From Gammaproteobacteria bacterium (GTDB lineage Bacteria > Pseudomonadota > Gammaproteobacteria > Nitrococcales > Nitrococcaceae), in NCBI GenBank assembly GCA_030433275.1, contig JAUILK010000017.1, positions 1 to 62,577 on the forward strand: a stretch of DNA of 62,577 nt, written 5' to 3'. Below are positions 1 to 62,577 of the stretch, piece after piece. The notes beneath the pieces are model-generated. The model worked only from the letters and a program-made list of their open reading frames with translations, did no database searches and was not told the DNA's origin. Numbering within the stretch: the stretch's first letter is position 1; each line of letters starts with the position of its first letter. The translations under genes and the position numbers were made by a program.

Positions 1-87
1 TTATGGAAGAACTGCGAGCGTAAGATTAATACCAGTCTGCAGTTCGTCCATCTGGCGTTCTTGACACTGTTGCTCCGGAAATTGTGA
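1..87 (+). CDS. IS5-family transposase, C-terminal fragment
   Basis: Reading frame 1 is open from the window edge to TGA at 85-87 and gives 28 residues, beginning LWKNCERKINTSLQFVHLAF. It is identical to the tail encoded at the right edge of the window except near the stop (RKL here, RRL there). The fragment lies just downstream of the family's C-terminal catalytic Glu region. It is partial only because the window starts inside the gene. Confidence 0.8.
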   Translation, partial: LWKNCERKINTSLQFVHLAFLTLLLRKL

Positions 88-95
88 ACAGGCTC
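1..95 (+). mobile_element. IS5-family insertion sequence, 3' end only
   Basis: The first 95 bases match, almost base for base and in inverted orientation, the last bases of the window (62443-62577). The shared block ends in the terminal sequence GAACAGGCTC, whose complement GAGCCTGTTC is typical of IS5-family ends. TAA follows immediately, which fits the 3-bp TNA target of the IS1031 subgroup. The rest of the element lies outside the window. The family call rests on the transposase tail and the end sequence; the subgroup is inference. Confidence 0.8.
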
Positions 96-372
96 TAAGT
101 GTCAACCTCGTATCCGACAGTGAGCGGCTACTGGGATAACCGTCGTCCGTGTCTTTTTTTTCAAGGCAAGCCGCCAGAAACGGGTGTCTTGCCCGAACCA
201 TGGGTGCCACCCATAAGCCACTAAGTGACACAGCTGCCCGCGGCAGACACAGATTTGGCACACAGCCAACCCTCCTTTCCTTTAGGCAGTGATCTGACGG
301 TGCTCGGCCGCAGTTCGGTCGTAGGCCTGGGTCAAGGCAGAAGGCGACCTCCCGATTCACAGATTCGGCTGG

Positions 373-1341
373 TCAGAACGCGATCTCGACTGCCTTGTCA
401 GCCTTGCGTGCCAGGTCAACCACGGCGGCGGCGACGGCGAGGTCCTGCAGGCCGACGCCGGTACCGTCGAAGAGAGTGATTTCATCGGGCGAGCGGCGGC
501 CGGGGTGGTCACCGTTGATCACCGCGCCAATTTGGGTGATGTCAGCCTCACCCTTCAGGCCCTGCTCGACTGCGTGCTGGGCCTCGCCGATTGAGACGGA
601 CTGGGGGACCTCGTCGGTGAAGACGGTGGCGGCGACGACGAGCGAGGCGTCAATCTCCTGCTTGCCCTTGGTGTCGGTGCCCATGGCAGCGATGTGGGTG
701 CCGGGCTTGACATGGCTCTTCATCAGGATCGGGTCGAAGCTCGATGTGATGGTGATGATGACGTCCGCTTCGGCGCCGAGCTCGGCGAGTTCGACCGACT
801 CGTAGGGCAGACCGAGTTCGGCGGCGGTGTCAGCGAGCCGCGGCAGCATCTCCTTGTGCAGGTTCCAGCCGACCACCCGCTCGAAGCCGCGCTGGCGGGC
901 AGCGGCGCGCATCTGGAAGGCGGACTGGTGGCCTGCGCCAATCATACCGAGCACCTTGGCATCCGGACGGGCGAGATGCTTGATCGAGACGGCGCAGGAG
1001 GCGGCAGTGCGGGCGGCGGTCAGGTAGTTGCCGCCGACACAGGCCGTGGCTTTACCGGTCTCGGGATCGAACAGGAAGACCGTCGACTGGTGGTTGCCTC
1101 CGAGGCCGCGTTCGAGGTTGTGCGGCCAGTAACCACCGGCCTTGACGCCGAGCACCTGGCCGGCGCGGTCGAAGCCGCCCTTGAAGCCGTAGAGCGCGTC
1201 GGCGTGGCCGATCGCCTCGCGAACCACGGGGAAGTTGTAGGCGTCGCCGCGGCTCATGGCGGCGAAGATCTTCTCCACCGCTTCGAAAGCGGCGTCGATA
1301 TCGAGCAGGCCGGGGCAGACTTCTTCGGGAACAATGATCAT
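373..1341 (-). CDS. bhcD: Iminosuccinate reductase, BhcD (ornithine cyclodeaminase/mu-crystallin family)
   Basis: The last enzyme of the beta-hydroxyaspartate cycle, reducing iminosuccinate to L-aspartate with NAD(P)H in the cytosol. The 322-residue product has the family's Rossmann motif MIGAGHQSA near residue 145 and the closing motif DGTGVGLQDLA near residue 290. Family membership alone would allow ornithine cyclodeaminase or alanine dehydrogenase; the specific call comes from its place directly after bhcB and bhcC in the known bhcABCD order. I chose the ATG at 1341 (MIIVPEEV) because GGAG lies 10 nt upstream; the open frame extends 13 codons further without a better site. It is separated from bhcC by a 122-nt gap holding a perfect palindrome. 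Confidence 0.85.
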   Translation of the reverse strand: MIIVPEEVCPGLLDIDAAFEAVEKIFAAMSRGDAYNFPVVREAIGHADALYGFKGGFDRAGQVLGVKAGGYWPHNLERGLGGNHQSTVFLFDPETGKATACVGGNYLTAARTAASCAVSIKHLARPDAKVLGMIGAGHQSAFQMRAAARQRGFERVVGWNLHKEMLPRLADTAAELGLPYESVELAELGAEADVIITITSSFDPILMKSHVKPGTHIAAMGTDTKGKQEIDASLVVAATVFTDEVPQSVSIGEAQHAVEQGLKGEADITQIGAVINGDHPGRRSPDEITLFDGTGVGLQDLAVAAAVVDLARKADKAVEIAF

Positions 1342-1367
1342 GGCGGCCGTTCTCCAGGCTGTAAGCG

Positions 1368-1395
1368 CCCGTCTGCTCACGCGTGAGCAGACGGG
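1368..1395. promoter_or_regulatory. Perfect 28-bp palindrome in the bhcC-bhcD gap
   Basis: The arm CCCGTCTGCTCACG (1368-1381) is followed at once by its exact reverse complement (1382-1395). It lies 26 bp before the bhcD start, inside the presumed operon. It could be a dimeric regulator's operator for a separate bhcD promoter, or in RNA a 12-bp hairpin with a 4-nt loop that attenuates or stabilises the message. There is no T run after it on the minus strand, so a simple intrinsic terminator is less likely. Confidence 0.6.
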
Positions 1396-1463
1396 TAAGT
1401 TACTCTTCGGACGCGGAATTGCACGCTATGTTAACGTGATCGCAACCTTCGGCGACATGCGCC

Positions 1464-2627
1464 TCAGTAGACTTTGCCGCGGGCGCTGATCGGCCAGATC
1501 GACTCTACCTTGCCGTTGCGCACGCCGATATACCAGTCGTGCACGTTACAGGTCGGGTCGCAGTGACTGGTGACGAGCTTCAGCTTCTCGTTGATCTTCA
1601 GCACGCCGTTCGGATCTTCGATGACACCGTGCTCGTCGGAGCACTTGATGTACTTGACGTCGTCGCGTCCGTAGACGAACGGCATCCCTGAGTCGACCGA
1701 CTGCGCCTTAAGCCCGGCGTCGCAGATCGCCTTGTCGGGCTTGGCGTGGCTCATCACGCTGGTCAGGATGAAGAGCGAGTTCTCCCATTCGCCGTTGTCG
1801 ATGCGGTGGCCCTCTTTGTCCAGGATGCGGCCGTAGTCACCGTCCATGAAGGCGTAGGAGCCGCACTGCAGTTCGTTGTAGACACCCGAGTTACTCTCGA
1901 AGTAGTAGCTGCCGGTGCCGCCGCCCGAGACCAGCTCCGGTTCGAGGCCCTCCTTGTTCAGCGCTTCGACTGCGTCTTTGACCATGGCGATGGCGATATC
2001 GAGCTTGGCTTTGCGGTCCTCGTACTTGTCTATGTGCTGCATCGCGCCCTGGTAGGCCTGGAGACCGAGGAAGTGCAGGTTAGGCGCGGCGGCGACGGCC
2101 TTGGCAATCTCGACCACCTCGGGCGTCGTGGTGACGCCGCAGCGGCCGGCACCGCAGTCGATCTCGACAAAAACATCGAGGGTGGTGCCGTGCTTCTGCG
2201 CCGCCTTCGAGAGGTCGGCAACGTTTGCCACGTCGTCGACACAGACGATGATCCGGCTGCCGTATTTAGGCAGGCCCGCGAGGCGGTCGATTTTGGCGAG
2301 GCCGCGCACCTGGTTCGAGACCAAAATGTCTTTTATGCCGGCGCGGGCAAAAACTTCAGCCTCTGATACCTTCTGGCAGCAGACACCAATTGCTCCGCCC
2401 AGCTTCATCTGCAGTTTCAGCACGTCGACTGATTTGTGCATCTTGCCGTGCGCGCGGTGACGCATGTTGTGCGCGCGAGCGTAGTCGCCCATCTTCTTGA
2501 TGTTGCGCTCGAGCGCGTCGAGGTCGAGAATCAGGCAGGGGGTCTCGATATCCTCGTAGGCCATGCCGATCGAGGCTGGGATGTCGTAGCCGACCTCGTA
2601 CTCGCCGATATTCTCGTGCGTGGTCAT
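1464..2627 (-). CDS. bhcC: 3-Hydroxy-aspartate aldolase, BhcC (D-threonine aldolase family, PLP)
   Basis: Condenses glyoxylate with glycine to beta-hydroxyaspartate, the entry step of the beta-hydroxyaspartate cycle. The 387-residue product carries the alanine-racemase-type barrel: ETPCLILDLDALERNI near residue 30, the PLP-lysine region RAHGKMHKS near residue 60, and a C-terminal metal-binding motif SHCDPTCNVHDWY as in D-threonine aldolases. The start at 2627 (MTTHENIGEY) is preceded by AAGGGGAAATA. It follows bhcB by 14 nt, so the two are surely co-transcribed. The same frame stays open far upstream across bhcB, but that is antiparallel-free shadow coding and has no SD-supported start. Confidence 0.9.
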   Translation of the reverse strand: MTTHENIGEYEVGYDIPASIGMAYEDIETPCLILDLDALERNIKKMGDYARAHNMRHRAHGKMHKSVDVLKLQMKLGGAIGVCCQKVSEAEVFARAGIKDILVSNQVRGLAKIDRLAGLPKYGSRIIVCVDDVANVADLSKAAQKHGTTLDVFVEIDCGAGRCGVTTTPEVVEIAKAVAAAPNLHFLGLQAYQGAMQHIDKYEDRKAKLDIAIAMVKDAVEALNKEGLEPELVSGGGTGSYYFESNSGVYNELQCGSYAFMDGDYGRILDKEGHRIDNGEWENSLFILTSVMSHAKPDKAICDAGLKAQSVDSGMPFVYGRDDVKYIKCSDEHGVIEDPNGVLKINEKLKLVTSHCDPTCNVHDWYIGVRNGKVESIWPISARGKVY

Positions 2628-2641
2628 TATTTCCCCTTTAT

Positions 2642-3613
2642 TCACTTGAGCCAGGGCAGCTTGTCGAGATCGACGTTGCCGCCGGTAATGATGACGCCTA
2701 CGCGTTTGCCGGCGAAGGTGTCGCGGTTCTTCAGGATGGTGGCCAGCGGCACCGCCGAGCTCGGCTCCATGACGATCTTCATGCGCGCCCAGGTCAGCCG
2801 CATGGCGTCGATGATCTCCTCTTCGCTCGCGGTCAGAACGTCGGTGACGTACCTGGAGACGAAGTGCCAGGTGAGCTCCTTGAGGGGCACTTTGAGACCG
2901 TCGGCGATGGTATTCGGCGCGTCGTAGGCGATGATCTTGCCTTGCTTGAACGACTGGTAGGCGTCGTCGGCTTGCTCGGGCTCGGCGGCATAGATCTTCG
3001 TTTGTGGTGCGATCGTCGAGAGGGTAAGGCAGGTGCCCGAGATCATTCCACCGCCGCCAATCGGGGCGACGACGGCGTCGAGTTCGCCGATATCCTCGAC
3101 GATCTCCTTCGAGCAGGTGGCTTGTCCGGCAATCACCCGTTCGTCGTTGTAGGGATGGACGAAGTCCGCTCCGGTCTCTGCCTGGATCTTGGCGAAGGCC
3201 GCCTCGCGGCTGGAGGTGGAGGGTTCGCACTCGGTAATCAGCCCGCCGTAGCCGCGTACTGCGTCCTTCTTCGCCTGCGGCGCGGTGCGGGGCATCACAA
3301 CGTGGCATGGGATGCCCCGGCGTCCGGCAGCGTAGCTGAGCGCCAGCCCATGGTTGCCGCTCGAGTGTGTGGCCACGCCTTTCTTCGCCGTCTCCTCCGA
3401 GAGACCGAACACGGCGTTGCTGGCGCCGCGCACCTTGAAAACGGCAGCTCTCTGGAAGTTCTCGCATTTAAAGAAGAGCTCGGCACCTGCGATCTCGTTG
3501 ATGAGACGCGAGGTTAGGATCGGCGTTCGGTGAATGTACGGCTTCACGCGCTCGTGCGCGGCGAGCACGTCTTCCCAGGTCGGGATGTAGAGGTTCTCGG
3601 CAATCACGGCCAT
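2642..3613 (-). CDS. bhcB: Beta-hydroxyaspartate dehydratase, BhcB (threonine dehydratase fold, PLP)
   Basis: Dehydrates beta-hydroxyaspartate to iminosuccinate for BhcD. The 323-residue protein has the fold-type II signature: PLP lysine in AAVFKVRGASN near residue 60 (a serine is usual two before the Lys; Val here), the substrate loop SSGNHG near 88, the phosphate-binding GGGGMISG near 185, and the C-terminal IITGGNVDL. Threonine dehydratase and serine racemase share this fold; the position between a bhcA relic and bhcC decides the call. The start at 3613 lies two bases after the bhcA relic's stop (TGACCATGG), so translation is probably coupled. Confidence 0.88.
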   Translation of the reverse strand: MAVIAENLYIPTWEDVLAAHERVKPYIHRTPILTSRLINEIAGAELFFKCENFQRAAVFKVRGASNAVFGLSEETAKKGVATHSSGNHGLALSYAAGRRGIPCHVVMPRTAPQAKKDAVRGYGGLITECEPSTSSREAAFAKIQAETGADFVHPYNDERVIAGQATCSKEIVEDIGELDAVVAPIGGGGMISGTCLTLSTIAPQTKIYAAEPEQADDAYQSFKQGKIIAYDAPNTIADGLKVPLKELTWHFVSRYVTDVLTASEEEIIDAMRLTWARMKIVMEPSSAVPLATILKNRDTFAGKRVGVIITGGNVDLDKLPWLK

Positions 3614-3615
3614 GG

Positions 3616-3924
3616 TCAAGCCGCCTCGCTGAGGGTTGATGCAGTGTCGCGGTAGTACCACTTCGCCGCGGTGACCTCGGAGCAAACGCCGGGTGCGTCC
3701 TCTTTATAGTTAACGAGGGCGGCCTTGATCACGTGGTTCCTGTCCTCTTCAGGCGCGTGTTGGAACTCGGCGGCTGGCGCACCGGTGCCTTGCGGCGCGT
3801 TCAGTTGCTGGACGCTGAGCCCGTGGCGCTTGCACATGTCGATCCAGCGGCGCGAGAACATGCCGTAGCGGCAGGCGAGGATCTTGGTCGGGCCGGGGAT
3901 AGAGGCTGGGTCGTGGCTGGACAT
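3616..3924 (-). pseudogene. bhcA: Relic of aspartate-glyoxylate aminotransferase bhcA, in-frame 102 codons
   Basis: The predicted product starts MSSHDPASIPGPTKI, like the class V aminotransferase BhcA, then jumps straight to GMFSRRWIDMCKRHGL and ALVNYKEDAPGVCSEV, which match the middle of that family. About 80 residues are missing between these blocks, and everything after about family residue 150, including the PLP-binding lysine region, is gone. A full-length BhcA is near 400 residues. It cannot bind PLP or transaminate. It keeps a start with a strong site (AAGGAGG, 6 nt upstream) and an open frame, so it may still be translated and serve only to couple ribosomes into bhcB. Family recognition is from memory of BhcA sequences. 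Confidence 0.75.
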
Positions 3925-5081
3925 TACACTCCTCCTTCATTCGTTCCGCTCGGTATAGCAGTGAGTTGCAGGGTTAACAACTTTTTCGGGTTAGATCGCC
4001 GCAGGCAGGCAACCGCGCCCGCGGCTCCCACAGATCCGGACGTCCCCGCTTGAGACATCCGGCTGTTAGATGTTCCTCAATTTACGCAGTCGCTGCGTTA
4101 CAGTACACACTGTAAACGATGCGCGGTGCGGGAAGTGGTTAGCGCGAGGGTAGCAGGGTCGAATCCTATTAATTATATGCCGTTGATATGCCCGCTGTTG
4201 GCCGATGCATTGCCCTGGTCGTGATCAAACATCATGTCTAGTACAAACTATCGAGCGGCGCAGCGGGCGTTTTCTTGGGCGCGCAGGCCCGCTGGGAGCC
4301 GGCGCCGAGAACAGCTATCTGACCGAAGACGCAGCAGGCGACGATCTACTAAAACCAACTTCTGGGCACTCCACAACTTACCTTGTCGCAGTAGGGCTGC
4401 AGGCGGGGCGCAAGTGCTCACCTTGACAAACGCGACCGCCCTGCGAGCCGGAACAGCCAATCGGCGATGCCGTCGGCTTTTATTCGTTACATCCTTGCAT
4501 TTCACCCCTTCGGAGTAGCCTTTGGCTGTGTAAATCGGCATTCTTGCTGATTTGTCTCGGCATGCCGGCCGGCCGCCATGAGTGCAAGAATCTGGAACAA
4601 CTGCGCAGTATATCTCAAGACTGCCGGTGTCGGAAAAACGGTTGTCGGTTACCCTGAATGGCAACGCAACACCACCAACTGAAGTCGCCCTAAAAGGCGG
4701 CGCCACGCACGTTTATATTCCGGTTGCGTCTCTTTGGGCCTGACCACAAATGGTTGCCCCCAACTGCTTCTGTCTCGATGCGAGAACCTCCGAGGGTTGA
4801 CCGGCAACCCCTCAATCAGGTTTACTTTGCCCGGCTGTCGCTTCCACATATGGAATGGCATCTGCCTAATCGTAGCCGATGTAATCGCGGCTGTATTTGT
4901 GATCATGAAAATATCGCCGTAGGTGGTGCAGGGGTGGAAGCGTGCACTGCCTGCCGAGCCACAATCGCCGGGTACCGCGGGCCATATAGGGGTTTGGGTA
5001 TCAGCTTCTGTTCGCCGGCCGCACAGTGGCGTTAGCCGTCTCGATCCTCGCCGCGCCCGCTATCTACGAGGGAGAAAATAA
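3925..5081. other. Divergent gap between bhc relic and mcl, no convincing gene
   Basis: About 1.16 kb separates the two divergent glyoxylate operons. Several open frames exist (for example 4248-4706 and 4649-4906, minus) but their translations are Arg/Ser/Cys-rich, match no family I know and lack ribosome sites. A regulator gene (IclR-type bhcR) is expected here in characterised bhc clusters and is absent. The stretch must hold both operon promoters; I cannot point to a convincing -35/-10 pair. Confidence 0.5.
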
Positions 5082-6029
5082 TTGAGCCACACGAGATATA
5101 GCCCGGTCCGAACGCGTTTACAGCGCAGTATGCTGATGGTGCCGGCATCCCAGCCCAAATTCATACCGAAAAGCCTTGAGAGCGCCGCGGATTACGTGTG
5201 CCTCGATCTCGAGGACTCGGTCGTTCCGGACGACAAGGCACAAGCACGGAGCAACGCCATCGAGGCCCTCAACAGCCTCGACTGGAAAGGCCGCAACAAA
5301 ACCATGTCGGTTAGGATAAACGGCATCGACACCCACTATATGTACCGGGACGTGGTTGATCTGGTGGAACAGGCGGGCGCCCATATCGATGTCCTGCTGG
5401 TACCCAAGGTCGGGGTTGCCGCCGACGTGTACATGGTCGATGCTATGCTCACCCAGATCGAGGAGGCGATGAACCTCGATCACCGGATCGGCATCGAGGC
5501 TCTCATTGAGACCGCCCTCGGACTGGCCAACGTCGATACCATCGCCACTTCGTCCCCGCGCTTGGAGGCGATGCATTTCGGCCCCGCCGACCTAGCGGCG
5601 TCGCTGCGGGCCCGCACCATGGTCATCGGCGGTTTGAACGATGACTACCCAGGCGACCAATGGCATTTCCACCTCTCGCGGATGGTCAATGCCTGCCGCG
5701 CCTACGGCCTGCGCCCGATCGACGGGCCGTTTGGTGATTTCAGCGATCCGGACGCTTTCTTGGCGGCCGCCAAACGGGCGGCGGCGCTTGGTTACGATGG
5801 CAAGTGGGCTATCCACCCCTCGCAGATCGCTGCTTGCAACGATGTTTTCTCGCCCTCTCCAGAGGAGGCGGACAAGGCGCGGCGGATCCTGGCGGCGCTG
5901 GATGAGGCGGCGGCGCAAGGCAAGGGTGCGGCGCAGCTTGACGGCAAGATGATCGACATTGCCTCCGCCCGCATGGCGCGCAACATCGTCAACCAGGACG
6001 ATGAAATCAAACGTCGTAACACGCCCTGA
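5082..6029 (+). CDS. mcl: L-malyl-CoA / beta-methylmalyl-CoA lyase (HpcH/HpaI-CitE family)
   Basis: Cleaves malyl-CoA to acetyl-CoA and glyoxylate (serine cycle, 3-hydroxypropionate bicycle). The 315-residue protein has RSMLMVPAS near residue 15, the metal-site region LDLEDSVVPDDK near 43, GIEALIETALGLAN near 132 with the Mg-binding Glu, and HFGPADLAAS near 165 with the second acidic ligand. It matches the Mcl1/MclA group more closely than CitE. The start is TTG at 5082, supported by GAGGGAG 7 nt upstream. Divergent from the bhc operon and 27 nt ahead of mtkA, it would supply glyoxylate to BhcC. Confidence 0.88.
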   Translation: MSHTRYSPVRTRLQRSMLMVPASQPKFIPKSLESAADYVCLDLEDSVVPDDKAQARSNAIEALNSLDWKGRNKTMSVRINGIDTHYMYRDVVDLVEQAGAHIDVLLVPKVGVAADVYMVDAMLTQIEEAMNLDHRIGIEALIETALGLANVDTIATSSPRLEAMHFGPADLAASLRARTMVIGGLNDDYPGDQWHFHLSRMVNACRAYGLRPIDGPFGDFSDPDAFLAAAKRAAALGYDGKWAIHPSQIAACNDVFSPSPEEADKARRILAALDEAAAQGKGAAQLDGKMIDIASARMARNIVNQDDEIKRRNTP

Positions 6030-6056
6030 AGTATCTACATCCGCGAACACTAAAGT

Positions 6057-7205
6057 ATGGATATCCACGAACACCAGGCGAAAGATCTGCTCCGCGATTT
6101 TGGCGTGCCGGTGCCTGATGGCGCAGTGGCCTTTACACGGGTACAGGCGATTGAGGTGGCACAGGAACTCGGCGGCGAGCGTTGGGCGGTCAAGGCCCAG
6201 ATTCACGCTGGCGCGCGGGGCAAGGCGGGGGGCATCAAACTGTGCGATTCCACCGAGGAAGTTGGCGCCGCCGCAGATGCCTTGCTGGGCAGCAATCTTG
6301 TCACCCTGCAAACCGGTCCCGCTGGCAAAAAGGTCACCCGGGTGCTGATCGAGCAGGCGCAGCCGAGCGGAGCGGAGTTCTACATCGGCATCATCCTCGA
6401 CCGCGCGCTAGAGCGTATCTGCGTGATTGGCTCGGCCGCCGGCGGCATGGAGGTCGAATCGAACACGGAAGGCGTGATCATGGAGACCGTGGATCCGGCG
6501 GTGGGTATCACTTCCTTCCAGGCCAATCGCCTCGGCTTCCGCCTGGGGCTGGCGCCGCCCGTGGTGCGACAGGTCGCCCGGGCGATCACAGGTGCTTACC
6601 GCGCATTTCGTGATCTCGACGCCACCCTGGTCGAGATCAACCCGCTGATGGTCACTGCGGATGGAAAGGCGTTGGCGCTGGACGCAAAAATGTCTTTCGA
6701 CAACAACGCTTTGTTCCGTCATCCTCAAATTAACGAGCTGACGGATGTCACCCAAGGCGACCCGCGCGAGGCGCAGGCGGCACAGCAAGGGCTTAGCTAT
6801 ATCGGGCTCGACGGCAATATCGGCTGCATCGTTAACGGTGCCGGCCTGGCAATGGCAACCATGGACCTGATCAAGAAAGCTGGCGGTGAGCCCGCGAACT
6901 TCCTGGACATCGGCGGCGGAGCGTCGCCTGAGCGGGTTGCCAATGCTTTCCGGTTGATTGTCTCGGATACTCAGGTGCGCGCCATCCTGGTTAACATCTT
7001 CGCCGGCATCAACCGCTGCGACTGGGTGGCCAGCGGCATCGTCCAAGCGGTGAAAGAAGTCGGGTTGAACGTGCCGCTGGTGGTCAGGTTGGCTGGTACC
7101 AACCTGACCGAGGGGCTGCGTATCCTGCGGGAAAGCGGCCTACCGATCAAAAGCTGCGACGATCTGAGCGAGGCGGCGGAACAAGCGGTGAAAACACTGT
7201 CATGA
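6057..7205 (+). CDS. mtkA: Malate-CoA ligase (malate thiokinase), beta subunit
   Basis: ATP-dependent activation of malate to malyl-CoA, the substrate of the preceding lyase. The 382-residue protein starts [12 protein letters not shown], the classic start of the ATP-grasp beta subunit of succinyl-CoA synthetase-like ligases, and carries [14 protein letters not shown] near 45, the metal-binding EINPLMVT near 197, and [13 protein letters not shown] near 280. By sequence alone sucC and mtkA are hard to separate; the operon with malyl-CoA lyase favours malate. mtkB overlaps its stop by 4 bp (ATGA), so the two subunits are translationally coupled. Confidence 0.85.
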
Positions 7206-8089
7206 GTATCCTCATCGACGAAACTACTAAGGTCCTGATTCAGGGATTTACCGGCGACAAAGGCACCTTCCATGCCCAGGAAGCGATACGCTATGGCACC
7301 AAGGTGGTTGGTGGCGTTACGCCCGGCAAGGGGGGTATGGAGCACCTCGGGCTGCCGGTATTCAATACCGTGCAGGAGGCGGTGCAGGCGACTGGCGCCA
7401 CCGCGAGCATAATTTTCGTCCCGGCACCTTTCTGCGCCGACGCGGTGATGGAGGCGGCAGAGGCCGGATTGCGTCTTAGCGTTGTCATCACCGAGGGGAT
7501 ACCGGTAGGTGACATGGTGCGCGCCAAACGCTACTTGGCCAGTTTCCCGGCCGGGGAGCGTCTGTGTATGATCGGCCCCAATTGCGCCGGTGTGATCAGC
7601 GTCGGCAAGGCCATGCTGGGCATCATGACGGGCGGCATTTACACGCGGGGGAGCATCGGCATCGTCGCCCGCTCCGGCACGCTTGGTTACGAGGCGGCGG
7701 CCCAGCTTGCGCGGCACGGCCTCGGTGTGACGACCAGTGCCGGCATCGGGGGTGATCCGATAATCGGCAGTTCGTTCGTGGAGGTTCTCAAGCTGTTCGA
7801 GCAGGACGACGAGACCGAGGCGGTGATGATGATCGGGGAGATCGGCGGGCCGCAGGAGGCAGAAGCGGCGCGCTGGGTTAAGGAAAACTCGAGCAAGCCG
7901 GTGGTCGGATTCATTGCGGGAGTTACGGCCCCACCCGGTCGGCGCATGGGCCACGCCGGTGCGATCATTTCCGGCGACGCCGACACGGCCGTCGCCAAGG
8001 CGGAGATCCTGCGTAGCTGCGGAATAACCGTTGCCGATAGCCCGGCTGAACTGGGTTCGACGATGGCCAGTGTGCTCGCCAATCGGTAA
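7202..8089 (+). CDS. mtkB: Malate-CoA ligase (malate thiokinase), alpha subunit
   Basis: The CoA-binding subunit that carries the phosphohistidine. The 295-residue protein has the N-terminal CoA-binding Rossmann part ([14 protein letters not shown] near residue 10, [14 protein letters not shown] near 35), GPNCAGVI near 125, [11 protein letters not shown] near 160, and the active-site histidine motif [12 protein letters not shown] near 245. Length is normal for SucD-type subunits. It starts on the ATGA overlap with mtkA and ends the mcl-mtkAB operon; the next gene is convergent, 86 bp away. Confidence 0.85.
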
Positions 8090-8175
8090 TGGGATCGTAC
8101 ACGTTTCGAAGTAGCCTGCGGTGAACCGCGCGTTTCTGGCCGGGCGCGATAGTAACGATGTCGACGTGCGGCGGG

Positions 8176-9228
8176 TCACTCCGGGTCGTATCCGATGTGG
8201 AAGAGCCCGTAGCCCGGTAACACGAATTGCGGCACCGCCATACCGATGATCCGCCCGTTACGTGGGGAGCGGATCTCAACTCGAGCCTCGGTCACCGGAT
8301 CGGTAACCACGCCGAGCAAGTCGCCTTTGCGCACCCGGGCGCCGAGCTCGCGTTCGGGGAAGAAGATGCCGACGGAATTCCCGCCGCGGACCCAGCTGGT
8401 TTTCCGATAGACCTCGGACGACTCTCGCTCGCTCTTCGCCTCGATCATCTTCAGTCCGGCCATCACGTTGCGCACGCCGGTGACGCCCTGCTCGATCACA
8501 CCCGCCTCGAATCGAAGCGGCTCGCCTGCTTCATAGATCACGGCGGGGACACCGGCGTCGAGCACAGATCGCCGCAGACTCCCCGACGGCCCCACACCGT
8601 GCAGAACGATGCCGACGCCAAAGCTGCGGGCGAGCGCAAGCGCGGGGGCCGATTCGAGGTCGGTGCGGATCTGGGGAAGGTTCGTGCGGCTGCCCGATCC
8701 GGTGTGGAGATCGAGCACGGCGTTGCAGTGCTGCAGTACGCCCTGGAAGAGGTGGTATGCGATTCGAGCGGCGAGGCTCCCGTCCGGATCGCCCGGAAAG
8801 CCGCGGTTCAAATCGCGGCGATCCGGCAGATAGCGCTGGCCGTTTCTCAGCCCCGCCATGTTGACGGCGGGCGAGGCGATCAGCGTGCCGGAGAGCTCTT
8901 CGGGCTTCGTTTCCGCGTAGATCCGATGTGCGATCTCGACACCGTTCAACTCGTCACCGTGGACGCCGGCGATGACGCACAGGGTCGGGCCGGGTCGGGT
9001 CCCGCGCGTCACTACGACGAGCGCATCGAGTGTACGGCCGCTCGCGCCGACTGTGTTTGCGAGGTCGACCCAGAATCGGGCTGTCTCGCCGGGTGCAACG
9101 GTGTGTCCCGCGATTTCGAGTGGTGCCCACTCGTCTTTCGGCGCCGTGAGTCCGGCTCCCGCAGTACCCGCAGCAAGGCAGAGGACGAGATGGAAGACTT
9201 TTTCGGTGCGCTTCACGTGTCGACGCAT
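8176..9228 (-). CDS. Exported succinylglutamate desuccinylase/aspartoacylase-family zinc hydrolase
   Basis: The 350-residue product is an M14-like zinc amidohydrolase. VIAGVHGDELNGVE near residue 85 gives the Zn-binding His-Xaa2-Glu and LDLHTGSG near 170 the third ligand; NRGFPGDPDG is the conserved substrate-site Arg/Asn region. A hydrophobic stretch VFHLVLCLAAGTAGAG after a basic start (MRRHVKRTEK) looks like a signal peptide, so the enzyme probably acts in the periplasm, unlike AstE. The start at 9228 is chosen to expose that signal; the frame is open 25 codons further up. The C-terminal part resembles a lipoyl-like beta barrel seen in this subfamily. The substrate is unknown. Confidence 0.75.
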   Translation of the reverse strand: MRRHVKRTEKVFHLVLCLAAGTAGAGLTAPKDEWAPLEIAGHTVAPGETARFWVDLANTVGASGRTLDALVVVTRGTRPGPTLCVIAGVHGDELNGVEIAHRIYAETKPEELSGTLIASPAVNMAGLRNGQRYLPDRRDLNRGFPGDPDGSLAARIAYHLFQGVLQHCNAVLDLHTGSGSRTNLPQIRTDLESAPALALARSFGVGIVLHGVGPSGSLRRSVLDAGVPAVIYEAGEPLRFEAGVIEQGVTGVRNVMAGLKMIEAKSERESSEVYRKTSWVRGGNSVGIFFPERELGARVRKGDLLGVVTDPVTEARVEIRSPRNGRIIGMAVPQFVLPGYGLFHIGYDPE

Positions 9229-10017
9229 GCGCTCACGCCGCTGTGTGCGTATCGCCGGTCGACCGTCGAAACACCGCCCGACGAACCATCTCAGGCAGGA
9301 CATATGAGTGGAGTCTCCCTAGCACTGGCCAATGGTAGGGCATCAGTCTGCCCACCGCGCCGCCGTCAGCCGACCGCAGGCGGAATCAACGCGCCGGCTT
9401 CGTCGTCGACACCGAGCGCCGGCGCCGTGCTCGGGATATCGTAACCGTTCATCCGGAGCACGAGATGGGTACCGCGCTCGCGAAGCGCTCGTCCCAATCA
9501 GCGAACAGACAGTATAAACGGCCTTTTCGGCCGCCGGCAGTCTCATCAAATCGGCATCGGGACACACGGTCGGTGGTTGCTCCGATTCGTCAATCGGCTC
9601 GGTAGAGCCTCATGGCGCCCACTGCCTGGGTTTTATCTGTTTCCAGTGGTCTGCACCTGCAGTGGGCCAGCGCCCCACACGGCGGCGTCCGAGACGCTCG
9701 AAGGGGTTCTCGCCGATGCTCGACGTTGCCGGTAGGAGACTCGGCATGCGCCGCTCCGCTCGCAAGGGATGAATTGCGGCCGCAATGAGCGCAGCCAGCC
9801 GGGGATAGACGCCTCAAGCCGTAGCAAACAACCGGTTGCGGTCCAATGATGGAGGTGTGGAGTCCAGCGTAAACTGCCTTGTTGCAATGCCGCACGTTCA
9901 GCCGTCATGGGTTCAGGGTGCCAACCTAAGAGCAATCCTGAAATTGCGAGCTATGCTGCTAGGCTTAGTGTTGATCGCTGCTTCTTAGGCTCCGCGGAAA
10001 AAGACGAGGTCAGAGCA
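9229..10017. other. Gene-poor stretch before fccA
   Basis: Nearly 800 bases without a supportable gene. The longest open frames (about 70-100 codons, both strands) have low-complexity Arg/Ala/Ser composition and no ribosome sites, and two of them overlap each other on the same strand. The end of the stretch must carry the fccAB promoter. No repeat or RNA gene was seen. Confidence 0.5.
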
Positions 10018-10596
10018 ATGAAGAAAAAGCTGTTTGCCGTCGTATTTTGTTTTTTCTTTTGCGGTATGGCTTGGGCCGCCAGCAATGAAGCTCAATCGCT
10101 GAGCGTGCCCTGCGCAGGTTGCCACGGCAGCGAGGGTGCTAGTAAAGGAGAGATACCCGTCATCGGTGGTCTGTCGAAGGTCTACCTTGAGGCCACCATG
10201 AAGAACTACAAAAATGAGGTGCGCTATTCGACCGTGATGACGCGCATTGCCCAGGGCTACTCGGATCAACAGATAGCTGCCATTGGCGAGTACTTTAGCA
10301 ATCAGCCCTGGATACCGGGCTCGCAGGAGATCAACGCGAGCATGGCTAAAAGGGGCGAGAAGCTTCATATGGAGAAAGGGTGTGCGGGCTGTCACGGTGC
10401 CGTCGGCATAAGCTCCATAGCAACCGTGCCTCGTTTGGCCGGTCAGTATGCGCGCTATCTGTTCTATCAAATGGCGGACTATCAGGACCCCGACAAGCCG
10501 ATTTCGGCTGCTGCCCGACCAATGCGTGGGATGCTGGCTGGGTTGAGCGACGACGACCTCGAGGCCTTGGCTCACTTCTACGCTAGCCAGAAATAG
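10018..10596 (+). CDS. fccA: Sulfide dehydrogenase diheme cytochrome c subunit
   Basis: Electron-accepting subunit of flavocytochrome c sulfide dehydrogenase. The 192-residue precursor has a clear signal peptide (KKKLFAVVFCFFFCGMAWA) and two CXXCH haem sites, CAGCHGSEG near residue 34 and CAGCHGAVG near 121, with a duplicated cytochrome fold between. The usual Met axial ligands are plausible at MTRIAQGYSD and RPMRGMLAGLSDDD. The start at 10018 has GAGG 8 nt upstream. fccB follows after 19 nt, so both subunits are co-expressed and assemble in the periplasm. Confidence 0.92.
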   Translation: MKKKLFAVVFCFFFCGMAWAASNEAQSLSVPCAGCHGSEGASKGEIPVIGGLSKVYLEATMKNYKNEVRYSTVMTRIAQGYSDQQIAAIGEYFSNQPWIPGSQEINASMAKRGEKLHMEKGCAGCHGAVGISSIATVPRLAGQYARYLFYQMADYQDPDKPISAAARPMRGMLAGLSDDDLEALAHFYASQK

Positions 10597-10615
10597 CCAA
10601 TTGGGAGGTGGAGGT

Positions 10616-11899
10616 ATGCGGAGAATCAGCCGTCGGGATTTCGTCAAGGCTGTGGGTCTAACCTCTGTCGCAGGGGCGATAGGGTTGCCTATGATCAGCC
10701 GCTCGGCTGGGTCAACGGCCCAGATAGTCGTGGTCGGTGGTGGTTACGGGGGCGCTACCGCTGCCAAATATCTTAAGAGGTACGTACCGAATAGCGATGT
10801 GGTTCTGATCGAGAAGAACACAGATTACTACTCTTGCGTGTTCAGCAACGAGGTGCTTAGCGGCGAGAGCAGTATGGAGAGCATCAAGTTCACCTATGAA
10901 GGCTTGGCCAAGCGGACAATCAACGTAGTTCATGCGTTGGCTACGGAGATAGATCCCAACAAAAAACAAGTCAAGACTTCTATGGGTAAGGCTTTTAATT
11001 ACGATTACTGCGTCCTCTCGCCCGGTGTATCGTTTAACTGGGGTGTTATCGAGGGCTATGACGAGGCCGCTGCGGAGAAGATGCCTCATGCCTGGAAAGC
11101 TGGACCGCAGACCGTGCTTTTGCGCAAGCAGCTGGAGTCTATGAAAGACGGGGGCGTGGTTATGATCGTCGCTCCGCCCAATCCCTATCGCTGCCCCGCG
11201 GGGCCCTACGAGCGGGCCGCCCAGATCGCCCACTACCTCAAGTACCACAAGCCCAGGGGCAAGGTCATTATCATGGACTCAAAGCACACGTTTACTAAGC
11301 AGACGCTGTTCATGGACGGCTATAAAAAGCACTATGGGGATATGATCGAATGGCGCTCGCCTGTTGATGGTGGGAAAGTCATTGGTGTAGACGTTGATGC
11401 TGGCACACTTATAACCGATTCCGATGAGTACAAGCCTGCGGTGGCCAATGTCATCCCGCCGCAGCGGGCTGGTGAGCTGGCCCTAAAGGTAGATCTGGCG
11501 GATGACTCAGGCTGGTGCCCGGTGGATCAGCGCACGTTCGAATCCAAGAAATATGACGACATTTTCGTCATCGGCGATGCGGCCGATGCGGGGGAGATGG
11601 GAAAGTCGGGTTACGGGGCGAGTTCCCATGCCAAAATTTGTGCGGCAGCCATTGCCGCCCGGATCACCGGTATCGAGCAGCCGGAGCCTTCCTACCTGAA
11701 TACTTGCTATAGTCTGATCACGCCAGAGCACGCCATATCGGTAGCAATGGTATACAAACTCAACGATAAGGGTACTATCGTCGGCGTCGAGGGAGCTGGT
11801 GGGACCTCGCCGAGGTACGCACCGGAATGGGTCCGCGAGCGAGAGGCGAACTACGCCCGAGGCTGGTTTAAGAACATGACCTCCGATGCGTTCGGCTAA
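10616..11899 (+). CDS. fccB: Sulfide dehydrogenase flavoprotein subunit
   Basis: Oxidises sulfide to sulfur in the periplasm and passes electrons to FccA. The 427-residue precursor has a Tat signal (RRISRRDFVKAVG), an FAD-binding motif VVVGGGYGGATAAKYL near residue 38, YYSCVFSNEVLSG with the Cys that holds FAD covalently in this family, and the disulfide cysteines in YRCPAGPYERA and NTCYSLITPEH. Starting at ATG 10616 puts GGGAGGTGGAGG directly upstream. This is strong evidence for reduced-sulfur oxidation by the host. Confidence 0.93.
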   Translation: MRRISRRDFVKAVGLTSVAGAIGLPMISRSAGSTAQIVVVGGGYGGATAAKYLKRYVPNSDVVLIEKNTDYYSCVFSNEVLSGESSMESIKFTYEGLAKRTINVVHALATEIDPNKKQVKTSMGKAFNYDYCVLSPGVSFNWGVIEGYDEAAAEKMPHAWKAGPQTVLLRKQLESMKDGGVVMIVAPPNPYRCPAGPYERAAQIAHYLKYHKPRGKVIIMDSKHTFTKQTLFMDGYKKHYGDMIEWRSPVDGGKVIGVDVDAGTLITDSDEYKPAVANVIPPQRAGELALKVDLADDSGWCPVDQRTFESKKYDDIFVIGDAADAGEMGKSGYGASSHAKICAAAIAARITGIEQPEPSYLNTCYSLITPEHAISVAMVYKLNDKGTIVGVEGAGGTSPRYAPEWVREREANYARGWFKNMTSDAFG

Positions 11900-12289
11900 C
11901 CATAGATTGGGTACGGACTCTGGGTGTCGAACATTGCCCGGTGCGTCACAGGACCGTGGCGGGCTGGTCCAAAAATTACATAGTCGTCTCTGAAAAACGC
12001 CTAACGCGTTGATCGGCTCGTGCGTATAGCATTCCATGGCATTCTGGAATTGCCAGCTTTTGGTGAGCTGGGTGCAGGTTTCCCTGCAACTGTGGAAGGT
12101 GGTCCATAGGGTTTCGCGCTCTTCGATCTGAGTGACACCATGAATCCAGTTTTGGAGGCTCGCTTGCAGCATAAATGCTGCAAGCGCCCTCAGATCGAAC
12201 ACCGCGAAAGCCTTTCAGTCCGCTGCAAGTCGGTGAAGTATGCGCCATTCGACACGTACCACGGTTTGTTGCCAACATCTTCTGCGACG
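11900..12289. other. Degraded sequence after fccB
   Basis: About 390 bases with overlapping open frames in all three minus frames (for example 11507-12202) but no recognisable domain. The minus translation just beyond the antitoxin relic (LQNWIHGVTQIEERETLW and onward) has a protein-like composition and could be decayed transposase or toxin sequence; I cannot assign it. Confidence 0.35.
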
Positions 12290-12504
12290 AGGCAGTATGC
12301 AACGTCCGCCAGGTGGGGGCCGCGCGCCCACACTCTAGGCATGCTACGACACCCTGTGTGGTGCCCATGCGGCGGGCCGCTTCGGCCTGCGTAAGGCCGG
12401 CTCGGCTGCGTGTCGCGATCAGCTTGCCGGGCAAGGTGTTCGTATTTCGCCCGGAACGCCGGGTTCCGCATCCAGCGCTTTTTCAGTTCAGCGGGGCTCG
12501 TCAT
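12290..12504 (-). pseudogene. Frameshifted XRE-family antitoxin-like regulator
   Basis: The frame starting at ATG 12504 reads MTSPAELKKRWMRNPAFR, like the start of HigA-type antitoxins. A few codons after KYEHLARQ the matching sequence moves to another minus frame, where KLIATRSRAGLTQAEAARRM and GTTQGVVACLECGRAAPTW form a helix-turn-helix; this second part again loses similarity after about WRTL. One frameshift splits the domain and the C-terminus is lost. No intact toxin partner is visible nearby. GAGG lies 8 nt before the ATG, so this was once a real gene. Confidence 0.65.
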
Positions 12505-12798
12505 GTCAGCACCTCTCGCGCCCGGCAGAACGCCAATTCAAATGCCGCCTTGGCCGCCATCGGCTTGCGGGCTCCACCATGTGGGTGGTTAGGCAAGCTG
12601 CTTGGGCATGTTTCGCCGGTGCTACTGTGTAGAGGAATCTCGTGAAAGTGACAGGGGGATGCCTTAAAAACTTCTGAGATGCATAGTCAGTCAGGGTTTG
12701 TCAGTCAGTTGTTTTGGATATCGAAGGATTGGCAAGGAGGTTAAATATCGGCGGTTCGAATCTTCTCCTCCCATAAAAGCGATGATTATGGCGGTACC
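12505..12798. other. Intergenic stretch with short repeats
   Basis: No gene seen. It contains GTCAGTCAG twice near 12684-12710, a GGAGG (near 12737) to CCTCC (near 12771) inverted pair, and a TTCGAATC stretch near 12759 that resembles a tRNA T-loop without a complete cloverleaf. Confidence 0.35.
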
Positions 12799-14130
12799 TC
12801 AACCGAGGACGGCGAGCGCAAGGCGCGCGGTGCCGGCGGCCGCCTGCTCGGCGGCGGCCGACCGCATCGAAACGCCCAGGATCCGCGCTCGGATCGCCGT
12901 CCAGGCGGCATTTCGCGCGCCCCCGCCGACGCTGCGGACGGTGAGCAGTGCCGGGCCGCCGAGCTCCGTCAGCCGCCGGTAGCCGAGCGCCTCCACCCGT
13001 GCGATGCCTTGCAGCAGTCCATGCAGGAACGCGGCATCATCATTCGGGCGCGGAGCCATGCGCGGTGCGAGCGTCGGATCGGCGATCGGGAACCGCTCGC
13101 CTGGCCGCAGCAATGGGTAATAGTCCAGCGGGCTTTCGATCGCCGGATCGATGGCCGAGCTGAGACGCGCCAGCACCGCCGGGTCGAAATGCGCCGCCAG
13201 TACTGCACCGCCGACGTTCGAGGCGCCGCCCGCGAGCCAGCGATCGCCGAGTCGGTGGCTGTAGATGCCGAATTGCGGCGCAAAGAGCGGCACATCGGAG
13301 AGTTGCTTCAGCGTGAGCGTAGTGCCGAGCGAGGTCACCCCTTCGCCCGTCTCGGCCGCGCCGGTAGCGAGGAAGGCGGCGCAGCCGTCGGTGGTGCCGG
13401 CGACAACGACGGTCCGGCGCGGCAAGCCGAGTGAATCGGCGACATCGGGCAGGATCGTTCCGAGCGGCGTTCCGGGCGGGTGGACGGCAGGCAGCCGTGC
13501 CGGATCGGCACCGAGTCGGGAAAGAAACTCGGGCCAGCGTCGCAAAATCGGATCGTAGCCGGTCTTGAGCGCGTTGTTCTCGTCCGTGGCGTCGAAGCGG
13601 CCGGTGAACCGCCCGGCGATCCAGTCCGCCTGGTGCAGCATCCGCGCGAGCCGGGGAAGATGCTGCAGGTGCAGGAGCTTGGCGAGCGGCGAGGTTTCGC
13701 CGTGCGCGGCGCTAGTGGCCGGCAGGATGTTCGCCAGAGAGGCCACGTCTGTGGGGTCGGCCGGATCGTTGTAGAGACTAGCCGGGCCGAGCGGCCTCCC
13801 GGCCGCATCCACCGGCAGCACCGTCCCCGATGTGCCGTCAATTGCGAGGGCGCGCACGGCGCTTAGGTTCGCCTGCCCGTGCAGCGCGGCGAGCGCCTGG
13901 GCAACGGCGTCCCACCATGCCGTGGGATCGCGGTTCCGGGCGGGCGCGATCGGGGCTGCCACGGTCGCGAGCACCGCCGCCTCGGGATCGACGAGCGCGG
14001 CGCGGGCGCCTCCGGTGCCGAGATCGATTCCGATCGCGACGCCGCTTACCGACGTATGGCGGCGGTCAGTTTGCGGTGCGTCGCGTTCCGATTCACTGGC
14101 CCTGAGATGGCACGTTACAGCTTGGTCCAT
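12799..14130 (-). CDS. FGGY-family pentulose kinase, probably D-ribulose kinase
   Basis: Phosphorylates a ketopentose with ATP. The 443-residue protein has the N-terminal phosphate-1 motif GIDLGTGGARAALV near residue 33, LAIDGTSGTVLPVD near 93 with the catalytic Asp region, the adenosine-site GTTDGCAAF near 245, and SVGGGARNAAW near 405. The stretch HQADWIAGRFTG and DENNALKTGYDP resembles the plant/cyanobacterial xylulokinase-1-like group (D-ribulose kinases) more than E. coli XylB; that match is from memory. The ATG at 14130 leaves a longer N-terminus than usual (about 30 residues) but no alternative start codon lies closer. It is a single gene with no sugar transporter or isomerase beside it. 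Confidence 0.75.
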   Translation of the reverse strand: MDQAVTCHLRASESERDAPQTDRRHTSVSGVAIGIDLGTGGARAALVDPEAAVLATVAAPIAPARNRDPTAWWDAVAQALAALHGQANLSAVRALAIDGTSGTVLPVDAAGRPLGPASLYNDPADPTDVASLANILPATSAAHGETSPLAKLLHLQHLPRLARMLHQADWIAGRFTGRFDATDENNALKTGYDPILRRWPEFLSRLGADPARLPAVHPPGTPLGTILPDVADSLGLPRRTVVVAGTTDGCAAFLATGAAETGEGVTSLGTTLTLKQLSDVPLFAPQFGIYSHRLGDRWLAGGASNVGGAVLAAHFDPAVLARLSSAIDPAIESPLDYYPLLRPGERFPIADPTLAPRMAPRPNDDAAFLHGLLQGIARVEALGYRRLTELGGPALLTVRSVGGGARNAAWTAIRARILGVSMRSAAAEQAAAGTARLALAVLG

Positions 14131-14520
14131 GATTCGATCGCTCTAATATCCATCAGACTGGCTGCGTTCGAGTCCGAATCGATTCCAAATGCTAAAACGA
14201 TAATAATAGGATTTGTGATTGGGGTGGTTAGTGATCGGAGGTGGTTATAGGGACTGGAGTGGCGCTACGCTGAAAGGTCTGGAGTGACCACCGGAGCCTG
14301 CTTTCGGCTGCTCGCGGCGTAGCGTTTAAGTAAGCCCTTGGTAGTGCCTGAGGCGCTTGTGCGGTCATCGTCAGCCACGGTGGGTATCGCCACCGGCAAG
14401 GCTGAAGGGGTTGGTCACAGTATCCAGGTGCTTTTACCAGGGTCAATCTTTGTGTCAGTTGCGAAGACGGTTCATTGTCCGGGCATTTTCTGTTTTTCAT
14501 GAAAATGCTCGGGTTCCATT
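14131..14520. promoter_or_regulatory. Divergent intergenic region with a strong hairpin at 14479-14512
   Basis: No gene seen in these 390 bases between the divergent kinase and GGDEF-EAL genes. The most notable structure is a hairpin: CCGGGCATTTTC (14479-14490) pairs with GAAAATGCTCGG (14501-14512), 12 bp with one G-T pair and a 10-nt loop TGTTTTTCAT. It sits 8 nt before the first possible start of the next gene, so it may act in the leader RNA or be an operator, and it argues for a more downstream start. Confidence 0.5.
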
Positions 14521-17463
14521 GTGACCGTGAAGTGCTTTTCCGCACTGGCTGATATGTCAGGGTGGCCGCGGCACAAGGAAGAGTTAACCTGGCTGCTCTC
14601 GATGGAACGTAGCCATAAGCTAATGGATGGCGCCGAGAGCTTGGACATAGGCACGCAGCGTGCGTTTGCAGCGGTAAACTTGATTCTGGTCGGGTTGGGC
14701 GCAGCTGTGATGGCCGGTTGGTATCTGGAATTGCCGGCCGTTGTCCGGGTGGCCCCGTCCTTCGTTCCGATGCAGTTCAATACTGCATTGGGGATTGTCA
14801 TCGCCGGGCTCGGCCTGCTTGCCGGAGTCTTTCGTAAGCAAGGGCTTGGTATGGCCACCGCCACGGTGGTTTTTTCCCTTGGTCTAGCCAGCCTCATCGA
14901 AGATGTAACCGGCGCCCGGCTGGGAATAGATACCCTTTTTCTTCATCAGTTCCTCACGGAGATGAGTGTTTCTCCGGGGCGCCCTTCGCCCAACTCGTCT
15001 ATTGCTTTTATCGCGCTTGGGGCAGGTATTTTTCTAGTTGCCTTGGGTTTTTGCCAGCGTTGGATTTTCTGGGCAACCGGACTTCTGGGCAGTGCAACGG
15101 CCACCATGGGGGCTGTATCCCTATTGGGGTATCTTACAGGGGTGGAGGCCGCCTTTCGGCTGGTCAGCCAAACGGGGGGCATGGCCCTTCCTGCGGCGTT
15201 GGCGTTTGTGGTGGCTGGTGGCAGCCTCTCCGGATTTGTCGCTCAGACGGCACGACTTGGGATGCCGGATCGGCAGATCGACTGGGCACCGTGGGCGGCC
15301 GCATTATCCGTGTTGGTTGCCGCGGTTTTCCTCTGGAGTGGGTTGCGAGCGAACGAGACGGAATATTTCAAACGACAGTTGACCGCCGAAGTGTATTTTC
15401 TACGCCAAGGAATCGCCGCTCCGATCCGGGAAGACCTTGAGGCATTGCAGCGCATGGCGTCGCGCTTGGAGAGCGCAGGTGTGCCCCCGGGCGCCGAATG
15501 GGAAGCGGATGCGCGACGGTATCTTGAGACCGATCCCTACTATGCCTTGCTATGGGTCGATAAGGATTTTGTCATCGGATCCGCAATTTCTCTAGCGCGC
15601 TTGGACCGTTGGCACACGCTGCGTTTGCCAGCTGTCAACGACAAATCGAACGGTCCGCTCGTGGAGCTCGGCGGTAGAAAACTTTTTCGCTCCTCGGTGA
15701 TCACGGTGCCCGAAAGGGGGGCTGGCTTTTATGTGTTTATGCCGATCCGCCAGGGTCAGGGTGTGGCAGGTTATCTCGTCGCCCTTGTCGACCTTGATGC
15801 CGTACTCCTGCCGCTGCTGGAGGAGTATTTGCAGCGCGGGTATGGGTTCGAGCTGTTCGAAAACGGTAATAGGGTGGCTTTGAACGGCGTTGTAGAACCG
15901 TTCGCCGCATGGCGTTCCATCGATTATGAGGGTGCGATCCGTGTCGCCGGTAAGGACTGGCGGTTGTCTTTGTACAGAATGCGCAAGGGGGTGGCCGCTA
16001 CCCGAACGGCTTTGCCGGAGACGGTTCTCATTCTCGGATTGGTGCTTGCGGTGCTGCTCGGTATAGTGCTGCGCAGTCGGCAGCTTTTGGCGATGCGGGC
16101 CAACGATTTGACGCGTTCGAAACAAGGGCTTGAGGAAGAGGTCGTCCAGCGCAGCGAGGAGCTCGCTTATCTTGCTACTCACGACGCGCTGACCGAGTTG
16201 CCGAACCGGATGCTGTTCAGTGAGCATCTGCGCCAAGCGCTGGTTGAAGCGGATCGCCAGGCACGCTGTTTGGCGGTTATCTGTCTCGCGATCGATCACT
16301 TTCAGGAAGTCAATAATAGCCTGGGGCATGTTGCCGGCGACGATTTGCTGCGCGCGTTCTCGCGCCGCGTGGTGCAGTGCCTGCGCCGCAGCGATGTGCT
16401 CGCACGGCTTGGGGGAGATGAGTTCGTCATCCTGTGCCCGGAGATAGCCACCGTCGACTTCGCGATTGGTATTGCGGAAAAGATTCTGGGCACGATGGAG
16501 GAAGGCTTCCGTGCGGGTTCGAGAGAGGTCGTCGTGACGACCAGCATAGGGGTGGCGCCGTATCCGGAATCCGGCAAAACCGCCGAAGTGTTGGTAAAAA
16601 ACGCCGACGCGGCGATGCGCCAAGCCAAGGCGGCCGGGCGGAATACCTATGTATTGTATGGACCAGAGTTGGGAAACACGGCGCTTGCCAGGGTCGAGCT
16701 GCGGCGCGCATTGCGGTATGCCATACGTAACGGTGAGCTGAAGGTATATTATCAACCGCAGGTGGCGTTAGCGGATGGCCGTATCGTGGCGGCCGAAGCT
16801 TTGGTGCGCTGGGAGCGGCCAGGACACGGCCTAGTGCAGCCGAACAGTTTCATTCCGTTGGCCGAGGAGAGTGATCTGATCGTGCAGATCGACAGCGAAG
16901 TTCTGCGTTGCGTGGCTGCCGATCTCCAAAGCTGGAGTGGCAGCACTCTGGCGCTGCCGTGGATCAGTGTCAACGTTTCGGCTCGGCAGTTGTATAGAGG
17001 CCGGTTGCTGGACGACTTCCGTGAAGTGCTTGACCGCTATCCTGCAGCGCGCTGGCGGCTGGAGGTGGAGTTGACCGAGCGGCTGTTGGTCGACGCTGTA
17101 CCGCAGAATCGCCGCGTATTGGATGCGTTGGTGGATCTAGGCGTAACATTTGCTATCGACGATTTCGGTACCGGGTATTCCAGCTTTAGCTATTTCCGCG
17201 ATTTTCCCATCCACACTCTCAAAATCGACCGCAGCTTCACTCAACAGTTAGCGGAGGAAGCCGCTGATGCACGGATCACGCTGGCGATAATCGGGCTGGC
17301 GAAAACCTTCGACATTGAGGTCGTGGCCGAAGGCGTCGAGCTTCCAGCACAACAGATGTTTCTCTATCAGCACGGGTGTACACGGGCGCAAGGTTGGTTA
17401 TTCGGCAGACCCATGCCGGCCGACCAGTTCATTGCCCATTGGGGTAAAGCACAAGCGGGCTGA
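14521..17463 (+). CDS. Membrane GGDEF-EAL protein (c-di-GMP turnover)
   Basis: The product is up to 980 residues. Residues about 45-280 hold seven or so hydrophobic segments (MASE-like), followed by an extracytoplasmic sensory region (about 290-500, Cache/CHASE-like), a last membrane segment near 505-525, a short coiled coil (LTRSKQGLEEEVVQRSEEL), a GGDEF domain with intact RLGGDEFVIL near 635, and an EAL domain with AAEALVRWERPG near 755 and DDFGTGYSS near 880. Both catalytic motifs are intact, so either synthesis or hydrolysis of c-di-GMP is possible. The start is uncertain: GTG 14521 has no ribosome site and is overhung by a hairpin; ATG at 14602 or 14623 would still keep all membrane segments. 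It ends 93 bp before the CRISPR array and has no obvious link to it. Confidence 0.88.
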   Translation: MTVKCFSALADMSGWPRHKEELTWLLSMERSHKLMDGAESLDIGTQRAFAAVNLILVGLGAAVMAGWYLELPAVVRVAPSFVPMQFNTALGIVIAGLGLLAGVFRKQGLGMATATVVFSLGLASLIEDVTGARLGIDTLFLHQFLTEMSVSPGRPSPNSSIAFIALGAGIFLVALGFCQRWIFWATGLLGSATATMGAVSLLGYLTGVEAAFRLVSQTGGMALPAALAFVVAGGSLSGFVAQTARLGMPDRQIDWAPWAAALSVLVAAVFLWSGLRANETEYFKRQLTAEVYFLRQGIAAPIREDLEALQRMASRLESAGVPPGAEWEADARRYLETDPYYALLWVDKDFVIGSAISLARLDRWHTLRLPAVNDKSNGPLVELGGRKLFRSSVITVPERGAGFYVFMPIRQGQGVAGYLVALVDLDAVLLPLLEEYLQRGYGFELFENGNRVALNGVVEPFAAWRSIDYEGAIRVAGKDWRLSLYRMRKGVAATRTALPETVLILGLVLAVLLGIVLRSRQLLAMRANDLTRSKQGLEEEVVQRSEELAYLATHDALTELPNRMLFSEHLRQALVEADRQARCLAVICLAIDHFQEVNNSLGHVAGDDLLRAFSRRVVQCLRRSDVLARLGGDEFVILCPEIATVDFAIGIAEKILGTMEEGFRAGSREVVVTTSIGVAPYPESGKTAEVLVKNADAAMRQAKAAGRNTYVLYGPELGNTALARVELRRALRYAIRNGELKVYYQPQVALADGRIVAAEALVRWERPGHGLVQPNSFIPLAEESDLIVQIDSEVLRCVAADLQSWSGSTLALPWISVNVSARQLYRGRLLDDFREVLDRYPAARWRLEVELTERLLVDAVPQNRRVLDALVDLGVTFAIDDFGTGYSSFSYFRDFPIHTLKIDRSFTQQLAEEAADARITLAIIGLAKTFDIEVVAEGVELPAQQMFLYQHGCTRAQGWLFGRPMPADQFIAHWGKAQAG

Positions 17464-17556
17464 TTCCTTCTCCCCGTCTTTTCATATGGCAAACGGCCAA
17501 TTCTCCGCATTGTTGCATCGAACGCCGTTTATCGCAGAGAGTTGATTGCCGCAACC

Positions 17557-18003
17557 GTCTTAATCCCTTTTCTGTCAGGGCCTGGTTCGAACGCATCCCG
17601 CAACGAACATTGCGCCGCAGTCTTTGTCTTAATCCCTTTTCTGTCAGGGCCTGGTTCGAACATCTCGCATACGGCGGATTTGTCAAAAGCTGGAGTCTTA
17701 ATCCCTTTTCTGTCAGGGCCTGGTTCGAACTTAATTGCAAAGCAAAATTATAAGCCAGAATTAGTCTTAATCCCTTTTCTGTCAGGGCCTGGTTCGAACG
17801 TAGTTCGTCACGGTGTCTCTATTGCAATGCGTCTTAATCCCTTTTCTGTCAGGGCCTGGTTCGAACCATCGTTTCGCCGTCGATTTTATTTTGCTCCTAG
17901 GTCTTAATCCCTTTTCTGTCAGGGCCTGGTTCGAACCCACTGTCTGGACAAGTCGCTAATCGAGGATGTCTTAATCCCTTTTCTGTCAGGGCCTGGTTCG
18001 AAC
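17557..18003 (-). CRISPR. CRISPR array, 7 identical 36-bp repeats, 6 spacers
   Basis: Repeats start at 17557, 17626, 17695, 17764, 17831, 17901 and 17968. On the plus strand each begins GTCTTAATCCCTTTTC and ends GGGCCTGGTTCGAAC, with no variant bases. Spacers are 33, 33, 33, 31, 34 and 31 nt. On the minus strand the repeat ends GGGATTAAGAC, resembling the crRNA 5' handle of type III repeats (the last 8 bases), so I infer transcription on the minus strand, the same as the cas genes. CCCT/AGGG within the minus-strand repeat can form a short stem. The third spacer (17731-17763) is only 8/33 G+C, far below the host, as expected of foreign DNA. Confidence 0.97.
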
Positions 18004-18098
18004 CGTTGGGCCGGAAAAAACCTCCTTCAATCAGTAGGCTGAGCGGAGCGTTATCGGGTAGGCGCATTTGCCGAAAGTTAGCTCCTGCAAGCGGGCGG
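18004..18098 (-). promoter_or_regulatory. Candidate CRISPR leader
   Basis: If the array is read on the minus strand, its leader must fit in these 95 bases between the stop of the second cas2 and the first repeat. The sequence is not A+T-rich overall. The short length suggests the array may be transcribed by read-through from the cas operon. The alternative leader would be 17464-17556 on the other side. Confidence 0.35.
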
Positions 18099-18428
18099 TC
18101 AGGCGGCCGAGCTCTGATCGTCACCGTCTTGCCAGGGACCGGCCAAGCCCAGCAGCTGCACGCCCTCGGGCAATGGCCGACGCCCCAGCCAGCGGGTCGG
18201 GCGGCTTTCTTGAACGGCATAAATGCGCACATCATCGGCTTTGCGGTCGATCAGCTCGGCGAGCTCTTGGGCCAAACGGTTGTGTTCCGGCGGCGTCAGC
18301 CAGCAGTAGAAAACGCTGTACTGCAGCGGCAAGCCCCAGCGCTTCATGCGCCGGTGCACCCGCGCAAGCCGGCGCGGCTCGCATATATCGTAACAGACCA
18401 GGTGCGGCGTGCGACGTGTTTGCGCCAT
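18099..18428 (-). CDS. cas2: Cas2, second copy (array-proximal)
   Basis: The 109-residue protein has the Cas2 ferredoxin-like fold signature: HLVCYDICEPRRLARVHRRM near residue 10, with the conserved Asp after the first strand, then GLPLQYSVFYCWLTP near 32 and VRIYAVQ near 68. It carries a longer C-terminal tail (about 30 residues after the last strand) than the other Cas2 at 20226-20507, from which it is clearly different in sequence. Its ATG follows the TAG of the Cas1-like gene with no spacing, so the two are translated together. Pairing with the dead Cas1 is inference from this layout. Confidence 0.9.
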   Translation of the reverse strand: MAQTRRTPHLVCYDICEPRRLARVHRRMKRWGLPLQYSVFYCWLTPPEHNRLAQELAELIDRKADDVRIYAVQESRPTRWLGRRPLPEGVQLLGLAGPWQDGDDQSSAA

Positions 18429-19253
18429 CTATGGTATCCGTAACGTGCGGCGCGCCTTGGCGGCCCGCCCGCTGGTGCGGGATGGTCCATAAGCGCGGGT
18501 CATATATTCCCAGCGCAGCGCATCGAGGTGGCGCTGCAGCTGCTCCGGCAAGGTAACGGCGGCGGTCAGCTCGAAGAACCGGACCAGCGTCGGGCGTTCG
18601 AGCTCACGGGTTTGTTGGCGGCGCCAGCGCACATACCGCCACAACAGGCGAACCTCCAGGCAGCGCTCCAACACCTTGACGAGCTCACAGCCCTTGGAGG
18701 AGAGCGCCTCCACCACCGGCTGCAGGCCGCGCCGGTCGATCTCCGCTTGCAGCCAGGCATGGAGGAGCTCGCGGAGCAAAGCGCTTTCCCGCTCGGCCGC
18801 CACGGCCGGGCGGAATTGGCGCAGGTAGCGCAGCAGCCGCTTGCGGTTGGCGGTGAAATCCCCGCGGAACCGCCGCCGGAACGCCAGGCTCCAAGCGTGT
18901 AGGAGCTGCGCCTCGCGCCACCAGCGGAAGGCTCCGGCGCCGCTGCTGCAGTCGATGGCTTCGGCCAGTTCACGCACCGCGGCGCTGGCTGTGGGTCGCG
19001 CTTGGTGGAGCACCGCTTCCATGACCCCGCCGGCGCTTTGGAAGTGCACTGTGCCGCCGCGCCGGACGATCTCCAGGCAAACCGCGAGGAGCCCCTCGCC
19101 GCTTGCGGTGATCACCGCACGGCGCACCCGCCGCAGCGGAATCCGGGTGTCGGCCCGTTGCGGCCGGCTTACCCGGATGCTCTCCGCTTCCAACTCCAGG
19201 CGGATCTCATGACGGGCATTCACATACAGCGCGCGGCTGTTTGGCGTGCTCAT
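18429..19253 (-). CDS. Divergent Cas1 paralogue without catalytic residues
   Basis: 274 residues. The N-terminal part (ALYVNARHEIRLELEAESI near residue 8, IPLRRVRRAVITASGEGLL near 38, EIVRRGGTVHFQSAGG near 62) is plainly the Cas1 beta-domain and aligns with the neighbouring Cas1. In the helical half the patterns line up but the metal ligands do not: the Cas1 GLEGG region is SSGAGAF, GLDPMLGVLHD becomes GLQPVVEALSS, and the SLACDLTEVARP region becomes KGCELVKVLERC. The Glu, His and Asp ligands are thus all replaced, although the frame is fully open and the start overlaps the cas1 stop (ATGA). I read it as a maintained, catalytically dead partner subunit rather than a decaying copy. Origin by duplication or independent acquisition cannot be told by eye. 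Confidence 0.8.
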   Translation of the reverse strand: MSTPNSRALYVNARHEIRLELEAESIRVSRPQRADTRIPLRRVRRAVITASGEGLLAVCLEIVRRGGTVHFQSAGGVMEAVLHQARPTASAAVRELAEAIDCSSGAGAFRWWREAQLLHAWSLAFRRRFRGDFTANRKRLLRYLRQFRPAVAAERESALLRELLHAWLQAEIDRRGLQPVVEALSSKGCELVKVLERCLEVRLLWRYVRWRRQQTRELERPTLVRFFELTAAVTLPEQLQRHLDALRWEYMTRAYGPSRTSGRAAKARRTLRIP

Positions 19254-20206
19254 ATATCGCTCGCCCCTCGCTGCAGGTTGATGCAGTCGTCCACCAGCGC
19301 AGCGCAAAGCCGCCGCAGCCAACGCCGGTGTACCGTGGCTTGGGTCTCGTAGGCCGCATAAAAAGTGGCCCGGGCGGCTTTGTTCATGCGCATGCCGCCG
19401 CCCTCTTGGCTGAACGACTCCGCGCGCAGCTGCCGTTCGGCGAACAAGCGCCAGACCAGGCGCTCCACGCGCGGACGGGCCACCTCGGTGAGATCGCAAG
19501 CAAGCGAGTCGCGGTTGTGGCTGCAGTCGTGCAACACGCCGAGCATGGGATCGAGACCGGCTTGGGCGATCGCGCGCAGGGCGTCAGCGTGCACCAGCGT
19601 ATAACCCAGCGAGAGTGCGGCGTTGACCGGGTCACGCGGCGGTCGCCGATTGCGGCCGTTGAATGCGAGCGTTGCGGCAAAGAGCTCGCCATAGGCGCGG
19701 TAGAAGGCGGCGGTGGCGCCGCCTTCGAGGCCGCGCAGACTCGCCAAGCGCTCGGCACGGCGAGCGCGGCTGCGGAGCCGGGCGAGGTGCTTGCTGCCCT
19801 GCACCAGGGCGAGCCTGCGCTCCGGGCGGATGGTTAGCGCCGTGCGCAGCAGGCGCTCCGCTCCGGCCAGGCGCATGGCCACCAACCGCCGAGCCCAGTG
19901 CAGCCGCCGCGGCTCGTTCAGACTGAGCCGGTATTGGCCCAGCCGGCGCAAGGCATCGCCGTGACCGGCGCCGTGCAGGTGGCTGCCGCGCTGCACGCCC
20001 CGGCCCGGCAAGAGCAGCACGCTCCCGCCGAGGCTCGCGAGCTGGGTGAGCAGGTTCGAGTCGAGGCTCACCGAACCGTTGATGACCAACCGCTCCACCC
20101 GGGCCAGCGGAATACTCTTCGGCCGCGCGTCGGGTTCGCGGATCAGCAGCGCACCGGATTGATACTCGAGCTTGGTGCCACGGCGGTCGATAATCACTGT
20201 GCCCAT
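19250..20206 (-). CDS. cas1: Cas1 integrase, catalytic residues intact
   Basis: Inserts new spacers at the CRISPR leader together with Cas2. The 318-residue protein has the beta-domain (GTVIIDRRGTKLEY at the start, IPLARVERLVINGSVSL near 35) and the full active site: Glu in LRGLEGGATAAFY near residue 158, His in GVLHDCSHN near 225, and Asp in SLACDLTEVARP near 237. Length is normal for Cas1. It starts 19 nt after cas2 and overlaps the Cas1-like gene by 4 bp. No reverse transcriptase or Cas4 domain is fused. Confidence 0.95.
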   Translation of the reverse strand: MGTVIIDRRGTKLEYQSGALLIREPDARPKSIPLARVERLVINGSVSLDSNLLTQLASLGGSVLLLPGRGVQRGSHLHGAGHGDALRRLGQYRLSLNEPRRLHWARRLVAMRLAGAERLLRTALTIRPERRLALVQGSKHLARLRSRARRAERLASLRGLEGGATAAFYRAYGELFAATLAFNGRNRRPPRDPVNAALSLGYTLVHADALRAIAQAGLDPMLGVLHDCSHNRDSLACDLTEVARPRVERLVWRLFAERQLRAESFSQEGGGMRMNKAARATFYAAYETQATVHRRWLRRLCAALVDDCINLQRGASDI

Positions 20207-20225
20207 AGCGTCAACCAATAAAGAG

Positions 20226-20507
20226 CTAGCCGAAGTAGAAATAAGCGGGGTCCGTCGGCGCGATCGCCACGCCCAGCGGCGTGATGGGCCGGCGGGGGTT
20301 GAGGGGGATGAGCGCGAAGCTGTCCTCCTCGAGCTCGAGCACACCGCGCATGGCACGCTCGAGCTCGGCGGTCTCCGCCGGAGTGAGCCAGCATTCGTAG
20401 GCGGATTTTTGCCCGCCGCTCGCGAAGCCTTTGATCACGCGCAGCGCGCGGGCGAGCCGGCGTGGCTCCCGGACATCGTAGGCAGCGAGGTAGAGTTTGC
20501 GGGGCAT
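20226..20507 (-). CDS. cas2: Cas2, first copy
   Basis: 93 residues with the Cas2 core: LYLAAYDVREPRRLARALRV near residue 5 including the conserved Asp, SAYECWLTP near 35, and a final strand DSFALIPLNPRRP near 62. It is shorter than the array-proximal Cas2 and closer to the usual length. It is the first gene after a 126-nt gap that separates the adaptation genes from the effector genes, so it may head its own transcript (cas2-cas1-cas1-like-cas2). Confidence 0.92.
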   Translation of the reverse strand: MPRKLYLAAYDVREPRRLARALRVIKGFASGGQKSAYECWLTPAETAELERAMRGVLELEEDSFALIPLNPRRPITPLGVAIAPTDPAYFYFG

Positions 20508-20569
20508 GGAATCGCTCTTGGCCTCTGTGGTGTAGATACCTTAGGTGCAAGAGCGCCACGGTGCGGAAA

Positions 20570-20583
20570 CGGCAAGCTTGCCG
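20570..20583. promoter_or_regulatory. 14-bp palindrome in the gap before the adaptation genes
   Basis: CGGCAAGCTTGCCG is a perfect palindrome in the middle of the only sizeable gap (20508-20633) within the cas locus. A regulator binding site or a small RNA hairpin controlling the cas1/cas2 group are both possible. The flanking minus strand also carries CTCTTTAACAATT, a possible A+T-rich promoter element. Confidence 0.35.
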
Positions 20584-20633
20584 CGCCGTCGGTGGAGAAT
20601 CGGCGAATTGTTAAAGAGCCTCGTGGAAACCGA

Positions 20634-20939
20634 TCAACGGTCCACTGCGGTCGTGCGCTCGGCGGAGTAGGCTTCGAGGCGCGCGCCGTGGCGCTCCAGC
20701 GTGTCCGCGGAGAGCTCGCGGCCGCGCAACGCGGCCGGCAGTCGGACGCTGATGTGCTCGTAGCGGGCGCCCCGGGCGCAGACTGCGGCTACGAGCTGAA
20801 CCGGCAGCGTGCCCACCACTCGGTCGCCGGCTTGGATCCAGTCGGGATCGAGGTGCGGCACGATGCGCCCGTCTTGCAGACCGCGGCGCGCCAGCCACTC
20901 CACGGCGCCGGCATGGCGGGTGACGATCCACAGCGTCAC
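20634..20939 (-). CDS. csx16: Csx16 (VVA1548 family), type III accessory protein
   Basis: The 101-residue product has the Csx16 signature: LWIVTRHAGAVEWLARRGLQ at the start, HLDPDWIQAGDRVVGTLPV near 35, ARGARYEHISVRLPAALRGR near 60, ELSADTLERHGARLEAY near 80. Csx16 occurs with type III systems and has been proposed to be a ring nuclease that breaks down cyclic oligoadenylate, ending the alarm raised by Cas10; I treat that role as family knowledge, not proven here. It starts with GTG on the GTGA overlap with cas6. Confidence 0.85.
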   Translation of the reverse strand: MTLWIVTRHAGAVEWLARRGLQDGRIVPHLDPDWIQAGDRVVGTLPVQLVAAVCARGARYEHISVRLPAALRGRELSADTLERHGARLEAYSAERTTAVDR

Positions 20940-21811
20940 GGTCGTGCCTCCAGCCGATAGCGCCCCAGTCCCATGACCGCGCCCTTGCCCACGTGCAGCC
21001 ATTGCCCGAGCCAGAGCCAGGGCCAGAGCGGCCCGAGCGCACCGCTCAGAGTGAGCTCGCCGACAAGCCCGCCCATGGGTATGCGGCGGCGCTGGCGGGC
21101 GGAGTAGCGCGCCCAGTCGAACCACTTCAGATGCACGTCGGTGACACGCACGGCGCGGGCCGCCGCGGCGAGCCCGCGGTAGTCCGCACTCAGCGGCGCG
21201 GTGGATTCGAGGTCGTGCAGCATGGACACCCGCCGGGTCAGCGTGGTGAACAGCGTGGTGAAATCGAATTCCTCCGGGCTTAGGTAGCGGTTCTCCCGGC
21301 GCAGCCGCAGCGGGTGCTCCAAAACCATGCGCACTCGGGGCGGCACGGGCGGTGGCTGGGGTATCTCGGCGGCAAAAGAGCTTTTGCCTGCGGTATTGAC
21401 CACCAGCGGCCGGGTTTCGCGCAGTACGAGCGGCGTGCCATTGAGGCGCAGCTTGGCAGCGGCGTCGAGCACTTCGCGGTGGCGGCGGGCCGCCGCGCCG
21501 ATCAGGGTGAGCTCCAGCGCCATCGGCTCGTCTCCGGCCTCGGTTCGGGGTGAGACCACGTAGGGGTGGGGCAGCTCGGCATAATGCCCGGCGAGCCCGC
21601 CGGCCCGCGCATGGGCGCGGGTCTCGAACAGCCGTCCGTAGCCACAGCCCCGGATGGCCGGGCAGCCCGTGCACTCCGGCGCGCCGGTGATGCAGGCGAG
21701 CTCCCGCAGCGCCTTACCGAGTGCTCCGCGCCAGAGCGCGCCGGGATAGGGCGGCCGGCGCAGAGGGGCGGCCGGCGCGAACATGAGCCGCATGGGCAGT
21801 AGGGGGATCAT
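20936..21811 (-). CDS. cas6: Cas6-family pre-crRNA processing endoribonuclease
   Basis: The 291-residue protein matches the RAMP-type Cas6 family with the conserved C-terminal domain: FDWARYSARQRRRIPMGGLV near residue 235, GELTLSGALGPLWPWLWLG near 255, and the glycine-rich RNA-binding loop VGKGAVMGLGRYRLE at the end. An N-terminal four-cysteine motif (CITGAPECTGCPAIRGCGYG near 40) is typical of this subfamily and may bind a metal. The ATG at 21811 overlaps the upstream stop (ATGA); the frame continues 11 codons up without support. It would cut the repeat RNA to give the 5' handle loaded into Cmr. Confidence 0.88.
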   Translation of the reverse strand: MIPLLPMRLMFAPAAPLRRPPYPGALWRGALGKALRELACITGAPECTGCPAIRGCGYGRLFETRAHARAGGLAGHYAELPHPYVVSPRTEAGDEPMALELTLIGAAARRHREVLDAAAKLRLNGTPLVLRETRPLVVNTAGKSSFAAEIPQPPPVPPRVRMVLEHPLRLRRENRYLSPEEFDFTTLFTTLTRRVSMLHDLESTAPLSADYRGLAAAARAVRVTDVHLKWFDWARYSARQRRRIPMGGLVGELTLSGALGPLWPWLWLGQWLHVGKGAVMGLGRYRLEARP

Positions 21812-23004
21812 GGGGTTCGCTCGGGGAGCAGGACGTCGAAGCATTCTTCCAGTAGCGCGCGCAGCCGCTGCGGAGAGGCGAGCGCCTGTTGGACCCTGTC
21901 ACTCCTGGCTTTGTCGCCATGGGCCAGTGCGTTGCGAGTCTTACGCAGCAGTTGGTATTGCGTGTAGATCGCCGGTCTCTCTGTCTCGAACCATTCCTTC
22001 GCTGTCTCACGTTCCGCCTGTTCATTCTGGCGCCCGACGAATCCACGCTCTTGGGTCAGCTTGGTAATGAAAGCCTCAAAGCCATAGAGGGAGGCACGCA
22101 AGTAGTCATTTTGACGCAAAGTATTCAGAGCTTGGGTGCGTTGACGCTCATAGAGGTAATTGCCGTCCACCCATTGCATGCGTTCTTCCAGCAGCGGCTG
22201 GAAGAGTGCTCCGGGACCGCTGAGCGGATGCTCGTGCAGGCTGTTGCGGGCTTTTTTCAGCAGGCCCCGAGCCTGCTGTCCCTGATGGATGCTCTCGCAA
22301 AAGGCGGCTTGGCGCAGATCGTCAGCGACGGCGGCATGGTCGGCTTTGATCAGCTCGGCTACGGCGCCGTAGTCACCGAGCCAGTCGTGGCGCTGCAGCG
22401 CTTCGATCCAGTCGGTGATGTTGAGCAGGCCAGAGAGGTTGCAAACCTCGGCGGTGTCCGTCTCCGGGCGGTAGGCACCGTACCAGAGTCCCTCGATAGC
22501 AAGCTCCGGCCGCGCGGCACGCAGGTACAGGGCCGCGGTCAGGGCGATCATCGGCAGGTGGCGGTAGGCGTGGGTGACGTCGATCGAGAGGCGCGCGGCG
22601 CCGTCGGTGGCCTGCGCGAGCGTCTGCAACAGAACCACCTGCTCGCCTTCCATCAAAGCTTTGGGGATGATGCGCAGCGCCACCTCGCAGTCCAGGGATG
22701 CAGCGAGTAACGGCCCCAGGGCATCGAGCTGGGCCTGCTCAACGGCTTCGCTCTTCACAGCGTCCATCAACGCGACGCGCTCATCGTCGTGCCCTTTGAG
22801 CGCCATGTCCCGCTCGAACAAATGATCCCACATGCTGCCGGTGGTGCCGAGGATCACCAACCGATCCGGGCGTTGCCAGCGTTGCAGACAGTAGCCGAGG
22901 TAGGCCGCTTGCTCGGTGGTGCCGTCGGGCAGGCGGTAGGTTGTCTGCCGGTAGCCGTTTTCGTTCCGGGGAGTACGGCCGAGAAAGGAAACCAATACAT
23001 GCAT
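21808..23004 (-). CDS. csx1: Csx1-type CARF-HEPN ribonuclease (TM1812-like)
   Basis: A 398-residue ancillary effector. The N-terminal CARF-like Rossmann half starts VLVSFLGRTPR and has LVILGTTGSMWDHL near 50 and ARLSIDVTHAYRHLPM near 135, the latter the ligand-binding motif of TM1812-type proteins. The C-terminal HEPN half carries RKTRNALAHGDK near residue 356, with the Arg-Xaa4-His active site intact. On binding cyclic oligoadenylate made by Cas10 it would cut RNA non-specifically. It lies between cmr6 and cas6 and overlaps cas6 by 4 bp. Confidence 0.88.
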   Translation of the reverse strand: MHVLVSFLGRTPRNENGYRQTTYRLPDGTTEQAAYLGYCLQRWQRPDRLVILGTTGSMWDHLFERDMALKGHDDERVALMDAVKSEAVEQAQLDALGPLLAASLDCEVALRIIPKALMEGEQVVLLQTLAQATDGAARLSIDVTHAYRHLPMIALTAALYLRAARPELAIEGLWYGAYRPETDTAEVCNLSGLLNITDWIEALQRHDWLGDYGAVAELIKADHAAVADDLRQAAFCESIHQGQQARGLLKKARNSLHEHPLSGPGALFQPLLEERMQWVDGNYLYERQRTQALNTLRQNDYLRASLYGFEAFITKLTQERGFVGRQNEQAERETAKEWFETERPAIYTQYQLLRKTRNALAHGDKARSDRVQQALASPQRLRALLEECFDVLLPERTP

Positions 23005-23010
23005 GGCGCT

Positions 23011-24195
23011 CTACTCTCCGAGGTAGCCAAGTACCGTCAAAGTGTGTTTGTACGCTTTCTTCTGCGCCGGTTTGTTGCCCTTACCGTCAGGGTTCCACTT
23101 GCCCTGCTTTTCCATGCGGTCGCGGGTGTCTTCGGCGGCGCGCCGCTTGTCCTCACCCTCGAAAGCGCCCGCTTGGAGCTGCCGGATGAGAAAAACATAG
23201 TCCGGTTGGTTTTTGTCATCACGCTGATCCAGCAGCTCCTCGATGCGCCGGAGGCAAGGATCCGTGATGCCTTCGAGTTCAGCCTTGCGGGTTGCTGCTT
23301 GCCGCTTCTCAGCGGCTTCTTGCTCGGCCTTGGCACGCGCGGTTTCGTCGACGGCCATGGCGCCGTAGCCCACGGCGGTTTTGGCGCCGAAGCCGAGCCA
23401 GTCGAAGGCGTGCCGGAAGGCGGCCTCCAGCAGCGCCTGCCAGCGCTCCGCCGCCGCCAGGGAGGCATTCAGGCGCTCGAGCAGCGGCCGGTTGCATTCC
23501 ACGTAGAAGCAAAAGCGCGTGCCCGGAGGGATGGCAAGAAACTGAATCCGGTTGGGTGAGCCCGAATCGTGCGGGCTTTGCCCACCGGTGTAGTAGTGGG
23601 TTTGGTGCGGCGTCATGATCTCCACCTGCAGCGTTTGCTTGTCCGCCAATACCGGGTAAGCGTCCCAGAAAGCGAGCGCGCCGCGCCGGGTATCCTCGCC
23701 GTTATCAGCGGGCTTGCCGAACAGCGCGTCGATGGTTGGTTTGCTCCAGCCGCCCGCGTTTGGTTCGCCGAATTCGCCTTCGGCTAGCTCTCGGGCAGAC
23801 TGTCGCACCACGCCCTTGATGCCGCTGCCCGGCAGGTAGGGCAGCCCGTAGGGCGAGAGAAAGGCGAAGCCGTTCTCCAGCGGATGCTCCATACCGAGGC
23901 CGGTGGCAAACGGCGCCGTGCTGCGCGCGGGTAGTTGCCAGAGCCCGCGGCGCGACTGGCCGAGCAGCGATTGCGCAAGCGCCGCCTGGCGTTCGGCCAG
24001 CGCGCTCATGCGCCGGCGGTCGTCGTCGGAGAGTTTGCCGGCTTGTCGCGCGGCTTTGGTTTTGGCGCTTGTGTCGATAGACCAAGGTTTCCGGGCGTCG
24101 GGCTCCCATATCGGAAAATACAGATAAAACGTGTGCCCCGGTGCGGCGTCGCGGAAATCTTGGCCTAGGTATTTGGGTACGGCGGCAATGGCCAT
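23011..24195 (-). CDS. cmr6: Cmr6, type III-B RAMP subunit
   Basis: 394 residues, longer than a typical Cmr6 (about 250-320). Core RAMP motifs are present: FATGLGMEHPLENG near residue 95, SPYGLPYLPGSGIKGVVRQS near 113, ALAFWDAYPV near 172, QTHYYTGG near 197, and the glycine-rich loop LGFGAKTAVGYGAM near 272. Beyond residue 285 comes a charged, coiled-coil-like extension (AEQEAAEKRQAATRKAEL) and a lysine-rich tail of unknown role, which explain the extra length. It abuts the cmr5 stop (TAG then ATG). Confidence 0.92.
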   Translation of the reverse strand: MAIAAVPKYLGQDFRDAAPGHTFYLYFPIWEPDARKPWSIDTSAKTKAARQAGKLSDDDRRRMSALAERQAALAQSLLGQSRRGLWQLPARSTAPFATGLGMEHPLENGFAFLSPYGLPYLPGSGIKGVVRQSARELAEGEFGEPNAGGWSKPTIDALFGKPADNGEDTRRGALAFWDAYPVLADKQTLQVEIMTPHQTHYYTGGQSPHDSGSPNRIQFLAIPPGTRFCFYVECNRPLLERLNASLAAAERWQALLEAAFRHAFDWLGFGAKTAVGYGAMAVDETARAKAEQEAAEKRQAATRKAELEGITDPCLRRIEELLDQRDDKNQPDYVFLIRQLQAGAFEGEDKRRAAEDTRDRMEKQGKWNPDGKGNKPAQKKAYKHTLTVLGYLGE

Positions 24196-24600
24196 CTACT
24201 CCTCCCGAGCCCGGCCCGAGTTCGATTGCTGCACGGCCGGGGCGATTTGACGGGTCCAACGCAGCCAGGCCAGCGCCTCGGCCGTGATCTGCTGGAACGC
24301 TGGCGGCTCGGCCTGCATCAGCGCCTGCATGAACGGCGCGAAGTTAGGGTTGCCGGTTTCCCGCGGGAACGTCTTCGGGAAACGTTCGGCGAGCCATTGC
24401 CGCAGGTGCTTGCTTAGCTCTGCATGATGTTCGCCCCCTTTTCCTTCGAGAAAAGCCAGTGTCTGCATGAGCCCGCTGTTCATGATCAGCGCCGGCAGGC
24501 CCTTGGCGAGCTTGGTGTAGGCTTCGATGTGGGCCGAGGGGCAGCCCTCGGCGCACTGCCAGGCGTCGGCGGCGCGCTGCTGCTCCAGGGTCTGGGGCAC
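24196..24600 (-). CDS. cmr5: Cmr5, type III-B small subunit
   Basis: A 134-residue helical protein matching Cmr5: QTLEQQRAADAWQC at the start, YTKLAKGLPALIMNSGLMQT near 28, LAFLEGKG near 48, and ALAWLRWTRQIAP near 108. It forms the inner filament of the Cmr complex along the crRNA-target duplex. The start is GTG at 24600, 3 nt after the cmr4 stop. The size is normal. Confidence 0.9.
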   Translation of the reverse strand: MPQTLEQQRAADAWQCAEGCPSAHIEAYTKLAKGLPALIMNSGLMQTLAFLEGKGGEHHAELSKHLRQWLAERFPKTFPRETGNPNFAPFMQALMQAEPPAFQQITAEALAWLRWTRQIAPAVQQSNSGRAREE

Positions 24601-24603
24601 GAC

Positions 24604-26691
<2,088 letters not shown>

Positions 26692-26695
<4 letters not shown>

Positions 26696-29598
26696 GTTCG
26701 GCTCCGTGTCTCTCGGGCCAGGAACTCGGCCACCGAGAGCATGTTCGCGATGAACTCGGCGGCCTTGGCTGCCGTCTCGACGGGGCACAGCCGGGCCAGC
26801 CGTTCGGCATGGATCGGCGCGCCTTCTTTCTCCAACTTCTGGCGCTGGAATTGGTAGTGCAGCATTTGCCTGAGTAGACGGCGCAACGGCGCCTCTCCAC
26901 CCACCGCTGCGGGCTCCGGCAGATCGCGCAGCCAGCTGTGGACGTTGTAGGCGGCCCGGCGCGAGGCGCCGGTGTTTTGCTGCAGCGCGCCGGAGAGAGT
27001 GCGGAGCACCCCGATCACGTCTTCGCCGTCCCTTTGCCAGGGCAGAGTGAGATCGAGCGCTCCGCCGGCGCGCTTGATGACGGTGAGCGAGAAGGCATTC
27101 CGGCTGCCGCGGTTATATGCTTTGGCTTTTTGCTCGGCTGCCCGTAGCGCGCGCAGCACCGCGCCCAATGGGGCCTGGTGATGGGCGATTACGGCGCCCA
27201 TCGAGGCAGTGGCCTGCTCGCCCATGGTCAGGTGCAGCCGTCCGTGCCGCCGCGCGAAGCCGTGCTGAAAGCGCATCCCGTGCGTCGCCTCGCTTGCTTG
27301 GCCGGAGTAGGCGAGGCGCAGGCGGCGCATGGCGGGGAGCAGGTCGCTCACGGCGAGCATGGCCATGAGGTCGTCGCCGCCGGTGTAGAGCACCCGCCCG
27401 ATGTGCTCGCGCTCGACCACCTCGCGGGCGATTACGGTGGAGAAATCGTTCAAGGCGCCGGAGATTGCCAAATGGCGACCGGGCGAGACGGCGCGGCGGG
27501 CTGCGAGGTAGTCGTTCAGTGCTGTATGGTCGCGGAAGCGGGCCTGCAATCCGGCCTGTATCTTTTGATGAAAAGCGCTGCGGTAAGGAATGGCGAAGCG
27601 GTCATCGCCGGAGAGCCAGGCGCCCATGCGATCACCGTCCATGAGCAGCAGAGCGTAATAGGTTTCGGGCTTACGGCCGAGAACGTTGCGTAATTGATTG
27701 GCTGCCGATTCGTAAGTCTTGAGTTTCGCGCCGTGTTCACGGTGCAGCCGGCTGGTCTCCTCGTCTTTGTCGCGCAGAGCATCGAGCCAGCCCGGTATAC
27801 GCTTTATGAGCTCTAGGTCTGGATGTTGGCGCAGTTTGTGGATCAAGCGCCGGGGCAAAGCCACGCGCTCGCCGCGTTCCTTGATCTCTTCGCGAAGATC
27901 GGCGTCGATGGCCAGCGGTGCCTCGCCCAGTTTGTTTAGGCTGGTGGCCAGCGCCATGGTGTGGGTCGAGACCACGAAGCGTCGGAACGACACATCGAGA
28001 ATGTCCCCGAGTTCTTCACAGAACAGTGTTGGCCAGAGACGCTTGAGCGTGGCGAGCGCTCCCAGGTGCTCACCCTTTCGCACCCAAGCAGGTCGCTTAC
28101 GGCCGAGTTGGCTCCAGAGCGTGTTTTCTGAGTCACGCCGCCCCGGCGGCAGGCCGAGATGTTCCTGCTTATCGGTGAGCCATTCCGCTTCGGCGGTGAG
28201 CGAGCAACGGTAGCCGCGCTGTTCCAGCGCCTCGAAGGCATGCGCGGATTTGGCTGCGGCCAGCACTCGCTCGACGAGGTCGTAGACCGCCGGGTACAGC
28301 ACGCCGGGATTGGGTTGGTAAAAGGTGGCCGCACCGTCGAGCGCCAGCGGCCGGCTCAGCACCCGCCAGGCGCGGCTGCCGAGAAAGCCGGGCTCTGCCG
28401 GGTCGTCCGGATAGAACGGGCGCAGCGCCTCGGCGAGCGCGTCGGTGCAGACCTTGCGGTCACCGTCGGCGGTCAGCGCGCTGTAGGGCACCGCCGCCCA
28501 GTGCACCTCGGGGAAGCCTTGCAGCTGCGCGCGGATCTGACGATAAGCCTGAAGATCAGGGCGGTCCTCGACGCCGGCCTCTTGCAGCACCCGCTGCAGT
28601 GCGGTCTCGGTGCGCTCCACGGTCCACCGGCGCAACCGCGCGGTGATGTCCTGGGCGATGGCCTCGGCCGCGCTCGCGGGTACCAGGGCCAGGAAACGGT
28701 TCGGCAGCGCGGCGCTGAAAAGTGGGTTGCCGTCGGTGGGATCATGCATCCAATTTTGTGCGCCAAAGAGGCTGCGGTCGAGCCCGCAATCACGCAACAG
28801 CCATAGATCCACCTGCGGGATGCCGCGCAGCCGCGGAAACAGGATGGCTTCCGGCCCCAGTTGCTCGCAGATCACCCGCATGGCCTCCCAGGACAAGCGT
28901 GCGAGCAGGTGCGAGCCGGCCCACAGGTCCGAGGTGGTGCGGGCCGCAGCGATGAATTCTTGCACCGGGCCGATGCTCAGGCTGAGCAGGGCGCATTCGC
29001 CTTTTTCGTCTGCCGCGAAGGCGCCGGCGAAAGCCGAGACCAGATCGAGATGATCCCAGATGCTGTGATCGGGAACGCGGGTATCGGCCGGCAGGAAACG
29101 CCACAGCTCACCAAGCCGCGCGGTATCATCCGCGGCGTCGAGTTCCGGGCCGAAACGCCAGAGTGTGAGTGCAATCCGGCGCAGGTCAGTATCGCCGGTG
29201 GCTTTCAGCAAGCGCTTGAAATGAGCCTGGCTTTGGTCTTTGACGGTCTGGATGTCAGTCTCGCGCAACCCGTCCGACTGGCGCAGGTCGAAGTCTTTTC
29301 CGGTCAGCGGGTGTATGAGCACCGGCTGTGCGGCGAAGTTGACCTGGCTCCAGCGGGCGTAGGGGCCGTTCTCGCCTTCACGGGGGAACTGCGGCCGGTC
29401 GGCGGCGGAGGCCCATCGGTCTGCTTTGCGCACCGCCGCGCAGATGTCGCTGTCGAGCCCTTGCGGGAACAGGCGCTCGTGCAGCACGCGGCTGGTGCCG
29501 CCCTCGTGGCCGGCGGGGTCACGCAGCAGCACCAGCGCCTTTTCGGCCGGATCGTGCAGCCGTGCGTGCAGTTTGGCTTGCCAGAGTCGGTCGGTCAT
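26692..29598 (-). CDS. cas10: Cas10 (Cmr2), cyclic oligoadenylate synthase subunit
   Basis: Large subunit of the Cmr complex, 968 residues. The N-terminal HD region has HARLHDPAEKALVLL near residue 10; LSIGPVQEFIAAARTTSDLW near 205 is the Cmr2 signature; the first Palm domain carries YALLLMDGDRMGAWL near 650; and the second Palm has an intact GGDD motif in LYTGGDDLMAML near 738. With GGDD intact and two CARF proteins encoded beside it, cyclic oligoadenylate signalling should be active. The start at 29598 has GAGG 8 nt upstream. Confidence 0.96.
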
Positions 29599-29613
29599 TG
29601 GGTCGGCCTCGGT

Positions 29614-30651
29614 TCAGGCGTCGACGCGCTCGAGCGCCTTGTCTTCGTCCAGTTGTTCGTGGGCGTCGGTCCAGACATCGATTAGGCGGCGTTTTTTGTC
29701 GGCTTCATCCGAGCCGGGCAATTTTTTCCACAGCGCATCCGAGGGCCGGCAGGGGAAATGGGTGAGCTCTCCGTATAGGTGCCCATTCGTATCCTTTACG
29801 ACTTTGAAGCGTAGGCTGTTAGGCAGCCGATCCTGCGCGTCCCATCCCGGCAAATCATGTTTGGTAACGGGATAGGAGAGCAAACAGCGATCCGCACTTT
29901 CTCTTGCGACCGCCGCTCGCACCCTGGCTAGCTGTTGCAGCACCTTGTCCCAGGATGCCCAAGAGCCTCGGGTGCGCCAGATCAAAGGGCCACGCTCGTC
30001 GCGTCCGATCCCGCGCACCCAGTCCGAGCACAACGTGTCGCGCCAGTAGACCAGGTAGTCGTTCCAGACGGCATCACGGGCGCCGTCGAGCACATACGAG
30101 CCCCAGCCGTTGCGGCTGCGCCCGCCCACCGTGCCGAACCGGCTCATCAACGCCAGCGCCTCCTCGATGCGGTTTGAGCCGTTCGCCGCCGCGGCTGGCC
30201 AGGCGATACGCAGCTGCGCCGTCTCGCCGGCGTCGATGGCCGGTTCGTATTTGAGCTGGAGACTCTTGCTTTGTTTGCTGTTCTCGAGCGGCCCAAAGCC
30301 CAGGTAAAGTGCGGCGTCCACCGTCTGGCGGCCGACCTGGATGGTCATTGCTCCACCGCGGCCGGAACCGTTGCTACTCCAGGTGGTTTTTTTGCCCCGC
30401 CGCCACTCGTCAAGGCGCAGCCGAATTTGGCTTTTTCTGGGCGTTTGGTCCGGCCAGGCGTTGCCGAACAACTCCGCCTCCTCGGCACGAATCCGCCGCC
30501 AATCGCGCCCCCGGGCGGCGAGCACCAGCCTCCACCACTGGCGCAGCTGCGCCTTGAACGGCGGCGTGCGCCAAGCGCCGCGCTGCTCGGCATCGCCGAG
30601 GAAGGCGGGAGTTAAAAAGCGCACGGTCAAAGTTTTGGTGTGCATTGACAT
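29614..30651 (-). CDS. cmr1: Cmr1, type III-B RAMP subunit
   Basis: The 345-residue protein opens TLTVRFLTPAFLGDAEQRGA, the standard Cmr1 start, followed by WRTPPFKAQLRQWWRLVLA near 28 and FGTVGGRSRNGWGSYVL near 172, the glycine-rich RNA-binding loop. Cmr1 and Cmr6 cap the 3' side of the crRNA. It is the first structural gene of the effector operon, 15 nt ahead of cas10. Two starts (ATG at 30651 or two codons later) are equally possible. Confidence 0.93.
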   Translation of the reverse strand: MSMHTKTLTVRFLTPAFLGDAEQRGAWRTPPFKAQLRQWWRLVLAARGRDWRRIRAEEAELFGNAWPDQTPRKSQIRLRLDEWRRGKKTTWSSNGSGRGGAMTIQVGRQTVDAALYLGFGPLENSKQSKSLQLKYEPAIDAGETAQLRIAWPAAAANGSNRIEEALALMSRFGTVGGRSRNGWGSYVLDGARDAVWNDYLVYWRDTLCSDWVRGIGRDERGPLIWRTRGSWASWDKVLQQLARVRAAVARESADRCLLSYPVTKHDLPGWDAQDRLPNSLRFKVVKDTNGHLYGELTHFPCRPSDALWKKLPGSDEADKKRRLIDVWTDAHEQLDEDKALERVDA

Positions 30652-30724
30652 GTCGTGGCCTCTTGGATCCGTTTGGCAAGGCTAACGCGTGGCCTTGGAC
30701 GGCCGCGCGGTGGCAAGCTTTCCG

Positions 30725-31885
30725 TTACGGCTCACCTTCGATATGGATCGACTGCGGCGGCAGGTCCAGCGCATAGCCGGTGTGCGGACGTCGCCCCGAG
30801 GCTTTTATGTGGTAGCGCTCAGCCGCCCGCGGTGTGAGCCCGCTGCGCTCGCTGAGTGCGCGGTTGAGTCGGCTGCGGGTGCGCTCGAAATAATTGCTGC
30901 GCTGCCCGTGCTCCAGCTCCAGGGCGGCGCTCGCAACGGCCTCATGAATCGGGGTGATGCCGTGGCCTTCCAGGTATACGATCAGGCGCAGTAGATTTTT
31001 GGCGGCGCTTTCATCAAACGGCATTGGGGGAAGATCGTGCCGCGCGCGCTCGGCGAACCAGACGAGCCAGATGAAGTGGGTGCTCGACAGCCGTACGGCA
31101 TGGCCTTGGAGATATACCTTGCGATGGGTCAGATCGAGGCGCAGCTCCGGGTGGTCGAGGCTTTGCTGCGCGCGTTCGACAGCGGTGCTGAACGGAATCT
31201 CGCCATCGAGCAGCGCCGGGTCCAGCCCATCGCGCAGACGCACGAACGGTAGTCGCGCCAGACGCACTTCGGCGGACGCCGTGCTGACGGTTTCCCCGGT
31301 TTGCGGCAGCCTCAGCCGGCGCGGCTGCGGTGGCGGATAGAAGAACTCCGGGTGCGATTCGAATGGCGCATTGACCAGTACGTGGGAGAGTTCGTCTTGC
31401 GGCCGGGCATAGAGGGAGAGTGCGTAACCGGCATAAAAGCCCATGGTCTTACGCCCACCGGCGAGTGAAACGTGCAACCGGAGTAGCGGATCGCGGGTCA
31501 GCTGCCGCAGCAGCGCATTGATGCAATCAGCCACGGCCGCGTTGCCGTCGGGGTCCGTTATGTCATCGAGCTCGCGGCCCTGCGGATCGCAGATGACATG
31601 CAGGGTCTCGGGGCCGAACCGGATTGCGTCGCGCTCGAGGCCGTAGTCTGTGCACAAGCGTTGCAACTCCCCCGGTGCGCCGTCCGAGCGGTCCAGCAAT
31701 GTGTGTTCAAGGCGGTGCCGGCCCTCTCCGGTGGTTACCACATGGATTTCCGCCGGCAGGCGGCGTTGGTCGCTGGGTGCAGCCACCGCCAGTGCGTACA
31801 AGGTCTCGGTGACGACCTGGGGCGTCAGACCGGTGATGCAGATCAGTATATCGCGCGCGTGGCTTGGCTCTTCGTTGCCTTCCAT
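30725..31885 (-). CDS. CARF protein (NE0113 family) with C-terminal winged helix
   Basis: 386 residues. The N-terminal half is a CARF domain of the NE0113 group: ILICITGLTPQVVTETLYAL near residue 14, EIHVVTTGEG near 45, LHVSLAGGRKTMGFYAGYAL near 137, with FFYPPP after it. The C-terminal half looks like an OmpR/PhoB-type winged helix: LRLDLTHRKVYLQGHAVRLS near 245, FIWLVWFAERAR, and a closing wing YHIKASGRRPHTGYAL near 360. No HEPN or nuclease motif is visible. This fits a transcription factor that senses cyclic oligoadenylate. It is the first gene of the cas operon, 73 nt before cmr1. No strong ribosome site precedes ATG 31885. Confidence 0.8.
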   Translation of the reverse strand: MEGNEEPSHARDILICITGLTPQVVTETLYALAVAAPSDQRRLPAEIHVVTTGEGRHRLEHTLLDRSDGAPGELQRLCTDYGLERDAIRFGPETLHVICDPQGRELDDITDPDGNAAVADCINALLRQLTRDPLLRLHVSLAGGRKTMGFYAGYALSLYARPQDELSHVLVNAPFESHPEFFYPPPQPRRLRLPQTGETVSTASAEVRLARLPFVRLRDGLDPALLDGEIPFSTAVERAQQSLDHPELRLDLTHRKVYLQGHAVRLSSTHFIWLVWFAERARHDLPPMPFDESAAKNLLRLIVYLEGHGITPIHEAVASAALELEHGQRSNYFERTRSRLNRALSERSGLTPRAAERYHIKASGRRPHTGYALDLPPQSIHIEGEP

Positions 31886-32072
31886 AGCCGATGTTTACTC
31901 TATTTCTGTCGGATCCGCATGATGTGACGAGACAATTGGTGATCTTATGCTCACGCCGCATATGAAGTTGTGAATCAGTGAGCACCTAATGAGTATGTTG
32001 CGAGCGGATTGTGGGGTGGTCGGGGTCAGGGAAGAGTGGACCGCCGAGTGCCCTTTTGCTCTAATACCCGCC

Positions 32073-32387
32073 ATGACGCAACCCGATGCTCAAGTCGAAG
32101 GCGGACGCCCCGGAGTCCTTGATCTCATTCTGCGTGCCTGGACGATGTTCGGGTTTGTTTGTGCGGCCGCTATTATCGTGATGATGGTGCTTGATGTGCT
32201 GGGAACCTGGGGTCTCTATCTGGGGTCTGTGGCTTTCCTCGGAGGGCCTACCGGGTTCTTTTTGCTGGCCCGCCGCGGCGCGCCCGTGCGGGTGGTGCTA
32301 TTGTTTTTTCCATTTGCCATCATGATGGCCGGCGCCGTTGGGTTGCTGGTGTCGGGCTGGACGTTCATGATGCTGGTCCGGCATTGA
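32073..32387 (+). CDS. Small membrane protein, unknown function
   Basis: 104 residues from ATG 32073 (MTQPDAQVEG), with three hydrophobic segments (about residues 25-45, 50-65 and 78-100) joined by a basic loop (LARRGAPVR). No known domain is recognised. The frame is open back to 31989, but the shorter start gives a cleaner membrane protein. It stands alone, divergent from the cas operon across about 190 bp that must contain both promoters, and convergent with the aldehyde dehydrogenase. A link with CRISPR defence is not indicated by the sequence. Confidence 0.5.
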   Translation: MTQPDAQVEGGRPGVLDLILRAWTMFGFVCAAAIIVMMVLDVLGTWGLYLGSVAFLGGPTGFFLLARRGAPVRVVLLFFPFAIMMAGAVGLLVSGWTFMMLVRH

Positions 32388-32514
32388 TCCGGCTGCGGAT
32401 TTCTTAAGCTTACTGGCATGATCAGAGTAGTTCACTGGGCTCGGTACGGGATCGATCGATGATCGCAGTGTTGGATGACCGTTCCGGTATCGGATACCTC
32501 GAAGTATGTTCAAC

Positions 32515-34224
32515 TTAGCCGCGCAGCGCCGCCACGAGCACGGCCGGTAGACGCTGGAAGCCCGGTTTGGCCTCGAAGCGCGTCAACGCCTCGCCCAGCC
32601 GGTGGGCAGTGCGATGCTCCGCGAACCACGCCGGAGTCGGACGGACCCGAAAAGGTGCGTATACTACAGAGCGCTCGGGGTGGTCAAACATGAACGTGTT
32701 GTGCACCACGCCGTGGCCGGAGCCGATGTCTTCGAGCGGATGGCCGGGGAAGGCACCCCACGTTGGACTCGCCATGCCGTAGCTCACGCCAGTCCAGACG
32801 TTTATGCCAATGTTGCCGTAGCGCAATCGTTCGATGGCCGCGTCCAGCTTCTCGGCATAGGCATGCTGGGTTTTCGGGTGGATGAGGATTACGCAGGAGA
32901 GCGTTCCCCAACAGGCTTCATTGGCAAATTCCACCATCGCTTCTAGAAAAGAGGCGGGGGCCGAGACTGGCAGGTGGGTCTGGGAGAGGATACCGCAGAA
33001 CGCTTCGTTGATGAGGGCGAATTCCCCCGGATCGGCCGGCACGTCTGGGATGAGGGTCCAGGGCGTGGCGCTGTTCGAACGTGGCCCAAGCGCTACGGCT
33101 TGGGGATAGTGTTCTAGAAACCGCGCGTAGCGCTCTTGCGTCCCCGGGTAATACGCTTCGCGTGCTGGGATCGCGGCCAGCGCCTGCGCCACCTTCTCGA
33201 GGAAGAGCTCACGCTGGGGCCAGTACTCGGCAACGGCGAGCACCTTCGCTGCGTTACAGTTGAAGCTCGCGTTGTTCGCGACCATGGCGGCGACGTGGCG
33301 AGCCTGGTAGGCGAGGTCCGTGTCGCTCCATGGTCCTGGTACTACCAGGACCGGCGTTACGGCCCCGAGCTCGCTGCTGATTGGTTTGCCGATGAGAGGC
33401 TCGCCCGCCGCTTTGCGCCGGGTTTGCTCTTCGGGATCGCTACCCCAGACGATGGTGTCATGCGTTTGGTTCGAGCCGGTCATGTGGATCGTGTCCACTT
33501 TCTCATGATGAATCAAGTGATCGCCGACGTTTGCTCCGCCACGGACTAAATAAAGCACACCTTCGTCAATCAGTGGTCGGAACGACTCTTCCCAATAGGG
33601 CTGTAAATAGGCGTTGACCGGATTCGTCTTGAGGATAACGACCTTGTCTTCCACGAAGAGCTTGTAAAGGGCATCCATGGGGCCGATGGAGGAAACGTTG
33701 CCGGCGCCGAGAACGAGGGCTACGCGGCCGGGCGGGGGGGGGGCCGCGGCTTTCAGCCGGTAGGTATGGCCTTGGGTGGGCGATCGGCCAGGGGCGATCC
33801 ATACCTCCCCGTAAAAGCCGGGGAACAGGAGTCGATCCCACAGGCTGATGGGAAAGACCCGGGCGACCCACTGACCGTTGGGGCGCTGACTCATCCCCGA
33901 TATTTTGGGCTGGCCTCCTTGAGCCAGCGATTCGGCGAGCAGGCGTAGGTTGCGGCTGGTCGTCAGGGGACCGCTCAGCCACTCCTCACCGGCCCGCGGT
34001 TCGTTCGGGTCGATCCCCTTGGCGCGGCACGCCGCCCGTACCCAGTCCGTAGCCGCGGCCTGCGTGTGCGCGATACAGCGCTCGAGTAGACGGATGCGGT
34101 GCTCAATGGGTGTGCGCACCCAGTCGTCCTTGCGCGCGGCAAGGCGTTCCACCAAGGCGTCTACGTGTTCGTTCGGCGTTGGGCTGACTTCCGGGGCATC
34201 GGCGGAGAAATTCGGTGAGGTCAT
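32515..34224 (-). CDS. Aldehyde dehydrogenase superfamily protein
   Basis: About 569 residues, longer than a standard 480-500-residue aldehyde dehydrogenase. NAD-site and catalytic motifs are present: RVALVLGAGNVSSIGPMDAL near residue 170, IHMTGSNQTHDTIVWG near 250, the catalytic Glu in SELGAVTPVLV near 285 and the nucleophile Cys in NNASFNCNAAKVL near 320. It belongs to a less common branch, not the BetB/GabD type; the substrate is unknown. The start is unsettled: ATG 34224 (MTSPNFSADAP) or ATG 34251 nine codons up; neither has a clear ribosome site. A run of nine G at 33727-33735 encodes part of a proline stretch. Confidence 0.8.
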   Translation of the reverse strand: MTSPNFSADAPEVSPTPNEHVDALVERLAARKDDWVRTPIEHRIRLLERCIAHTQAAATDWVRAACRAKGIDPNEPRAGEEWLSGPLTTSRNLRLLAESLAQGGQPKISGMSQRPNGQWVARVFPISLWDRLLFPGFYGEVWIAPGRSPTQGHTYRLKAAAPPPPGRVALVLGAGNVSSIGPMDALYKLFVEDKVVILKTNPVNAYLQPYWEESFRPLIDEGVLYLVRGGANVGDHLIHHEKVDTIHMTGSNQTHDTIVWGSDPEEQTRRKAAGEPLIGKPISSELGAVTPVLVVPGPWSDTDLAYQARHVAAMVANNASFNCNAAKVLAVAEYWPQRELFLEKVAQALAAIPAREAYYPGTQERYARFLEHYPQAVALGPRSNSATPWTLIPDVPADPGEFALINEAFCGILSQTHLPVSAPASFLEAMVEFANEACWGTLSCVILIHPKTQHAYAEKLDAAIERLRYGNIGINVWTGVSYGMASPTWGAFPGHPLEDIGSGHGVVHNTFMFDHPERSVVYAPFRVRPTPAWFAEHRTAHRLGEALTRFEAKPGFQRLPAVLVAALRG

Positions 34225-34355
34225 GTTTTTGCGTAAGTGGTTCGTGCGCATTACCTGTGGGCGGGCGCTGGTTCCTGGTATAGCGCGAGTGGAATTGACC
34301 GGCTTTCCGGAAAGCTTATACTTTTCGACGGCAATACGCCGACCGGATTGCCGGC

Positions 34356-34799
34356 ATGGGTCAAAAAAATAAGCGTGTCATGGTTATTGTTGTGCGCTTT
34401 GCGATCACGGGACTCCTGCTTTTTCAGCTCAACGGGTGCGCAACGGTTCCTCCGGGGCAGCTTTCGGAAGTCACCCGAGCCTCGCTCGGTGAGCAAAACA
34501 CACAGCGAATCACCCTTGTTGCCAGCAACTACTGGTTCAGACCGGAGCGGATTATCGTCAAAGTAGGTGTTCCGGTTGAGCTGTCCGTTCGTAAAAAACC
34601 CGGGGTGATCCCTCATACTTTTGTCATTCACGCTCCCGAAGCCGGCATCAATGTTAACGTTGCACTGAGTGCGAAGCCCGAGGTGATCAATTTTGTGCCT
34701 CAGAAGGTGGGCAGCTTCGAATTTTATTGCGATAAACCAGGCTTATTTGAGAGCCACCGGGAAATGGGGATGGCCGGAGTTATCGAAGTTACCCCATGA
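34356..34799 (+). CDS. Cupredoxin-type copper lipoprotein
   Basis: The 147-residue precursor has a signal peptide with a lipobox (LFQLNGCATV, Cys near residue 28), so it is anchored to a membrane facing the periplasm. The mature part is a cupredoxin: ASNYWFRPERIIVKVGVPVE near 56, and copper ligands His in PGVIPHTFVIH, Cys in FEFYCDKPG, and His and Met in ESHREMGMAG, as in plastocyanin-like and nitrous-oxide-reductase-like proteins. It may carry electrons or deliver copper. It is divergent from the aldehyde dehydrogenase. Confidence 0.85.
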   Translation: MGQKNKRVMVIVVRFAITGLLLFQLNGCATVPPGQLSEVTRASLGEQNTQRITLVASNYWFRPERIIVKVGVPVELSVRKKPGVIPHTFVIHAPEAGINVNVALSAKPEVINFVPQKVGSFEFYCDKPGLFESHREMGMAGVIEVTP

Positions 34800-34827
34800 G
34801 CAAAGGACGGCTGAATGTTTCTTCGAG

Positions 34828-34850
34828 CTTTCCCTAAGAGTAACGGAAAG
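34828..34850. terminator. Possible terminator hairpin between convergent genes
   Basis: CTTTCC (34828-34833) pairs with GGAAAG (34845-34850) across an 11-nt loop, between the stops of the copper lipoprotein and the DUF3943 gene. The stem is only 6 bp and there is no clear T run, so this is weak. Confidence 0.25.
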
Positions 34851-34877
34851 GCATCTTTCGAATAACCTAAGAGTTTC

Positions 34878-35765
34878 TCAAAACTTCCAGTTGAGTAGCA
34901 ACGTTGTTTGAACGTTTCCTGTGCGGTCTTGGCTTACACCAATATTGAAATATTCCAGTGTGGTGTTAATAGGATCGATCCACCAATAATTTTTTGGATC
35001 CAGACTCTTTTTCAAATAATAGCGTGCTTCTCCAATCATCCAGCCAACGCCGGGTGTTATTATAAGATCCTGTACGCTGGGCTGTTGAGCCCAGGACTCG
35101 AAAAAATACTCCCAGGTAACTGAGGCTCCGAAACTGAACGCGATGCTCCCAGGGACCCCGAAATGGGCTTCGCGGGCGCGCAGGTAGGTTTCAGAGCCCC
35201 AAAGCGGATGAAGCACGAGGTTGAACAGAGGGGGGTCGTCATCGAGTTGTGGCGGAGATGTAAACGCTTTAACGAAATTGTCGACCCCGGGACTGTTTTC
35301 GAGTATGCCAGCGGCAACAAAACCACCGAAGCCTATCGTCATAAAGCTCAAACTGTACAAGACTGGTTTTTTAAAAGTGATTTTAGGTGCAGGCGGCTGG
35401 GCAGTCATGTCCTCGGGCTGGCTTGGGGTATCGGTAGCCGCTGCGGGCGTGTGGCGTGGCTTGCTGTCGTGTTTTTCGTGAGTCGTGCGGCGGTTCTCCC
35501 CGAGGATCGCGCTTCCAGAGTCGAGCGTTGCACTCGATACCACGTTCCGGCGGGCGATGAAGCGCCCGATGGGCATATGTCCGGGCTCGAAAATGAGCGG
35601 GCAGGCCATCAGCGTTTTCGATACAGAAGCGGGCGCCGGCGCTGGTACGGTGTGGGTTCCCACGGAATCTCGGGGCGGCGGGGCTGCGTGTGCTGAGCTA
35701 CCTATGCTCAACACGGCGCTCAGCAGTTGACCGTGCCACCATGTGCGCTTCTTCTTGGGGCTCAT
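34878..35765 (-). CDS. DUF3943 outer-membrane-associated protein
   Basis: 295 residues with a signal peptide (WWHGQLLSAVLSIGSSAHA), a long low-complexity region rich in Pro, Ala and Thr (about 25-125), then the DUF3943 core: PLFNLVLHPLWGSETYLRAR near 185, SFGASVTWEYFFESWAQQPS near 212 and ITPGVGWMIGEARYYL near 240. The C-terminus ends in alternating hydrophobic residues with a final Phe (TTLLLNWKF), typical of outer-membrane beta barrels. Function is unknown. Its first 68 bp overlap the end of the formyltransferase frame; the signal peptide supports ATG 35765 as the real start. Confidence 0.75.
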   Translation of the reverse strand: MSPKKKRTWWHGQLLSAVLSIGSSAHAAPPPRDSVGTHTVPAPAPASVSKTLMACPLIFEPGHMPIGRFIARRNVVSSATLDSGSAILGENRRTTHEKHDSKPRHTPAAATDTPSQPEDMTAQPPAPKITFKKPVLYSLSFMTIGFGGFVAAGILENSPGVDNFVKAFTSPPQLDDDPPLFNLVLHPLWGSETYLRAREAHFGVPGSIAFSFGASVTWEYFFESWAQQPSVQDLIITPGVGWMIGEARYYLKKSLDPKNYWWIDPINTTLEYFNIGVSQDRTGNVQTTLLLNWKF

Positions 35766-36684
35766 GTTGCCAGGCTTCCTCGCTTCTCGCCATGGAGGTC
35801 TTGGTGGACAAAGGGGGGTGCACTCCAGTGGGAAAATGTCGGGCTGGTGCTGCTAAAAAAGAAAAATACCGACGGACAAACTGAGCTAAATCAGCCATGC
35901 TGTAGCCGTGCTGATGCAGGATCGAAATATCATTGCGCGATGGGTTCGAAAAATAGGAACCGATTTCTTGGGAACGTTTGAAGTTTTTCGCAGCTTCCAA
36001 ATTTTCTATAATCGATGTAAATAGATCGCATCCCAATAGGTTTATTTTCTCGTCCAAAGAGAAAAGATCGCGTTCTTGAGTTGTTATTGTTTTGGTTTGG
36101 CCTAGAATTGCGCCGGCATCGATCTGGCAATCGGTTATTTCGTGGGCAGTTACTGCAAAGCGGCGATTGTTGTTGAGAGCGCACTGGAGGATCGGATGAA
36201 GTCCTCGGCAAAGAGGTAAGGGAGCGGGGTGGAAGTTGACGACGCCTCTTTTTGGGAGGTTAATAAGAGGTTCCTGTAAAATTTGATCAAAATAATAGAT
36301 GGCAATCAATTCGATTGCTAGTGCCTTCAATCTCTCGCTGACCTCCGCAGAATTGATATCATTCACGCGAAGATGCTGAATGCCAAAATTTTTGCATAGG
36401 CTTGCAATGGATTGATAATTTGGCCGGCGGCCGAGGCGCCTTGCCAGCAAAGTCGAGCATTGGGCGAGATAACGATGAAGAATGAAATTGTAGAATAGGT
36501 AAGCGGTGAACGACAAACCCGACCGACGCAGATGCTTGAGCGACTGAGTAAGGAAGAATCGCTGGGAACCGCGGATGGGATCTGTGGTAACGACGATTTT
36601 AATCTCGTCTTTGTGTCGTTCCAAAATCGACTGGATTGTCTTGGCGGTGGAAAAGCTTTCGATGTTGAACAGCGCTATTTTCAT
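35698..36684 (-). CDS. Formyltransferase-fold protein
   Basis: 328 residues. The core is a formyltetrahydrofolate-dependent transferase: VVNFHPAPLPLCRGLHPI near residue 150 holds the Asn and His of the catalytic triad, and ITDCQIDAGAILGQT near 183 the Asp, so it should be active. The N-terminal 100 residues resemble neither methionyl-tRNA nor sugar formyltransferases closely, so the acceptor is not predictable from sequence; an amine is likely. It is the last gene of a tight five-gene operon (ATGA overlap with the acyl-CoA dehydrogenase). The last 20 or so residues run into the DUF3943 gene and look unlike the family. Confidence 0.75.
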   Translation of the reverse strand: MKIALFNIESFSTAKTIQSILERHKDEIKIVVTTDPIRGSQRFFLTQSLKHLRRSGLSFTAYLFYNFILHRYLAQCSTLLARRLGRRPNYQSIASLCKNFGIQHLRVNDINSAEVSERLKALAIELIAIYYFDQILQEPLINLPKRGVVNFHPAPLPLCRGLHPILQCALNNNRRFAVTAHEITDCQIDAGAILGQTKTITTQERDLFSLDEKINLLGCDLFTSIIENLEAAKNFKRSQEIGSYFSNPSRNDISILHQHGYSMADLAQFVRRYFSFLAAPARHFPTGVHPPLSTKTSMARSEEAWQHEPQEEAHMVARSTAERRVEHR

Positions 36685-37901
36685 AAGTCACCGCTGCTGT
36701 TTGTTTCTTGCCGAATTGGGTCTAGCGCAAAGTCGAAATCGAGGGTGCCGCTCATGGCTGCTTGTCCCAAAATTCGATCGACCCAAAGCGGGGTGGGTGG
36801 ATGGTACTGGACGGCGAGAATATCCCTTAGGCTTTGGTTTAAGGGGTTCGAGGTTAAGTAGGAAACTCCGCCGCAGAGCTCGGCCAAAGTGGTCACAATG
36901 CCTGGGAGTTCGCGGCAGCAACTTTGCTTTAGAGCGAGAGCCTGGGGTAAGGCGGTCACATTGAGGACATCATCCTTGGCGAGCAGCTGGGCGAAAAGAG
37001 ACGCTGTAGTCTCGAGATTCAGATATTTGGCATATACTTCGCCAAACCGTGTTTGTAGATGGGGAAGCTCCGAACGGGAGCGAGTGAGGCCGCTGCTCGT
37101 CGGTATCGTCGAGTGCTGCATGTGTTGGCTCGCATACTCGAGTGCGCGCCGGGCAATACCGAGATAGACGGCGCTGGCTGACAAACAGAACCACATCAGG
37201 CTGGCTTTGAAGATCCCCGAATCGTCATTACCGGCCTTGGTTTTGTGCATGACCAATCGTGTCGGCAACAAGCACCCATCCAAGACGAGCGCATCCGATT
37301 CTGAAGCGCGCATGCCCATGAATTCCGGGCCTTTTTGAACTGAAAGACCGGTAGAAGCGGTGGGGAGCAACCCGACGATCAAGGTTTCCTGGTCGATTTG
37401 AGCATGCAGGCATGCGAACTGCGCTCGACCGATCAGGCTGCAGGGCACTTTGCGGCCGGTCAGTAAATATCCATCGTCGACCTGCGCCGCTTTCGTATTG
37501 GAACGCACGAGACAGCCGCCGAGGTTAGGTTCGGCAAAGGCTGAAGCTACAATGCTGTTTTGCTGGGCGATGGCCTGCAGAAGCATCCATGATAGATCGC
37601 GTGTTCTTTTCCAATGTTCGACGATCATTCCTATAGTAAAAATATGCATTGTCGTTGCAATGGCAATGCTAGGGAAAACATAGCCGAGTTCATGCTGGAC
37701 GGAACAAACATCGGCAATGCTTGCCCCTTGACCGCCAAATTGCTTAGGAATCGCAAAAGCAAAATAATTACAATCGGTTAGAGCAGTCATGCATTCCTCT
37801 GGAATACTGGTGTGTTCTTTCTCCAAAGAACTTTCCCTAAGCTGCTCGAAGACGGCGCGAGGAAGGTAGGTTTCGCTGGCGTTCCACATACTTTTTGCCA
37901 C
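36681..37901 (-). CDS. Acyl-CoA dehydrogenase-like flavoprotein
   Basis: 406 residues with the family layout: N-terminal helices (CNYFAFAIPKQFGGQGASIA near residue 45), the FAD/substrate motif ASAFAEPNLGG near 118, GYLLTGRKVPCSLIGRAQ near 142, and a C-terminal helical bundle. The usual catalytic Glu position near 370 is not identifiable by eye; the region reads AELCGGVSYL, where active enzymes often have an Arg-Gly-Gly/Glu pattern. I placed the start at GTG 37901 because AGGAGG lies 5 nt upstream. It could desaturate an acyl chain or act on another thioester within the operon. A+T content is higher than in the rest of the window. Confidence 0.75.
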   Translation of the reverse strand: MAKSMWNASETYLPRAVFEQLRESSLEKEHTSIPEECMTALTDCNYFAFAIPKQFGGQGASIADVCSVQHELGYVFPSIAIATTMHIFTIGMIVEHWKRTRDLSWMLLQAIAQQNSIVASAFAEPNLGGCLVRSNTKAAQVDDGYLLTGRKVPCSLIGRAQFACLHAQIDQETLIVGLLPTASTGLSVQKGPEFMGMRASESDALVLDGCLLPTRLVMHKTKAGNDDSGIFKASLMWFCLSASAVYLGIARRALEYASQHMQHSTIPTSSGLTRSRSELPHLQTRFGEVYAKYLNLETTASLFAQLLAKDDVLNVTALPQALALKQSCCRELPGIVTTLAELCGGVSYLTSNPLNQSLRDILAVQYHPPTPLWVDRILGQAAMSGTLDFDFALDPIRQETNSSGDL

Positions 37902-37987
37902 GATGGCCTCCTCTTCCTCTGAAAAATAAAAGCCAATTAAATGTTGGTTTGTTATTTCAGCGAAAGCTGTAATTCGAAACAATAAAT

Positions 37988-39079
37988 TCAGAGATTAGCT
38001 TTTATTGGATTAATTGGTTTAGCTGTAAGGCTTTGTTTGTATGTCTCTGATCGCTTTTTTATAATGCGCTGATTGCACCAATATGTGAAACTACGTAGAA
38101 GTAAAGGCGTCGTGTGTTTGCTGATAAAAGCAAGCTCAGGTTTCCTGCAGGTGTGAATATTGAGGTAAGGTCGAAAACACTCCAGTGCTTGCCTCACCAT
38201 TTCGTAGTTCCGCGGTAAGTTTTTTTTCATGATAGGTAAAAAGAAACGTTCGAATACTTCAGGGTCGATGATAGTGACTTCTCCTCGGGGAGTGAGCCCT
38301 GCTTGTTGCCTCGCATTATTTACCGTGCGCTTGCCCAAAGAGATGACGGTTTCTAAGGTGGGTGCGTGGGTGCCCGAACAGGCATAAACGATCTTGCCTA
38401 AGCTGTGCGAGGGATTTTTCAAGCTCCAAGAGATGGCCTCGGTGACCGTGTCTAAAGAGACGATATCAAGATAAGCGTCGCCGTCGCCAACGAGGAAGGG
38501 GAGTAGATTCTGATTGTATAAGTAAACGAGCTGGTAAATGCTGAGGAAGCGGCTGACTGCACCGTCCGATTGTCGCCCCATCACAATACTCGGACGGATT
38601 ATGGTAAACGGGAGGCCCGAGTTCTTCACCTCTTCTTCTGCAAGGTGTTTGGAGTACTCATAAGCGTTATTGAAATCGGTTAGACTTGGAGCCCTATCCG
38701 ATTCTTTTTGTAAACCATCGACAAATGCCGTCGACACATAAATAAAATTCTGTAAGTGCGGCGCGTATCGTTTGGCGAACCCGACCAACTCTGCAGTGGC
38801 TTCTGTATTGCTCCGGAGTGCATTTTGTTCGCTTTGGTTCCAGCGTACATCAGCCGCGCAATGGATTATGACATGGGCGTTTTTAAAAACCGCTGATGGG
38901 TTCGTAATTCCAAGGTTTTCTTGCTTGATATCAATAGGAACGAACGGGAGTTTTAAACCCGCGACAGGCGGGTTGCTTCGCCCGAGTGAAAGGATAGGCC
39001 AAAGCTTTGCTACTTCGGGAACGATGGCTGAACCCACCAGTCCGCTGGCACCTGTGATAATGGCATTGCCGTAGTTCAT
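37988..39079 (-). CDS. NAD(P)-dependent reductase, thioester-reductase/extended SDR type
   Basis: 363 residues. Rossmann motif AIITGASGLVGSAIVPEV at residue 6; HCAADVRWNQSEQNA near 72; YVSTAFVDGL near 112; the catalytic YEYSKHLAEEEV near 137 with Tyr and Lys; and IRPSIVMGRQSDG near 160. This pattern is that of the male-sterility/thioester-reductase branch, which reduces acyl thioesters to aldehydes or alcohols. The C-terminal 100 residues are basic and of unknown fold. The start overlaps the SRPBCC gene's stop (ATGA). Confidence 0.78.
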   Translation of the reverse strand: MNYGNAIITGASGLVGSAIVPEVAKLWPILSLGRSNPPVAGLKLPFVPIDIKQENLGITNPSAVFKNAHVIIHCAADVRWNQSEQNALRSNTEATAELVGFAKRYAPHLQNFIYVSTAFVDGLQKESDRAPSLTDFNNAYEYSKHLAEEEVKNSGLPFTIIRPSIVMGRQSDGAVSRFLSIYQLVYLYNQNLLPFLVGDGDAYLDIVSLDTVTEAISWSLKNPSHSLGKIVYACSGTHAPTLETVISLGKRTVNNARQQAGLTPRGEVTIIDPEVFERFFLPIMKKNLPRNYEMVRQALECFRPYLNIHTCRKPELAFISKHTTPLLLRSFTYWCNQRIIKKRSETYKQSLTAKPINPIKANL

Positions 39080-39516
39080 GACACTCTCAGCTGCTTTTCG
39101 ATGTCTTCTAACATGCCATGGCAATTTTCCTTTAAAGCCTGAACGGCGATAGGAGTTAGGATATCCTCGATCGAGGGGATGCCGATGCGGAAATTCATAA
39201 GTAAGCAAACCCTCGTATACCCTGCCTCATTATAGAGCTGCCACGATCCATCCATGCTTTCGAGGTCGCCTTCTAATTGGCGAAAATCGATTCGTGCCCG
39301 GCTGGCGTCGTAATGATCTATTTCAGTCCACTCCATGACCGAATCCCGCAAGGTGGCTGACCATCTGGAAACCGTCCATTTCGGTCGATTGTCTTCGATA
39401 ATCGTTACTTCATTGACCGATGGCATAAAATTCGGATAGCATGAAATATCCGATACAATTTCCCAGACATCTTTGATATGGCGGGTGATGCTTCGATTGA
39501 CTTCAACAAGTGCCAT
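39076..39516 (-). CDS. SRPBCC (polyketide cyclase / COQ10-like) protein
   Basis: The 146-residue START-like protein: VEVNRSITRHIKDVWEIVSD at residue 4, ISCYPNFMPSVNEVTIIED near 24, and a long C-terminal helix (AVQALKENCHGMLEDIEKQL). Such proteins bind hydrophobic ligands; relatives act as aromatase/cyclases in polyketide pathways or as ubiquinone chaperones. AGAGG lies 9 nt before ATG 39516. Its place between an aminotransferase and a thioester reductase suggests it carries or cyclises a pathway intermediate. Confidence 0.75.
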   Translation of the reverse strand: MALVEVNRSITRHIKDVWEIVSDISCYPNFMPSVNEVTIIEDNRPKWTVSRWSATLRDSVMEWTEIDHYDASRARIDFRQLEGDLESMDGSWQLYNEAGYTRVCLLMNFRIGIPSIEDILTPIAVQALKENCHGMLEDIEKQLRVS

Positions 39517-39531
39517 AGATAAGCACCTCTT

Positions 39532-40776
39532 TTAGGAGTATTCCTGCAATGTCCTGCAATGATCCAGGGCTTGCTGCAAAATACCGTGCATGTAGTCCAC
39601 GTCTGAGCGCTCGAGGCAGTAAGGGGGTACAAGCCTTAACACAGTCGGGTTTGACAGGCAGGGGCTGAGAAGCAAACCTGTTTTCAGGCAGTATTCCAAA
39701 GTTCTGGCTGCATATGTATTGGAAGAAAAATGCAACCCTCTCATGAGACCAAAACCAGTATAAGCCGATAACACATCGGGGAATTGGCAGTGCAATCGGT
39801 GGAGTGCGTTTTCAATCCAGGCTCCTTTCCGCTCCACATCCGGTAAAAAATTCTTTGCCTGGACGATCTCGGTTACGGCAACTACAGCTCGGCATGCCAG
39901 AGGATTTCCACCATAGGTCGAGCTGTGGAGGTAGGGGTTGTGATCGAAGGGAGAGAAGACGGTTTCGCTTGCTATGAGCGCTGAGACCGGGACGATGCCA
40001 CCGCCGAGCGATTTGCCGACGAGGAGGATATCCGGTTTGATATCGCTGTGCTCAAAAGCCCAGAGCTTTCCGGTCCGTCCGAGCCCCGATTGGATTTCGT
40101 CAGCGACCAACAAGGTGCCGTGCTGTCGGCACAGCTGCTGGGCGGTTTTTAGAAAAGCGGGCTCGATGGGATGGATTCCGCCTTCGCCCTGAATGGCCTC
40201 CACGAACAAACCGGCGATATCCCCTGCGGCCAGCACGGTTTCGAGCTCAGTCGTGTTCCCGCGTTCAATTCTCACCACATCCTGCAACAGCGGGTGGGTA
40301 TCCGCTTTAAACCCCGCGTGGTCGGTTAGAGACAGCGCGCCGGCGGTTTTCCCGTGATAGGAGCCGCTAAGATGCGCTAGCTTTCTCTTTTCCGTCTTGA
40401 GACGGCAAAGCTTGATGGCCGCCTCCACCGCTTCGCTACCCGAGTTGAGGAGCATGGCTTTTTGCAAGTGGGCAGGAGTCAATGCCACTAAATTTTTCAA
40501 GGCCACAGCCAACTCGGCATGGCAGAGGATGCGGCTTGTGCCGGATAATCCGTGGCTCAGGAGATCCTGGAGAGCGGCCAGGAGTTTCGAATTGCCATGA
40601 CCGAACATGAAAAGGCCAAACGACCCGCAATCGAGGAAGGGTTTTCCTTTATGACCGGTAACCCACGCTCCCTCGGCCGATCGCTCGTACTGACCTGCGC
40701 CGGAAACGCCATAGATGATTGCCCACCCCTTGGAGCCGTAGGTTCTGATATCTTGCAGCAGCGACTGATAGTCCAT
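39532..40776 (-). CDS. Class III PLP aminotransferase
   Basis: 414 residues from ATG 40776 (MDYQSLLQDI). Family motifs: GSFGLFMFGHGNSKLLAAL near residue 55, MLLNSGSEAVEAAIKL near 110, the SGSYHGKT loop near 140, LLVADEIQSGLGRTGKLW near 225 with the cofactor Asp, PDILLVGKSLGGGIVPVS near 250 with the PLP Lys, and HSSTYGGNPLACRA near 290. It resembles the ornithine/acetylornithine and omega-aminotransferase group, so it probably uses an aldehyde or keto substrate with a terminal carbonyl. It is the first gene of the operon. Confidence 0.85.
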   Translation of the reverse strand: MDYQSLLQDIRTYGSKGWAIIYGVSGAGQYERSAEGAWVTGHKGKPFLDCGSFGLFMFGHGNSKLLAALQDLLSHGLSGTSRILCHAELAVALKNLVALTPAHLQKAMLLNSGSEAVEAAIKLCRLKTEKRKLAHLSGSYHGKTAGALSLTDHAGFKADTHPLLQDVVRIERGNTTELETVLAAGDIAGLFVEAIQGEGGIHPIEPAFLKTAQQLCRQHGTLLVADEIQSGLGRTGKLWAFEHSDIKPDILLVGKSLGGGIVPVSALIASETVFSPFDHNPYLHSSTYGGNPLACRAVVAVTEIVQAKNFLPDVERKGAWIENALHRLHCQFPDVLSAYTGFGLMRGLHFSSNTYAARTLEYCLKTGLLLSPCLSNPTVLRLVPPYCLERSDVDYMHGILQQALDHCRTLQEYS

Positions 40777-41125
40777 GTTCGGGCTGGATCGCAAATGCGA
40801 ATGATTGAGCGAAAGGCCATTATAACAAAAGTATAGTTGATATTCTCTACTAGGTGTGAAATACGTCAAATGCGACTGAGGGTAGCTGTATCAAACTCGC
40901 TGAGCCCGCACTCGATATCTATACCAGATTTGGGCAATGGGTGAGGCTGGAGGCCAGAGTTGCTCCAAACGCTGTGCCGTAAGGACGTTTGCGGTGGGCA
41001 TGGCCATTGAGAATGGGCCGCCCTTTACCTGGATTTGGCGATGGTGGTGCAGGTTTTGCCATGGCTTGCAAACCGGGGTGCAGGGTCGGCGTTGGCCCCA
41101 AGTGTTTCTTCGCTGATGCGAGCAC
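40777..41125. other. Intergenic stretch upstream of the aminotransferase operon
   Basis: About 350 bases with no supportable gene between the start of the aminotransferase and the stop of selO. The first part next to the aminotransferase is A+T-rich (TATAACAAAAGTATAGTTGA near 40817) and is the likely promoter of that operon. Overlapping frames further on are short and unrecognised. Confidence 0.45.
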
Positions 41126-42748
41126 TTAAGAGCTGCAGGACAGCATTGAGCAGCCCGCGCGCTGACGCGCCCATTCGGGGCGTTTGGCGGCGAACCGCTC
41201 TTTGCCCGGTTGCTCGTCGTATGGGTGGCGCAAAAGCGCCTGCAACTCGTGGAGCAGCGCATAGTCGCCTTGTTCGCATTGGTCGATGGCGAGCTGGGCG
41301 AGGTAGTTGCGCAATACGTACTTGGGGTTGACCCGGTTCATGCGCCGCCGACGTGCCTCGGCATCGGCCCCGCTCTCGGCGCTTAGACGGTTGAGGTAGC
41401 GGCGCAGCCAGGCCGTGGTGCGTGCTCTGTGCTCGCCGGTCAGCGTTTCGGGCGCGTAGTAAGCGGGTAGCAGAGGCTCGAGCAGCGCTGTATCGTTCGC
41501 CCTGTGCGCCCCTTCGTCAGCGGTGTCGAGCTGGGCGAGGCCGCGGTAAAAGAGGCTCAGGTCCGTTTCGGTCAACTGCAGCACCTCCAGCAGTTCGTCG
41601 ACCAGCGGTTTGTCCCGAGCTGGATCGACCTGGCTGAGCCCGAGCTTTCCCGCCATCATGGTCAGCCAGGCCGGCTCGTATTCCTTGGCGTAGTCGGCGA
41701 TGGCCTGCTGTAGCGGTTCAACCTGACCGGCTACCGGCAAGATGGCGTTGGCGAGCTGAGTGAGATTCCACAAGGCCACCTGCGGTTGCTGACCAAAGCA
41801 GTAGCGTCGGCCGGCGGCGTCGGTGGTGTTGGGAGTCCAGTCTGGATCGTAGCCTTCCAACCAGCCATACGGACCGTAGTCGATGGTCTGGCCGAGAACG
41901 GACATATTGTCGGTATTCATCACTCCGTGCACGAAGCCGACCCGCATCCAGTGCACGACCAGCCTCAGAGTTCGCCGGCAGACTTCCTCGAACCAGGCAA
42001 TGTAGGTCTCTTGGCTCGGCTCCCCGAGGTGGGGGAAGTCCGTGCGGATGGTGTAGTCCATGAGCTGACGCAGCAGCCTCGTATTCTGGTGCGCGGCGAG
42101 AATCTCGAAGTGGCCGAAGCGCGTGAAGCTCGGTGCCACCCGACAGACGATGGCGCCCGGTTCGAAGGCGGGACGGCCATCGTAGAACATGTCGCGCATC
42201 ACTTGTTCGCCGCTCAGCGCCAGGCTCAACGCACGGGTGCTGGGGACTCCCAGATGATGCATGGCCTCGCTGCAGAGAAACTCCCGCAGCGATGAGCGCA
42301 ACACGGCAAAGCCGTCGGCCTCGCGTGAATAAGGGGTCGGACCGGCGCCTTTGAGCTGCAATATCCAGCGCTCGCCCTGCGTGTTCACGACCTCGCCTAG
42401 GTTGATCGCGCGCCCGTCGCCGAGTTGGCCGGCCCAGACGCCGAATTGATGCCCGCCGTAGCAGGTGGCATGTGGATCCATGCCCGGTAACAGGCGGTTA
42501 CCGGCGAACACCTGCGTAAACAGCTCGCTGTGGCAGTCGGCTTCGGACAGATCGAGCAGCGCGGCGACTTCACGCGAAAAGGCGATTAAACGCGGGGCGG
42601 CCACTGGTCGCGGCGGTACCCGCGAGAAGCAGGCACCCGTTACCAGGCGGCGCTGGTTATGGCTGTGTGGATCGGCCGGTAGCTCGCGGGTGAAGCGGTT
42701 GTCGAAGACGAGCTGTTCCAGGGTCGGGGCTTGCAGTTGAGTATTCAT
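41126..42748 (-). CDS. selO: Protein adenylyltransferase SelO
   Basis: A pseudokinase-fold enzyme that transfers AMP to protein hydroxyls. 540 residues with the YdiU/SelO motifs: HATCYGGHQFGVWAGQLGDG near residue 97, QLKGAGPTPYSREADGFAVL near 130, VHGVMNTDNMSVLGQTIDYG near 245, and NRVNPKYVLRNYLAQ near 480. The C-terminus GCSMLSCSS contains the conserved final cysteines that replace selenocysteine in bacterial homologues. I chose ATG 42748 (MNTQLQAP); four codons upstream is an alternative. It stands alone. Confidence 0.93.
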   Translation of the reverse strand: MNTQLQAPTLEQLVFDNRFTRELPADPHSHNQRRLVTGACFSRVPPRPVAAPRLIAFSREVAALLDLSEADCHSELFTQVFAGNRLLPGMDPHATCYGGHQFGVWAGQLGDGRAINLGEVVNTQGERWILQLKGAGPTPYSREADGFAVLRSSLREFLCSEAMHHLGVPSTRALSLALSGEQVMRDMFYDGRPAFEPGAIVCRVAPSFTRFGHFEILAAHQNTRLLRQLMDYTIRTDFPHLGEPSQETYIAWFEEVCRRTLRLVVHWMRVGFVHGVMNTDNMSVLGQTIDYGPYGWLEGYDPDWTPNTTDAAGRRYCFGQQPQVALWNLTQLANAILPVAGQVEPLQQAIADYAKEYEPAWLTMMAGKLGLSQVDPARDKPLVDELLEVLQLTETDLSLFYRGLAQLDTADEGAHRANDTALLEPLLPAYYAPETLTGEHRARTTAWLRRYLNRLSAESGADAEARRRRMNRVNPKYVLRNYLAQLAIDQCEQGDYALLHELQALLRHPYDEQPGKERFAAKRPEWARQRAGCSMLSCSS

Positions 42749-42772
42749 GACAGGCCGCATTGATTGTGAATG

Positions 42773-42813
42773 CCTACTGTAACAGTAGGTCAGCCCATAA
42801 AGGAGGGGGCTGA
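42773..42813. promoter_or_regulatory. Two adjacent hairpins between the GGDEF gene and selO
   Basis: CCTACTG-TAA-CAGTAGG (42773-42789) is a perfect 7-bp stem with a 3-nt loop. Directly beside it TCAGCCC (42790-42796) pairs with GGGCTGA (42807-42813). Both genes here are read on the minus strand, so these could end the GGDEF transcript or control selO. No T run is seen. Confidence 0.4.
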
Positions 42814-42841
42814 GGCTACACCGCGCAGGATCGTGTGGTGC

Positions 42842-44860
42842 TCATCTGCGCTTCTGGGATTCGCGTGCCTGTGGTGAGGCAATCGAGGAGGGAGTGAGGG
42901 GCTCGAATTCCACGCGGTTCCGTCCCTGATTTTTGGCACGGTAAAGGGCTTTGTCCGCCGCGTTAAGGAGACGGCTGGTGGACAAGGCGGTCTCCGGCTT
43001 GGCGTAGGCAAGGCCGATGCTTACGGTCACGTAGCTTGCAGTCTTTGAATCCTGGCGCGGAATGGCTAGATTCTCGACCGCGCGGCGCAGTGTTTCCGCT
43101 GTATCTTGCGCATAAGAGCGCTCTACCTGGGAGAGGACGACGACGAACTCTTCTCCACCGTAACGGGCCGCCAGGTCTCCAGCGCGCCGCGCTGCCTTTG
43201 CAATCACCGCGGCAATTTTCTTCAAGCAGGCATCTCCAGCTTGATGCCCGTATCGGTCGTTGTAACCCTTGAAGTGATCGATGTCGATGAATAGCAAGGC
43301 GATTCGAGCGTTGCTTCGCATCAACTGGCGCCATTGCTGATCAAGAAACTCGTCGAAATGACGACGGTTGGATAATCCGGTCAAGCCGTCACGAATGGAC
43401 AGCTCCCTGAGGTAGCCTTCTGCCCACTTTTGCTGGGTTATGTCTTGCCCATACGCATAGATGATGCCGCTTTCAGGGATTGGGGTGAGGACGAAGGAGT
43501 AGATCACCCCATCTTGCTCGATCTCCAGAGAGCGATGGCGACCGTCGTTGAAAATGAGAGTCACCGCGGCACGCCATTCCGGCAGCGTCAGAACCCCGTT
43601 GGTGTCTTGAATACGGCCGAGAAATCGCCGCGCCGGGCCGTTAGCGTAGCCGACGGTCAAGGGTTTGTCGATTCGCAGCACCGGCATTGGGTTTTCATCC
43701 GGAAACATAGCCAGCGTACGGATCTGTTGTTCAGTCTTTCGACGTAAGTTGAGCAACCCAAAGAGCGTTATGCCGGCAATGATGACGGTGAGTGCGAGTG
43801 CCCCCATAAATAAATTGCGAGTCGTGTAATAGGTCGCAAGCGCTTCATTTTCGTCGATCTCAGTCGCGAGTCCAATGCCGAGCGTCTTGTCCCACAGCCA
43901 TGCGCCGAGAACCCTCACCCCGCGGTAATCCCGGTAACCGATGGCGGAGTGACCGGCGGTTTGGTGGGCAATGGCCGAGCGGGCCATCAGTGTTAGCGGG
44001 CGTTGCTCACTCGGTACGGTGGGCTGCTCTCCTCGCGTCAGGTCGACGCCTGGGTTGCGGATCGAGACAGTGAGTATGCTCGATGCCCCTTTGGGGATGA
44101 GATCGATTCTGCGCAGTTGGCCGGTGAAGCGGCTTGCGGTGAGCATCCGCCCCTCCCGATCGAAGAAGTAGGTTTCTCCGGATGCGCCGATGCGGCCGAC
44201 GTGGGCTACGTCACTGAAGGTCAGCAAAGGGTTGATTCGGATCATCAGCGCTGCGAGAACAGAACCATTGGCTGCGGTGATGGGTGTCGCTGCAAACAGG
44301 GTGGGCCGTAAAACGGTCGAGCGGGTTCCAGGCTTCGACTCGGTTTGGATCGGAGGGATGAGCACAGCCTCGCCAGCAAAGATGCGGTTCATGAGATCTG
44401 GGCGTTGGCGAGCGATCAGGTGCGCCGTGGTCGTATCTTCTTCTTTCGAGATAATGCTTCTCAAAGCAGTATCGATGATGAAATAGCGCCAAGCGCCGTT
44501 GCCGCTTAGGAGCTTATCCAGATGAGCCGATATTGGGAGGTGCGTGGGGGCATCCGGAGCAGGGTTTACTAGTGATCTTAGCTCTCGGTTGGTGGCGATA
44601 TACTGGAGTTGCTGCTGGCGCTCGTCGACCCAGATTCGCAGGGCTTCATGGCTGGCTCGCAGCGTGGTTTGGAGGCTTTGAATGACCTGCTGGCGCAGAG
44701 TAGACTCCACCCGTGTCACGATAACGGCGCCGAGCACCGCCACGGCCACGAGGGGAAAGGCGACGAGTGCGCCGGCCATCGCGTCGCGCCACCAGGTGCG
44801 GTCTAGTTTGATCCGGTTCGGTTCATTCGCCTGCATATTCGGGTCTATTGCAGCATTCAC
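42842..44860 (-). CDS. Membrane sensor diguanylate cyclase (Cache-PAS-GGDEF)
   Basis: 672 residues: a membrane segment near 28-50, a periplasmic dCache-like sensor (about 55-335), a second membrane segment near 340-362 (LFMGALALTVIIAGITLFGL), a PAS-like region (about 385-480), then a GGDEF domain with SIRDGLTGLSNRRHFDEFL near 490 and RYGGEEFVVVLSQ near 580. GGEEF is intact, so c-di-GMP synthesis is expected, driven by an extracellular signal. No EAL domain is attached. Confidence 0.9.
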   Translation of the reverse strand: MNAAIDPNMQANEPNRIKLDRTWWRDAMAGALVAFPLVAVAVLGAVIVTRVESTLRQQVIQSLQTTLRASHEALRIWVDERQQQLQYIATNRELRSLVNPAPDAPTHLPISAHLDKLLSGNGAWRYFIIDTALRSIISKEEDTTTAHLIARQRPDLMNRIFAGEAVLIPPIQTESKPGTRSTVLRPTLFAATPITAANGSVLAALMIRINPLLTFSDVAHVGRIGASGETYFFDREGRMLTASRFTGQLRRIDLIPKGASSILTVSIRNPGVDLTRGEQPTVPSEQRPLTLMARSAIAHQTAGHSAIGYRDYRGVRVLGAWLWDKTLGIGLATEIDENEALATYYTTRNLFMGALALTVIIAGITLFGLLNLRRKTEQQIRTLAMFPDENPMPVLRIDKPLTVGYANGPARRFLGRIQDTNGVLTLPEWRAAVTLIFNDGRHRSLEIEQDGVIYSFVLTPIPESGIIYAYGQDITQQKWAEGYLRELSIRDGLTGLSNRRHFDEFLDQQWRQLMRSNARIALLFIDIDHFKGYNDRYGHQAGDACLKKIAAVIAKAARRAGDLAARYGGEEFVVVLSQVERSYAQDTAETLRRAVENLAIPRQDSKTASYVTVSIGLAYAKPETALSTSRLLNAADKALYRAKNQGRNRVEFEPLTPSSIASPQARESQKRR

Positions 44861-45171
44861 AACAACCCAAAAAAAGCGTTCTACGGTGTATCGAAACGGC
44901 GCACCACCAAGGTCACGATGAATGTCGTGCCTTTTCCAGCCAGCATGGGTTTGATCTATTCCGCAGTGAACGTTTCATCAGCGCAGCAGGAGCCCATTCC
45001 TACTATTTACGAGAACTATACCACAGTTCGCGATCGCGCCGTCGGCGCGGGGTCGAGCCAAGGCCATGCTGGAAAAGCGACCCTGGTGCGTTGGCCAGGG
45101 TATCGTTGCTGGGGATTGGTGGCGGTCGATTCGGTGCAGGGTCACCCGACTGTTCTAGAACATTTGCATAC
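44861..45171. other. Intergenic stretch, no gene seen
   Basis: Some 310 bases between the Cache-GGDEF start and the arfB stop. Two overlapping plus-strand frames exist (44848-45315 and 44918-45253) but they run into arfB antisense, lack ribosome sites and match nothing. The promoter of the Cache-GGDEF gene should lie at the left end. Confidence 0.45.
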
Positions 45172-45585
45172 TCAAGCGTCAGGCTTGCCCCGCAGGGCCT
45201 TGAGTCGGCTACGCTTGGCTTTGTTCGTCAAGCGTTTTTTTCGGGCGCCGTAAGTGGGTTTGGTCGGTACACGGGACTTGTATGGGACGATTACACTTTG
45301 GATCAGCTCCCGTAGGCGGTTCAGCGCGTCTTGACGATTGTCCTCCTGGCTGCGCCGGCGCTGGGCTTTTATAACCACCACACCTTCTTTGGTGATTCGC
45401 TGATCATGTACTGCCAAAAGCCGTGTTTGGTAGCGCTCGGGCAGTGATGAGGCGCGGATGTCGAAGCGCAGGTGAATGCCGGTGGCAACTTTGTTGACAT
45501 TTTGGCCGCCCGGTCCCTGGGCCCGGATTGCGGTAATGCTGATTTCATGATCGGGGATTTGTATTCGCTCGGAGATTTGAAACAT
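45172..45585 (-). CDS. arfB: Alternative ribosome-rescue factor / peptidyl-tRNA hydrolase ArfB
   Basis: The 137-residue protein has the catalytic GGQ motif in RAQGPGGQNVNKVATG near residue 22, and a basic C-terminal tail (RKKRLTNKAKRSRLKALRG) that in ArfB enters the empty mRNA channel of stalled ribosomes. It lacks the codon-reading domains of RF1/RF2. The start at 45585 (MFQISERI) matches the family; the frame is open 10 codons further. Confidence 0.93.
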   Translation of the reverse strand: MFQISERIQIPDHEISITAIRAQGPGGQNVNKVATGIHLRFDIRASSLPERYQTRLLAVHDQRITKEGVVVIKAQRRRSQEDNRQDALNRLRELIQSVIVPYKSRVPTKPTYGARKKRLTNKAKRSRLKALRGKPDA

Positions 45586-45721
45586 TTCGAAAGCGTAACC
45601 GTTCAGTGCGCTCAATTGTAATGTGACAGGAGAGTTTGCGCGGTGCCTGGCATTCAGACGGATGCGCCGAGCCCGTCGATTGCGGGGCGGAGCCGGCTCG
45701 GTTATCGTTTAAACCACTACG

Positions 45722-46336
45722 GTGACGCGCCAGTTGCTATCCCTGAGAGGGCGGTCCATGTCCATGTTCAGGTTTCTTGTAGGAATCATCATCGTTCAAG
45801 GCGCGACTGCGGTGCTTGTTTTTGCCGCCCTGCAAACCCCGGCGGTCAACTGGCTGCTTTTCGCGCTGCTTGCTTTGATTGCGGGCATTCTGACCGCGCT
45901 CTGGTTTGCCTCTATTGCCAATCACATCAAAAAAGACGCTCTCGCGCGCATGAAGGAAGCATCAGTGCGGGAGCGAGAGCGACTGCTCGTGTCCACGGAA
46001 AAGGAAAAAAACCGAATATTCCAGCAAACCTACCAGCGATTCAACAAGGAAACCGGCCGTGCTCACGCCAAGGCCAATTTCAAGGTGGGAGCAGCCGTCG
46101 TTGGCGCCGTTGGGGTGGGGGTGGGACTGCTTTCATTGCAGTTTGTGACCTTGGGCTTATTGCCCTTGTTCGCGGCCGCCGGTGGATTGGCGGGCTATGG
46201 GGTGCGCGCCCGTCAGGAGGCCTTGGCACGGCAAGGAAAATCGCTTAAAGGCTTCTTTGGTCGTCGCCGATCGATAAAATCGCTTGGGGCAGAATCGTCG
46301 CTACCGATTGTTTCGCCTAGAAAAGCTTCCCGATAG
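45722..46336 (+). CDS. Membrane protein with coiled coil, unknown function
   Basis: Up to 204 residues. Two hydrophobic segments (about 16-36 and 42-64), then a charged helical stretch (KKDALARMKEASVRERERLL and on, about 70-115), then a glycine/alanine-rich hydrophobic segment (about 122-155) and a basic tail. No family is recognised. GTG at 45722 or ATG at 45758 (MSMFRFLVG) are possible starts; the second follows GAGAGGGCGG and is attractive. It is divergent from arfB and stands alone. Confidence 0.55.
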   Translation: MTRQLLSLRGRSMSMFRFLVGIIIVQGATAVLVFAALQTPAVNWLLFALLALIAGILTALWFASIANHIKKDALARMKEASVRERERLLVSTEKEKNRIFQQTYQRFNKETGRAHAKANFKVGAAVVGAVGVGVGLLSLQFVTLGLLPLFAAAGGLAGYGVRARQEALARQGKSLKGFFGRRRSIKSLGAESSLPIVSPRKASR

Positions 46337-46470
46337 GTTGGACATCGCTCCCATAGATGAGCCGAGTGAGTCCAGTCGCGACAGCTTAACTATGATCGGC
46401 CCGACATGGTCGGGGGCAGAAGATCAATTTTGGTGCATTGGTTCAGCCTGCTGTTGCAATGGATGCTGAG

Positions 46471-47685
46471 TCAGCGTCCATCGTATTCTGCGCCAGGTTC
46501 TGTTCCCATTTTGTGTGGTTCGGCCGGGGGGGTGCTCCTCTTGGTAAGGGAGCCGTGCACTTCAGGGGCGGACCGGGGGGGCGCTTCGCCTTGCGCACGG
46601 CGCTCCTTGGCGATTTCCGCCACAGCGGCTGGCGCTATTAGGCCCAGCATTGCGGCATGCTCGGCCATGCTGAAACTATCCGCAGCCAGTACCAGTGTGC
46701 TGCCTGCTGCGGCAACTTGCTGAGCGAGTGTTTCGATTTCATGGGTGCGGCGCCTGGCGCGACTGATGGCGCGAATGTAGATGGCGTGCACTTTGTCGGG
46801 ATACTCCTGGAGAATACGGGTGTAAGTCTCGGGGTCGTGCTGCCCGCTGTCGCCGATCAGCACGCAGGGCAAGTCTTTGTATAGCGTCAGTATGCTGCGG
46901 ATCAGCTTAAGCTTGTGTTCCTTGGCCCGGCGCGGCAACGGCCGCTGCAGGGTAAATCCCCACTCCCGCAGGAGCAATAAAGGGCCGGCGGGGATGTTGT
47001 GAATATTGAAGAACGTATCCAACATTTCATAAAGGCTCCAGGGGCCACGCGAGACGAACAGCACGGGATTTGTCTCATTGCCCGAGACGCCTTGATGGAG
47101 GGCGCGGTAGAAGGCGGCGACGCCGGGGAAGGCCACGCGACTTGCTGCATCCTGAACGAACATCCGCCACAGCATCATGAAGCGATTGGCAACACCGGTG
47201 TACATCACTGTGTCGTCGATGTCGCTGATCACCACGAAGCGGGCCGAATCCGACGGAATGAATACTTCGGCTTGGCATTTGAGATCTATTTTGGGTTCCA
47301 AGACTTCGAGTTCGAGCGTATGCCAAAGCCGGTCGGCTATCGGTGCCGAACCCGGCGCCATCTGTACCCGGAAATAGCCGTCCCGATCCGTGCTGGTATG
47401 CGTTTCGTTGCCATAGAAACGTGCGGCAAGACGTACGCCGGCGACGCCGCGGCGCGTGAAATGCCTCACGGCGGCGAGGAGGTCGTAGCCGAAGCCACTG
47501 TTCGCCTGCCGATCGTGTCTCATAGTGGACTGCCGCAGCACGCGTCCGATAGCGAAGATCTGTTCAGACGAGCCGTAGCCCCGATAGGGATGAAGGGCGA
47601 GGCCGTGCCGCTGCACATCGGTTCTTACCGATTTGCCAAGGGCGCGTACCGCGCGCCGTAGCGCTTGGCGTATGTCGTGACCCAT
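46471..47685 (-). CDS. App1-type (DUF2183) phosphatase
   Basis: 404 residues. The core is the App1 catalytic domain, a HAD-like phosphatase: FVVISDIDDTVMYTGVANRF near residue 150 carries the Asp-Xaa-Asp-Xaa-Thr signature, SRGPWSLYEMLDTFF near 210, and LIGDSGQHDPETYTRIL near 272 the third acidic motif. In yeast App1 acts on phosphatidate; bacterial members probably act on phospholipids but are little studied. The last 60 residues are low-complexity. The start at 47685 (MGHDIRQALR) is plausible without a strong ribosome site. Confidence 0.83.
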   Translation of the reverse strand: MGHDIRQALRRAVRALGKSVRTDVQRHGLALHPYRGYGSSEQIFAIGRVLRQSTMRHDRQANSGFGYDLLAAVRHFTRRGVAGVRLAARFYGNETHTSTDRDGYFRVQMAPGSAPIADRLWHTLELEVLEPKIDLKCQAEVFIPSDSARFVVISDIDDTVMYTGVANRFMMLWRMFVQDAASRVAFPGVAAFYRALHQGVSGNETNPVLFVSRGPWSLYEMLDTFFNIHNIPAGPLLLLREWGFTLQRPLPRRAKEHKLKLIRSILTLYKDLPCVLIGDSGQHDPETYTRILQEYPDKVHAIYIRAISRARRRTHEIETLAQQVAAAGSTLVLAADSFSMAEHAAMLGLIAPAAVAEIAKERRAQGEAPPRSAPEVHGSLTKRSTPPAEPHKMGTEPGAEYDGR

Positions 47686-47895
47686 GATCGCTGCTCAATT
47701 TCGTAAGATTGGAATTATTGTATCAAGTATATCAACTATATAGAGCGCCAATCCGGCCTTAGGCCAATCGGGGAGGAAGCGCGATCAGGGCTGACGATTT
47801 GCTTCATCGATCTTGAGACACCTAACAACGTGTTCCCTTTATACACGCGGCATGGGTTCGATTGGCTTGGAGATCGTTTTGCGCGCGGCTTTGGT

Positions 47896-48861
47896 CTACA
47901 GCCATTCGGCTCGCCGAAACCGATAATAAAGGTAGCCGCAGACCACGAGGATGACGAGGAGCGCGACGGGGTAGCCGTACTTCCAGTCCAGTTCAGGCAT
48001 GACTTTGAAGTTCATGCCCCAGACTCCGGCGAAGACCGTTGCTACGGCGAAAATGGCGGCCCAGGCGGCTAACCGTTTGTTCACCTCGGTCTCGCCGATG
48101 GCAATCATCGACAGATTGACCTGGATGGCCGTGGTGATGGTCTCGCGAATAGTGTCGATGGTCGTGTTGATGCGCTGGAGATGATCATATACGTCCCGAA
48201 AATATTCGTGGGTGTTGACGCACATGGCGGGTACCCGGCCACCGAATAGGCGACCCGTTGCCTCCATCAGCGGCACCACGGCGTGTCTTAGCACCATGGC
48301 CTTGCGTTTAAGCTGGTAGAGACGCTGGATGCTGCTGCGCTCCGAACCTTTGGTGAACATCTGCTCCTCGAGGATCTCCAGCTCCGTCTCCAGCTCCTCG
48401 GCCACCGGGAAGTAGCGGTCTACCACCGCGTCCATCAGCGCATAGAGCACGAACGCTGAGCCCTGGCCCAGCAGCTGCGGCTCGCGCTCGCAACGGGCGC
48501 GCACGCCGAGCAAGCTGTGCCGGCTGCGATTGCGCACCGAGAGCACGTAATTCGCGCCGACGAAAATATCCACCTCACCCTGGCGCACTTTGCCATCGAC
48601 CAGCTCGATGGTGTGCAAGACGACGAACAAGGAATCCTCGTATTCCTCGATCTTGGGGCGTTGGTGCCCGTGATGGGCATCTTCCACGGCCAGTTCGTGG
48701 AGCTGGAATTCCCGCTGTAACTGTTCCAGCTCGGCAGGTTCTGCGTCCCGCAGTGCGACCCATACGAAACAGTTTCGGCGCTTGAGGTAGGTGCCGATCT
48801 CCGAGACTTGAATGTCGCGCAGCTTCTTACCTTCCTGATAAGCGACACAGTTGATGAGCAT
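47896..48861 (-). CDS. corA: Magnesium/cobalt transporter CorA
   Basis: The 321-residue protein has the CorA layout: an acidic cytoplasmic N-terminal domain, a long stalk helix, and two C-terminal membrane segments with the selectivity motif in VWGMNFKVMPELDW near residue 280 (Gly-Met-Asn intact, followed by the conserved MPEL). The C-terminus is basic (YYRFRRAEWL), as usual. It forms a pentameric channel in the inner membrane. It stands alone, divergent from the HDOD gene. Confidence 0.93.
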   Translation of the reverse strand: MLINCVAYQEGKKLRDIQVSEIGTYLKRRNCFVWVALRDAEPAELEQLQREFQLHELAVEDAHHGHQRPKIEEYEDSLFVVLHTIELVDGKVRQGEVDIFVGANYVLSVRNRSRHSLLGVRARCEREPQLLGQGSAFVLYALMDAVVDRYFPVAEELETELEILEEQMFTKGSERSSIQRLYQLKRKAMVLRHAVVPLMEATGRLFGGRVPAMCVNTHEYFRDVYDHLQRINTTIDTIRETITTAIQVNLSMIAIGETEVNKRLAAWAAIFAVATVFAGVWGMNFKVMPELDWKYGYPVALLVILVVCGYLYYRFRRAEWL

Positions 48862-49191
48862 GGTTAGACCTTGGGTGGTTCGGACACGAAGCAGCGCAGC
48901 TCAGCGCATCAAAGCCACTCGCGGCCAGCCCGGCCGACCGAACTGAGTGCGTGAGTCAATCGACCTTCGGAAAGGTTATGGCCGGGCGGGTTATCGCTTT
49001 GTAAAAAATACGTTGATGGCGTTGGTGCGCGAACGCGATAGGGTCAGTGTAGCCATGTCTGTCGGCGTTTGGGAAGAAATTTTGGGAATTGAGCGTGAAG
49101 ACAATTAAGGCCTGCTTTTTCTCGAGCTCACCGTGCACAAATAACTCAATTGTAGTATTTTTTAGTAATCAAAAAGAAAGCAAGGAAGCAT
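48862..49191. promoter_or_regulatory. Divergent promoter region of corA and the HDOD gene
   Basis: 330 bases without a supportable gene. The right part is A+T-rich (near 49140-49190) and holds the AAGGAAG ribosome site of the HDOD gene. A magnesium-sensing leader for corA could be here, but no such fold is evident by eye. Confidence 0.4.
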
Positions 49192-50787
49192 ATGAACTCG
49201 GAAATGCATGACTACTTGCGCTCGTGCGCCAACCTTCCGACGCTTTCGGAAGTCACGCTGTGCATTGTCAAAATCGGTCGTAATTCGGACATGGATCTGG
49301 GCGAAGTGGCGAAATTGCTTTCGAGCGATCCAGTGCTTGCAGAGAAAATGTTGCATGCTGCCAACTCGCCGCTGTATCGGCAGCGGCGCAGGTCCGAAAA
49401 TCTTCGCCAAGCCTTAACTCTTCTCGGCTTGAACGCCGCCGTCATTTTGGCTCTGGGTTTCTCGCTGGCCATATGTCTTCGCAATGTCGGCGAGCAAGAG
49501 GCCGGTTTTAATAGATTCTGGCGGCGCGCCCTCCTTTCCGGGTTGGCTTGCCGGCTCCTCGGTAAGGAGCTGGGCATACGCTCGCAGGAGGAACTTTTCC
49601 TCGCCGGACTCCTGCAAGACATTGGGGTGGTGGCTCTGGATATCGTTTTTTCCGGCTTCTATACGTCGGCAGTGGAAGGGGCTCCCGATCACGAGGCCGT
49701 GCCTACGAAAGAGAGGGAGTGGTTTGACACGGACCACCTGGAGGTGGGGGCGTGGCTTATGCGTGAATGGGGGCTGCCAGAATATTTGCCGTTGGCGGCA
49801 TTGGCCAGCCATGATCTTGGCGAGGCGCACGTTCCGGTGAATCTGACCTCTTTCATCGGGTGCGTTGCGGTCTCTGGGCGTCTCGCGGACATTTTTTTGG
49901 CGTCGAAATTGGAAACAGCCATTGCCACCGCAACGCACGCTGCACGGACATGCCTCGGCATGGATAATCAAGCCCTGGACAGGGTTCTGACGCAGATGGT
50001 GGCCTCGGTGCCAGAGATCGAAGCCCTGTTTGAAAGGCCGATTTTGCCGGCGACGCAGGCCATGAGCGTCATCAATCAAGCCCGGGATTTGCTTTCCGAA
50101 CATGACCCTCAACCGCTCCAGCGGACGACAAAGACAAAATGTAAAGGCGCAGAGGAGCTTCCGCTGGTCGACAACGATTATGACAAGTCTTGCGAGGAGC
50201 AAAGACATCGTGTTGCGGTGCTCGGTGCCTTCAGCCGTAGTCACTTCAATGAGTCGCTGTCGAAGGAATTTGCTTTGGCGAATGAGCTGCGCTGGCCGCT
50301 AAGTTTGGTCTTTTTGGAGTTCGATCCTCTCAATACATCTTTTGACGATGCGGCGCTCATGGTGATTGCCCAGAAAATACAAGCCGGTCTCCGTCAAGGT
50401 GATGTGCTGGCGCGCCACGATGGCAACAAATTCGTTCTTCTATTGCCTGGTATAGGCCTTGTTGCTGCGCATAAGGTCATCGATCGGGTTCGGAGCTGTG
50501 TAGAGGCGGCGGAATATCCGCAGCCCTTGGCGAAAGCGCTGCGCACGACAGTATCTGCGGGCGCTGCAGCTCATATGGATGGTGGGCGCTGTTTCGAAAA
50601 GCCCGAAGATTTGCTACAGGCGGCGGAACGCGCGTTGTATTTAGCCAAGCGCGAGAGTCGAGATCACTCGGAATTACAGCTGAGCAAGAAGGGGCATTCG
50701 GACAGGTTTGAGCATTCGGTAGATCGGGCCGATACTCGCCGCGATTCTAGCCGTTTGTTTCGCTGGCGTCATTTGTTTCGCCGGTAA
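49192..50787 (+). CDS. HDOD domain protein with degenerate GGDEF domain
   Basis: 531 residues. Residues about 5-210 are an HDOD domain: LPTLSEVTLCIVKIGRNSDM, LSSDPVLAEKMLHAANSPLY near 43, LRQALTLLGLNAAVILALGF near 72, ELFLAGLLQDIGVVALDIV near 134. The C-terminal domain (about 335-500) has the GGDEF fold, but the signature is RHDGNKFVLLL, so it cannot make c-di-GMP and may bind ligand or partner only. The start at 49192 has AAGGAAG 6 nt upstream. Likely a signalling scaffold. Confidence 0.87.
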   Translation: MNSEMHDYLRSCANLPTLSEVTLCIVKIGRNSDMDLGEVAKLLSSDPVLAEKMLHAANSPLYRQRRRSENLRQALTLLGLNAAVILALGFSLAICLRNVGEQEAGFNRFWRRALLSGLACRLLGKELGIRSQEELFLAGLLQDIGVVALDIVFSGFYTSAVEGAPDHEAVPTKEREWFDTDHLEVGAWLMREWGLPEYLPLAALASHDLGEAHVPVNLTSFIGCVAVSGRLADIFLASKLETAIATATHAARTCLGMDNQALDRVLTQMVASVPEIEALFERPILPATQAMSVINQARDLLSEHDPQPLQRTTKTKCKGAEELPLVDNDYDKSCEEQRHRVAVLGAFSRSHFNESLSKEFALANELRWPLSLVFLEFDPLNTSFDDAALMVIAQKIQAGLRQGDVLARHDGNKFVLLLPGIGLVAAHKVIDRVRSCVEAAEYPQPLAKALRTTVSAGAAAHMDGGRCFEKPEDLLQAAERALYLAKRESRDHSELQLSKKGHSDRFEHSVDRADTRRDSSRLFRWRHLFRR

Positions 50788-50822
50788 GAATAAAGCGCCT
50801 ATGGCAAACAGCGGATGGAGGT

Positions 50823-50865
50823 GAGCGGATCGACAACCTATCGAGACGCTCGACGTCGATCGCTC
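50823..50865. terminator. Possible bidirectional terminator stem
   Basis: GAGCG-G-ATCGAC (50823-50834) pairs with GTCGAT-CGCTC (50855-50865), an 11-bp stem with one bulged base, between two convergent genes. No T run follows, so the assignment is weak. Confidence 0.3.
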
Positions 50866-50949
50866 CGTTCCGGCCGTGCGAGAGTGCGAAACTGGTATGA
50901 AGGCCTATTGGCTCTTTGGTCGTTTTCCGGCGTTGAGAATAACGGCTGA

Positions 50950-51330
50950 CTAGCGTTCATGGGTTTTCTCCCATTGCCCCTTGAGATCGGCGAACGGTTT
51001 GTAGGTACTTGGCGCCGTTCGCGGGTCGGCATGTCCGTCCGTTCGACTCGTATCCAAGTGGCGGGCATGTTCGTTTTCATGGCAGTAGAGGCAGAGCAAT
51101 TCCCAATTGCTGCCATCGGGCGGGTTGTTGTCGTGATTGTGGTCCTTGTGGTGGACAGTGAGCATGGAGAGGTTGGTGCGGTCGAACTCACGGGTGCAGC
51201 GTGCGCAGATCCAAGGATAGAGTTTGAGCGCTTGCGCGCGGTAGCCGCGTTCCCGCTGCGCGCGACTGTGCTGTGCCTCGGCAACGAGTCGGTCCAGTTT
51301 ATCGGCATTGGGTGGTGGTTTTTTTTGCAT
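50950..51330 (-). CDS. yajD: HNH nuclease family protein YajD
   Basis: The 126-residue protein has an HNH domain: ICARCTREFDRTNLSMLTVH near residue 41 with the first Cys pair, HHKDHNHDNNPPDGSNWELL near 60, and CLYCHENEHARHLD near 80 with the second Cys pair. The opening KLDRLVAEAQHSRAQRERGY and the closing KPFADLKGQWEKTHE match YajD. Probably a structural zinc and a DNA-cutting site; its role in cells is not known. Confidence 0.9.
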   Translation of the reverse strand: MQKKPPPNADKLDRLVAEAQHSRAQRERGYRAQALKLYPWICARCTREFDRTNLSMLTVHHKDHNHDNNPPDGSNWELLCLYCHENEHARHLDTSRTDGHADPRTAPSTYKPFADLKGQWEKTHER

Positions 51331-51407
51331 ATAGGTGTCCCCGAGAATACATACAATGGGTAAACCAAGCGCTTAACTGACTTCGATTTAACTAATTAGA
51401 CTGAATT

Positions 51408-54323
51408 TCAGCGGCCGCGTTGCATTTTTTGGCTGCTCCAGCGTACGGCGAGTTCGTCCGTATTTTTCAGGCCCGCGCCCGGTAAGGCATGGTTCAGCAT
51501 GGCTTTGTCGGTGCCGCCGGTGGCCGAGGCCAGCCGATTCTCCCAGATCGCTTGATGTGCCATGGGGCATTCGCGCCAGTCGAACAGATGAACCGCAGGG
51601 ACCTCGATGATTCCAGTCTCGATTAACCGGCGCACCGCTTCGGCCTCCGCTGCGCTGCACAGGTGAGTGCCGACGATGCGGGCGCTCGGCATGAGAATGC
51701 GGCGCTGGTCCTTGCTTATCGACAAGGCATAGAAGCTGTAACGCTGCTGCGCCATTTCCTCGCAGTAGACGATTCGGCCGGTATGGGGGCGCACGAGTAA
51801 GGTGGAGAGCGCAAGGGTGTCTTGGCGGGCGCGTTCGATGATGAGGTCGGGCGCACCGGAAGGGCAATTGCTTTGTCGCAGCAGTTGGCCAAGCGCTTCC
51901 GCCAGGGGGCTGAGGGTTCGCTGGATGAATTCTCGCCGCGCGGCCTTGCCGTTCGTGCTATCCGTGCGGCTATCCGGTAAACCCTGTGGGGTCTTGCCCC
52001 AGAGGAATTTAGGCGCACGTTGTTCCAGTGCCTCGATGGAAAGAATACCGACGAGCGCATCGCCGAGCTCCAGAGCATGCACGCGTTCCCGCTGGGCTTG
52101 TGTGCGCGTGATGACGGCGAGTCGGGCCCGGGCGGCCTGAGCGGCCGCCAGCAGCTTTTGTCCGGTGGCATCGTCGTCTTCTTCGCCCGTCATCCCGTAG
52201 TAGATCACGACGGTTTCGCAGGGCCGCAGCCCGGCACGCTGCAGCATGTCCGCCGGGTCGGCCTTGCCGGGCTTGCCCAGAAACGCCATAACCTCGTTTT
52301 CAGCGGTACTCTGCAAGGCCAGGGTGCCGCCTTCGGCGAGCGCCTGAAAGCTGCGGGCGAAACCCGGTGCGTCGGCATGGGAGACAGCGTAGTCGACGAG
52401 TGTCCGATCGTTTGCGGTCCGAACGGCGGCAAGCCATGTTTCGCCCCGGGTCTGCCATTCGCCCCAGTGGCCCGGGTCGGCGGGAATTGGTGTGAAGCAG
52501 TCCGCCAGCCCTTTTGCCTCGCGGTTGATGGCGCCCGCTCCGAGCTCGCGCATGGCCGTGGCATGCGCCTCGTTCGGGGTCAGGCTGGTAGCTTTGACGC
52601 CGAGGGTGAGACCCAGCTTGACCGTCCAGCGGTCCGCGTCGCAGCCGGCGTCTTCCACCAGCACCCGCTTGCCGGGTTGAATTTCGAGGGCGTTGATGAG
52701 GCCGCGGTAGGCTGTACCTGCCGCGACCAAGAAGCTGCCCGCCGCTTCAAGCGGCACTCCGGCGGGTAGGGGGAGGCATTGCGGGCCCTGCACGAGCATG
52801 AACTGCTGATGAGTACCATCGGGCGTTTCGTAGCCTTGATGGATGAACCGGCTCATCATTGGCTCTTCGCCGTCCCGCGGGTCGAGCAGCTCGCGGCGTC
52901 CGGGGTAGATGACCACCAGTTCGCCCACCTGCAGGCGGCCTTCGGCCTGGACTGCTTCGCCCAGCTCGGCGATCAGTCCCAGGCCGCCTGAGCCGGTGAC
53001 ATGCTCATCTTCATCGTGTAGATCGAAGACGCTGGAGGGTAGGCCAGTGATGGTTGAGACATCGGTGCGGTTGAGCTCCGAGGCGAGCACATAGAGCAGG
53101 GCTTCGTTGGGCTTGGGTCGCGGAACCTCCAGTATAATTTCGGTTTCCTGCTCCTTGGGTGGGCCGTGCTCGGGTTCCCCGGTAGCAGGGTTTTTCACTA
53201 CGGACCAGGCGTATTGCATTTGCGGCAGCGGAGTCACCCCCGGTATGAAGGGGCTGCCGATGGGCAAGAGCCAATATTCGTCCTCCAAACGTTTGAGCTC
53301 TGCGGCGCTGAACTGCGGCCGGCGACGCAGAGGCAGCGCCGGTGAGCGCTTGTCCAGAAACAGCCGAATGCCTTTCTTGCCGCCATGCTCTGGGTCTAAG
53401 ACGAACCGCGTGAAGGCATCCGCCTCAGCGGCGAGTCCCGTTTCGATCCCCTCCTCGAGCCCCGTTCTCACCAGCTCTACAATAGTTTCGGCTACCCGGC
53501 CGCGGCCCACATGGCGGGCTTGTGCCAGGCATTGCTGCAGGTACGGGTCTTGTTCTATTTCGGACCAATCCAGGGCATCTGGTGTGTCCCACTGCGCCCG
53601 TTGCTGGCGGCGAAAGGCCCGCGTCTCGGCGACCGGGTTCTGGGTGCCGCGAGCGCATTGGGCGGCGAGCAATCGGGCACGGCTGAGCACATCGGTTGAT
53701 CCTGTGACCACTTCGTCGAGCAGTCCCCCGTCCTTGGCGATATCGGCCCGGATGAGGCGGCCGCAGAGCAGCCAGCCAAGTGCGATCGGCAGGCTGGTGA
53801 GGGGCTCTGCGAGCGCGGCCTCGACCAATCGCGGTAGGCGTTGGGTGCCACCGAATGCGGGCGGCAGGAAGAGGTTGATTTCGGGTTGGCCCATGCGGGT
53901 GCGCGCATTGCCGATCCGGAAGTGGCAAGCCATGGCCAGCTCGCAGCCTCCGCCCAGCGCGGGACCATCGATGGCGGCCACCACGGGCTTGTCCATGGCC
54001 TCGATACCGGCGAGCAGCGCATGGGCCTTGGCGACCAGTGCCCGTGCCTCGGTCGGTTCATTGAGCCCCCCCAGCAGCTCGCGGATATCGGCGCCGGCGC
54101 TGAAGGAGGTGGTTGCGCGGGCGCTGAGCACCACGGCTCTGACCTCCTCGTGATGCTCAAGGTGCTCAAAAGCCCGGGCAAGTGCCTCCAAAACCCGGCT
54201 CGATAGGGCGTTGACCGGCGGGTGATGAATCAGCACGGTGGCGATCAGGGCACTCTGGCTCGCGGGCACGCGATCGTAGCGCACGCGTAAGTATTGCTCA
54301 TCCTCGAAGACCGGCTGTGGCAT
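51408..54323 (-). CDS. Enoyl-CoA hydratase / enoyl-CoA reductase fusion, like the end of propionyl-CoA synthase
   Basis: 971 residues. Residues about 1-300 are a crotonase domain with SFSAGADIREL near 72 (oxyanion hole), GPALGGGCELAMAC near 118 and GQPEINLFLPPAFGGTQRLP near 142, so both acidic catalytic residues are present. Residues about 360-960 match the medium-chain reductase domain of crotonyl-CoA carboxylase/reductase and propionyl-CoA synthase: PIGSPFIPGVTPLPQMQYAW, GYETPDGTHQQFMLVQGPQ, LIIERARQDTLALSTLLVRP. The acyl-CoA ligase domain of propionyl-CoA synthase is missing. The expected glycine-rich nucleotide loop after PGKRVLVE reads DAGCDADRW, so cofactor binding may be altered. It could turn 3-hydroxypropionyl-CoA into propionyl-CoA through acrylyl-CoA. 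It stands alone. Confidence 0.82.
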   Translation of the reverse strand: MPQPVFEDEQYLRVRYDRVPASQSALIATVLIHHPPVNALSSRVLEALARAFEHLEHHEEVRAVVLSARATTSFSAGADIRELLGGLNEPTEARALVAKAHALLAGIEAMDKPVVAAIDGPALGGGCELAMACHFRIGNARTRMGQPEINLFLPPAFGGTQRLPRLVEAALAEPLTSLPIALGWLLCGRLIRADIAKDGGLLDEVVTGSTDVLSRARLLAAQCARGTQNPVAETRAFRRQQRAQWDTPDALDWSEIEQDPYLQQCLAQARHVGRGRVAETIVELVRTGLEEGIETGLAAEADAFTRFVLDPEHGGKKGIRLFLDKRSPALPLRRRPQFSAAELKRLEDEYWLLPIGSPFIPGVTPLPQMQYAWSVVKNPATGEPEHGPPKEQETEIILEVPRPKPNEALLYVLASELNRTDVSTITGLPSSVFDLHDEDEHVTGSGGLGLIAELGEAVQAEGRLQVGELVVIYPGRRELLDPRDGEEPMMSRFIHQGYETPDGTHQQFMLVQGPQCLPLPAGVPLEAAGSFLVAAGTAYRGLINALEIQPGKRVLVEDAGCDADRWTVKLGLTLGVKATSLTPNEAHATAMRELGAGAINREAKGLADCFTPIPADPGHWGEWQTRGETWLAAVRTANDRTLVDYAVSHADAPGFARSFQALAEGGTLALQSTAENEVMAFLGKPGKADPADMLQRAGLRPCETVVIYYGMTGEEDDDATGQKLLAAAQAARARLAVITRTQAQRERVHALELGDALVGILSIEALEQRAPKFLWGKTPQGLPDSRTDSTNGKAARREFIQRTLSPLAEALGQLLRQSNCPSGAPDLIIERARQDTLALSTLLVRPHTGRIVYCEEMAQQRYSFYALSISKDQRRILMPSARIVGTHLCSAAEAEAVRRLIETGIIEVPAVHLFDWRECPMAHQAIWENRLASATGGTDKAMLNHALPGAGLKNTDELAVRWSSQKMQRGR

Positions 54324-54754
54324 GGGGCGTCTCCTGTGTTCGATTGCGTGCGGGGCGGGCCGGGCCGGTTTACCCGGCTATCCATCGCAAGGCCCAGCGT
54401 GTGCGCCGCTCGGCGATTGCGGTTACGAACGGCTGATCCGCGGCCGCCCTACGCCATGGTGCTGGATCGATCCTAACGCTTTAGCGGCTGACTCAGAAGG
54501 GCGGAGGGGCCGAAGTCCGCCTAGGATCTGACAATCGATATTCTTACCCTTCTCAATAACGCTTCGAGATATCGGTGTCGTGTGCCGTCGCATGGTGCAG
54601 GGCATCGCAGAACTCGATGTGCAATGGGCGAGACAAAGCGGCATGGTTACCGGGCCCGATGCATTGAAACAAGACCCAACCCCATGGTGCCAAAAAGGGC
54701 TAAATCCAGATATCTTCATTCTCCACCCTGAGTAGCCTGCGCGCTGGAGTAACG
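54324..54754. other. Intergenic stretch, no gene seen
   Basis: 430 bases between the fusion gene's start and the stop of the LysR gene (both minus). Open frames are below 100 codons and unrecognised. The plus-strand part near 54560-54720 has a codon-like composition and may be the remnant of a lost gene, but no similarity can be named. Confidence 0.4.
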
Positions 54755-55654
54755 TTAGCTCAGCGCGCGGTCGGCGCGCAGCCGCTCGGCCATCAAATCG
54801 ACGAACGTCCGAACCTTGGCCGAAGCGTGGCGACCTTCTCGGTGCATGATATGAATTGGCCGTGGTCTCGATTCATATTCTTTTAAAACACTCATCAGCT
54901 CGCCCGTGGCGAGTTGCGGCGCGACCTGATAAGAAAGCAGCCGGGTGATGCCAAAGCCCTGGAGCGCGGCCTCGATTGCTGCGTCGTTGGTTGTTACGGT
55001 AAGCCGCGGCTGGATGCGTAAGGCTCGGCTATCGCTCGATGTTTCGAACCGCCAATCGAAAGCGTTACCGCCGGCGCTCGATGCGACGATCGAATGTTCG
55101 AGCAAGTCCGGCGGTTGCTGGGGGACCCCGTGATTCTGCAGGTAGTGGGGTGAAGCGCACAGGACGACGCGCACTGATCCCACCCGCAGGGCTCGCATGC
55201 TGGAGTCGGGCAATTCGCCGATGCGCACGCCGACGTCCACCCCCTCCTCGAGCAAATTGACGATTCGGTCTAGGAACAGGGCGGACACTTCCGTGCGTGG
55301 ATAACGTTGCAGGTATTCGACAATGCCGGGCATCACGTACATGCGCCCGAACAATACGGGCGCGGTGACGGTCAGTTGCCCACGCGGCTCGGCATTGACA
55401 CCCGCGGCGGCTTCATCGGCCGCGTCCACGTCGGCGAGGATGCGCCGCGCATCTTCCAGGTAGCGTTGCCCCGCCTCGGTAGTACGCACGTAGCGTGTGG
55501 TGCGGTTGAAGAGTTTGACGCCGAGCCGTTCCTCGAGCGCCGCCACCGCTCGGGTCACCGCCGGCGGTGATAGGTTCAGCCGCCGCGCGCCGGCGGCGAA
55601 GCCCTCCTTCTCGGCTACGGCCACGAACACGCTCATCAAGTGCAATCGATCCAT
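54755..55654 (-). CDS. LysR-family transcriptional regulator
   Basis: 299 residues. An N-terminal winged helix-turn-helix (LMSVFVAVAEKEGFAAGARR, then LNLSPPAVTRAVAALEERLG near 27) and a substrate-binding domain (about 90-295). It belongs to the group near DsdC/AaeR-like regulators that read MDRLHLMSVF at the start. It is divergent from a carboxymuconolactone-decarboxylase-family gene, 134 bp away, which with the following reductase is its probable target. An inverted repeat sits directly upstream of its start. Confidence 0.92.
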   Translation of the reverse strand: MDRLHLMSVFVAVAEKEGFAAGARRLNLSPPAVTRAVAALEERLGVKLFNRTTRYVRTTEAGQRYLEDARRILADVDAADEAAAGVNAEPRGQLTVTAPVLFGRMYVMPGIVEYLQRYPRTEVSALFLDRIVNLLEEGVDVGVRIGELPDSSMRALRVGSVRVVLCASPHYLQNHGVPQQPPDLLEHSIVASSAGGNAFDWRFETSSDSRALRIQPRLTVTTNDAAIEAALQGFGITRLLSYQVAPQLATGELMSVLKEYESRPRPIHIMHREGRHASAKVRTFVDLMAERLRADRALS

Positions 55655-55657
55655 CAA

Positions 55658-55701
55658 TTATTCCATTAATAAGAATAAATAATTGTGTTTTGTGGTTATT
55701 C
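55658..55701. promoter_or_regulatory. Candidate LysR operator
   Basis: TTATTC (55658-55663) and GAATAA (55673-55678) form an inverted repeat with a 9-bp spacer, and a third half-site TTATTC lies at 55696-55701. It falls in the A+T-rich divergent region and touches the LysR leader, as expected for autorepression and activation of the other side. Confidence 0.45.
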
Positions 55702-55788
55702 TTGTTGCAAGTGGAATTTGGCACAGTGTCCTCACCCCGATGCATGGGGCGCTGCGGAGCAGCTTGAACCCACAACAGGAGACTGGAC

Positions 55789-56334
55789 ATGAGCCGCATC
55801 AACGTCGTAACCCCCGAGAATGCCAATGCCGAGCAGAAGGCATTGCTTGATGCCATCCACTCGCAGCTCGGCATGGTGCCGAACTTCCTCAAGGTCTTCG
55901 CCAATTCACCGGCCGCCTTGCGCGCTTTTCTGGGCCTACACGGCATCGCCGGTGAAGGCAGCTTGGAGGCGCAGACCCGCGAGCGCATTGCCTTGGCGTT
56001 GGCGCAGCAGAACGCCTGCCAGTACTGCGTGTCGGCCCACACCGCCATCGGCCGCAAGGCGGGCCTCGATGGCGCCGAGATTGCGGCGAACCGCGCCGGC
56101 ACCAGCCAGGACACCAAGGCCGCCGCCGCGGTGAAGTTCGCCCGTGCACTGGCCGAACACAGCGGTGAGGTCACCACGGCGGAGATCCTCGAGGTCCGCA
56201 AGGCCGGTTACGGCGATGCGGAGATCGTGGAGATCATTACCCACGTGGGGCTAAACATCCTCAGCAACATTGTGGGTAAGGCCAGCCGGGTGGAGATCGA
56301 CTTCCCCAAGGTCGAGCTCAAGCCCGCCGCGTAG
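55789..56334 (+). CDS. Carboxymuconolactone decarboxylase / AhpD-family protein
   Basis: 181 residues. The redox-active pair is in QQNACQYCVSAHTAIGRKAG near residue 76, the Cys-Xaa2-Cys-Xaa3-His signature of AhpD-like alkylhydroperoxidases. Other family marks: LGMVPNFLKVFANSPAALRA near 27 and VEIITHVGLNILSNIVGKA near 145. Probably reduces an organic peroxide or a reactive compound. It begins a two-gene operon with the reductase fusion downstream; both are likely controlled by the divergent LysR. Confidence 0.9.
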   Translation: MSRINVVTPENANAEQKALLDAIHSQLGMVPNFLKVFANSPAALRAFLGLHGIAGEGSLEAQTRERIALALAQQNACQYCVSAHTAIGRKAGLDGAEIAANRAGTSQDTKAAAAVKFARALAEHSGEVTTAEILEVRKAGYGDAEIVEIITHVGLNILSNIVGKASRVEIDFPKVELKPAA

Positions 56335-56438
56335 GACCGGAAGGTACGGAGGCTGCCGGTTGCATTGCCGCCGGCAGTCTTTCGGCCTCGATGAATGAAG
56401 TTTGCCGAAACACGGCACAGTCGAACGGGAGCAGGATC

Positions 56439-58019
56439 ATGGGACATAGATTTGTAGAGATCGCGTTCACCGATTCGGTCCGCGCGCTCCAAGAGGCGCT
56501 CGGCAGCCGGGCTGGCTACGCGGCCATGGACGAGGGTGAGGACTCCAATCACATGCTGAGCGTGCGCGAGGCCGATTTCATCCAAGCACGCGATAGCTTT
56601 TATATGGCCAGCGTCAGCGAAACCGGTTGGCCCTACGTCCAGCATCGTGGCGGGCCCCCAGGCTTTGTGCGGGTTCTCGATGAGCAGACCCTCGGCTTTG
56701 CCGACTTCCGCGGCAACAGCCAGTACGTGAGCGTCGGTAATTTGCGAAAAGACGAGCGCGTTGCGCTGTTCTTCATGGACTATCCGAGCCGGACCCGCCT
56801 CAAGTTGCTCGGCCGTGTACGGCTGGTCGGTCCGGAGGAGCTCGAATTGATGGCCGAGCTGGAGGTGGCCGACTATCGGGCACCGGTCGAGCGCGGTTTC
56901 CTGATCCATATCGAGGCCTTCGACTGGAACTGCCCGCAACACATCACGCCGCGTTACACGAAGCCCGAGATCGAGGCGCTCACGGCGCCGTTGATCGAGG
57001 AGAACCGGGCGCTGAAGGCCGCCCGAATCGATGTCCACGCTGCGCGGCCAAAGGTGCTCGGTGACGGCCCGCTGGAGTTGGTTGTCTCAGGCGTACGCCA
57101 GCTTACACCACGGATCCGCGCCTACGAGCTGCGCGATCCGAGCGGCGGCACATTGCCTGCAGTTGAGGCGGGTGCCCACCTCCAAGTGCCGGTCCGGCTG
57201 GCCGACGGCAAGAGTGCAATTCGCCACTATTCGATCTGCTCGAACTCCGCACGCCGTGATGCCTACGAGATCGCGGTGTTGCGCGAGGACGAGGGGGCGG
57301 GCGGTTCGCGCGCTGTGCACGAGCTGTTCGCTATCGGTCTGCGCCTGCGTTGCGGGTTACCGCAGAACCATTTCCGCCTGCATACCGCCGCGCGGTCGGC
57401 CGTGCTGATTGCCGGCGGCATCGGCATCACCCCGATCAAGGCCATGGCTCAAGCGCTTGGAGCCCGTGGCAACGCGATGCAACTGCATTACGCAGGCCGT
57501 AGTGGATCGGAGATGGCCTTTCGGGATCGGCTGCTGCGTGAGTTCGCCGACGACGTGAGGATCTACCGTTCCGCTGAGGGCGAGCGCATGGACGTCGAAC
57601 GGATTCTGTCGGCCGCGCCGGACGACGCAGTCTTCTACGTCTGCGGGCCGGGCCGGTTGATCGATGCCGTTACCCGTGCCGCGACGGCATTGAACATCGA
57701 TCCAGAACGAGTCCATGTTGAGCGTTTCGCGGCGAACGTCAGTCCCGACGCGAGACCCGTCGAGGTCGAGCTGCGCCGCTCCGGCCAGCAGCTGCGGGTT
57801 TCCGCCCACCAGAGCATCCTCGATGCCATGCTCGAAGCGGGCGTCGATGTGCCTTTCAGCTGCGGAGTCGGGAACTGCAAGAGCTGCGCGGTGAAGGTGC
57901 TGGGCGGTGAGCCCGAGCACCGGGACTCGGTTCTGTCGGCAACCGAGCGAGAGGATTACCGGCTTATGTGTCCGTGTGTTTCCCGCGCCACGAGCGCTCA
58001 TCTGGTGCTCGACATTTAG
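56439..58019 (+). CDS. Fusion of a pyridoxamine-phosphate-oxidase-like domain with a ferredoxin reductase
   Basis: 526 residues. Residues about 1-190 are an FMN-binding split barrel (READFIQARDSFYMASVSET near 45, YVQHRGGPPGFVRVLDE near 67, ERVALFFMDYPSRTRLKLLG near 108). Residues about 205-430 are a ferredoxin-NADP-reductase-like unit (SAIRHYSICSN near 255, IAGGIGITPIKAMA near 320, VFYVCGPGRLIDAV near 395). The last 85 residues are a 2Fe-2S plant-type ferredoxin, FSCGVGNCKSCAVKVLGG then MCPCVSR. ATG 56439 has GGGAG 7 nt upstream. An electron-transfer chain from NAD(P)H to FMN in one chain; the substrate is unknown. Confidence 0.88.
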   Translation: MGHRFVEIAFTDSVRALQEALGSRAGYAAMDEGEDSNHMLSVREADFIQARDSFYMASVSETGWPYVQHRGGPPGFVRVLDEQTLGFADFRGNSQYVSVGNLRKDERVALFFMDYPSRTRLKLLGRVRLVGPEELELMAELEVADYRAPVERGFLIHIEAFDWNCPQHITPRYTKPEIEALTAPLIEENRALKAARIDVHAARPKVLGDGPLELVVSGVRQLTPRIRAYELRDPSGGTLPAVEAGAHLQVPVRLADGKSAIRHYSICSNSARRDAYEIAVLREDEGAGGSRAVHELFAIGLRLRCGLPQNHFRLHTAARSAVLIAGGIGITPIKAMAQALGARGNAMQLHYAGRSGSEMAFRDRLLREFADDVRIYRSAEGERMDVERILSAAPDDAVFYVCGPGRLIDAVTRAATALNIDPERVHVERFAANVSPDARPVEVELRRSGQQLRVSAHQSILDAMLEAGVDVPFSCGVGNCKSCAVKVLGGEPEHRDSVLSATEREDYRLMCPCVSRATSAHLVLDI

Positions 58020-58165
58020 ACATCATGGCTACGCGTTTAATCCGTATGCCCGGTGGTGTCGGAGGGACGGCGCCGTGAGGCGCCCCTCTATCCGGATTGA
58101 ATTTTTGTTCTAAATAATGCCTGAATTAAGTCAACTCGTGAGGTGGGTTCGGCTTGAATAAATTG

Positions 58166-58666
58166 CTAGGCCGCAAGCTCGATTCTCTTCTTGAGCAATT
58201 CAACATCACGTCCGTCCTGTGTGGATAATGTACCGTGGGCGATGAACCCCAGGTGCTTGTGAAATGCCAAGGAGCTTGGGTTTGGCGGTTTTGTGTTCAC
58301 TTCACAGCACAGGGTCCTGGCCCCAATATGAGCTCCGGAGCGTTCGAGAGCTTCGTACAGCCGCCGCCCAATACCCGTTCCTCTGGCCTCGTGGTATACA
58401 GCTATTTGGTCGATATACACGAACGGTTCTCTGATTGCGGAACGAAACGCGAGAAATTCTTCGCCGTCGTAGTTATCGCTGTTCTGGAATGCCAGAACAT
58501 ACCCGAGAACAACAGCTCCATTTGCAGCTATAATGTGCATTCTAGAAAGGTTGATGAGTCTTGAAAGCTCTTTCTGATCGAGCACTGCGACAGCCGGGAT
58601 CGCAGTCGAATTAATGCCTAACACCTGATCCGTATCACTAAAAATCAGCGCCCGAACGATGGTCAT
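58166..58666 (-). CDS. GNAT-family N-acetyltransferase
   Basis: 166 residues from ATG 58666 (MTIVRALIFSD). The acetyl-CoA-binding motif is EARGTGIGRRLYEALERSGA near residue 98, the Arg-Xaa2-Gly-Xaa-Gly pattern, preceded by a beta-strand YIDQIAVYHE and followed by LCCEVNTKPPNPSSLAFHKH, typical of GNAT folds. The substrate is unknown. It lies in a more A+T-rich stretch (58-60 kb). Confidence 0.85.
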   Translation of the reverse strand: MTIVRALIFSDTDQVLGINSTAIPAVAVLDQKELSRLINLSRMHIIAANGAVVLGYVLAFQNSDNYDGEEFLAFRSAIREPFVYIDQIAVYHEARGTGIGRRLYEALERSGAHIGARTLCCEVNTKPPNPSSLAFHKHLGFIAHGTLSTQDGRDVELLKKRIELAA

Positions 58667-58813
58667 TTGCGGTCTAATGCCTCGCTTCACCGGGGAAAAA
58701 GCAGAGCGAGGAAGGAACGGTGCTTTTTGCCGTCCCCCTGTTACTCCGTCCGATGGGGTGCCGAGTTAGGCAAAATAGCTAGCTACAACTACTCACACAC
58801 CAATATCTTCGTT

Positions 58814-59230
58814 CTATAACTCGGGAGAAGCCTTAATAAAACTTGACATCAGGTCGATGCATGTGAGGTTCTGGAGGACTTCAACCGTTACCCCTCTTGA
58901 ACGAAGAAGCTCTTCTTCTCCCATAAAAGTCTTGTTCTCCCCGACTACCACTTTGGGGATTCCGTAGAGCAGGATTGCTCCTGTACACATTGGGCATGGT
59001 GATAGCGTGGTGTATAGAGTGCATTCTCGGTAAATAGTTGCCGGTTGACGTCCCGCGTTTTCCAGCGCGTCCATTTCCCCGTGGAGCACTACACTGCCTG
59101 TTTGTACGCGCCGATTATGCCCGCGGCCTATAATTCTGGCCTGGTGAACCAGGGCAGACCCAATTGGGATGCCCCCTTCTTTCAGTCCTTTTTCCGCTTC
59201 CTCAATGGCTGCTTTCATGAATTTATCCAT
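58814..59230 (-). CDS. Cytosine deaminase, fungal FCY1-like type
   Basis: Deaminates cytosine to uracil. The 138-residue protein has zinc motifs VVLHGEMDALENAGR near residue 48 (His-Xaa-Glu) and TLSPCPMCTGAILLYGIPKV near 75 (Pro-Cys-Xaa2-Cys). Unlike E. coli CodA, which is an amidohydrolase, this is the small CDA-fold enzyme: MDKFMKAAIEEAEKGLKEGG, IIGRGHNRRVQTG and FMGEEELLRSRGV resemble yeast cytosine deaminase from memory, suggesting lateral transfer. ATG 59230 gives the usual start; the frame is open about 95 codons upstream. Confidence 0.83.
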   Translation of the reverse strand: MDKFMKAAIEEAEKGLKEGGIPIGSALVHQARIIGRGHNRRVQTGSVVLHGEMDALENAGRQPATIYRECTLYTTLSPCPMCTGAILLYGIPKVVVGENKTFMGEEELLRSRGVTVEVLQNLTCIDLMSSFIKASPEL

Positions 59231-59414
59231 TATAATTCGTCCCAAAGTGAGGATAGGGTAAGGTTTTTTCCACATTCTGCGCCGGACGATCCTTGCGCAG
59301 GCCATCTTCGATGGCAGCGTTGAGCTAGCCGGCCTCGCGAGCAACGTGCGTGCCATCATGTGATACAGCATGCCGCAAGACTCGATGCGCAGAGGATGAG
59401 ACTGGGTGTCAGGC

Positions 59415-60074
59415 TTACCACGCACAGCATGTTGAAACAAAATCCGACAATTTAACAACAACCGCAGATTCGGCTGAATGCCAAGCCTTTGCGCCCTCTG
59501 GTGTGAGCAACCAAACAAATGCAGCGCAATTCAGTAGTACAGTAGCCCAGAAAATAACTCGGAAGGGCTGCTTTTTCGATTTATGGCGCAGCCTATTTTG
59601 CGCGATCAAAGCGCCAGGCCAACCACCAGCCAGCGATAATAAATGAAGGGTGCTTTCGCTCGTGCGCCAAGTTCCCTTTTTCGCCGCCGATTTGTCGAAA
59701 ACATAGACCGTGAATGTGGCAGCACTGATAACGAGGTAGATGGGTAGGATTAGCATTGGAATTGCCGATACCAGAATTGCACTCCCGACAACCATAAGAA
59801 ACCCTATTGCTATAAAAATAGGAAGCGCGTTGAATGGCAGCTCAAGTTTTGGGAGTTTCCGAACGTTAGTAATCGCAACATCTTCGGCGCGGGTTCTGCC
59901 TTGTGCATCAGCGGAAACAGAATAGGTGACGAAGTCACCGACTGCCGGACGGCGTCCTCTATTAGCTAAACTTTTGATGTGCATAAATAGGCGGTCACCG
60001 CCGGCTATAGGGGAAATGAAACCGTATCCTTTTTCATCGTTTCAGGCTGTAATTTTTCCCTTTGATTTAATCAT
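59415..60074 (-). pseudogene. Cold-shock domain + DUF1294 membrane protein with an in-frame TGA
   Basis: From ATG 60074 the frame reads MIKSKGKITA, then TGA (60042-60044), then NDEKGYGFISPIAGGDRLFM and onward without a break to 59415. Cold-shock domains have Trp at this point (KGKIxxWNxExGYGFI), so TGG has become TGA, a one-base change. The rest is intact: MHIKSLANRGRRPAVGDFVT, two to three membrane segments, and the DUF1294 motif LHLLSLAGGWPGALIAQ near residue 150. A shorter product could start at the internal ATG 59984, without the RNA-binding motif. A sequencing error or UGA readthrough remain possible. Confidence 0.8.
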
Positions 60075-60076
60075 TT

Positions 60077-61680
60077 TCAAGCATTCCCGCTCAAGAGTTT
60101 CCTGGCCAGCAGCATTCCCGAATTGGGCGAGGCACCGCCTCCCGGCCAGGTGGAGGCGCCGCACATGTAGAGGCCCGGGATCGGTATTTCGTGGTCGGCG
60201 TAGCCCGCAAAGGGCCGGTTTCCGTAAAACTGTGAAAGATGAAGGCTGCCGGCGTTCAAATCGCCATTCACCAGATTCGGGTTCAATTCCTGGAGATCCA
60301 ACGGGGTGTGGATGGCCATCCCGAGGACCGCGTCGGGGAGACCCGGTGCATGCCGTGATAGCTGACGAATGACGCGATCCGCAAACTTCTTGGCTGCTTC
60401 GGGCGTCCAGCTGCGGTCTTCGATCGTGCCGGCGGCATCTCCGCGAATCTCGGCAGGCACCGCGCGCACCATGATCCACAGGACATGTTTGCCGGCAGGA
60501 GCGCGGGACGGGTCGTAGATCGTGGGTTGACCGACCACGAGGAAAGGGTGGTTTGCAAACATGCCGGCCATGCCTTCCTGGTAAGCGGCCGCGATGTAGT
60601 CCAATGATGGGCCGACGTGCACGTAGAAGCTGCGTCGCGCCGCTTCATCCTCCCAGTCGGGCAGCCTGGACAACGCAAGATGAATCACCAGCGTGCCTGG
60701 GCCGTAGCGGTAGTTGCTTGCTTTTTCAACTACCGCCTCCGGCAAATGACCCTCGGTCAGTTTCACCAACGCCTGGGGCGTGACGCTGGCGACGCGACGA
60801 CTCCGCAAGAGCTTCGCAGTTCACGCCCACCGGCCAGGCGAACATCGGCGGCCCTCCCCTTATCGAAAAGGATCTGTTCCACCGTTTGGTTGTTGACGAC
60901 GCTTCCCCCGTGTTCCCGGACGAGTTCCACGATCGCCCGAATCATGTTGCCGGAACCGCCGCGGGCAATGGGAATGCCGTTGCGCTCGTCGCCGTTGGTT
61001 TCGAGGAAGGGCATCCAGCATCCCCCGGGGACGTCGGGGGCATAATCGAGATGCATGGCCCAGGCGGCAATCAGGGCCTGGACGACGTCACTCTGGAAAC
61101 GCCGGCCGAGATTCGCGCGGAGGGAGTCGAGCAGGATCCCGCGAAGCGGAGTTGCTACATTCGGGGGCAGATCCCCGTTCCGGCCGAAGACGAGTTCCAG
61201 AGGGCCGGAACGAACCGCCGGCGATCCCAGGATCTGGAACAAGACGGAGCTGCACCGGTCATAGTCCGTACGCCACGCCTTCCAGGCCTTCGCGTCCGCT
61301 TTCGAGAAACGCGCAATGGCTCTCAGGTTGGCCTCCAGATCCGTGCCGATCCCCAAAAAACGGCCATCGGCAGCAAGCGAACCGAACGAATGCTCCGCCA
61401 CGACGAGGTCCAGACCCTTCTCCGCCAGCGCTTCGCGGTGTTCGGCGTAGAACGGTGAGCCGGCGAATAGACTCAGATTCATCGCTTCGATGTCATGCCG
61501 GAAGCCGGGCAACGTGAGTTCCATCGTTCGCACCGCACCGCCCGGAGTGCGGTTTCGATCGAAGACCAGCACTCGCCAGCCCTCCTTGGCCACAGCGAGT
61601 GCGGCGCCGAGAGAGTTGATGCCGGCACCGATGAAAATGATCTCCGGCTCTTCCATGTCTTCGCGTAACGACTCGCTCAT
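60077..61680 (-). pseudogene. Phytoene-desaturase-like FAD oxidoreductase split by a frameshift
   Basis: The first part (from ATG 61680) begins EIIFIGAGINSLGAALAVAK, the FAD-binding GxGxxG motif, and reads correctly to AGGRELRSSCGVVAS near 60790. It then leaves frame and stops at 60763. The second part continues the protein in another frame (VASVTPQALVKLTEGHLPEA from about 60795 to 60077) and ends with the C-terminal FAD motif IPGLYMCGASTWPGGGASPN. Joined, it is about 530 residues, normal for the PYROXD2/CrtI-like family. One indel near 60780-60800 explains it. The stop lies 2 bp before the next gene's start, so they were an operon. Confidence 0.85.
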
Positions 61681-61894
61681 GGTGGTGTTTCCCGTCAGGT
61701 GTTCGCCGGAATCCAGACGATTGGACACCATCCGGTATTCCCCAGTCAGAACCCTCCCGCTACGAGTGGTGCGGTTTGCTTGATGACGCTGCGTCCGGAA
61801 ACGAGATGCCTTCTCATGTGGCTGTCCCCGAGTTTCAATGGTCTTTCACCGAGCCCGAGGAGCAGGATTGGGACGATCTTCAGGAACGCCGAGC

Positions 61895-62425
61895 TCATTG
61901 GTATTGAGGGAACCGCTGCCGCATGACCTGCTCCTCAAGCTTGATGCGTTGAAAGAGCGCAAACAAATAGCTTGGGAAAAGAATTGCAAGGGCGAGCCAT
62001 GCTTTCGTGACTAGCGCCACTCCAAGCAGCTCCGGAAGAATATTCAAATAGTAGTTTGGATGGCGCACTGTGCGAAAAAGCCAACTCTGTTTGAGCGTGT
62101 GACCCGAAGCCAGTAGGAGCTTCACAGACCAAAGGTTGCCCAGTTCGTGAATGACATAGGCCAAGACGAACATGGAGCAGGTGTAGAGCACAACGCCGAG
62201 CCAAGTAAGCGTATCAACCGGAGCGTTCCGCCACAGCCCCTCTATCAGGGCTGCAGCATAGAGCGTCACATGCAGCACCGCTATTACGCGACTGTTTCCA
62301 GCGCCAAATTCCTCCGCGCCTTCCGCGCGCAGCCGCGCCTCGTTACGCTTCGAGATAAACAGGCTGCAAAAGCGCAGAGCAACGGCAACGACGAAGAAGG
62401 CAACAAGAAACTCGGTCGTGGTCAT
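61895..62425 (-). CDS. Isoprenylcysteine carboxyl methyltransferase-like membrane protein
   Basis: 176 residues with four to five membrane segments and the ICMT/PEMT motif LFRTVRHPNYYLNILPELLG near residue 115, where the Arg-His-Pro-Asn-Tyr unit binds S-adenosylmethionine, and the closing KLEEQVMRQRFPQY. Bacterial members methylate lipids or small molecules; the substrate is not known. ATG 62425 is preceded by GGAAGG at 6 nt. The IS end is only 17 bp further up, so its native promoter has been displaced and expression may depend on the IS. Confidence 0.82.
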   Translation of the reverse strand: MTTTEFLVAFFVVAVALRFCSLFISKRNEARLRAEGAEEFGAGNSRVIAVLHVTLYAAALIEGLWRNAPVDTLTWLGVVLYTCSMFVLAYVIHELGNLWSVKLLLASGHTLKQSWLFRTVRHPNYYLNILPELLGVALVTKAWLALAILFPSYLFALFQRIKLEEQVMRQRFPQYQ

Positions 62426-62442
62426 GGTTACCTTCCGTGTAA

Positions 62443-62577
62443 GAGCCTGTTCATAATCTCCGGAGCAACAGTGTCAAGAACGCCAGATGGACGAACTGCA
62501 GACTGGTATTAATCTTACGCTCGCAGTTCTTCCATAAGCGGCGGCATTTTTCCAGCCAGCCGAAGGAGCGTTCCACG
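62443..62577 (-). mobile_element. IS5-family insertion sequence, 3' end only
   Basis: Inverted copy of the element at the left edge. The terminal sequence GAGCCTGTTC begins at 62443 and is preceded by TAA, again fitting a TNA target. The rest of the element continues beyond the window. Confidence 0.8.
62451..62576 (-). CDS. IS5-family transposase, C-terminal fragment
   Basis: The frame is open from the window edge to TGA at 62451-62453. It begins VERSFGWLEKCRRL, which contains the ERSFGWL region of the IS5-type DDE domain's C-terminal Glu, and continues as at the left edge. The gene is partial because the window ends inside it. Confidence 0.82.
   Translation of the reverse strand: MERSFGWLEKCRRLWKNCERKINTSLQFVHLAFLTLLLRRL

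What the first reader, a model, noticed from the sequence alone, without database searches (positions are those of the whole stretch)
35698..40776. Five-gene biosynthetic operon of unknown product in A+T-richer DNA
Aminotransferase, SRPBCC protein, thioester-reductase-like protein, acyl-CoA dehydrogenase and formyltransferase are tightly packed. A simple reading is: a thioester-bound acyl chain is desaturated, reduced to an aldehyde, transaminated to an amine and N-formylated. No carrier protein, ligase or synthase is present, so the acyl substrate would come from primary metabolism. Base composition and lack of a link to neighbours suggest acquisition by transfer.
Basis: partly seen in the sequence, partly recalled or inferred. 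Interest (0 to 1): 0.66.

Follow-up and report, generated by a model that had tools for sequence, protein, structure and literature searches.

The report
Putative fatty N-hydroxyformamide biosynthesis operon
A five-gene operon in a relative of the marine bacterium Nitrococcus mobilis most likely turns a fatty acid into a fatty amine, oxidises its nitrogen and caps it with a formyl group, reusing the front half of the pathway that other bacteria use to make cytotoxic azoxy compounds, so it may make a new kind of metal-binding lipid.

Summary
The five genes are real, tightly packed, and in the same order in Nitrococcus mobilis. They occur in 3 of 5 genomes of the genus (dN/dS 0.02-0.16) and are G+C-poor in all three.

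The first four (class III aminotransferase, SRPBCC, thioester reductase, ACAD-fold flavoprotein) form a widespread module, all four found in 64 of 84 related loci. In Streptomyces it sits beside VlmA-like and flavin-reductase genes and matches the published azodyrecin (aliphatic azoxy) set, where the flavoprotein is assigned as an amine N-hydroxylase.

The window's "acyl-CoA dehydrogenase" has Pro and Phe at the two known catalytic-glutamate positions, and its family profile's best solved relatives are KijD3 and flavin monooxygenases. A desaturase is therefore unlikely.

The formyltransferase belongs to a rare clade that takes the place of the azoxy-forming enzymes: 0 of 9 loci with it and the flavoprotein carry VlmA.

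Best reading: acyl thioester, aldehyde, amine, N-alkylhydroxylamine, N-hydroxy-N-alkylformamide. N-hydroxylation and product are inferred. Against it: the window's flavoprotein lies on a branch without a flavin reductase, and this genome has no PF01613 protein. One clade member (G1862) lacks the flavoprotein.

The parts
39532..40776 (-). AT: class III PLP aminotransferase (414 aa); inferred to turn a fatty aldehyde into a fatty amine
   Evidence: PF00202 1.3e-81; best NCBIfam matches include putrescine aminotransferase and prodigiosin PigE, below cut-off; 42% to the Leptospira and 35% to the Nostoc cluster aminotransferase
39076..39516 (-). SRPBCC (polyketide-cyclase-like) protein, 146 aa; inferred lipid-binding helper, function unknown
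   Evidence: PF03364 4e-15; found in 76 of 84 related loci; in G401 this ORF has an in-frame stop
37988..39079 (-). TR: NAD_binding_4 / thioester-reductase-like SDR, 363 aa; inferred to reduce acyl thioester to aldehyde
   Evidence: PF07993 1e-32; GxxGxxG, STA and YxxxK residues invariant in five relatives; starts on the SRPBCC stop codon
36681..37901 (-). ACAD-fold flavoprotein, 406 aa from the conserved GTG; inferred flavin-dependent amine N-hydroxylase
   Evidence: Pfam ACAD domains; HPP motif in 76 of 76 clustered family members (75 matched HPP[TSA], one HPPN); Pro and Phe at the two known catalytic-Glu columns; profile best PDB hits 3m9v/4kcf (KijD3), 5z8t/5gj7, DszC; AF2 model pLDDT 88.6
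35698..36684 (-). FMT: folate-type formyltransferase, 328 aa, with a helical insert at residues 41-83 and no Formyl_trans_C match; inferred to N-formylate the hydroxylamine or amine
   Evidence: PF00551 1.7e-12; N150, H152 and D189 invariant in the 9-member alignment; fold matches ArnA/Fmt, best Z 18.5, rmsd 2.9 A over 203 residues; 328 aa in three species
34878..35765 (-). DUF3943 ORF overlapping the FMT 3' end by 68 nt; flanking gene, not assigned to the pathway
   Evidence: PF13084 2.6e-26; conserved next to FMT in N. mobilis and G401
41126..42760 (-). SelO, upstream boundary gene, not part of the pathway
   Evidence: PF02696 1.1e-123; also present in G400, where the operon was not found

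Best explanation
A self-contained pathway to a formylated N-oxidised fatty amine. (1) TR reduces an acyl thioester from primary fatty-acid metabolism to an aldehyde. (2) AT converts it to a primary fatty amine. (3) The ACAD-fold flavoprotein, using reduced flavin and O2, hydroxylates the nitrogen. (4) FMT transfers formyl from 10-formyl-tetrahydrofolate to the nitrogen, giving an N-hydroxy-N-alkylformamide (a lipophilic reverse hydroxamate). SRPBCC probably shields or delivers the hydrophobic intermediate. Shown by sequence: gene families, intact folate-formyltransferase residues, loss of both dehydrogenase bases, shared module with azoxy clusters. Inferred: every reaction, chain length, order of steps 3 and 4, and the final product.
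For: Core module shared with Streptomyces clusters: of 84 loci, 64 have all four core genes, 49 a VlmA-like, 48 a VlmO-like, 42 a flavin reductase, 14 a VlmB-like gene. Pfam on representatives: LPG_synthase_C, Flavin_Reduct, LCM methyltransferase PF04072, a weak DUF4260 match for VlmO-like, none for VlmB-like, which is the gene set described for azodyrecin. PMC9379638 (whole text) proposes dehydrogenase to aldehyde, PLP transaminase to amine, VlmH/VlmR-like pair to hydroxylamine. Catalytic Glu columns hold Pro and Phe, while two ordinary ACADs of the same genome each keep one of the bases. Family profile against PDB: KijD3 1.2e-28, 5z8t/5gj7, DszC, DnmZ ninth; butyryl-CoA dehydrogenase 4.4e-22. 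FMT clade: 0 of 6 loci with VlmA against 49 of the other 78 (Fisher p 0.004; loci not independent); 3 further loci, L139, L192, L193, have none either, so 0 of 9 (one of them, L076, is a 4.7-kb contig). 3 of 3 actinobacterial FMT-clade loci have core plus flavin reductase (L106, L192, L193). G1000 was found by FMT alone and has the full core. FMT loci fall in four separate places of the ACAD tree. N-hydroxylation then folate formylation is known for coelichelin/rhodochelin (passage in PMC7347517).
Against: The window's flavoprotein is on a deep separate branch (7 of 68 family rows), and no locus of that branch shows a flavin reductase or VlmA. The whole genome has no PF01613 flavin reductase (13 of 14 control genomes do), so another electron donor is required. 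29 of 84 loci have neither VlmA nor this FMT, for example L060, sister of the Nonomuraea FMT loci, so the swap is not a strict either-or. Loss of both Glu columns is not unique to this family: two other ACAD-fold proteins of the order (L145, L146) lack them too. Structural comparison does not separate monooxygenases from dehydrogenases (Z 39.6-42.1), and Foldseek ranks mix both. In G1862 a close FMT relative (45%) sits with a class III aminotransferase fusion, a P450 and an MMPL transporter but no detectable ACAD, TR or SRPBCC within 19.5 kb, so FMT may act on a plain amine. The FMT insert is only moderately hydrophobic (mean Kyte-Doolittle 0.45 over 56-83) and a similar stretch occurs in weak relatives without the core. 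No VlmH or Ady3 sequence was compared. No product has been measured.
Confidence: 0.52

Rival explanations
1. The product is a plain N-alkylformamide (or a later oxidation product of it): FMT formylates the amine directly and the flavoprotein oxidises elsewhere, for example next to nitrogen (imine, enamide, nitrile) or not at all.
For: G1862 has aminotransferase and FMT without a detectable ACAD-fold gene; no PF01613 flavin reductase in the genome; the window branch of the flavoprotein is divergent.
Against: Three actinobacterial FMT clusters keep ACAD plus flavin reductase; all five genes are under constraint in Nitrococcus; HPP signature shared with the branch that holds the VlmA clusters.
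Confidence: 0.24
2. One reading: the ACAD-fold protein desaturates the thioester-bound acyl chain, then reduction, transamination and formylation give an unsaturated formamide.
For: ACAD fold and Pfam domains; tambjamine-like logic is known (recalled, not looked up); some related clusters have a separate fatty-acid desaturase, so an unsaturated chain is plausible chemistry here.
Against: Neither known catalytic-base column is acidic; family profile closest to KijD3 and other flavin monooxygenases; the azodyrecin paper assigns the VlmH-like protein to N-hydroxylation and unsaturation to a separate desaturase (PMC9379638).
Confidence: 0.1
3. The operon makes an azoxy or other N-N compound, with the missing steps encoded elsewhere in the genome.
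For: Shared four-gene module with azoxy clusters.
Against: No PF09924 (VlmA) match in the genome (7 of 14 control genomes have the family); no VlmO- or VlmB-like stretch in the window; this FMT clade and VlmA not found together in 9 loci.
Confidence: 0.04
4. FMT acts on a sugar nucleotide or another unrelated amine, and the operon is two unrelated units side by side.
For: Fold neighbours include ArnA and WbkC sugar formyltransferases.
Against: 4-nt ATGA overlap with the ACAD gene; same linkage in four places of the ACAD tree including cyanobacteria and Nonomuraea; no sugar gene among the four flanking genes scanned.
Confidence: 0.05

Closest known systems
Azodyrecin (ady) aliphatic azoxy gene cluster, Streptomyces
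   Same: Dehydrogenase/reductase to aldehyde, PLP transaminase and VlmH-like flavoprotein; Streptomyces loci here (L080, L082, L104, L114, L119) carry the core plus VlmA-, VlmO-, VlmB-like, flavin reductase, desaturase and PF04072 methyltransferase genes
   Different: Window lacks VlmA-, VlmO-, VlmB-like, flavin reductase, desaturase and methyltransferase genes of these kinds; has a formyltransferase instead; flavoprotein on a separate deep branch
Valanimycin VlmH/VlmR isobutylamine N-hydroxylase
   Same: Two-component flavin monooxygenase acting on a primary amine (literature: PMC7347517 passages, PMC9379638); inferred reaction. That VlmH has the ACAD fold is recalled
   Different: No PF01613 flavin reductase in this genome; VlmH itself not compared here
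Folate-dependent formyltransferases of hydroxamate siderophores (coelichelin, rhodochelin)
   Same: N-hydroxylation followed by formyl-THF formylation (PMC7347517 passage)
   Different: Inferred substrate is a fatty hydroxylamine; the enzyme has a helical insert (residues 41-83); no such siderophore enzyme was compared here
Polyketide-alkaloid thioester reductase plus transaminase pairs (coelimycin, argimycin P; chemistry recalled)
   Same: Reductive release to aldehyde and transamination
   Different: No polyketide synthase found in the window by the searches made; the reductase is a free-standing SDR (PMC5300972 seen only as a search listing)

Membership tests
Aliphatic azoxy (azodyrecin/valanimycin-type) clusters | VlmA-like LPG_synthase_C tRNA-dependent transferase | tested here: not met
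   0 matches of PF09924 in the genome and none in the window
Aliphatic azoxy (azodyrecin/valanimycin-type) clusters | VlmO and VlmB homologues | tested here: not met
   tblastn with family representatives over the whole 62.6-kb window: none; rest of genome not searched; the representatives are named by gene content and a weak DUF4260 match
Aliphatic azoxy (azodyrecin/valanimycin-type) clusters | VlmH-like flavoprotein | tested here: inconclusive
   Groups with the family found in VlmA clusters and apart from 4 other ACAD-fold proteins (100/99), but on its own deep branch; no VlmH sequence available
Aliphatic azoxy (azodyrecin/valanimycin-type) clusters | VlmR-like flavin reductase | tested here: not met
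   0 PF01613 matches in the genome
Fatty-amine front module (TR, AT, SRPBCC, ACAD-fold) | All four genes clustered | tested here: met
   Window and N. mobilis; G401 has all four, its SRPBCC ORF with an in-frame stop
Acyl-CoA dehydrogenases (desaturating) | Catalytic Glu at the MCAD-type or IVD-type position | tested here: not met
   Pro and Phe in the two aligned columns; residue roles recalled
Acyl-CoA dehydrogenases (desaturating) | ACAD fold | tested here: met
   AF2 model pLDDT 88.6; Z 39.6-42.1 to dehydrogenases and monooxygenases alike
Folate-dependent formyltransferases (PF00551) | Asn-x-His ... Asp catalytic residues and Rossmann-like fold | tested here: met
   N150, H152 and D189 invariant in 9 sequences; Z 18.5 to ArnA and 18.1 to E. 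coli Fmt; residue roles recalled
Methionyl-tRNA formyltransferase | C-terminal Formyl_trans_C domain and equivalog score | tested here: not met
   Only PF00551 above its cut-off; 60.7 bits against a cut-off of 201.5 for TIGR00460

The most novel reading that the evidence does not exclude
The operon makes a new natural-product class, long-chain N-hydroxy-N-alkylformamides (lipid reverse hydroxamates), by swapping the azoxy-forming half of a known pathway for a dedicated formyltransferase. The same pairing is seen in Nitrococcus, Nostocales-type cyanobacteria, Nonomuraea and G1191, a further actinobacterium; in cyanobacteria the module also sits with a nitric oxide synthase, which could supply NO for N-nitroso-hydroxylamine lipids.
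Probability: 0.42. Interest if true: 0.76.

Novelty: new variant of a known kind. Interest (0 to 1): 0.6.

Why it matters
If true, a congener of a marine nitrite oxidiser (lifestyle of N. mobilis recalled) makes a lipophilic hydroxamate, a group that binds iron and other metals. The pathway would link azoxy biosynthesis to hydroxamate biosynthesis through one exchanged enzyme. It would also give a searchable signature (core genes plus this formyltransferase clade, no VlmA) for an unseen compound class, and point to a group of likely N-hydroxylases annotated as acyl-CoA dehydrogenases.

Tried and rejected
Sugar-type or tRNA formylation was considered and put low because the formyltransferase is tied to the fatty-amine genes in several lineages and scores far below the curated models shown. 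Azoxy product put low for lack of VlmA, VlmO and VlmB. Acyl-CoA desaturation lowered, not excluded. Structure comparison of the ACAD-fold model did not discriminate between dehydrogenases and monooxygenases. A viral-contig scan with the reductase gave no relative. Plasmid search with the reductase gave 18 records, all under 60% identity, including the Leptospira and Nostoc clusters. An attempt to find a true VlmH by looking for valanimycin-like clusters around 19 of the ACAD matches in 131 genomes of one genus gave more core clusters but none that I could identify as valanimycin, so no direct VlmH comparison was made. Weak profile hits of the formyltransferase (5 of 396 actinobacterial genomes, E 1e-22 to 1e-30; 7 of the 9 hits among 266 gammaproteobacterial genomes) look like a wider formyltransferase family: of these 12 loci I fetched 6, and none shows AT, SRPBCC or ACAD; 3 of the 6 lie on contigs under 7 kb, L232 has a weak SDR hit and L230 a ketosynthase hit. 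Five of these six, aligned, have an insert like that of the window protein, so I withdrew the idea that the insert marks a lipid-specific enzyme. L055 was counted as FMT-positive but is an ordinary Fmt (23%, aligned only from residue 85) and was dropped, leaving 6. The dN/dS value for SRPBCC against G401 is invalid because that ORF has an in-frame stop. Literature: the listings of searches showed no paper on this operon or on fatty N-hydroxyformamides from such a cluster (65 listed only 25 of 7,250, 33 listed 17 of 18, 72 listed 20 of 21); one search (VlmH with formyltransferase) returned 0 papers; only open-licence papers are held.
Full report
Observation. The five genes exist as described on the - strand between 35698 and 40776: AT 39532-40776, SRPBCC 39076-39516, TR 37988-39079, ACAD-fold 36681-37901, FMT 35698-36684. 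TR starts on the SRPBCC stop and FMT on the ACAD stop (ATGA), AT and SRPBCC are 15 nt apart, and 86 nt separate TR and ACAD, so the genes are probably co-transcribed (inference). Pfam supports each assignment; none of the NCBIfam families shown reaches its cut-off.

Where it lives. The ACAD-fold protein is 89% identical to one in Nitrococcus mobilis Nb-231 (L043). There the five genes are in the same order with the same neighbours. Of 5 genomes of the genus, 3 carry the gene (own, G398, G401) and in G399 and G400 only distant ACADs were found. In G400, SelO is followed by other genes; a DUF3943 relative lies on another contig. G399 gave no match to either flank. dN/dS between species is 0.02-0.16 for the five genes, like the flanking SelO (0.13-0.17); the G401 SRPBCC value is excluded because that ORF carries an in-frame stop. 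G+C is about 0.51 in all three species against 0.62 around. So the operon looks foreign but is maintained.

The core is a module. Recruiting by the reductase found the Leptospira interrogans plasmid p3 and Nostoc plasmid pC052_E clusters. Recruiting about 85,000 genomes by the ACAD-fold protein gave 206 relatives, 80 kept. Across 84 loci (window, 3 plasmid loci, 80 genome loci) tblastn found ACAD in 83, AT in 80, SRPBCC in 76, TR in 67 within about 10 kb, and all four in 64; several contigs end early. Control: of 29 other loci recruited by SDR similarity in 398 genomes, only L002 also had the aminotransferase (flanks 1.5 kb), and 8 wider ones (about 9 kb, L032-L039) had neither AT, SRPBCC nor ACAD.

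What the module does elsewhere. 49 of the 84 loci carry an LPG_synthase_C gene (VlmA-like), 48 a VlmO-like gene, 42 a flavin reductase, 14 a VlmB-like gene. Representatives: LPG_synthase_C and Flavin_Reduct are clear; VlmO-like matches DUF4260 weakly (0.0017, below cut-off), as the azodyrecin authors report for Ady6; the methyltransferase is PF04072, as they give for Ady1-like proteins; VlmB-like has no Pfam match and is named by gene content. In the azodyrecin paper (PMC9379638, whole text read) Ady2 makes the aldehyde, Ady4 the amine and Ady3/Ady10, similar to VlmH/VlmR, the hydroxylamine; desaturation is given to a separate enzyme, Ady9. These are proposals by those authors except for Ady1, which they assayed. 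I equate the ACAD-fold gene of these loci with Ady3 because it is the only such gene that I found there; I did not have the Ady3 or VlmH sequence.

The flavoprotein. In an alignment with other acyl-CoA dehydrogenases, the window protein and 14 other family members shown have Pro in the column of the EGT-type glutamate and Phe in the column of the alternative base. L142 (this genome), L147 and L148 keep the first, L143 (this genome) the second, while L145 and L146 from the order keep neither. The HPP motif is present in 76 of 76 clustered family members. A 41-sequence profile finds KijD3 first in the PDB (1.2e-28), then 5z8t/5gj7, DszC, 5lnx (an acyl-CoA dehydrogenase), and the nitrososynthase DnmZ ninth; butyryl-CoA dehydrogenase follows at 4.4e-22. 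That KijD3 is an N-oxygenase is recalled. Foldseek's first hit is a flavin-containing monooxygenase, but dehydrogenases are mixed in, and structural Z-scores do not separate the two. A tree of 72 rows separates 68 family members from four other ACAD-fold proteins; the window sits with two congeners, Leptospira, Nocardiopsis, Rhizocola and Microbispora (7 rows, 95/92) apart from the 61-row branch that holds every VlmA cluster in the tree. Long branches and composition warnings apply.

The formyltransferase. It keeps the N-x-H and D residues (N150, H152, D189) in all nine aligned clade members, folds like ArnA and Fmt, shows no C-terminal-domain match, and has a helical insert at 41-83 absent from the ordinary Fmt proteins aligned. 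The insert is only moderately hydrophobic, and similar stretches occur in weak relatives without the core, so it proves no lipid substrate. Clade members: window, N. mobilis, G401, three cyanobacteria (L056, L071, L076), L106 and L192 (Nonomuraea and a genome of its family), L193 (G1191) and L229 (G1862). The first nine have no VlmA; L076 is a 4.7-kb contig with only ACAD and FMT in view. L106, L192 and L193 have core plus flavin reductase plus FMT. The clade is rare: 1 of 386 cyanobacterial genomes (the seed itself); 2 of 341 in the family of L106, of which G1000 is new and has the full core; one more, L193, among 19 loci fetched after an ACAD search of 131 genomes; and among 266 genomes of the window's class only the window and G1862 match strongly. 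G1862 is the counter-example: aminotransferase fusion (894 aa), P450 and MMPL, but no core flavoprotein, reductase or SRPBCC within 19.5 kb. 29 of the 84 loci have neither VlmA nor this FMT.

Mechanism. Together the data favour acyl thioester, aldehyde, amine, hydroxylamine, N-hydroxy-N-alkylformamide. The amine stage and formylation are well supported as inference; the N-hydroxylation is likely but weaker because the window branch shows no flavin reductase gene and the genome has no PF01613 protein. Formylation of hydroxylamines by folate enzymes is described for siderophores (passage of PMC7347517).

Novelty. The front module is known in azoxy clusters. Its coupling to a dedicated formyltransferase in place of VlmA was not seen in the listings of the searches made (open-licence papers only, 65 capped). 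I class it as a new variant of a known kind.

Noticed in passing
L041 (Nostoc plasmid pC052_E) 7965-16627; L056, L064, L071: Cyanobacterial versions carry a nitric oxide synthase oxygenase, a GNAT/FemAB-like transferase, a fatty-acid desaturase (not found in L071) and, in L056 and L071, the formyltransferase; an NO-dependent N-modification is conceivable.
   Followed up: partly
L083 (Streptomyces cavernae): Core plus flavin reductase plus a nitric oxide synthase homologue, no VlmA found.
   Followed up: no
L068, L081, L102, L110, L122: Streptomyces variants with core, GNAT, P450, ketosynthase and acyl carrier protein, no VlmA found.
   Followed up: no
L040 (Leptospira interrogans plasmid p3) 1-10119: A core cluster of the window's branch sits with HisG, an AIR-synthase-related protein, GT8, a GMC oxidoreductase and three unknown proteins; two of these (Hyp2, Hyp3) have relatives in some actinobacterial loci of that branch.
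   Followed up: no
L229 (G1862) 8721-16592: Formyltransferase relative (45%) next to a P450, an 894-aa protein with an N-terminal class III aminotransferase and about 490 residues without a Pfam match, and an MMPL transporter.
   Followed up: partly
L139 (G401) 4025-4465: In-frame stop in an otherwise 95% identical SRPBCC gene of a congener; sequencing error or decay.
   Followed up: no
window 20634-31885: Type III-B CRISPR effector genes (Cas10/Cmr2, Cmr1, Cmr3, Cmr4, Cmr6) with Cas6, Csx16 and two CARF proteins (Csx1-type) about 4 kb from the operon.
   Followed up: no
window 56391-58019: PNPOx-like split barrel fused to a DmmA-like/ferredoxin reductase module; a possible source of reduced flavin, pure speculation.
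   Followed up: no
L212 (G422): A related flavoprotein with HPI instead of HPP (41% to a family representative) near a class III aminotransferase and a desaturase-like gene, in a genome of the same taxonomic order.
   Followed up: no
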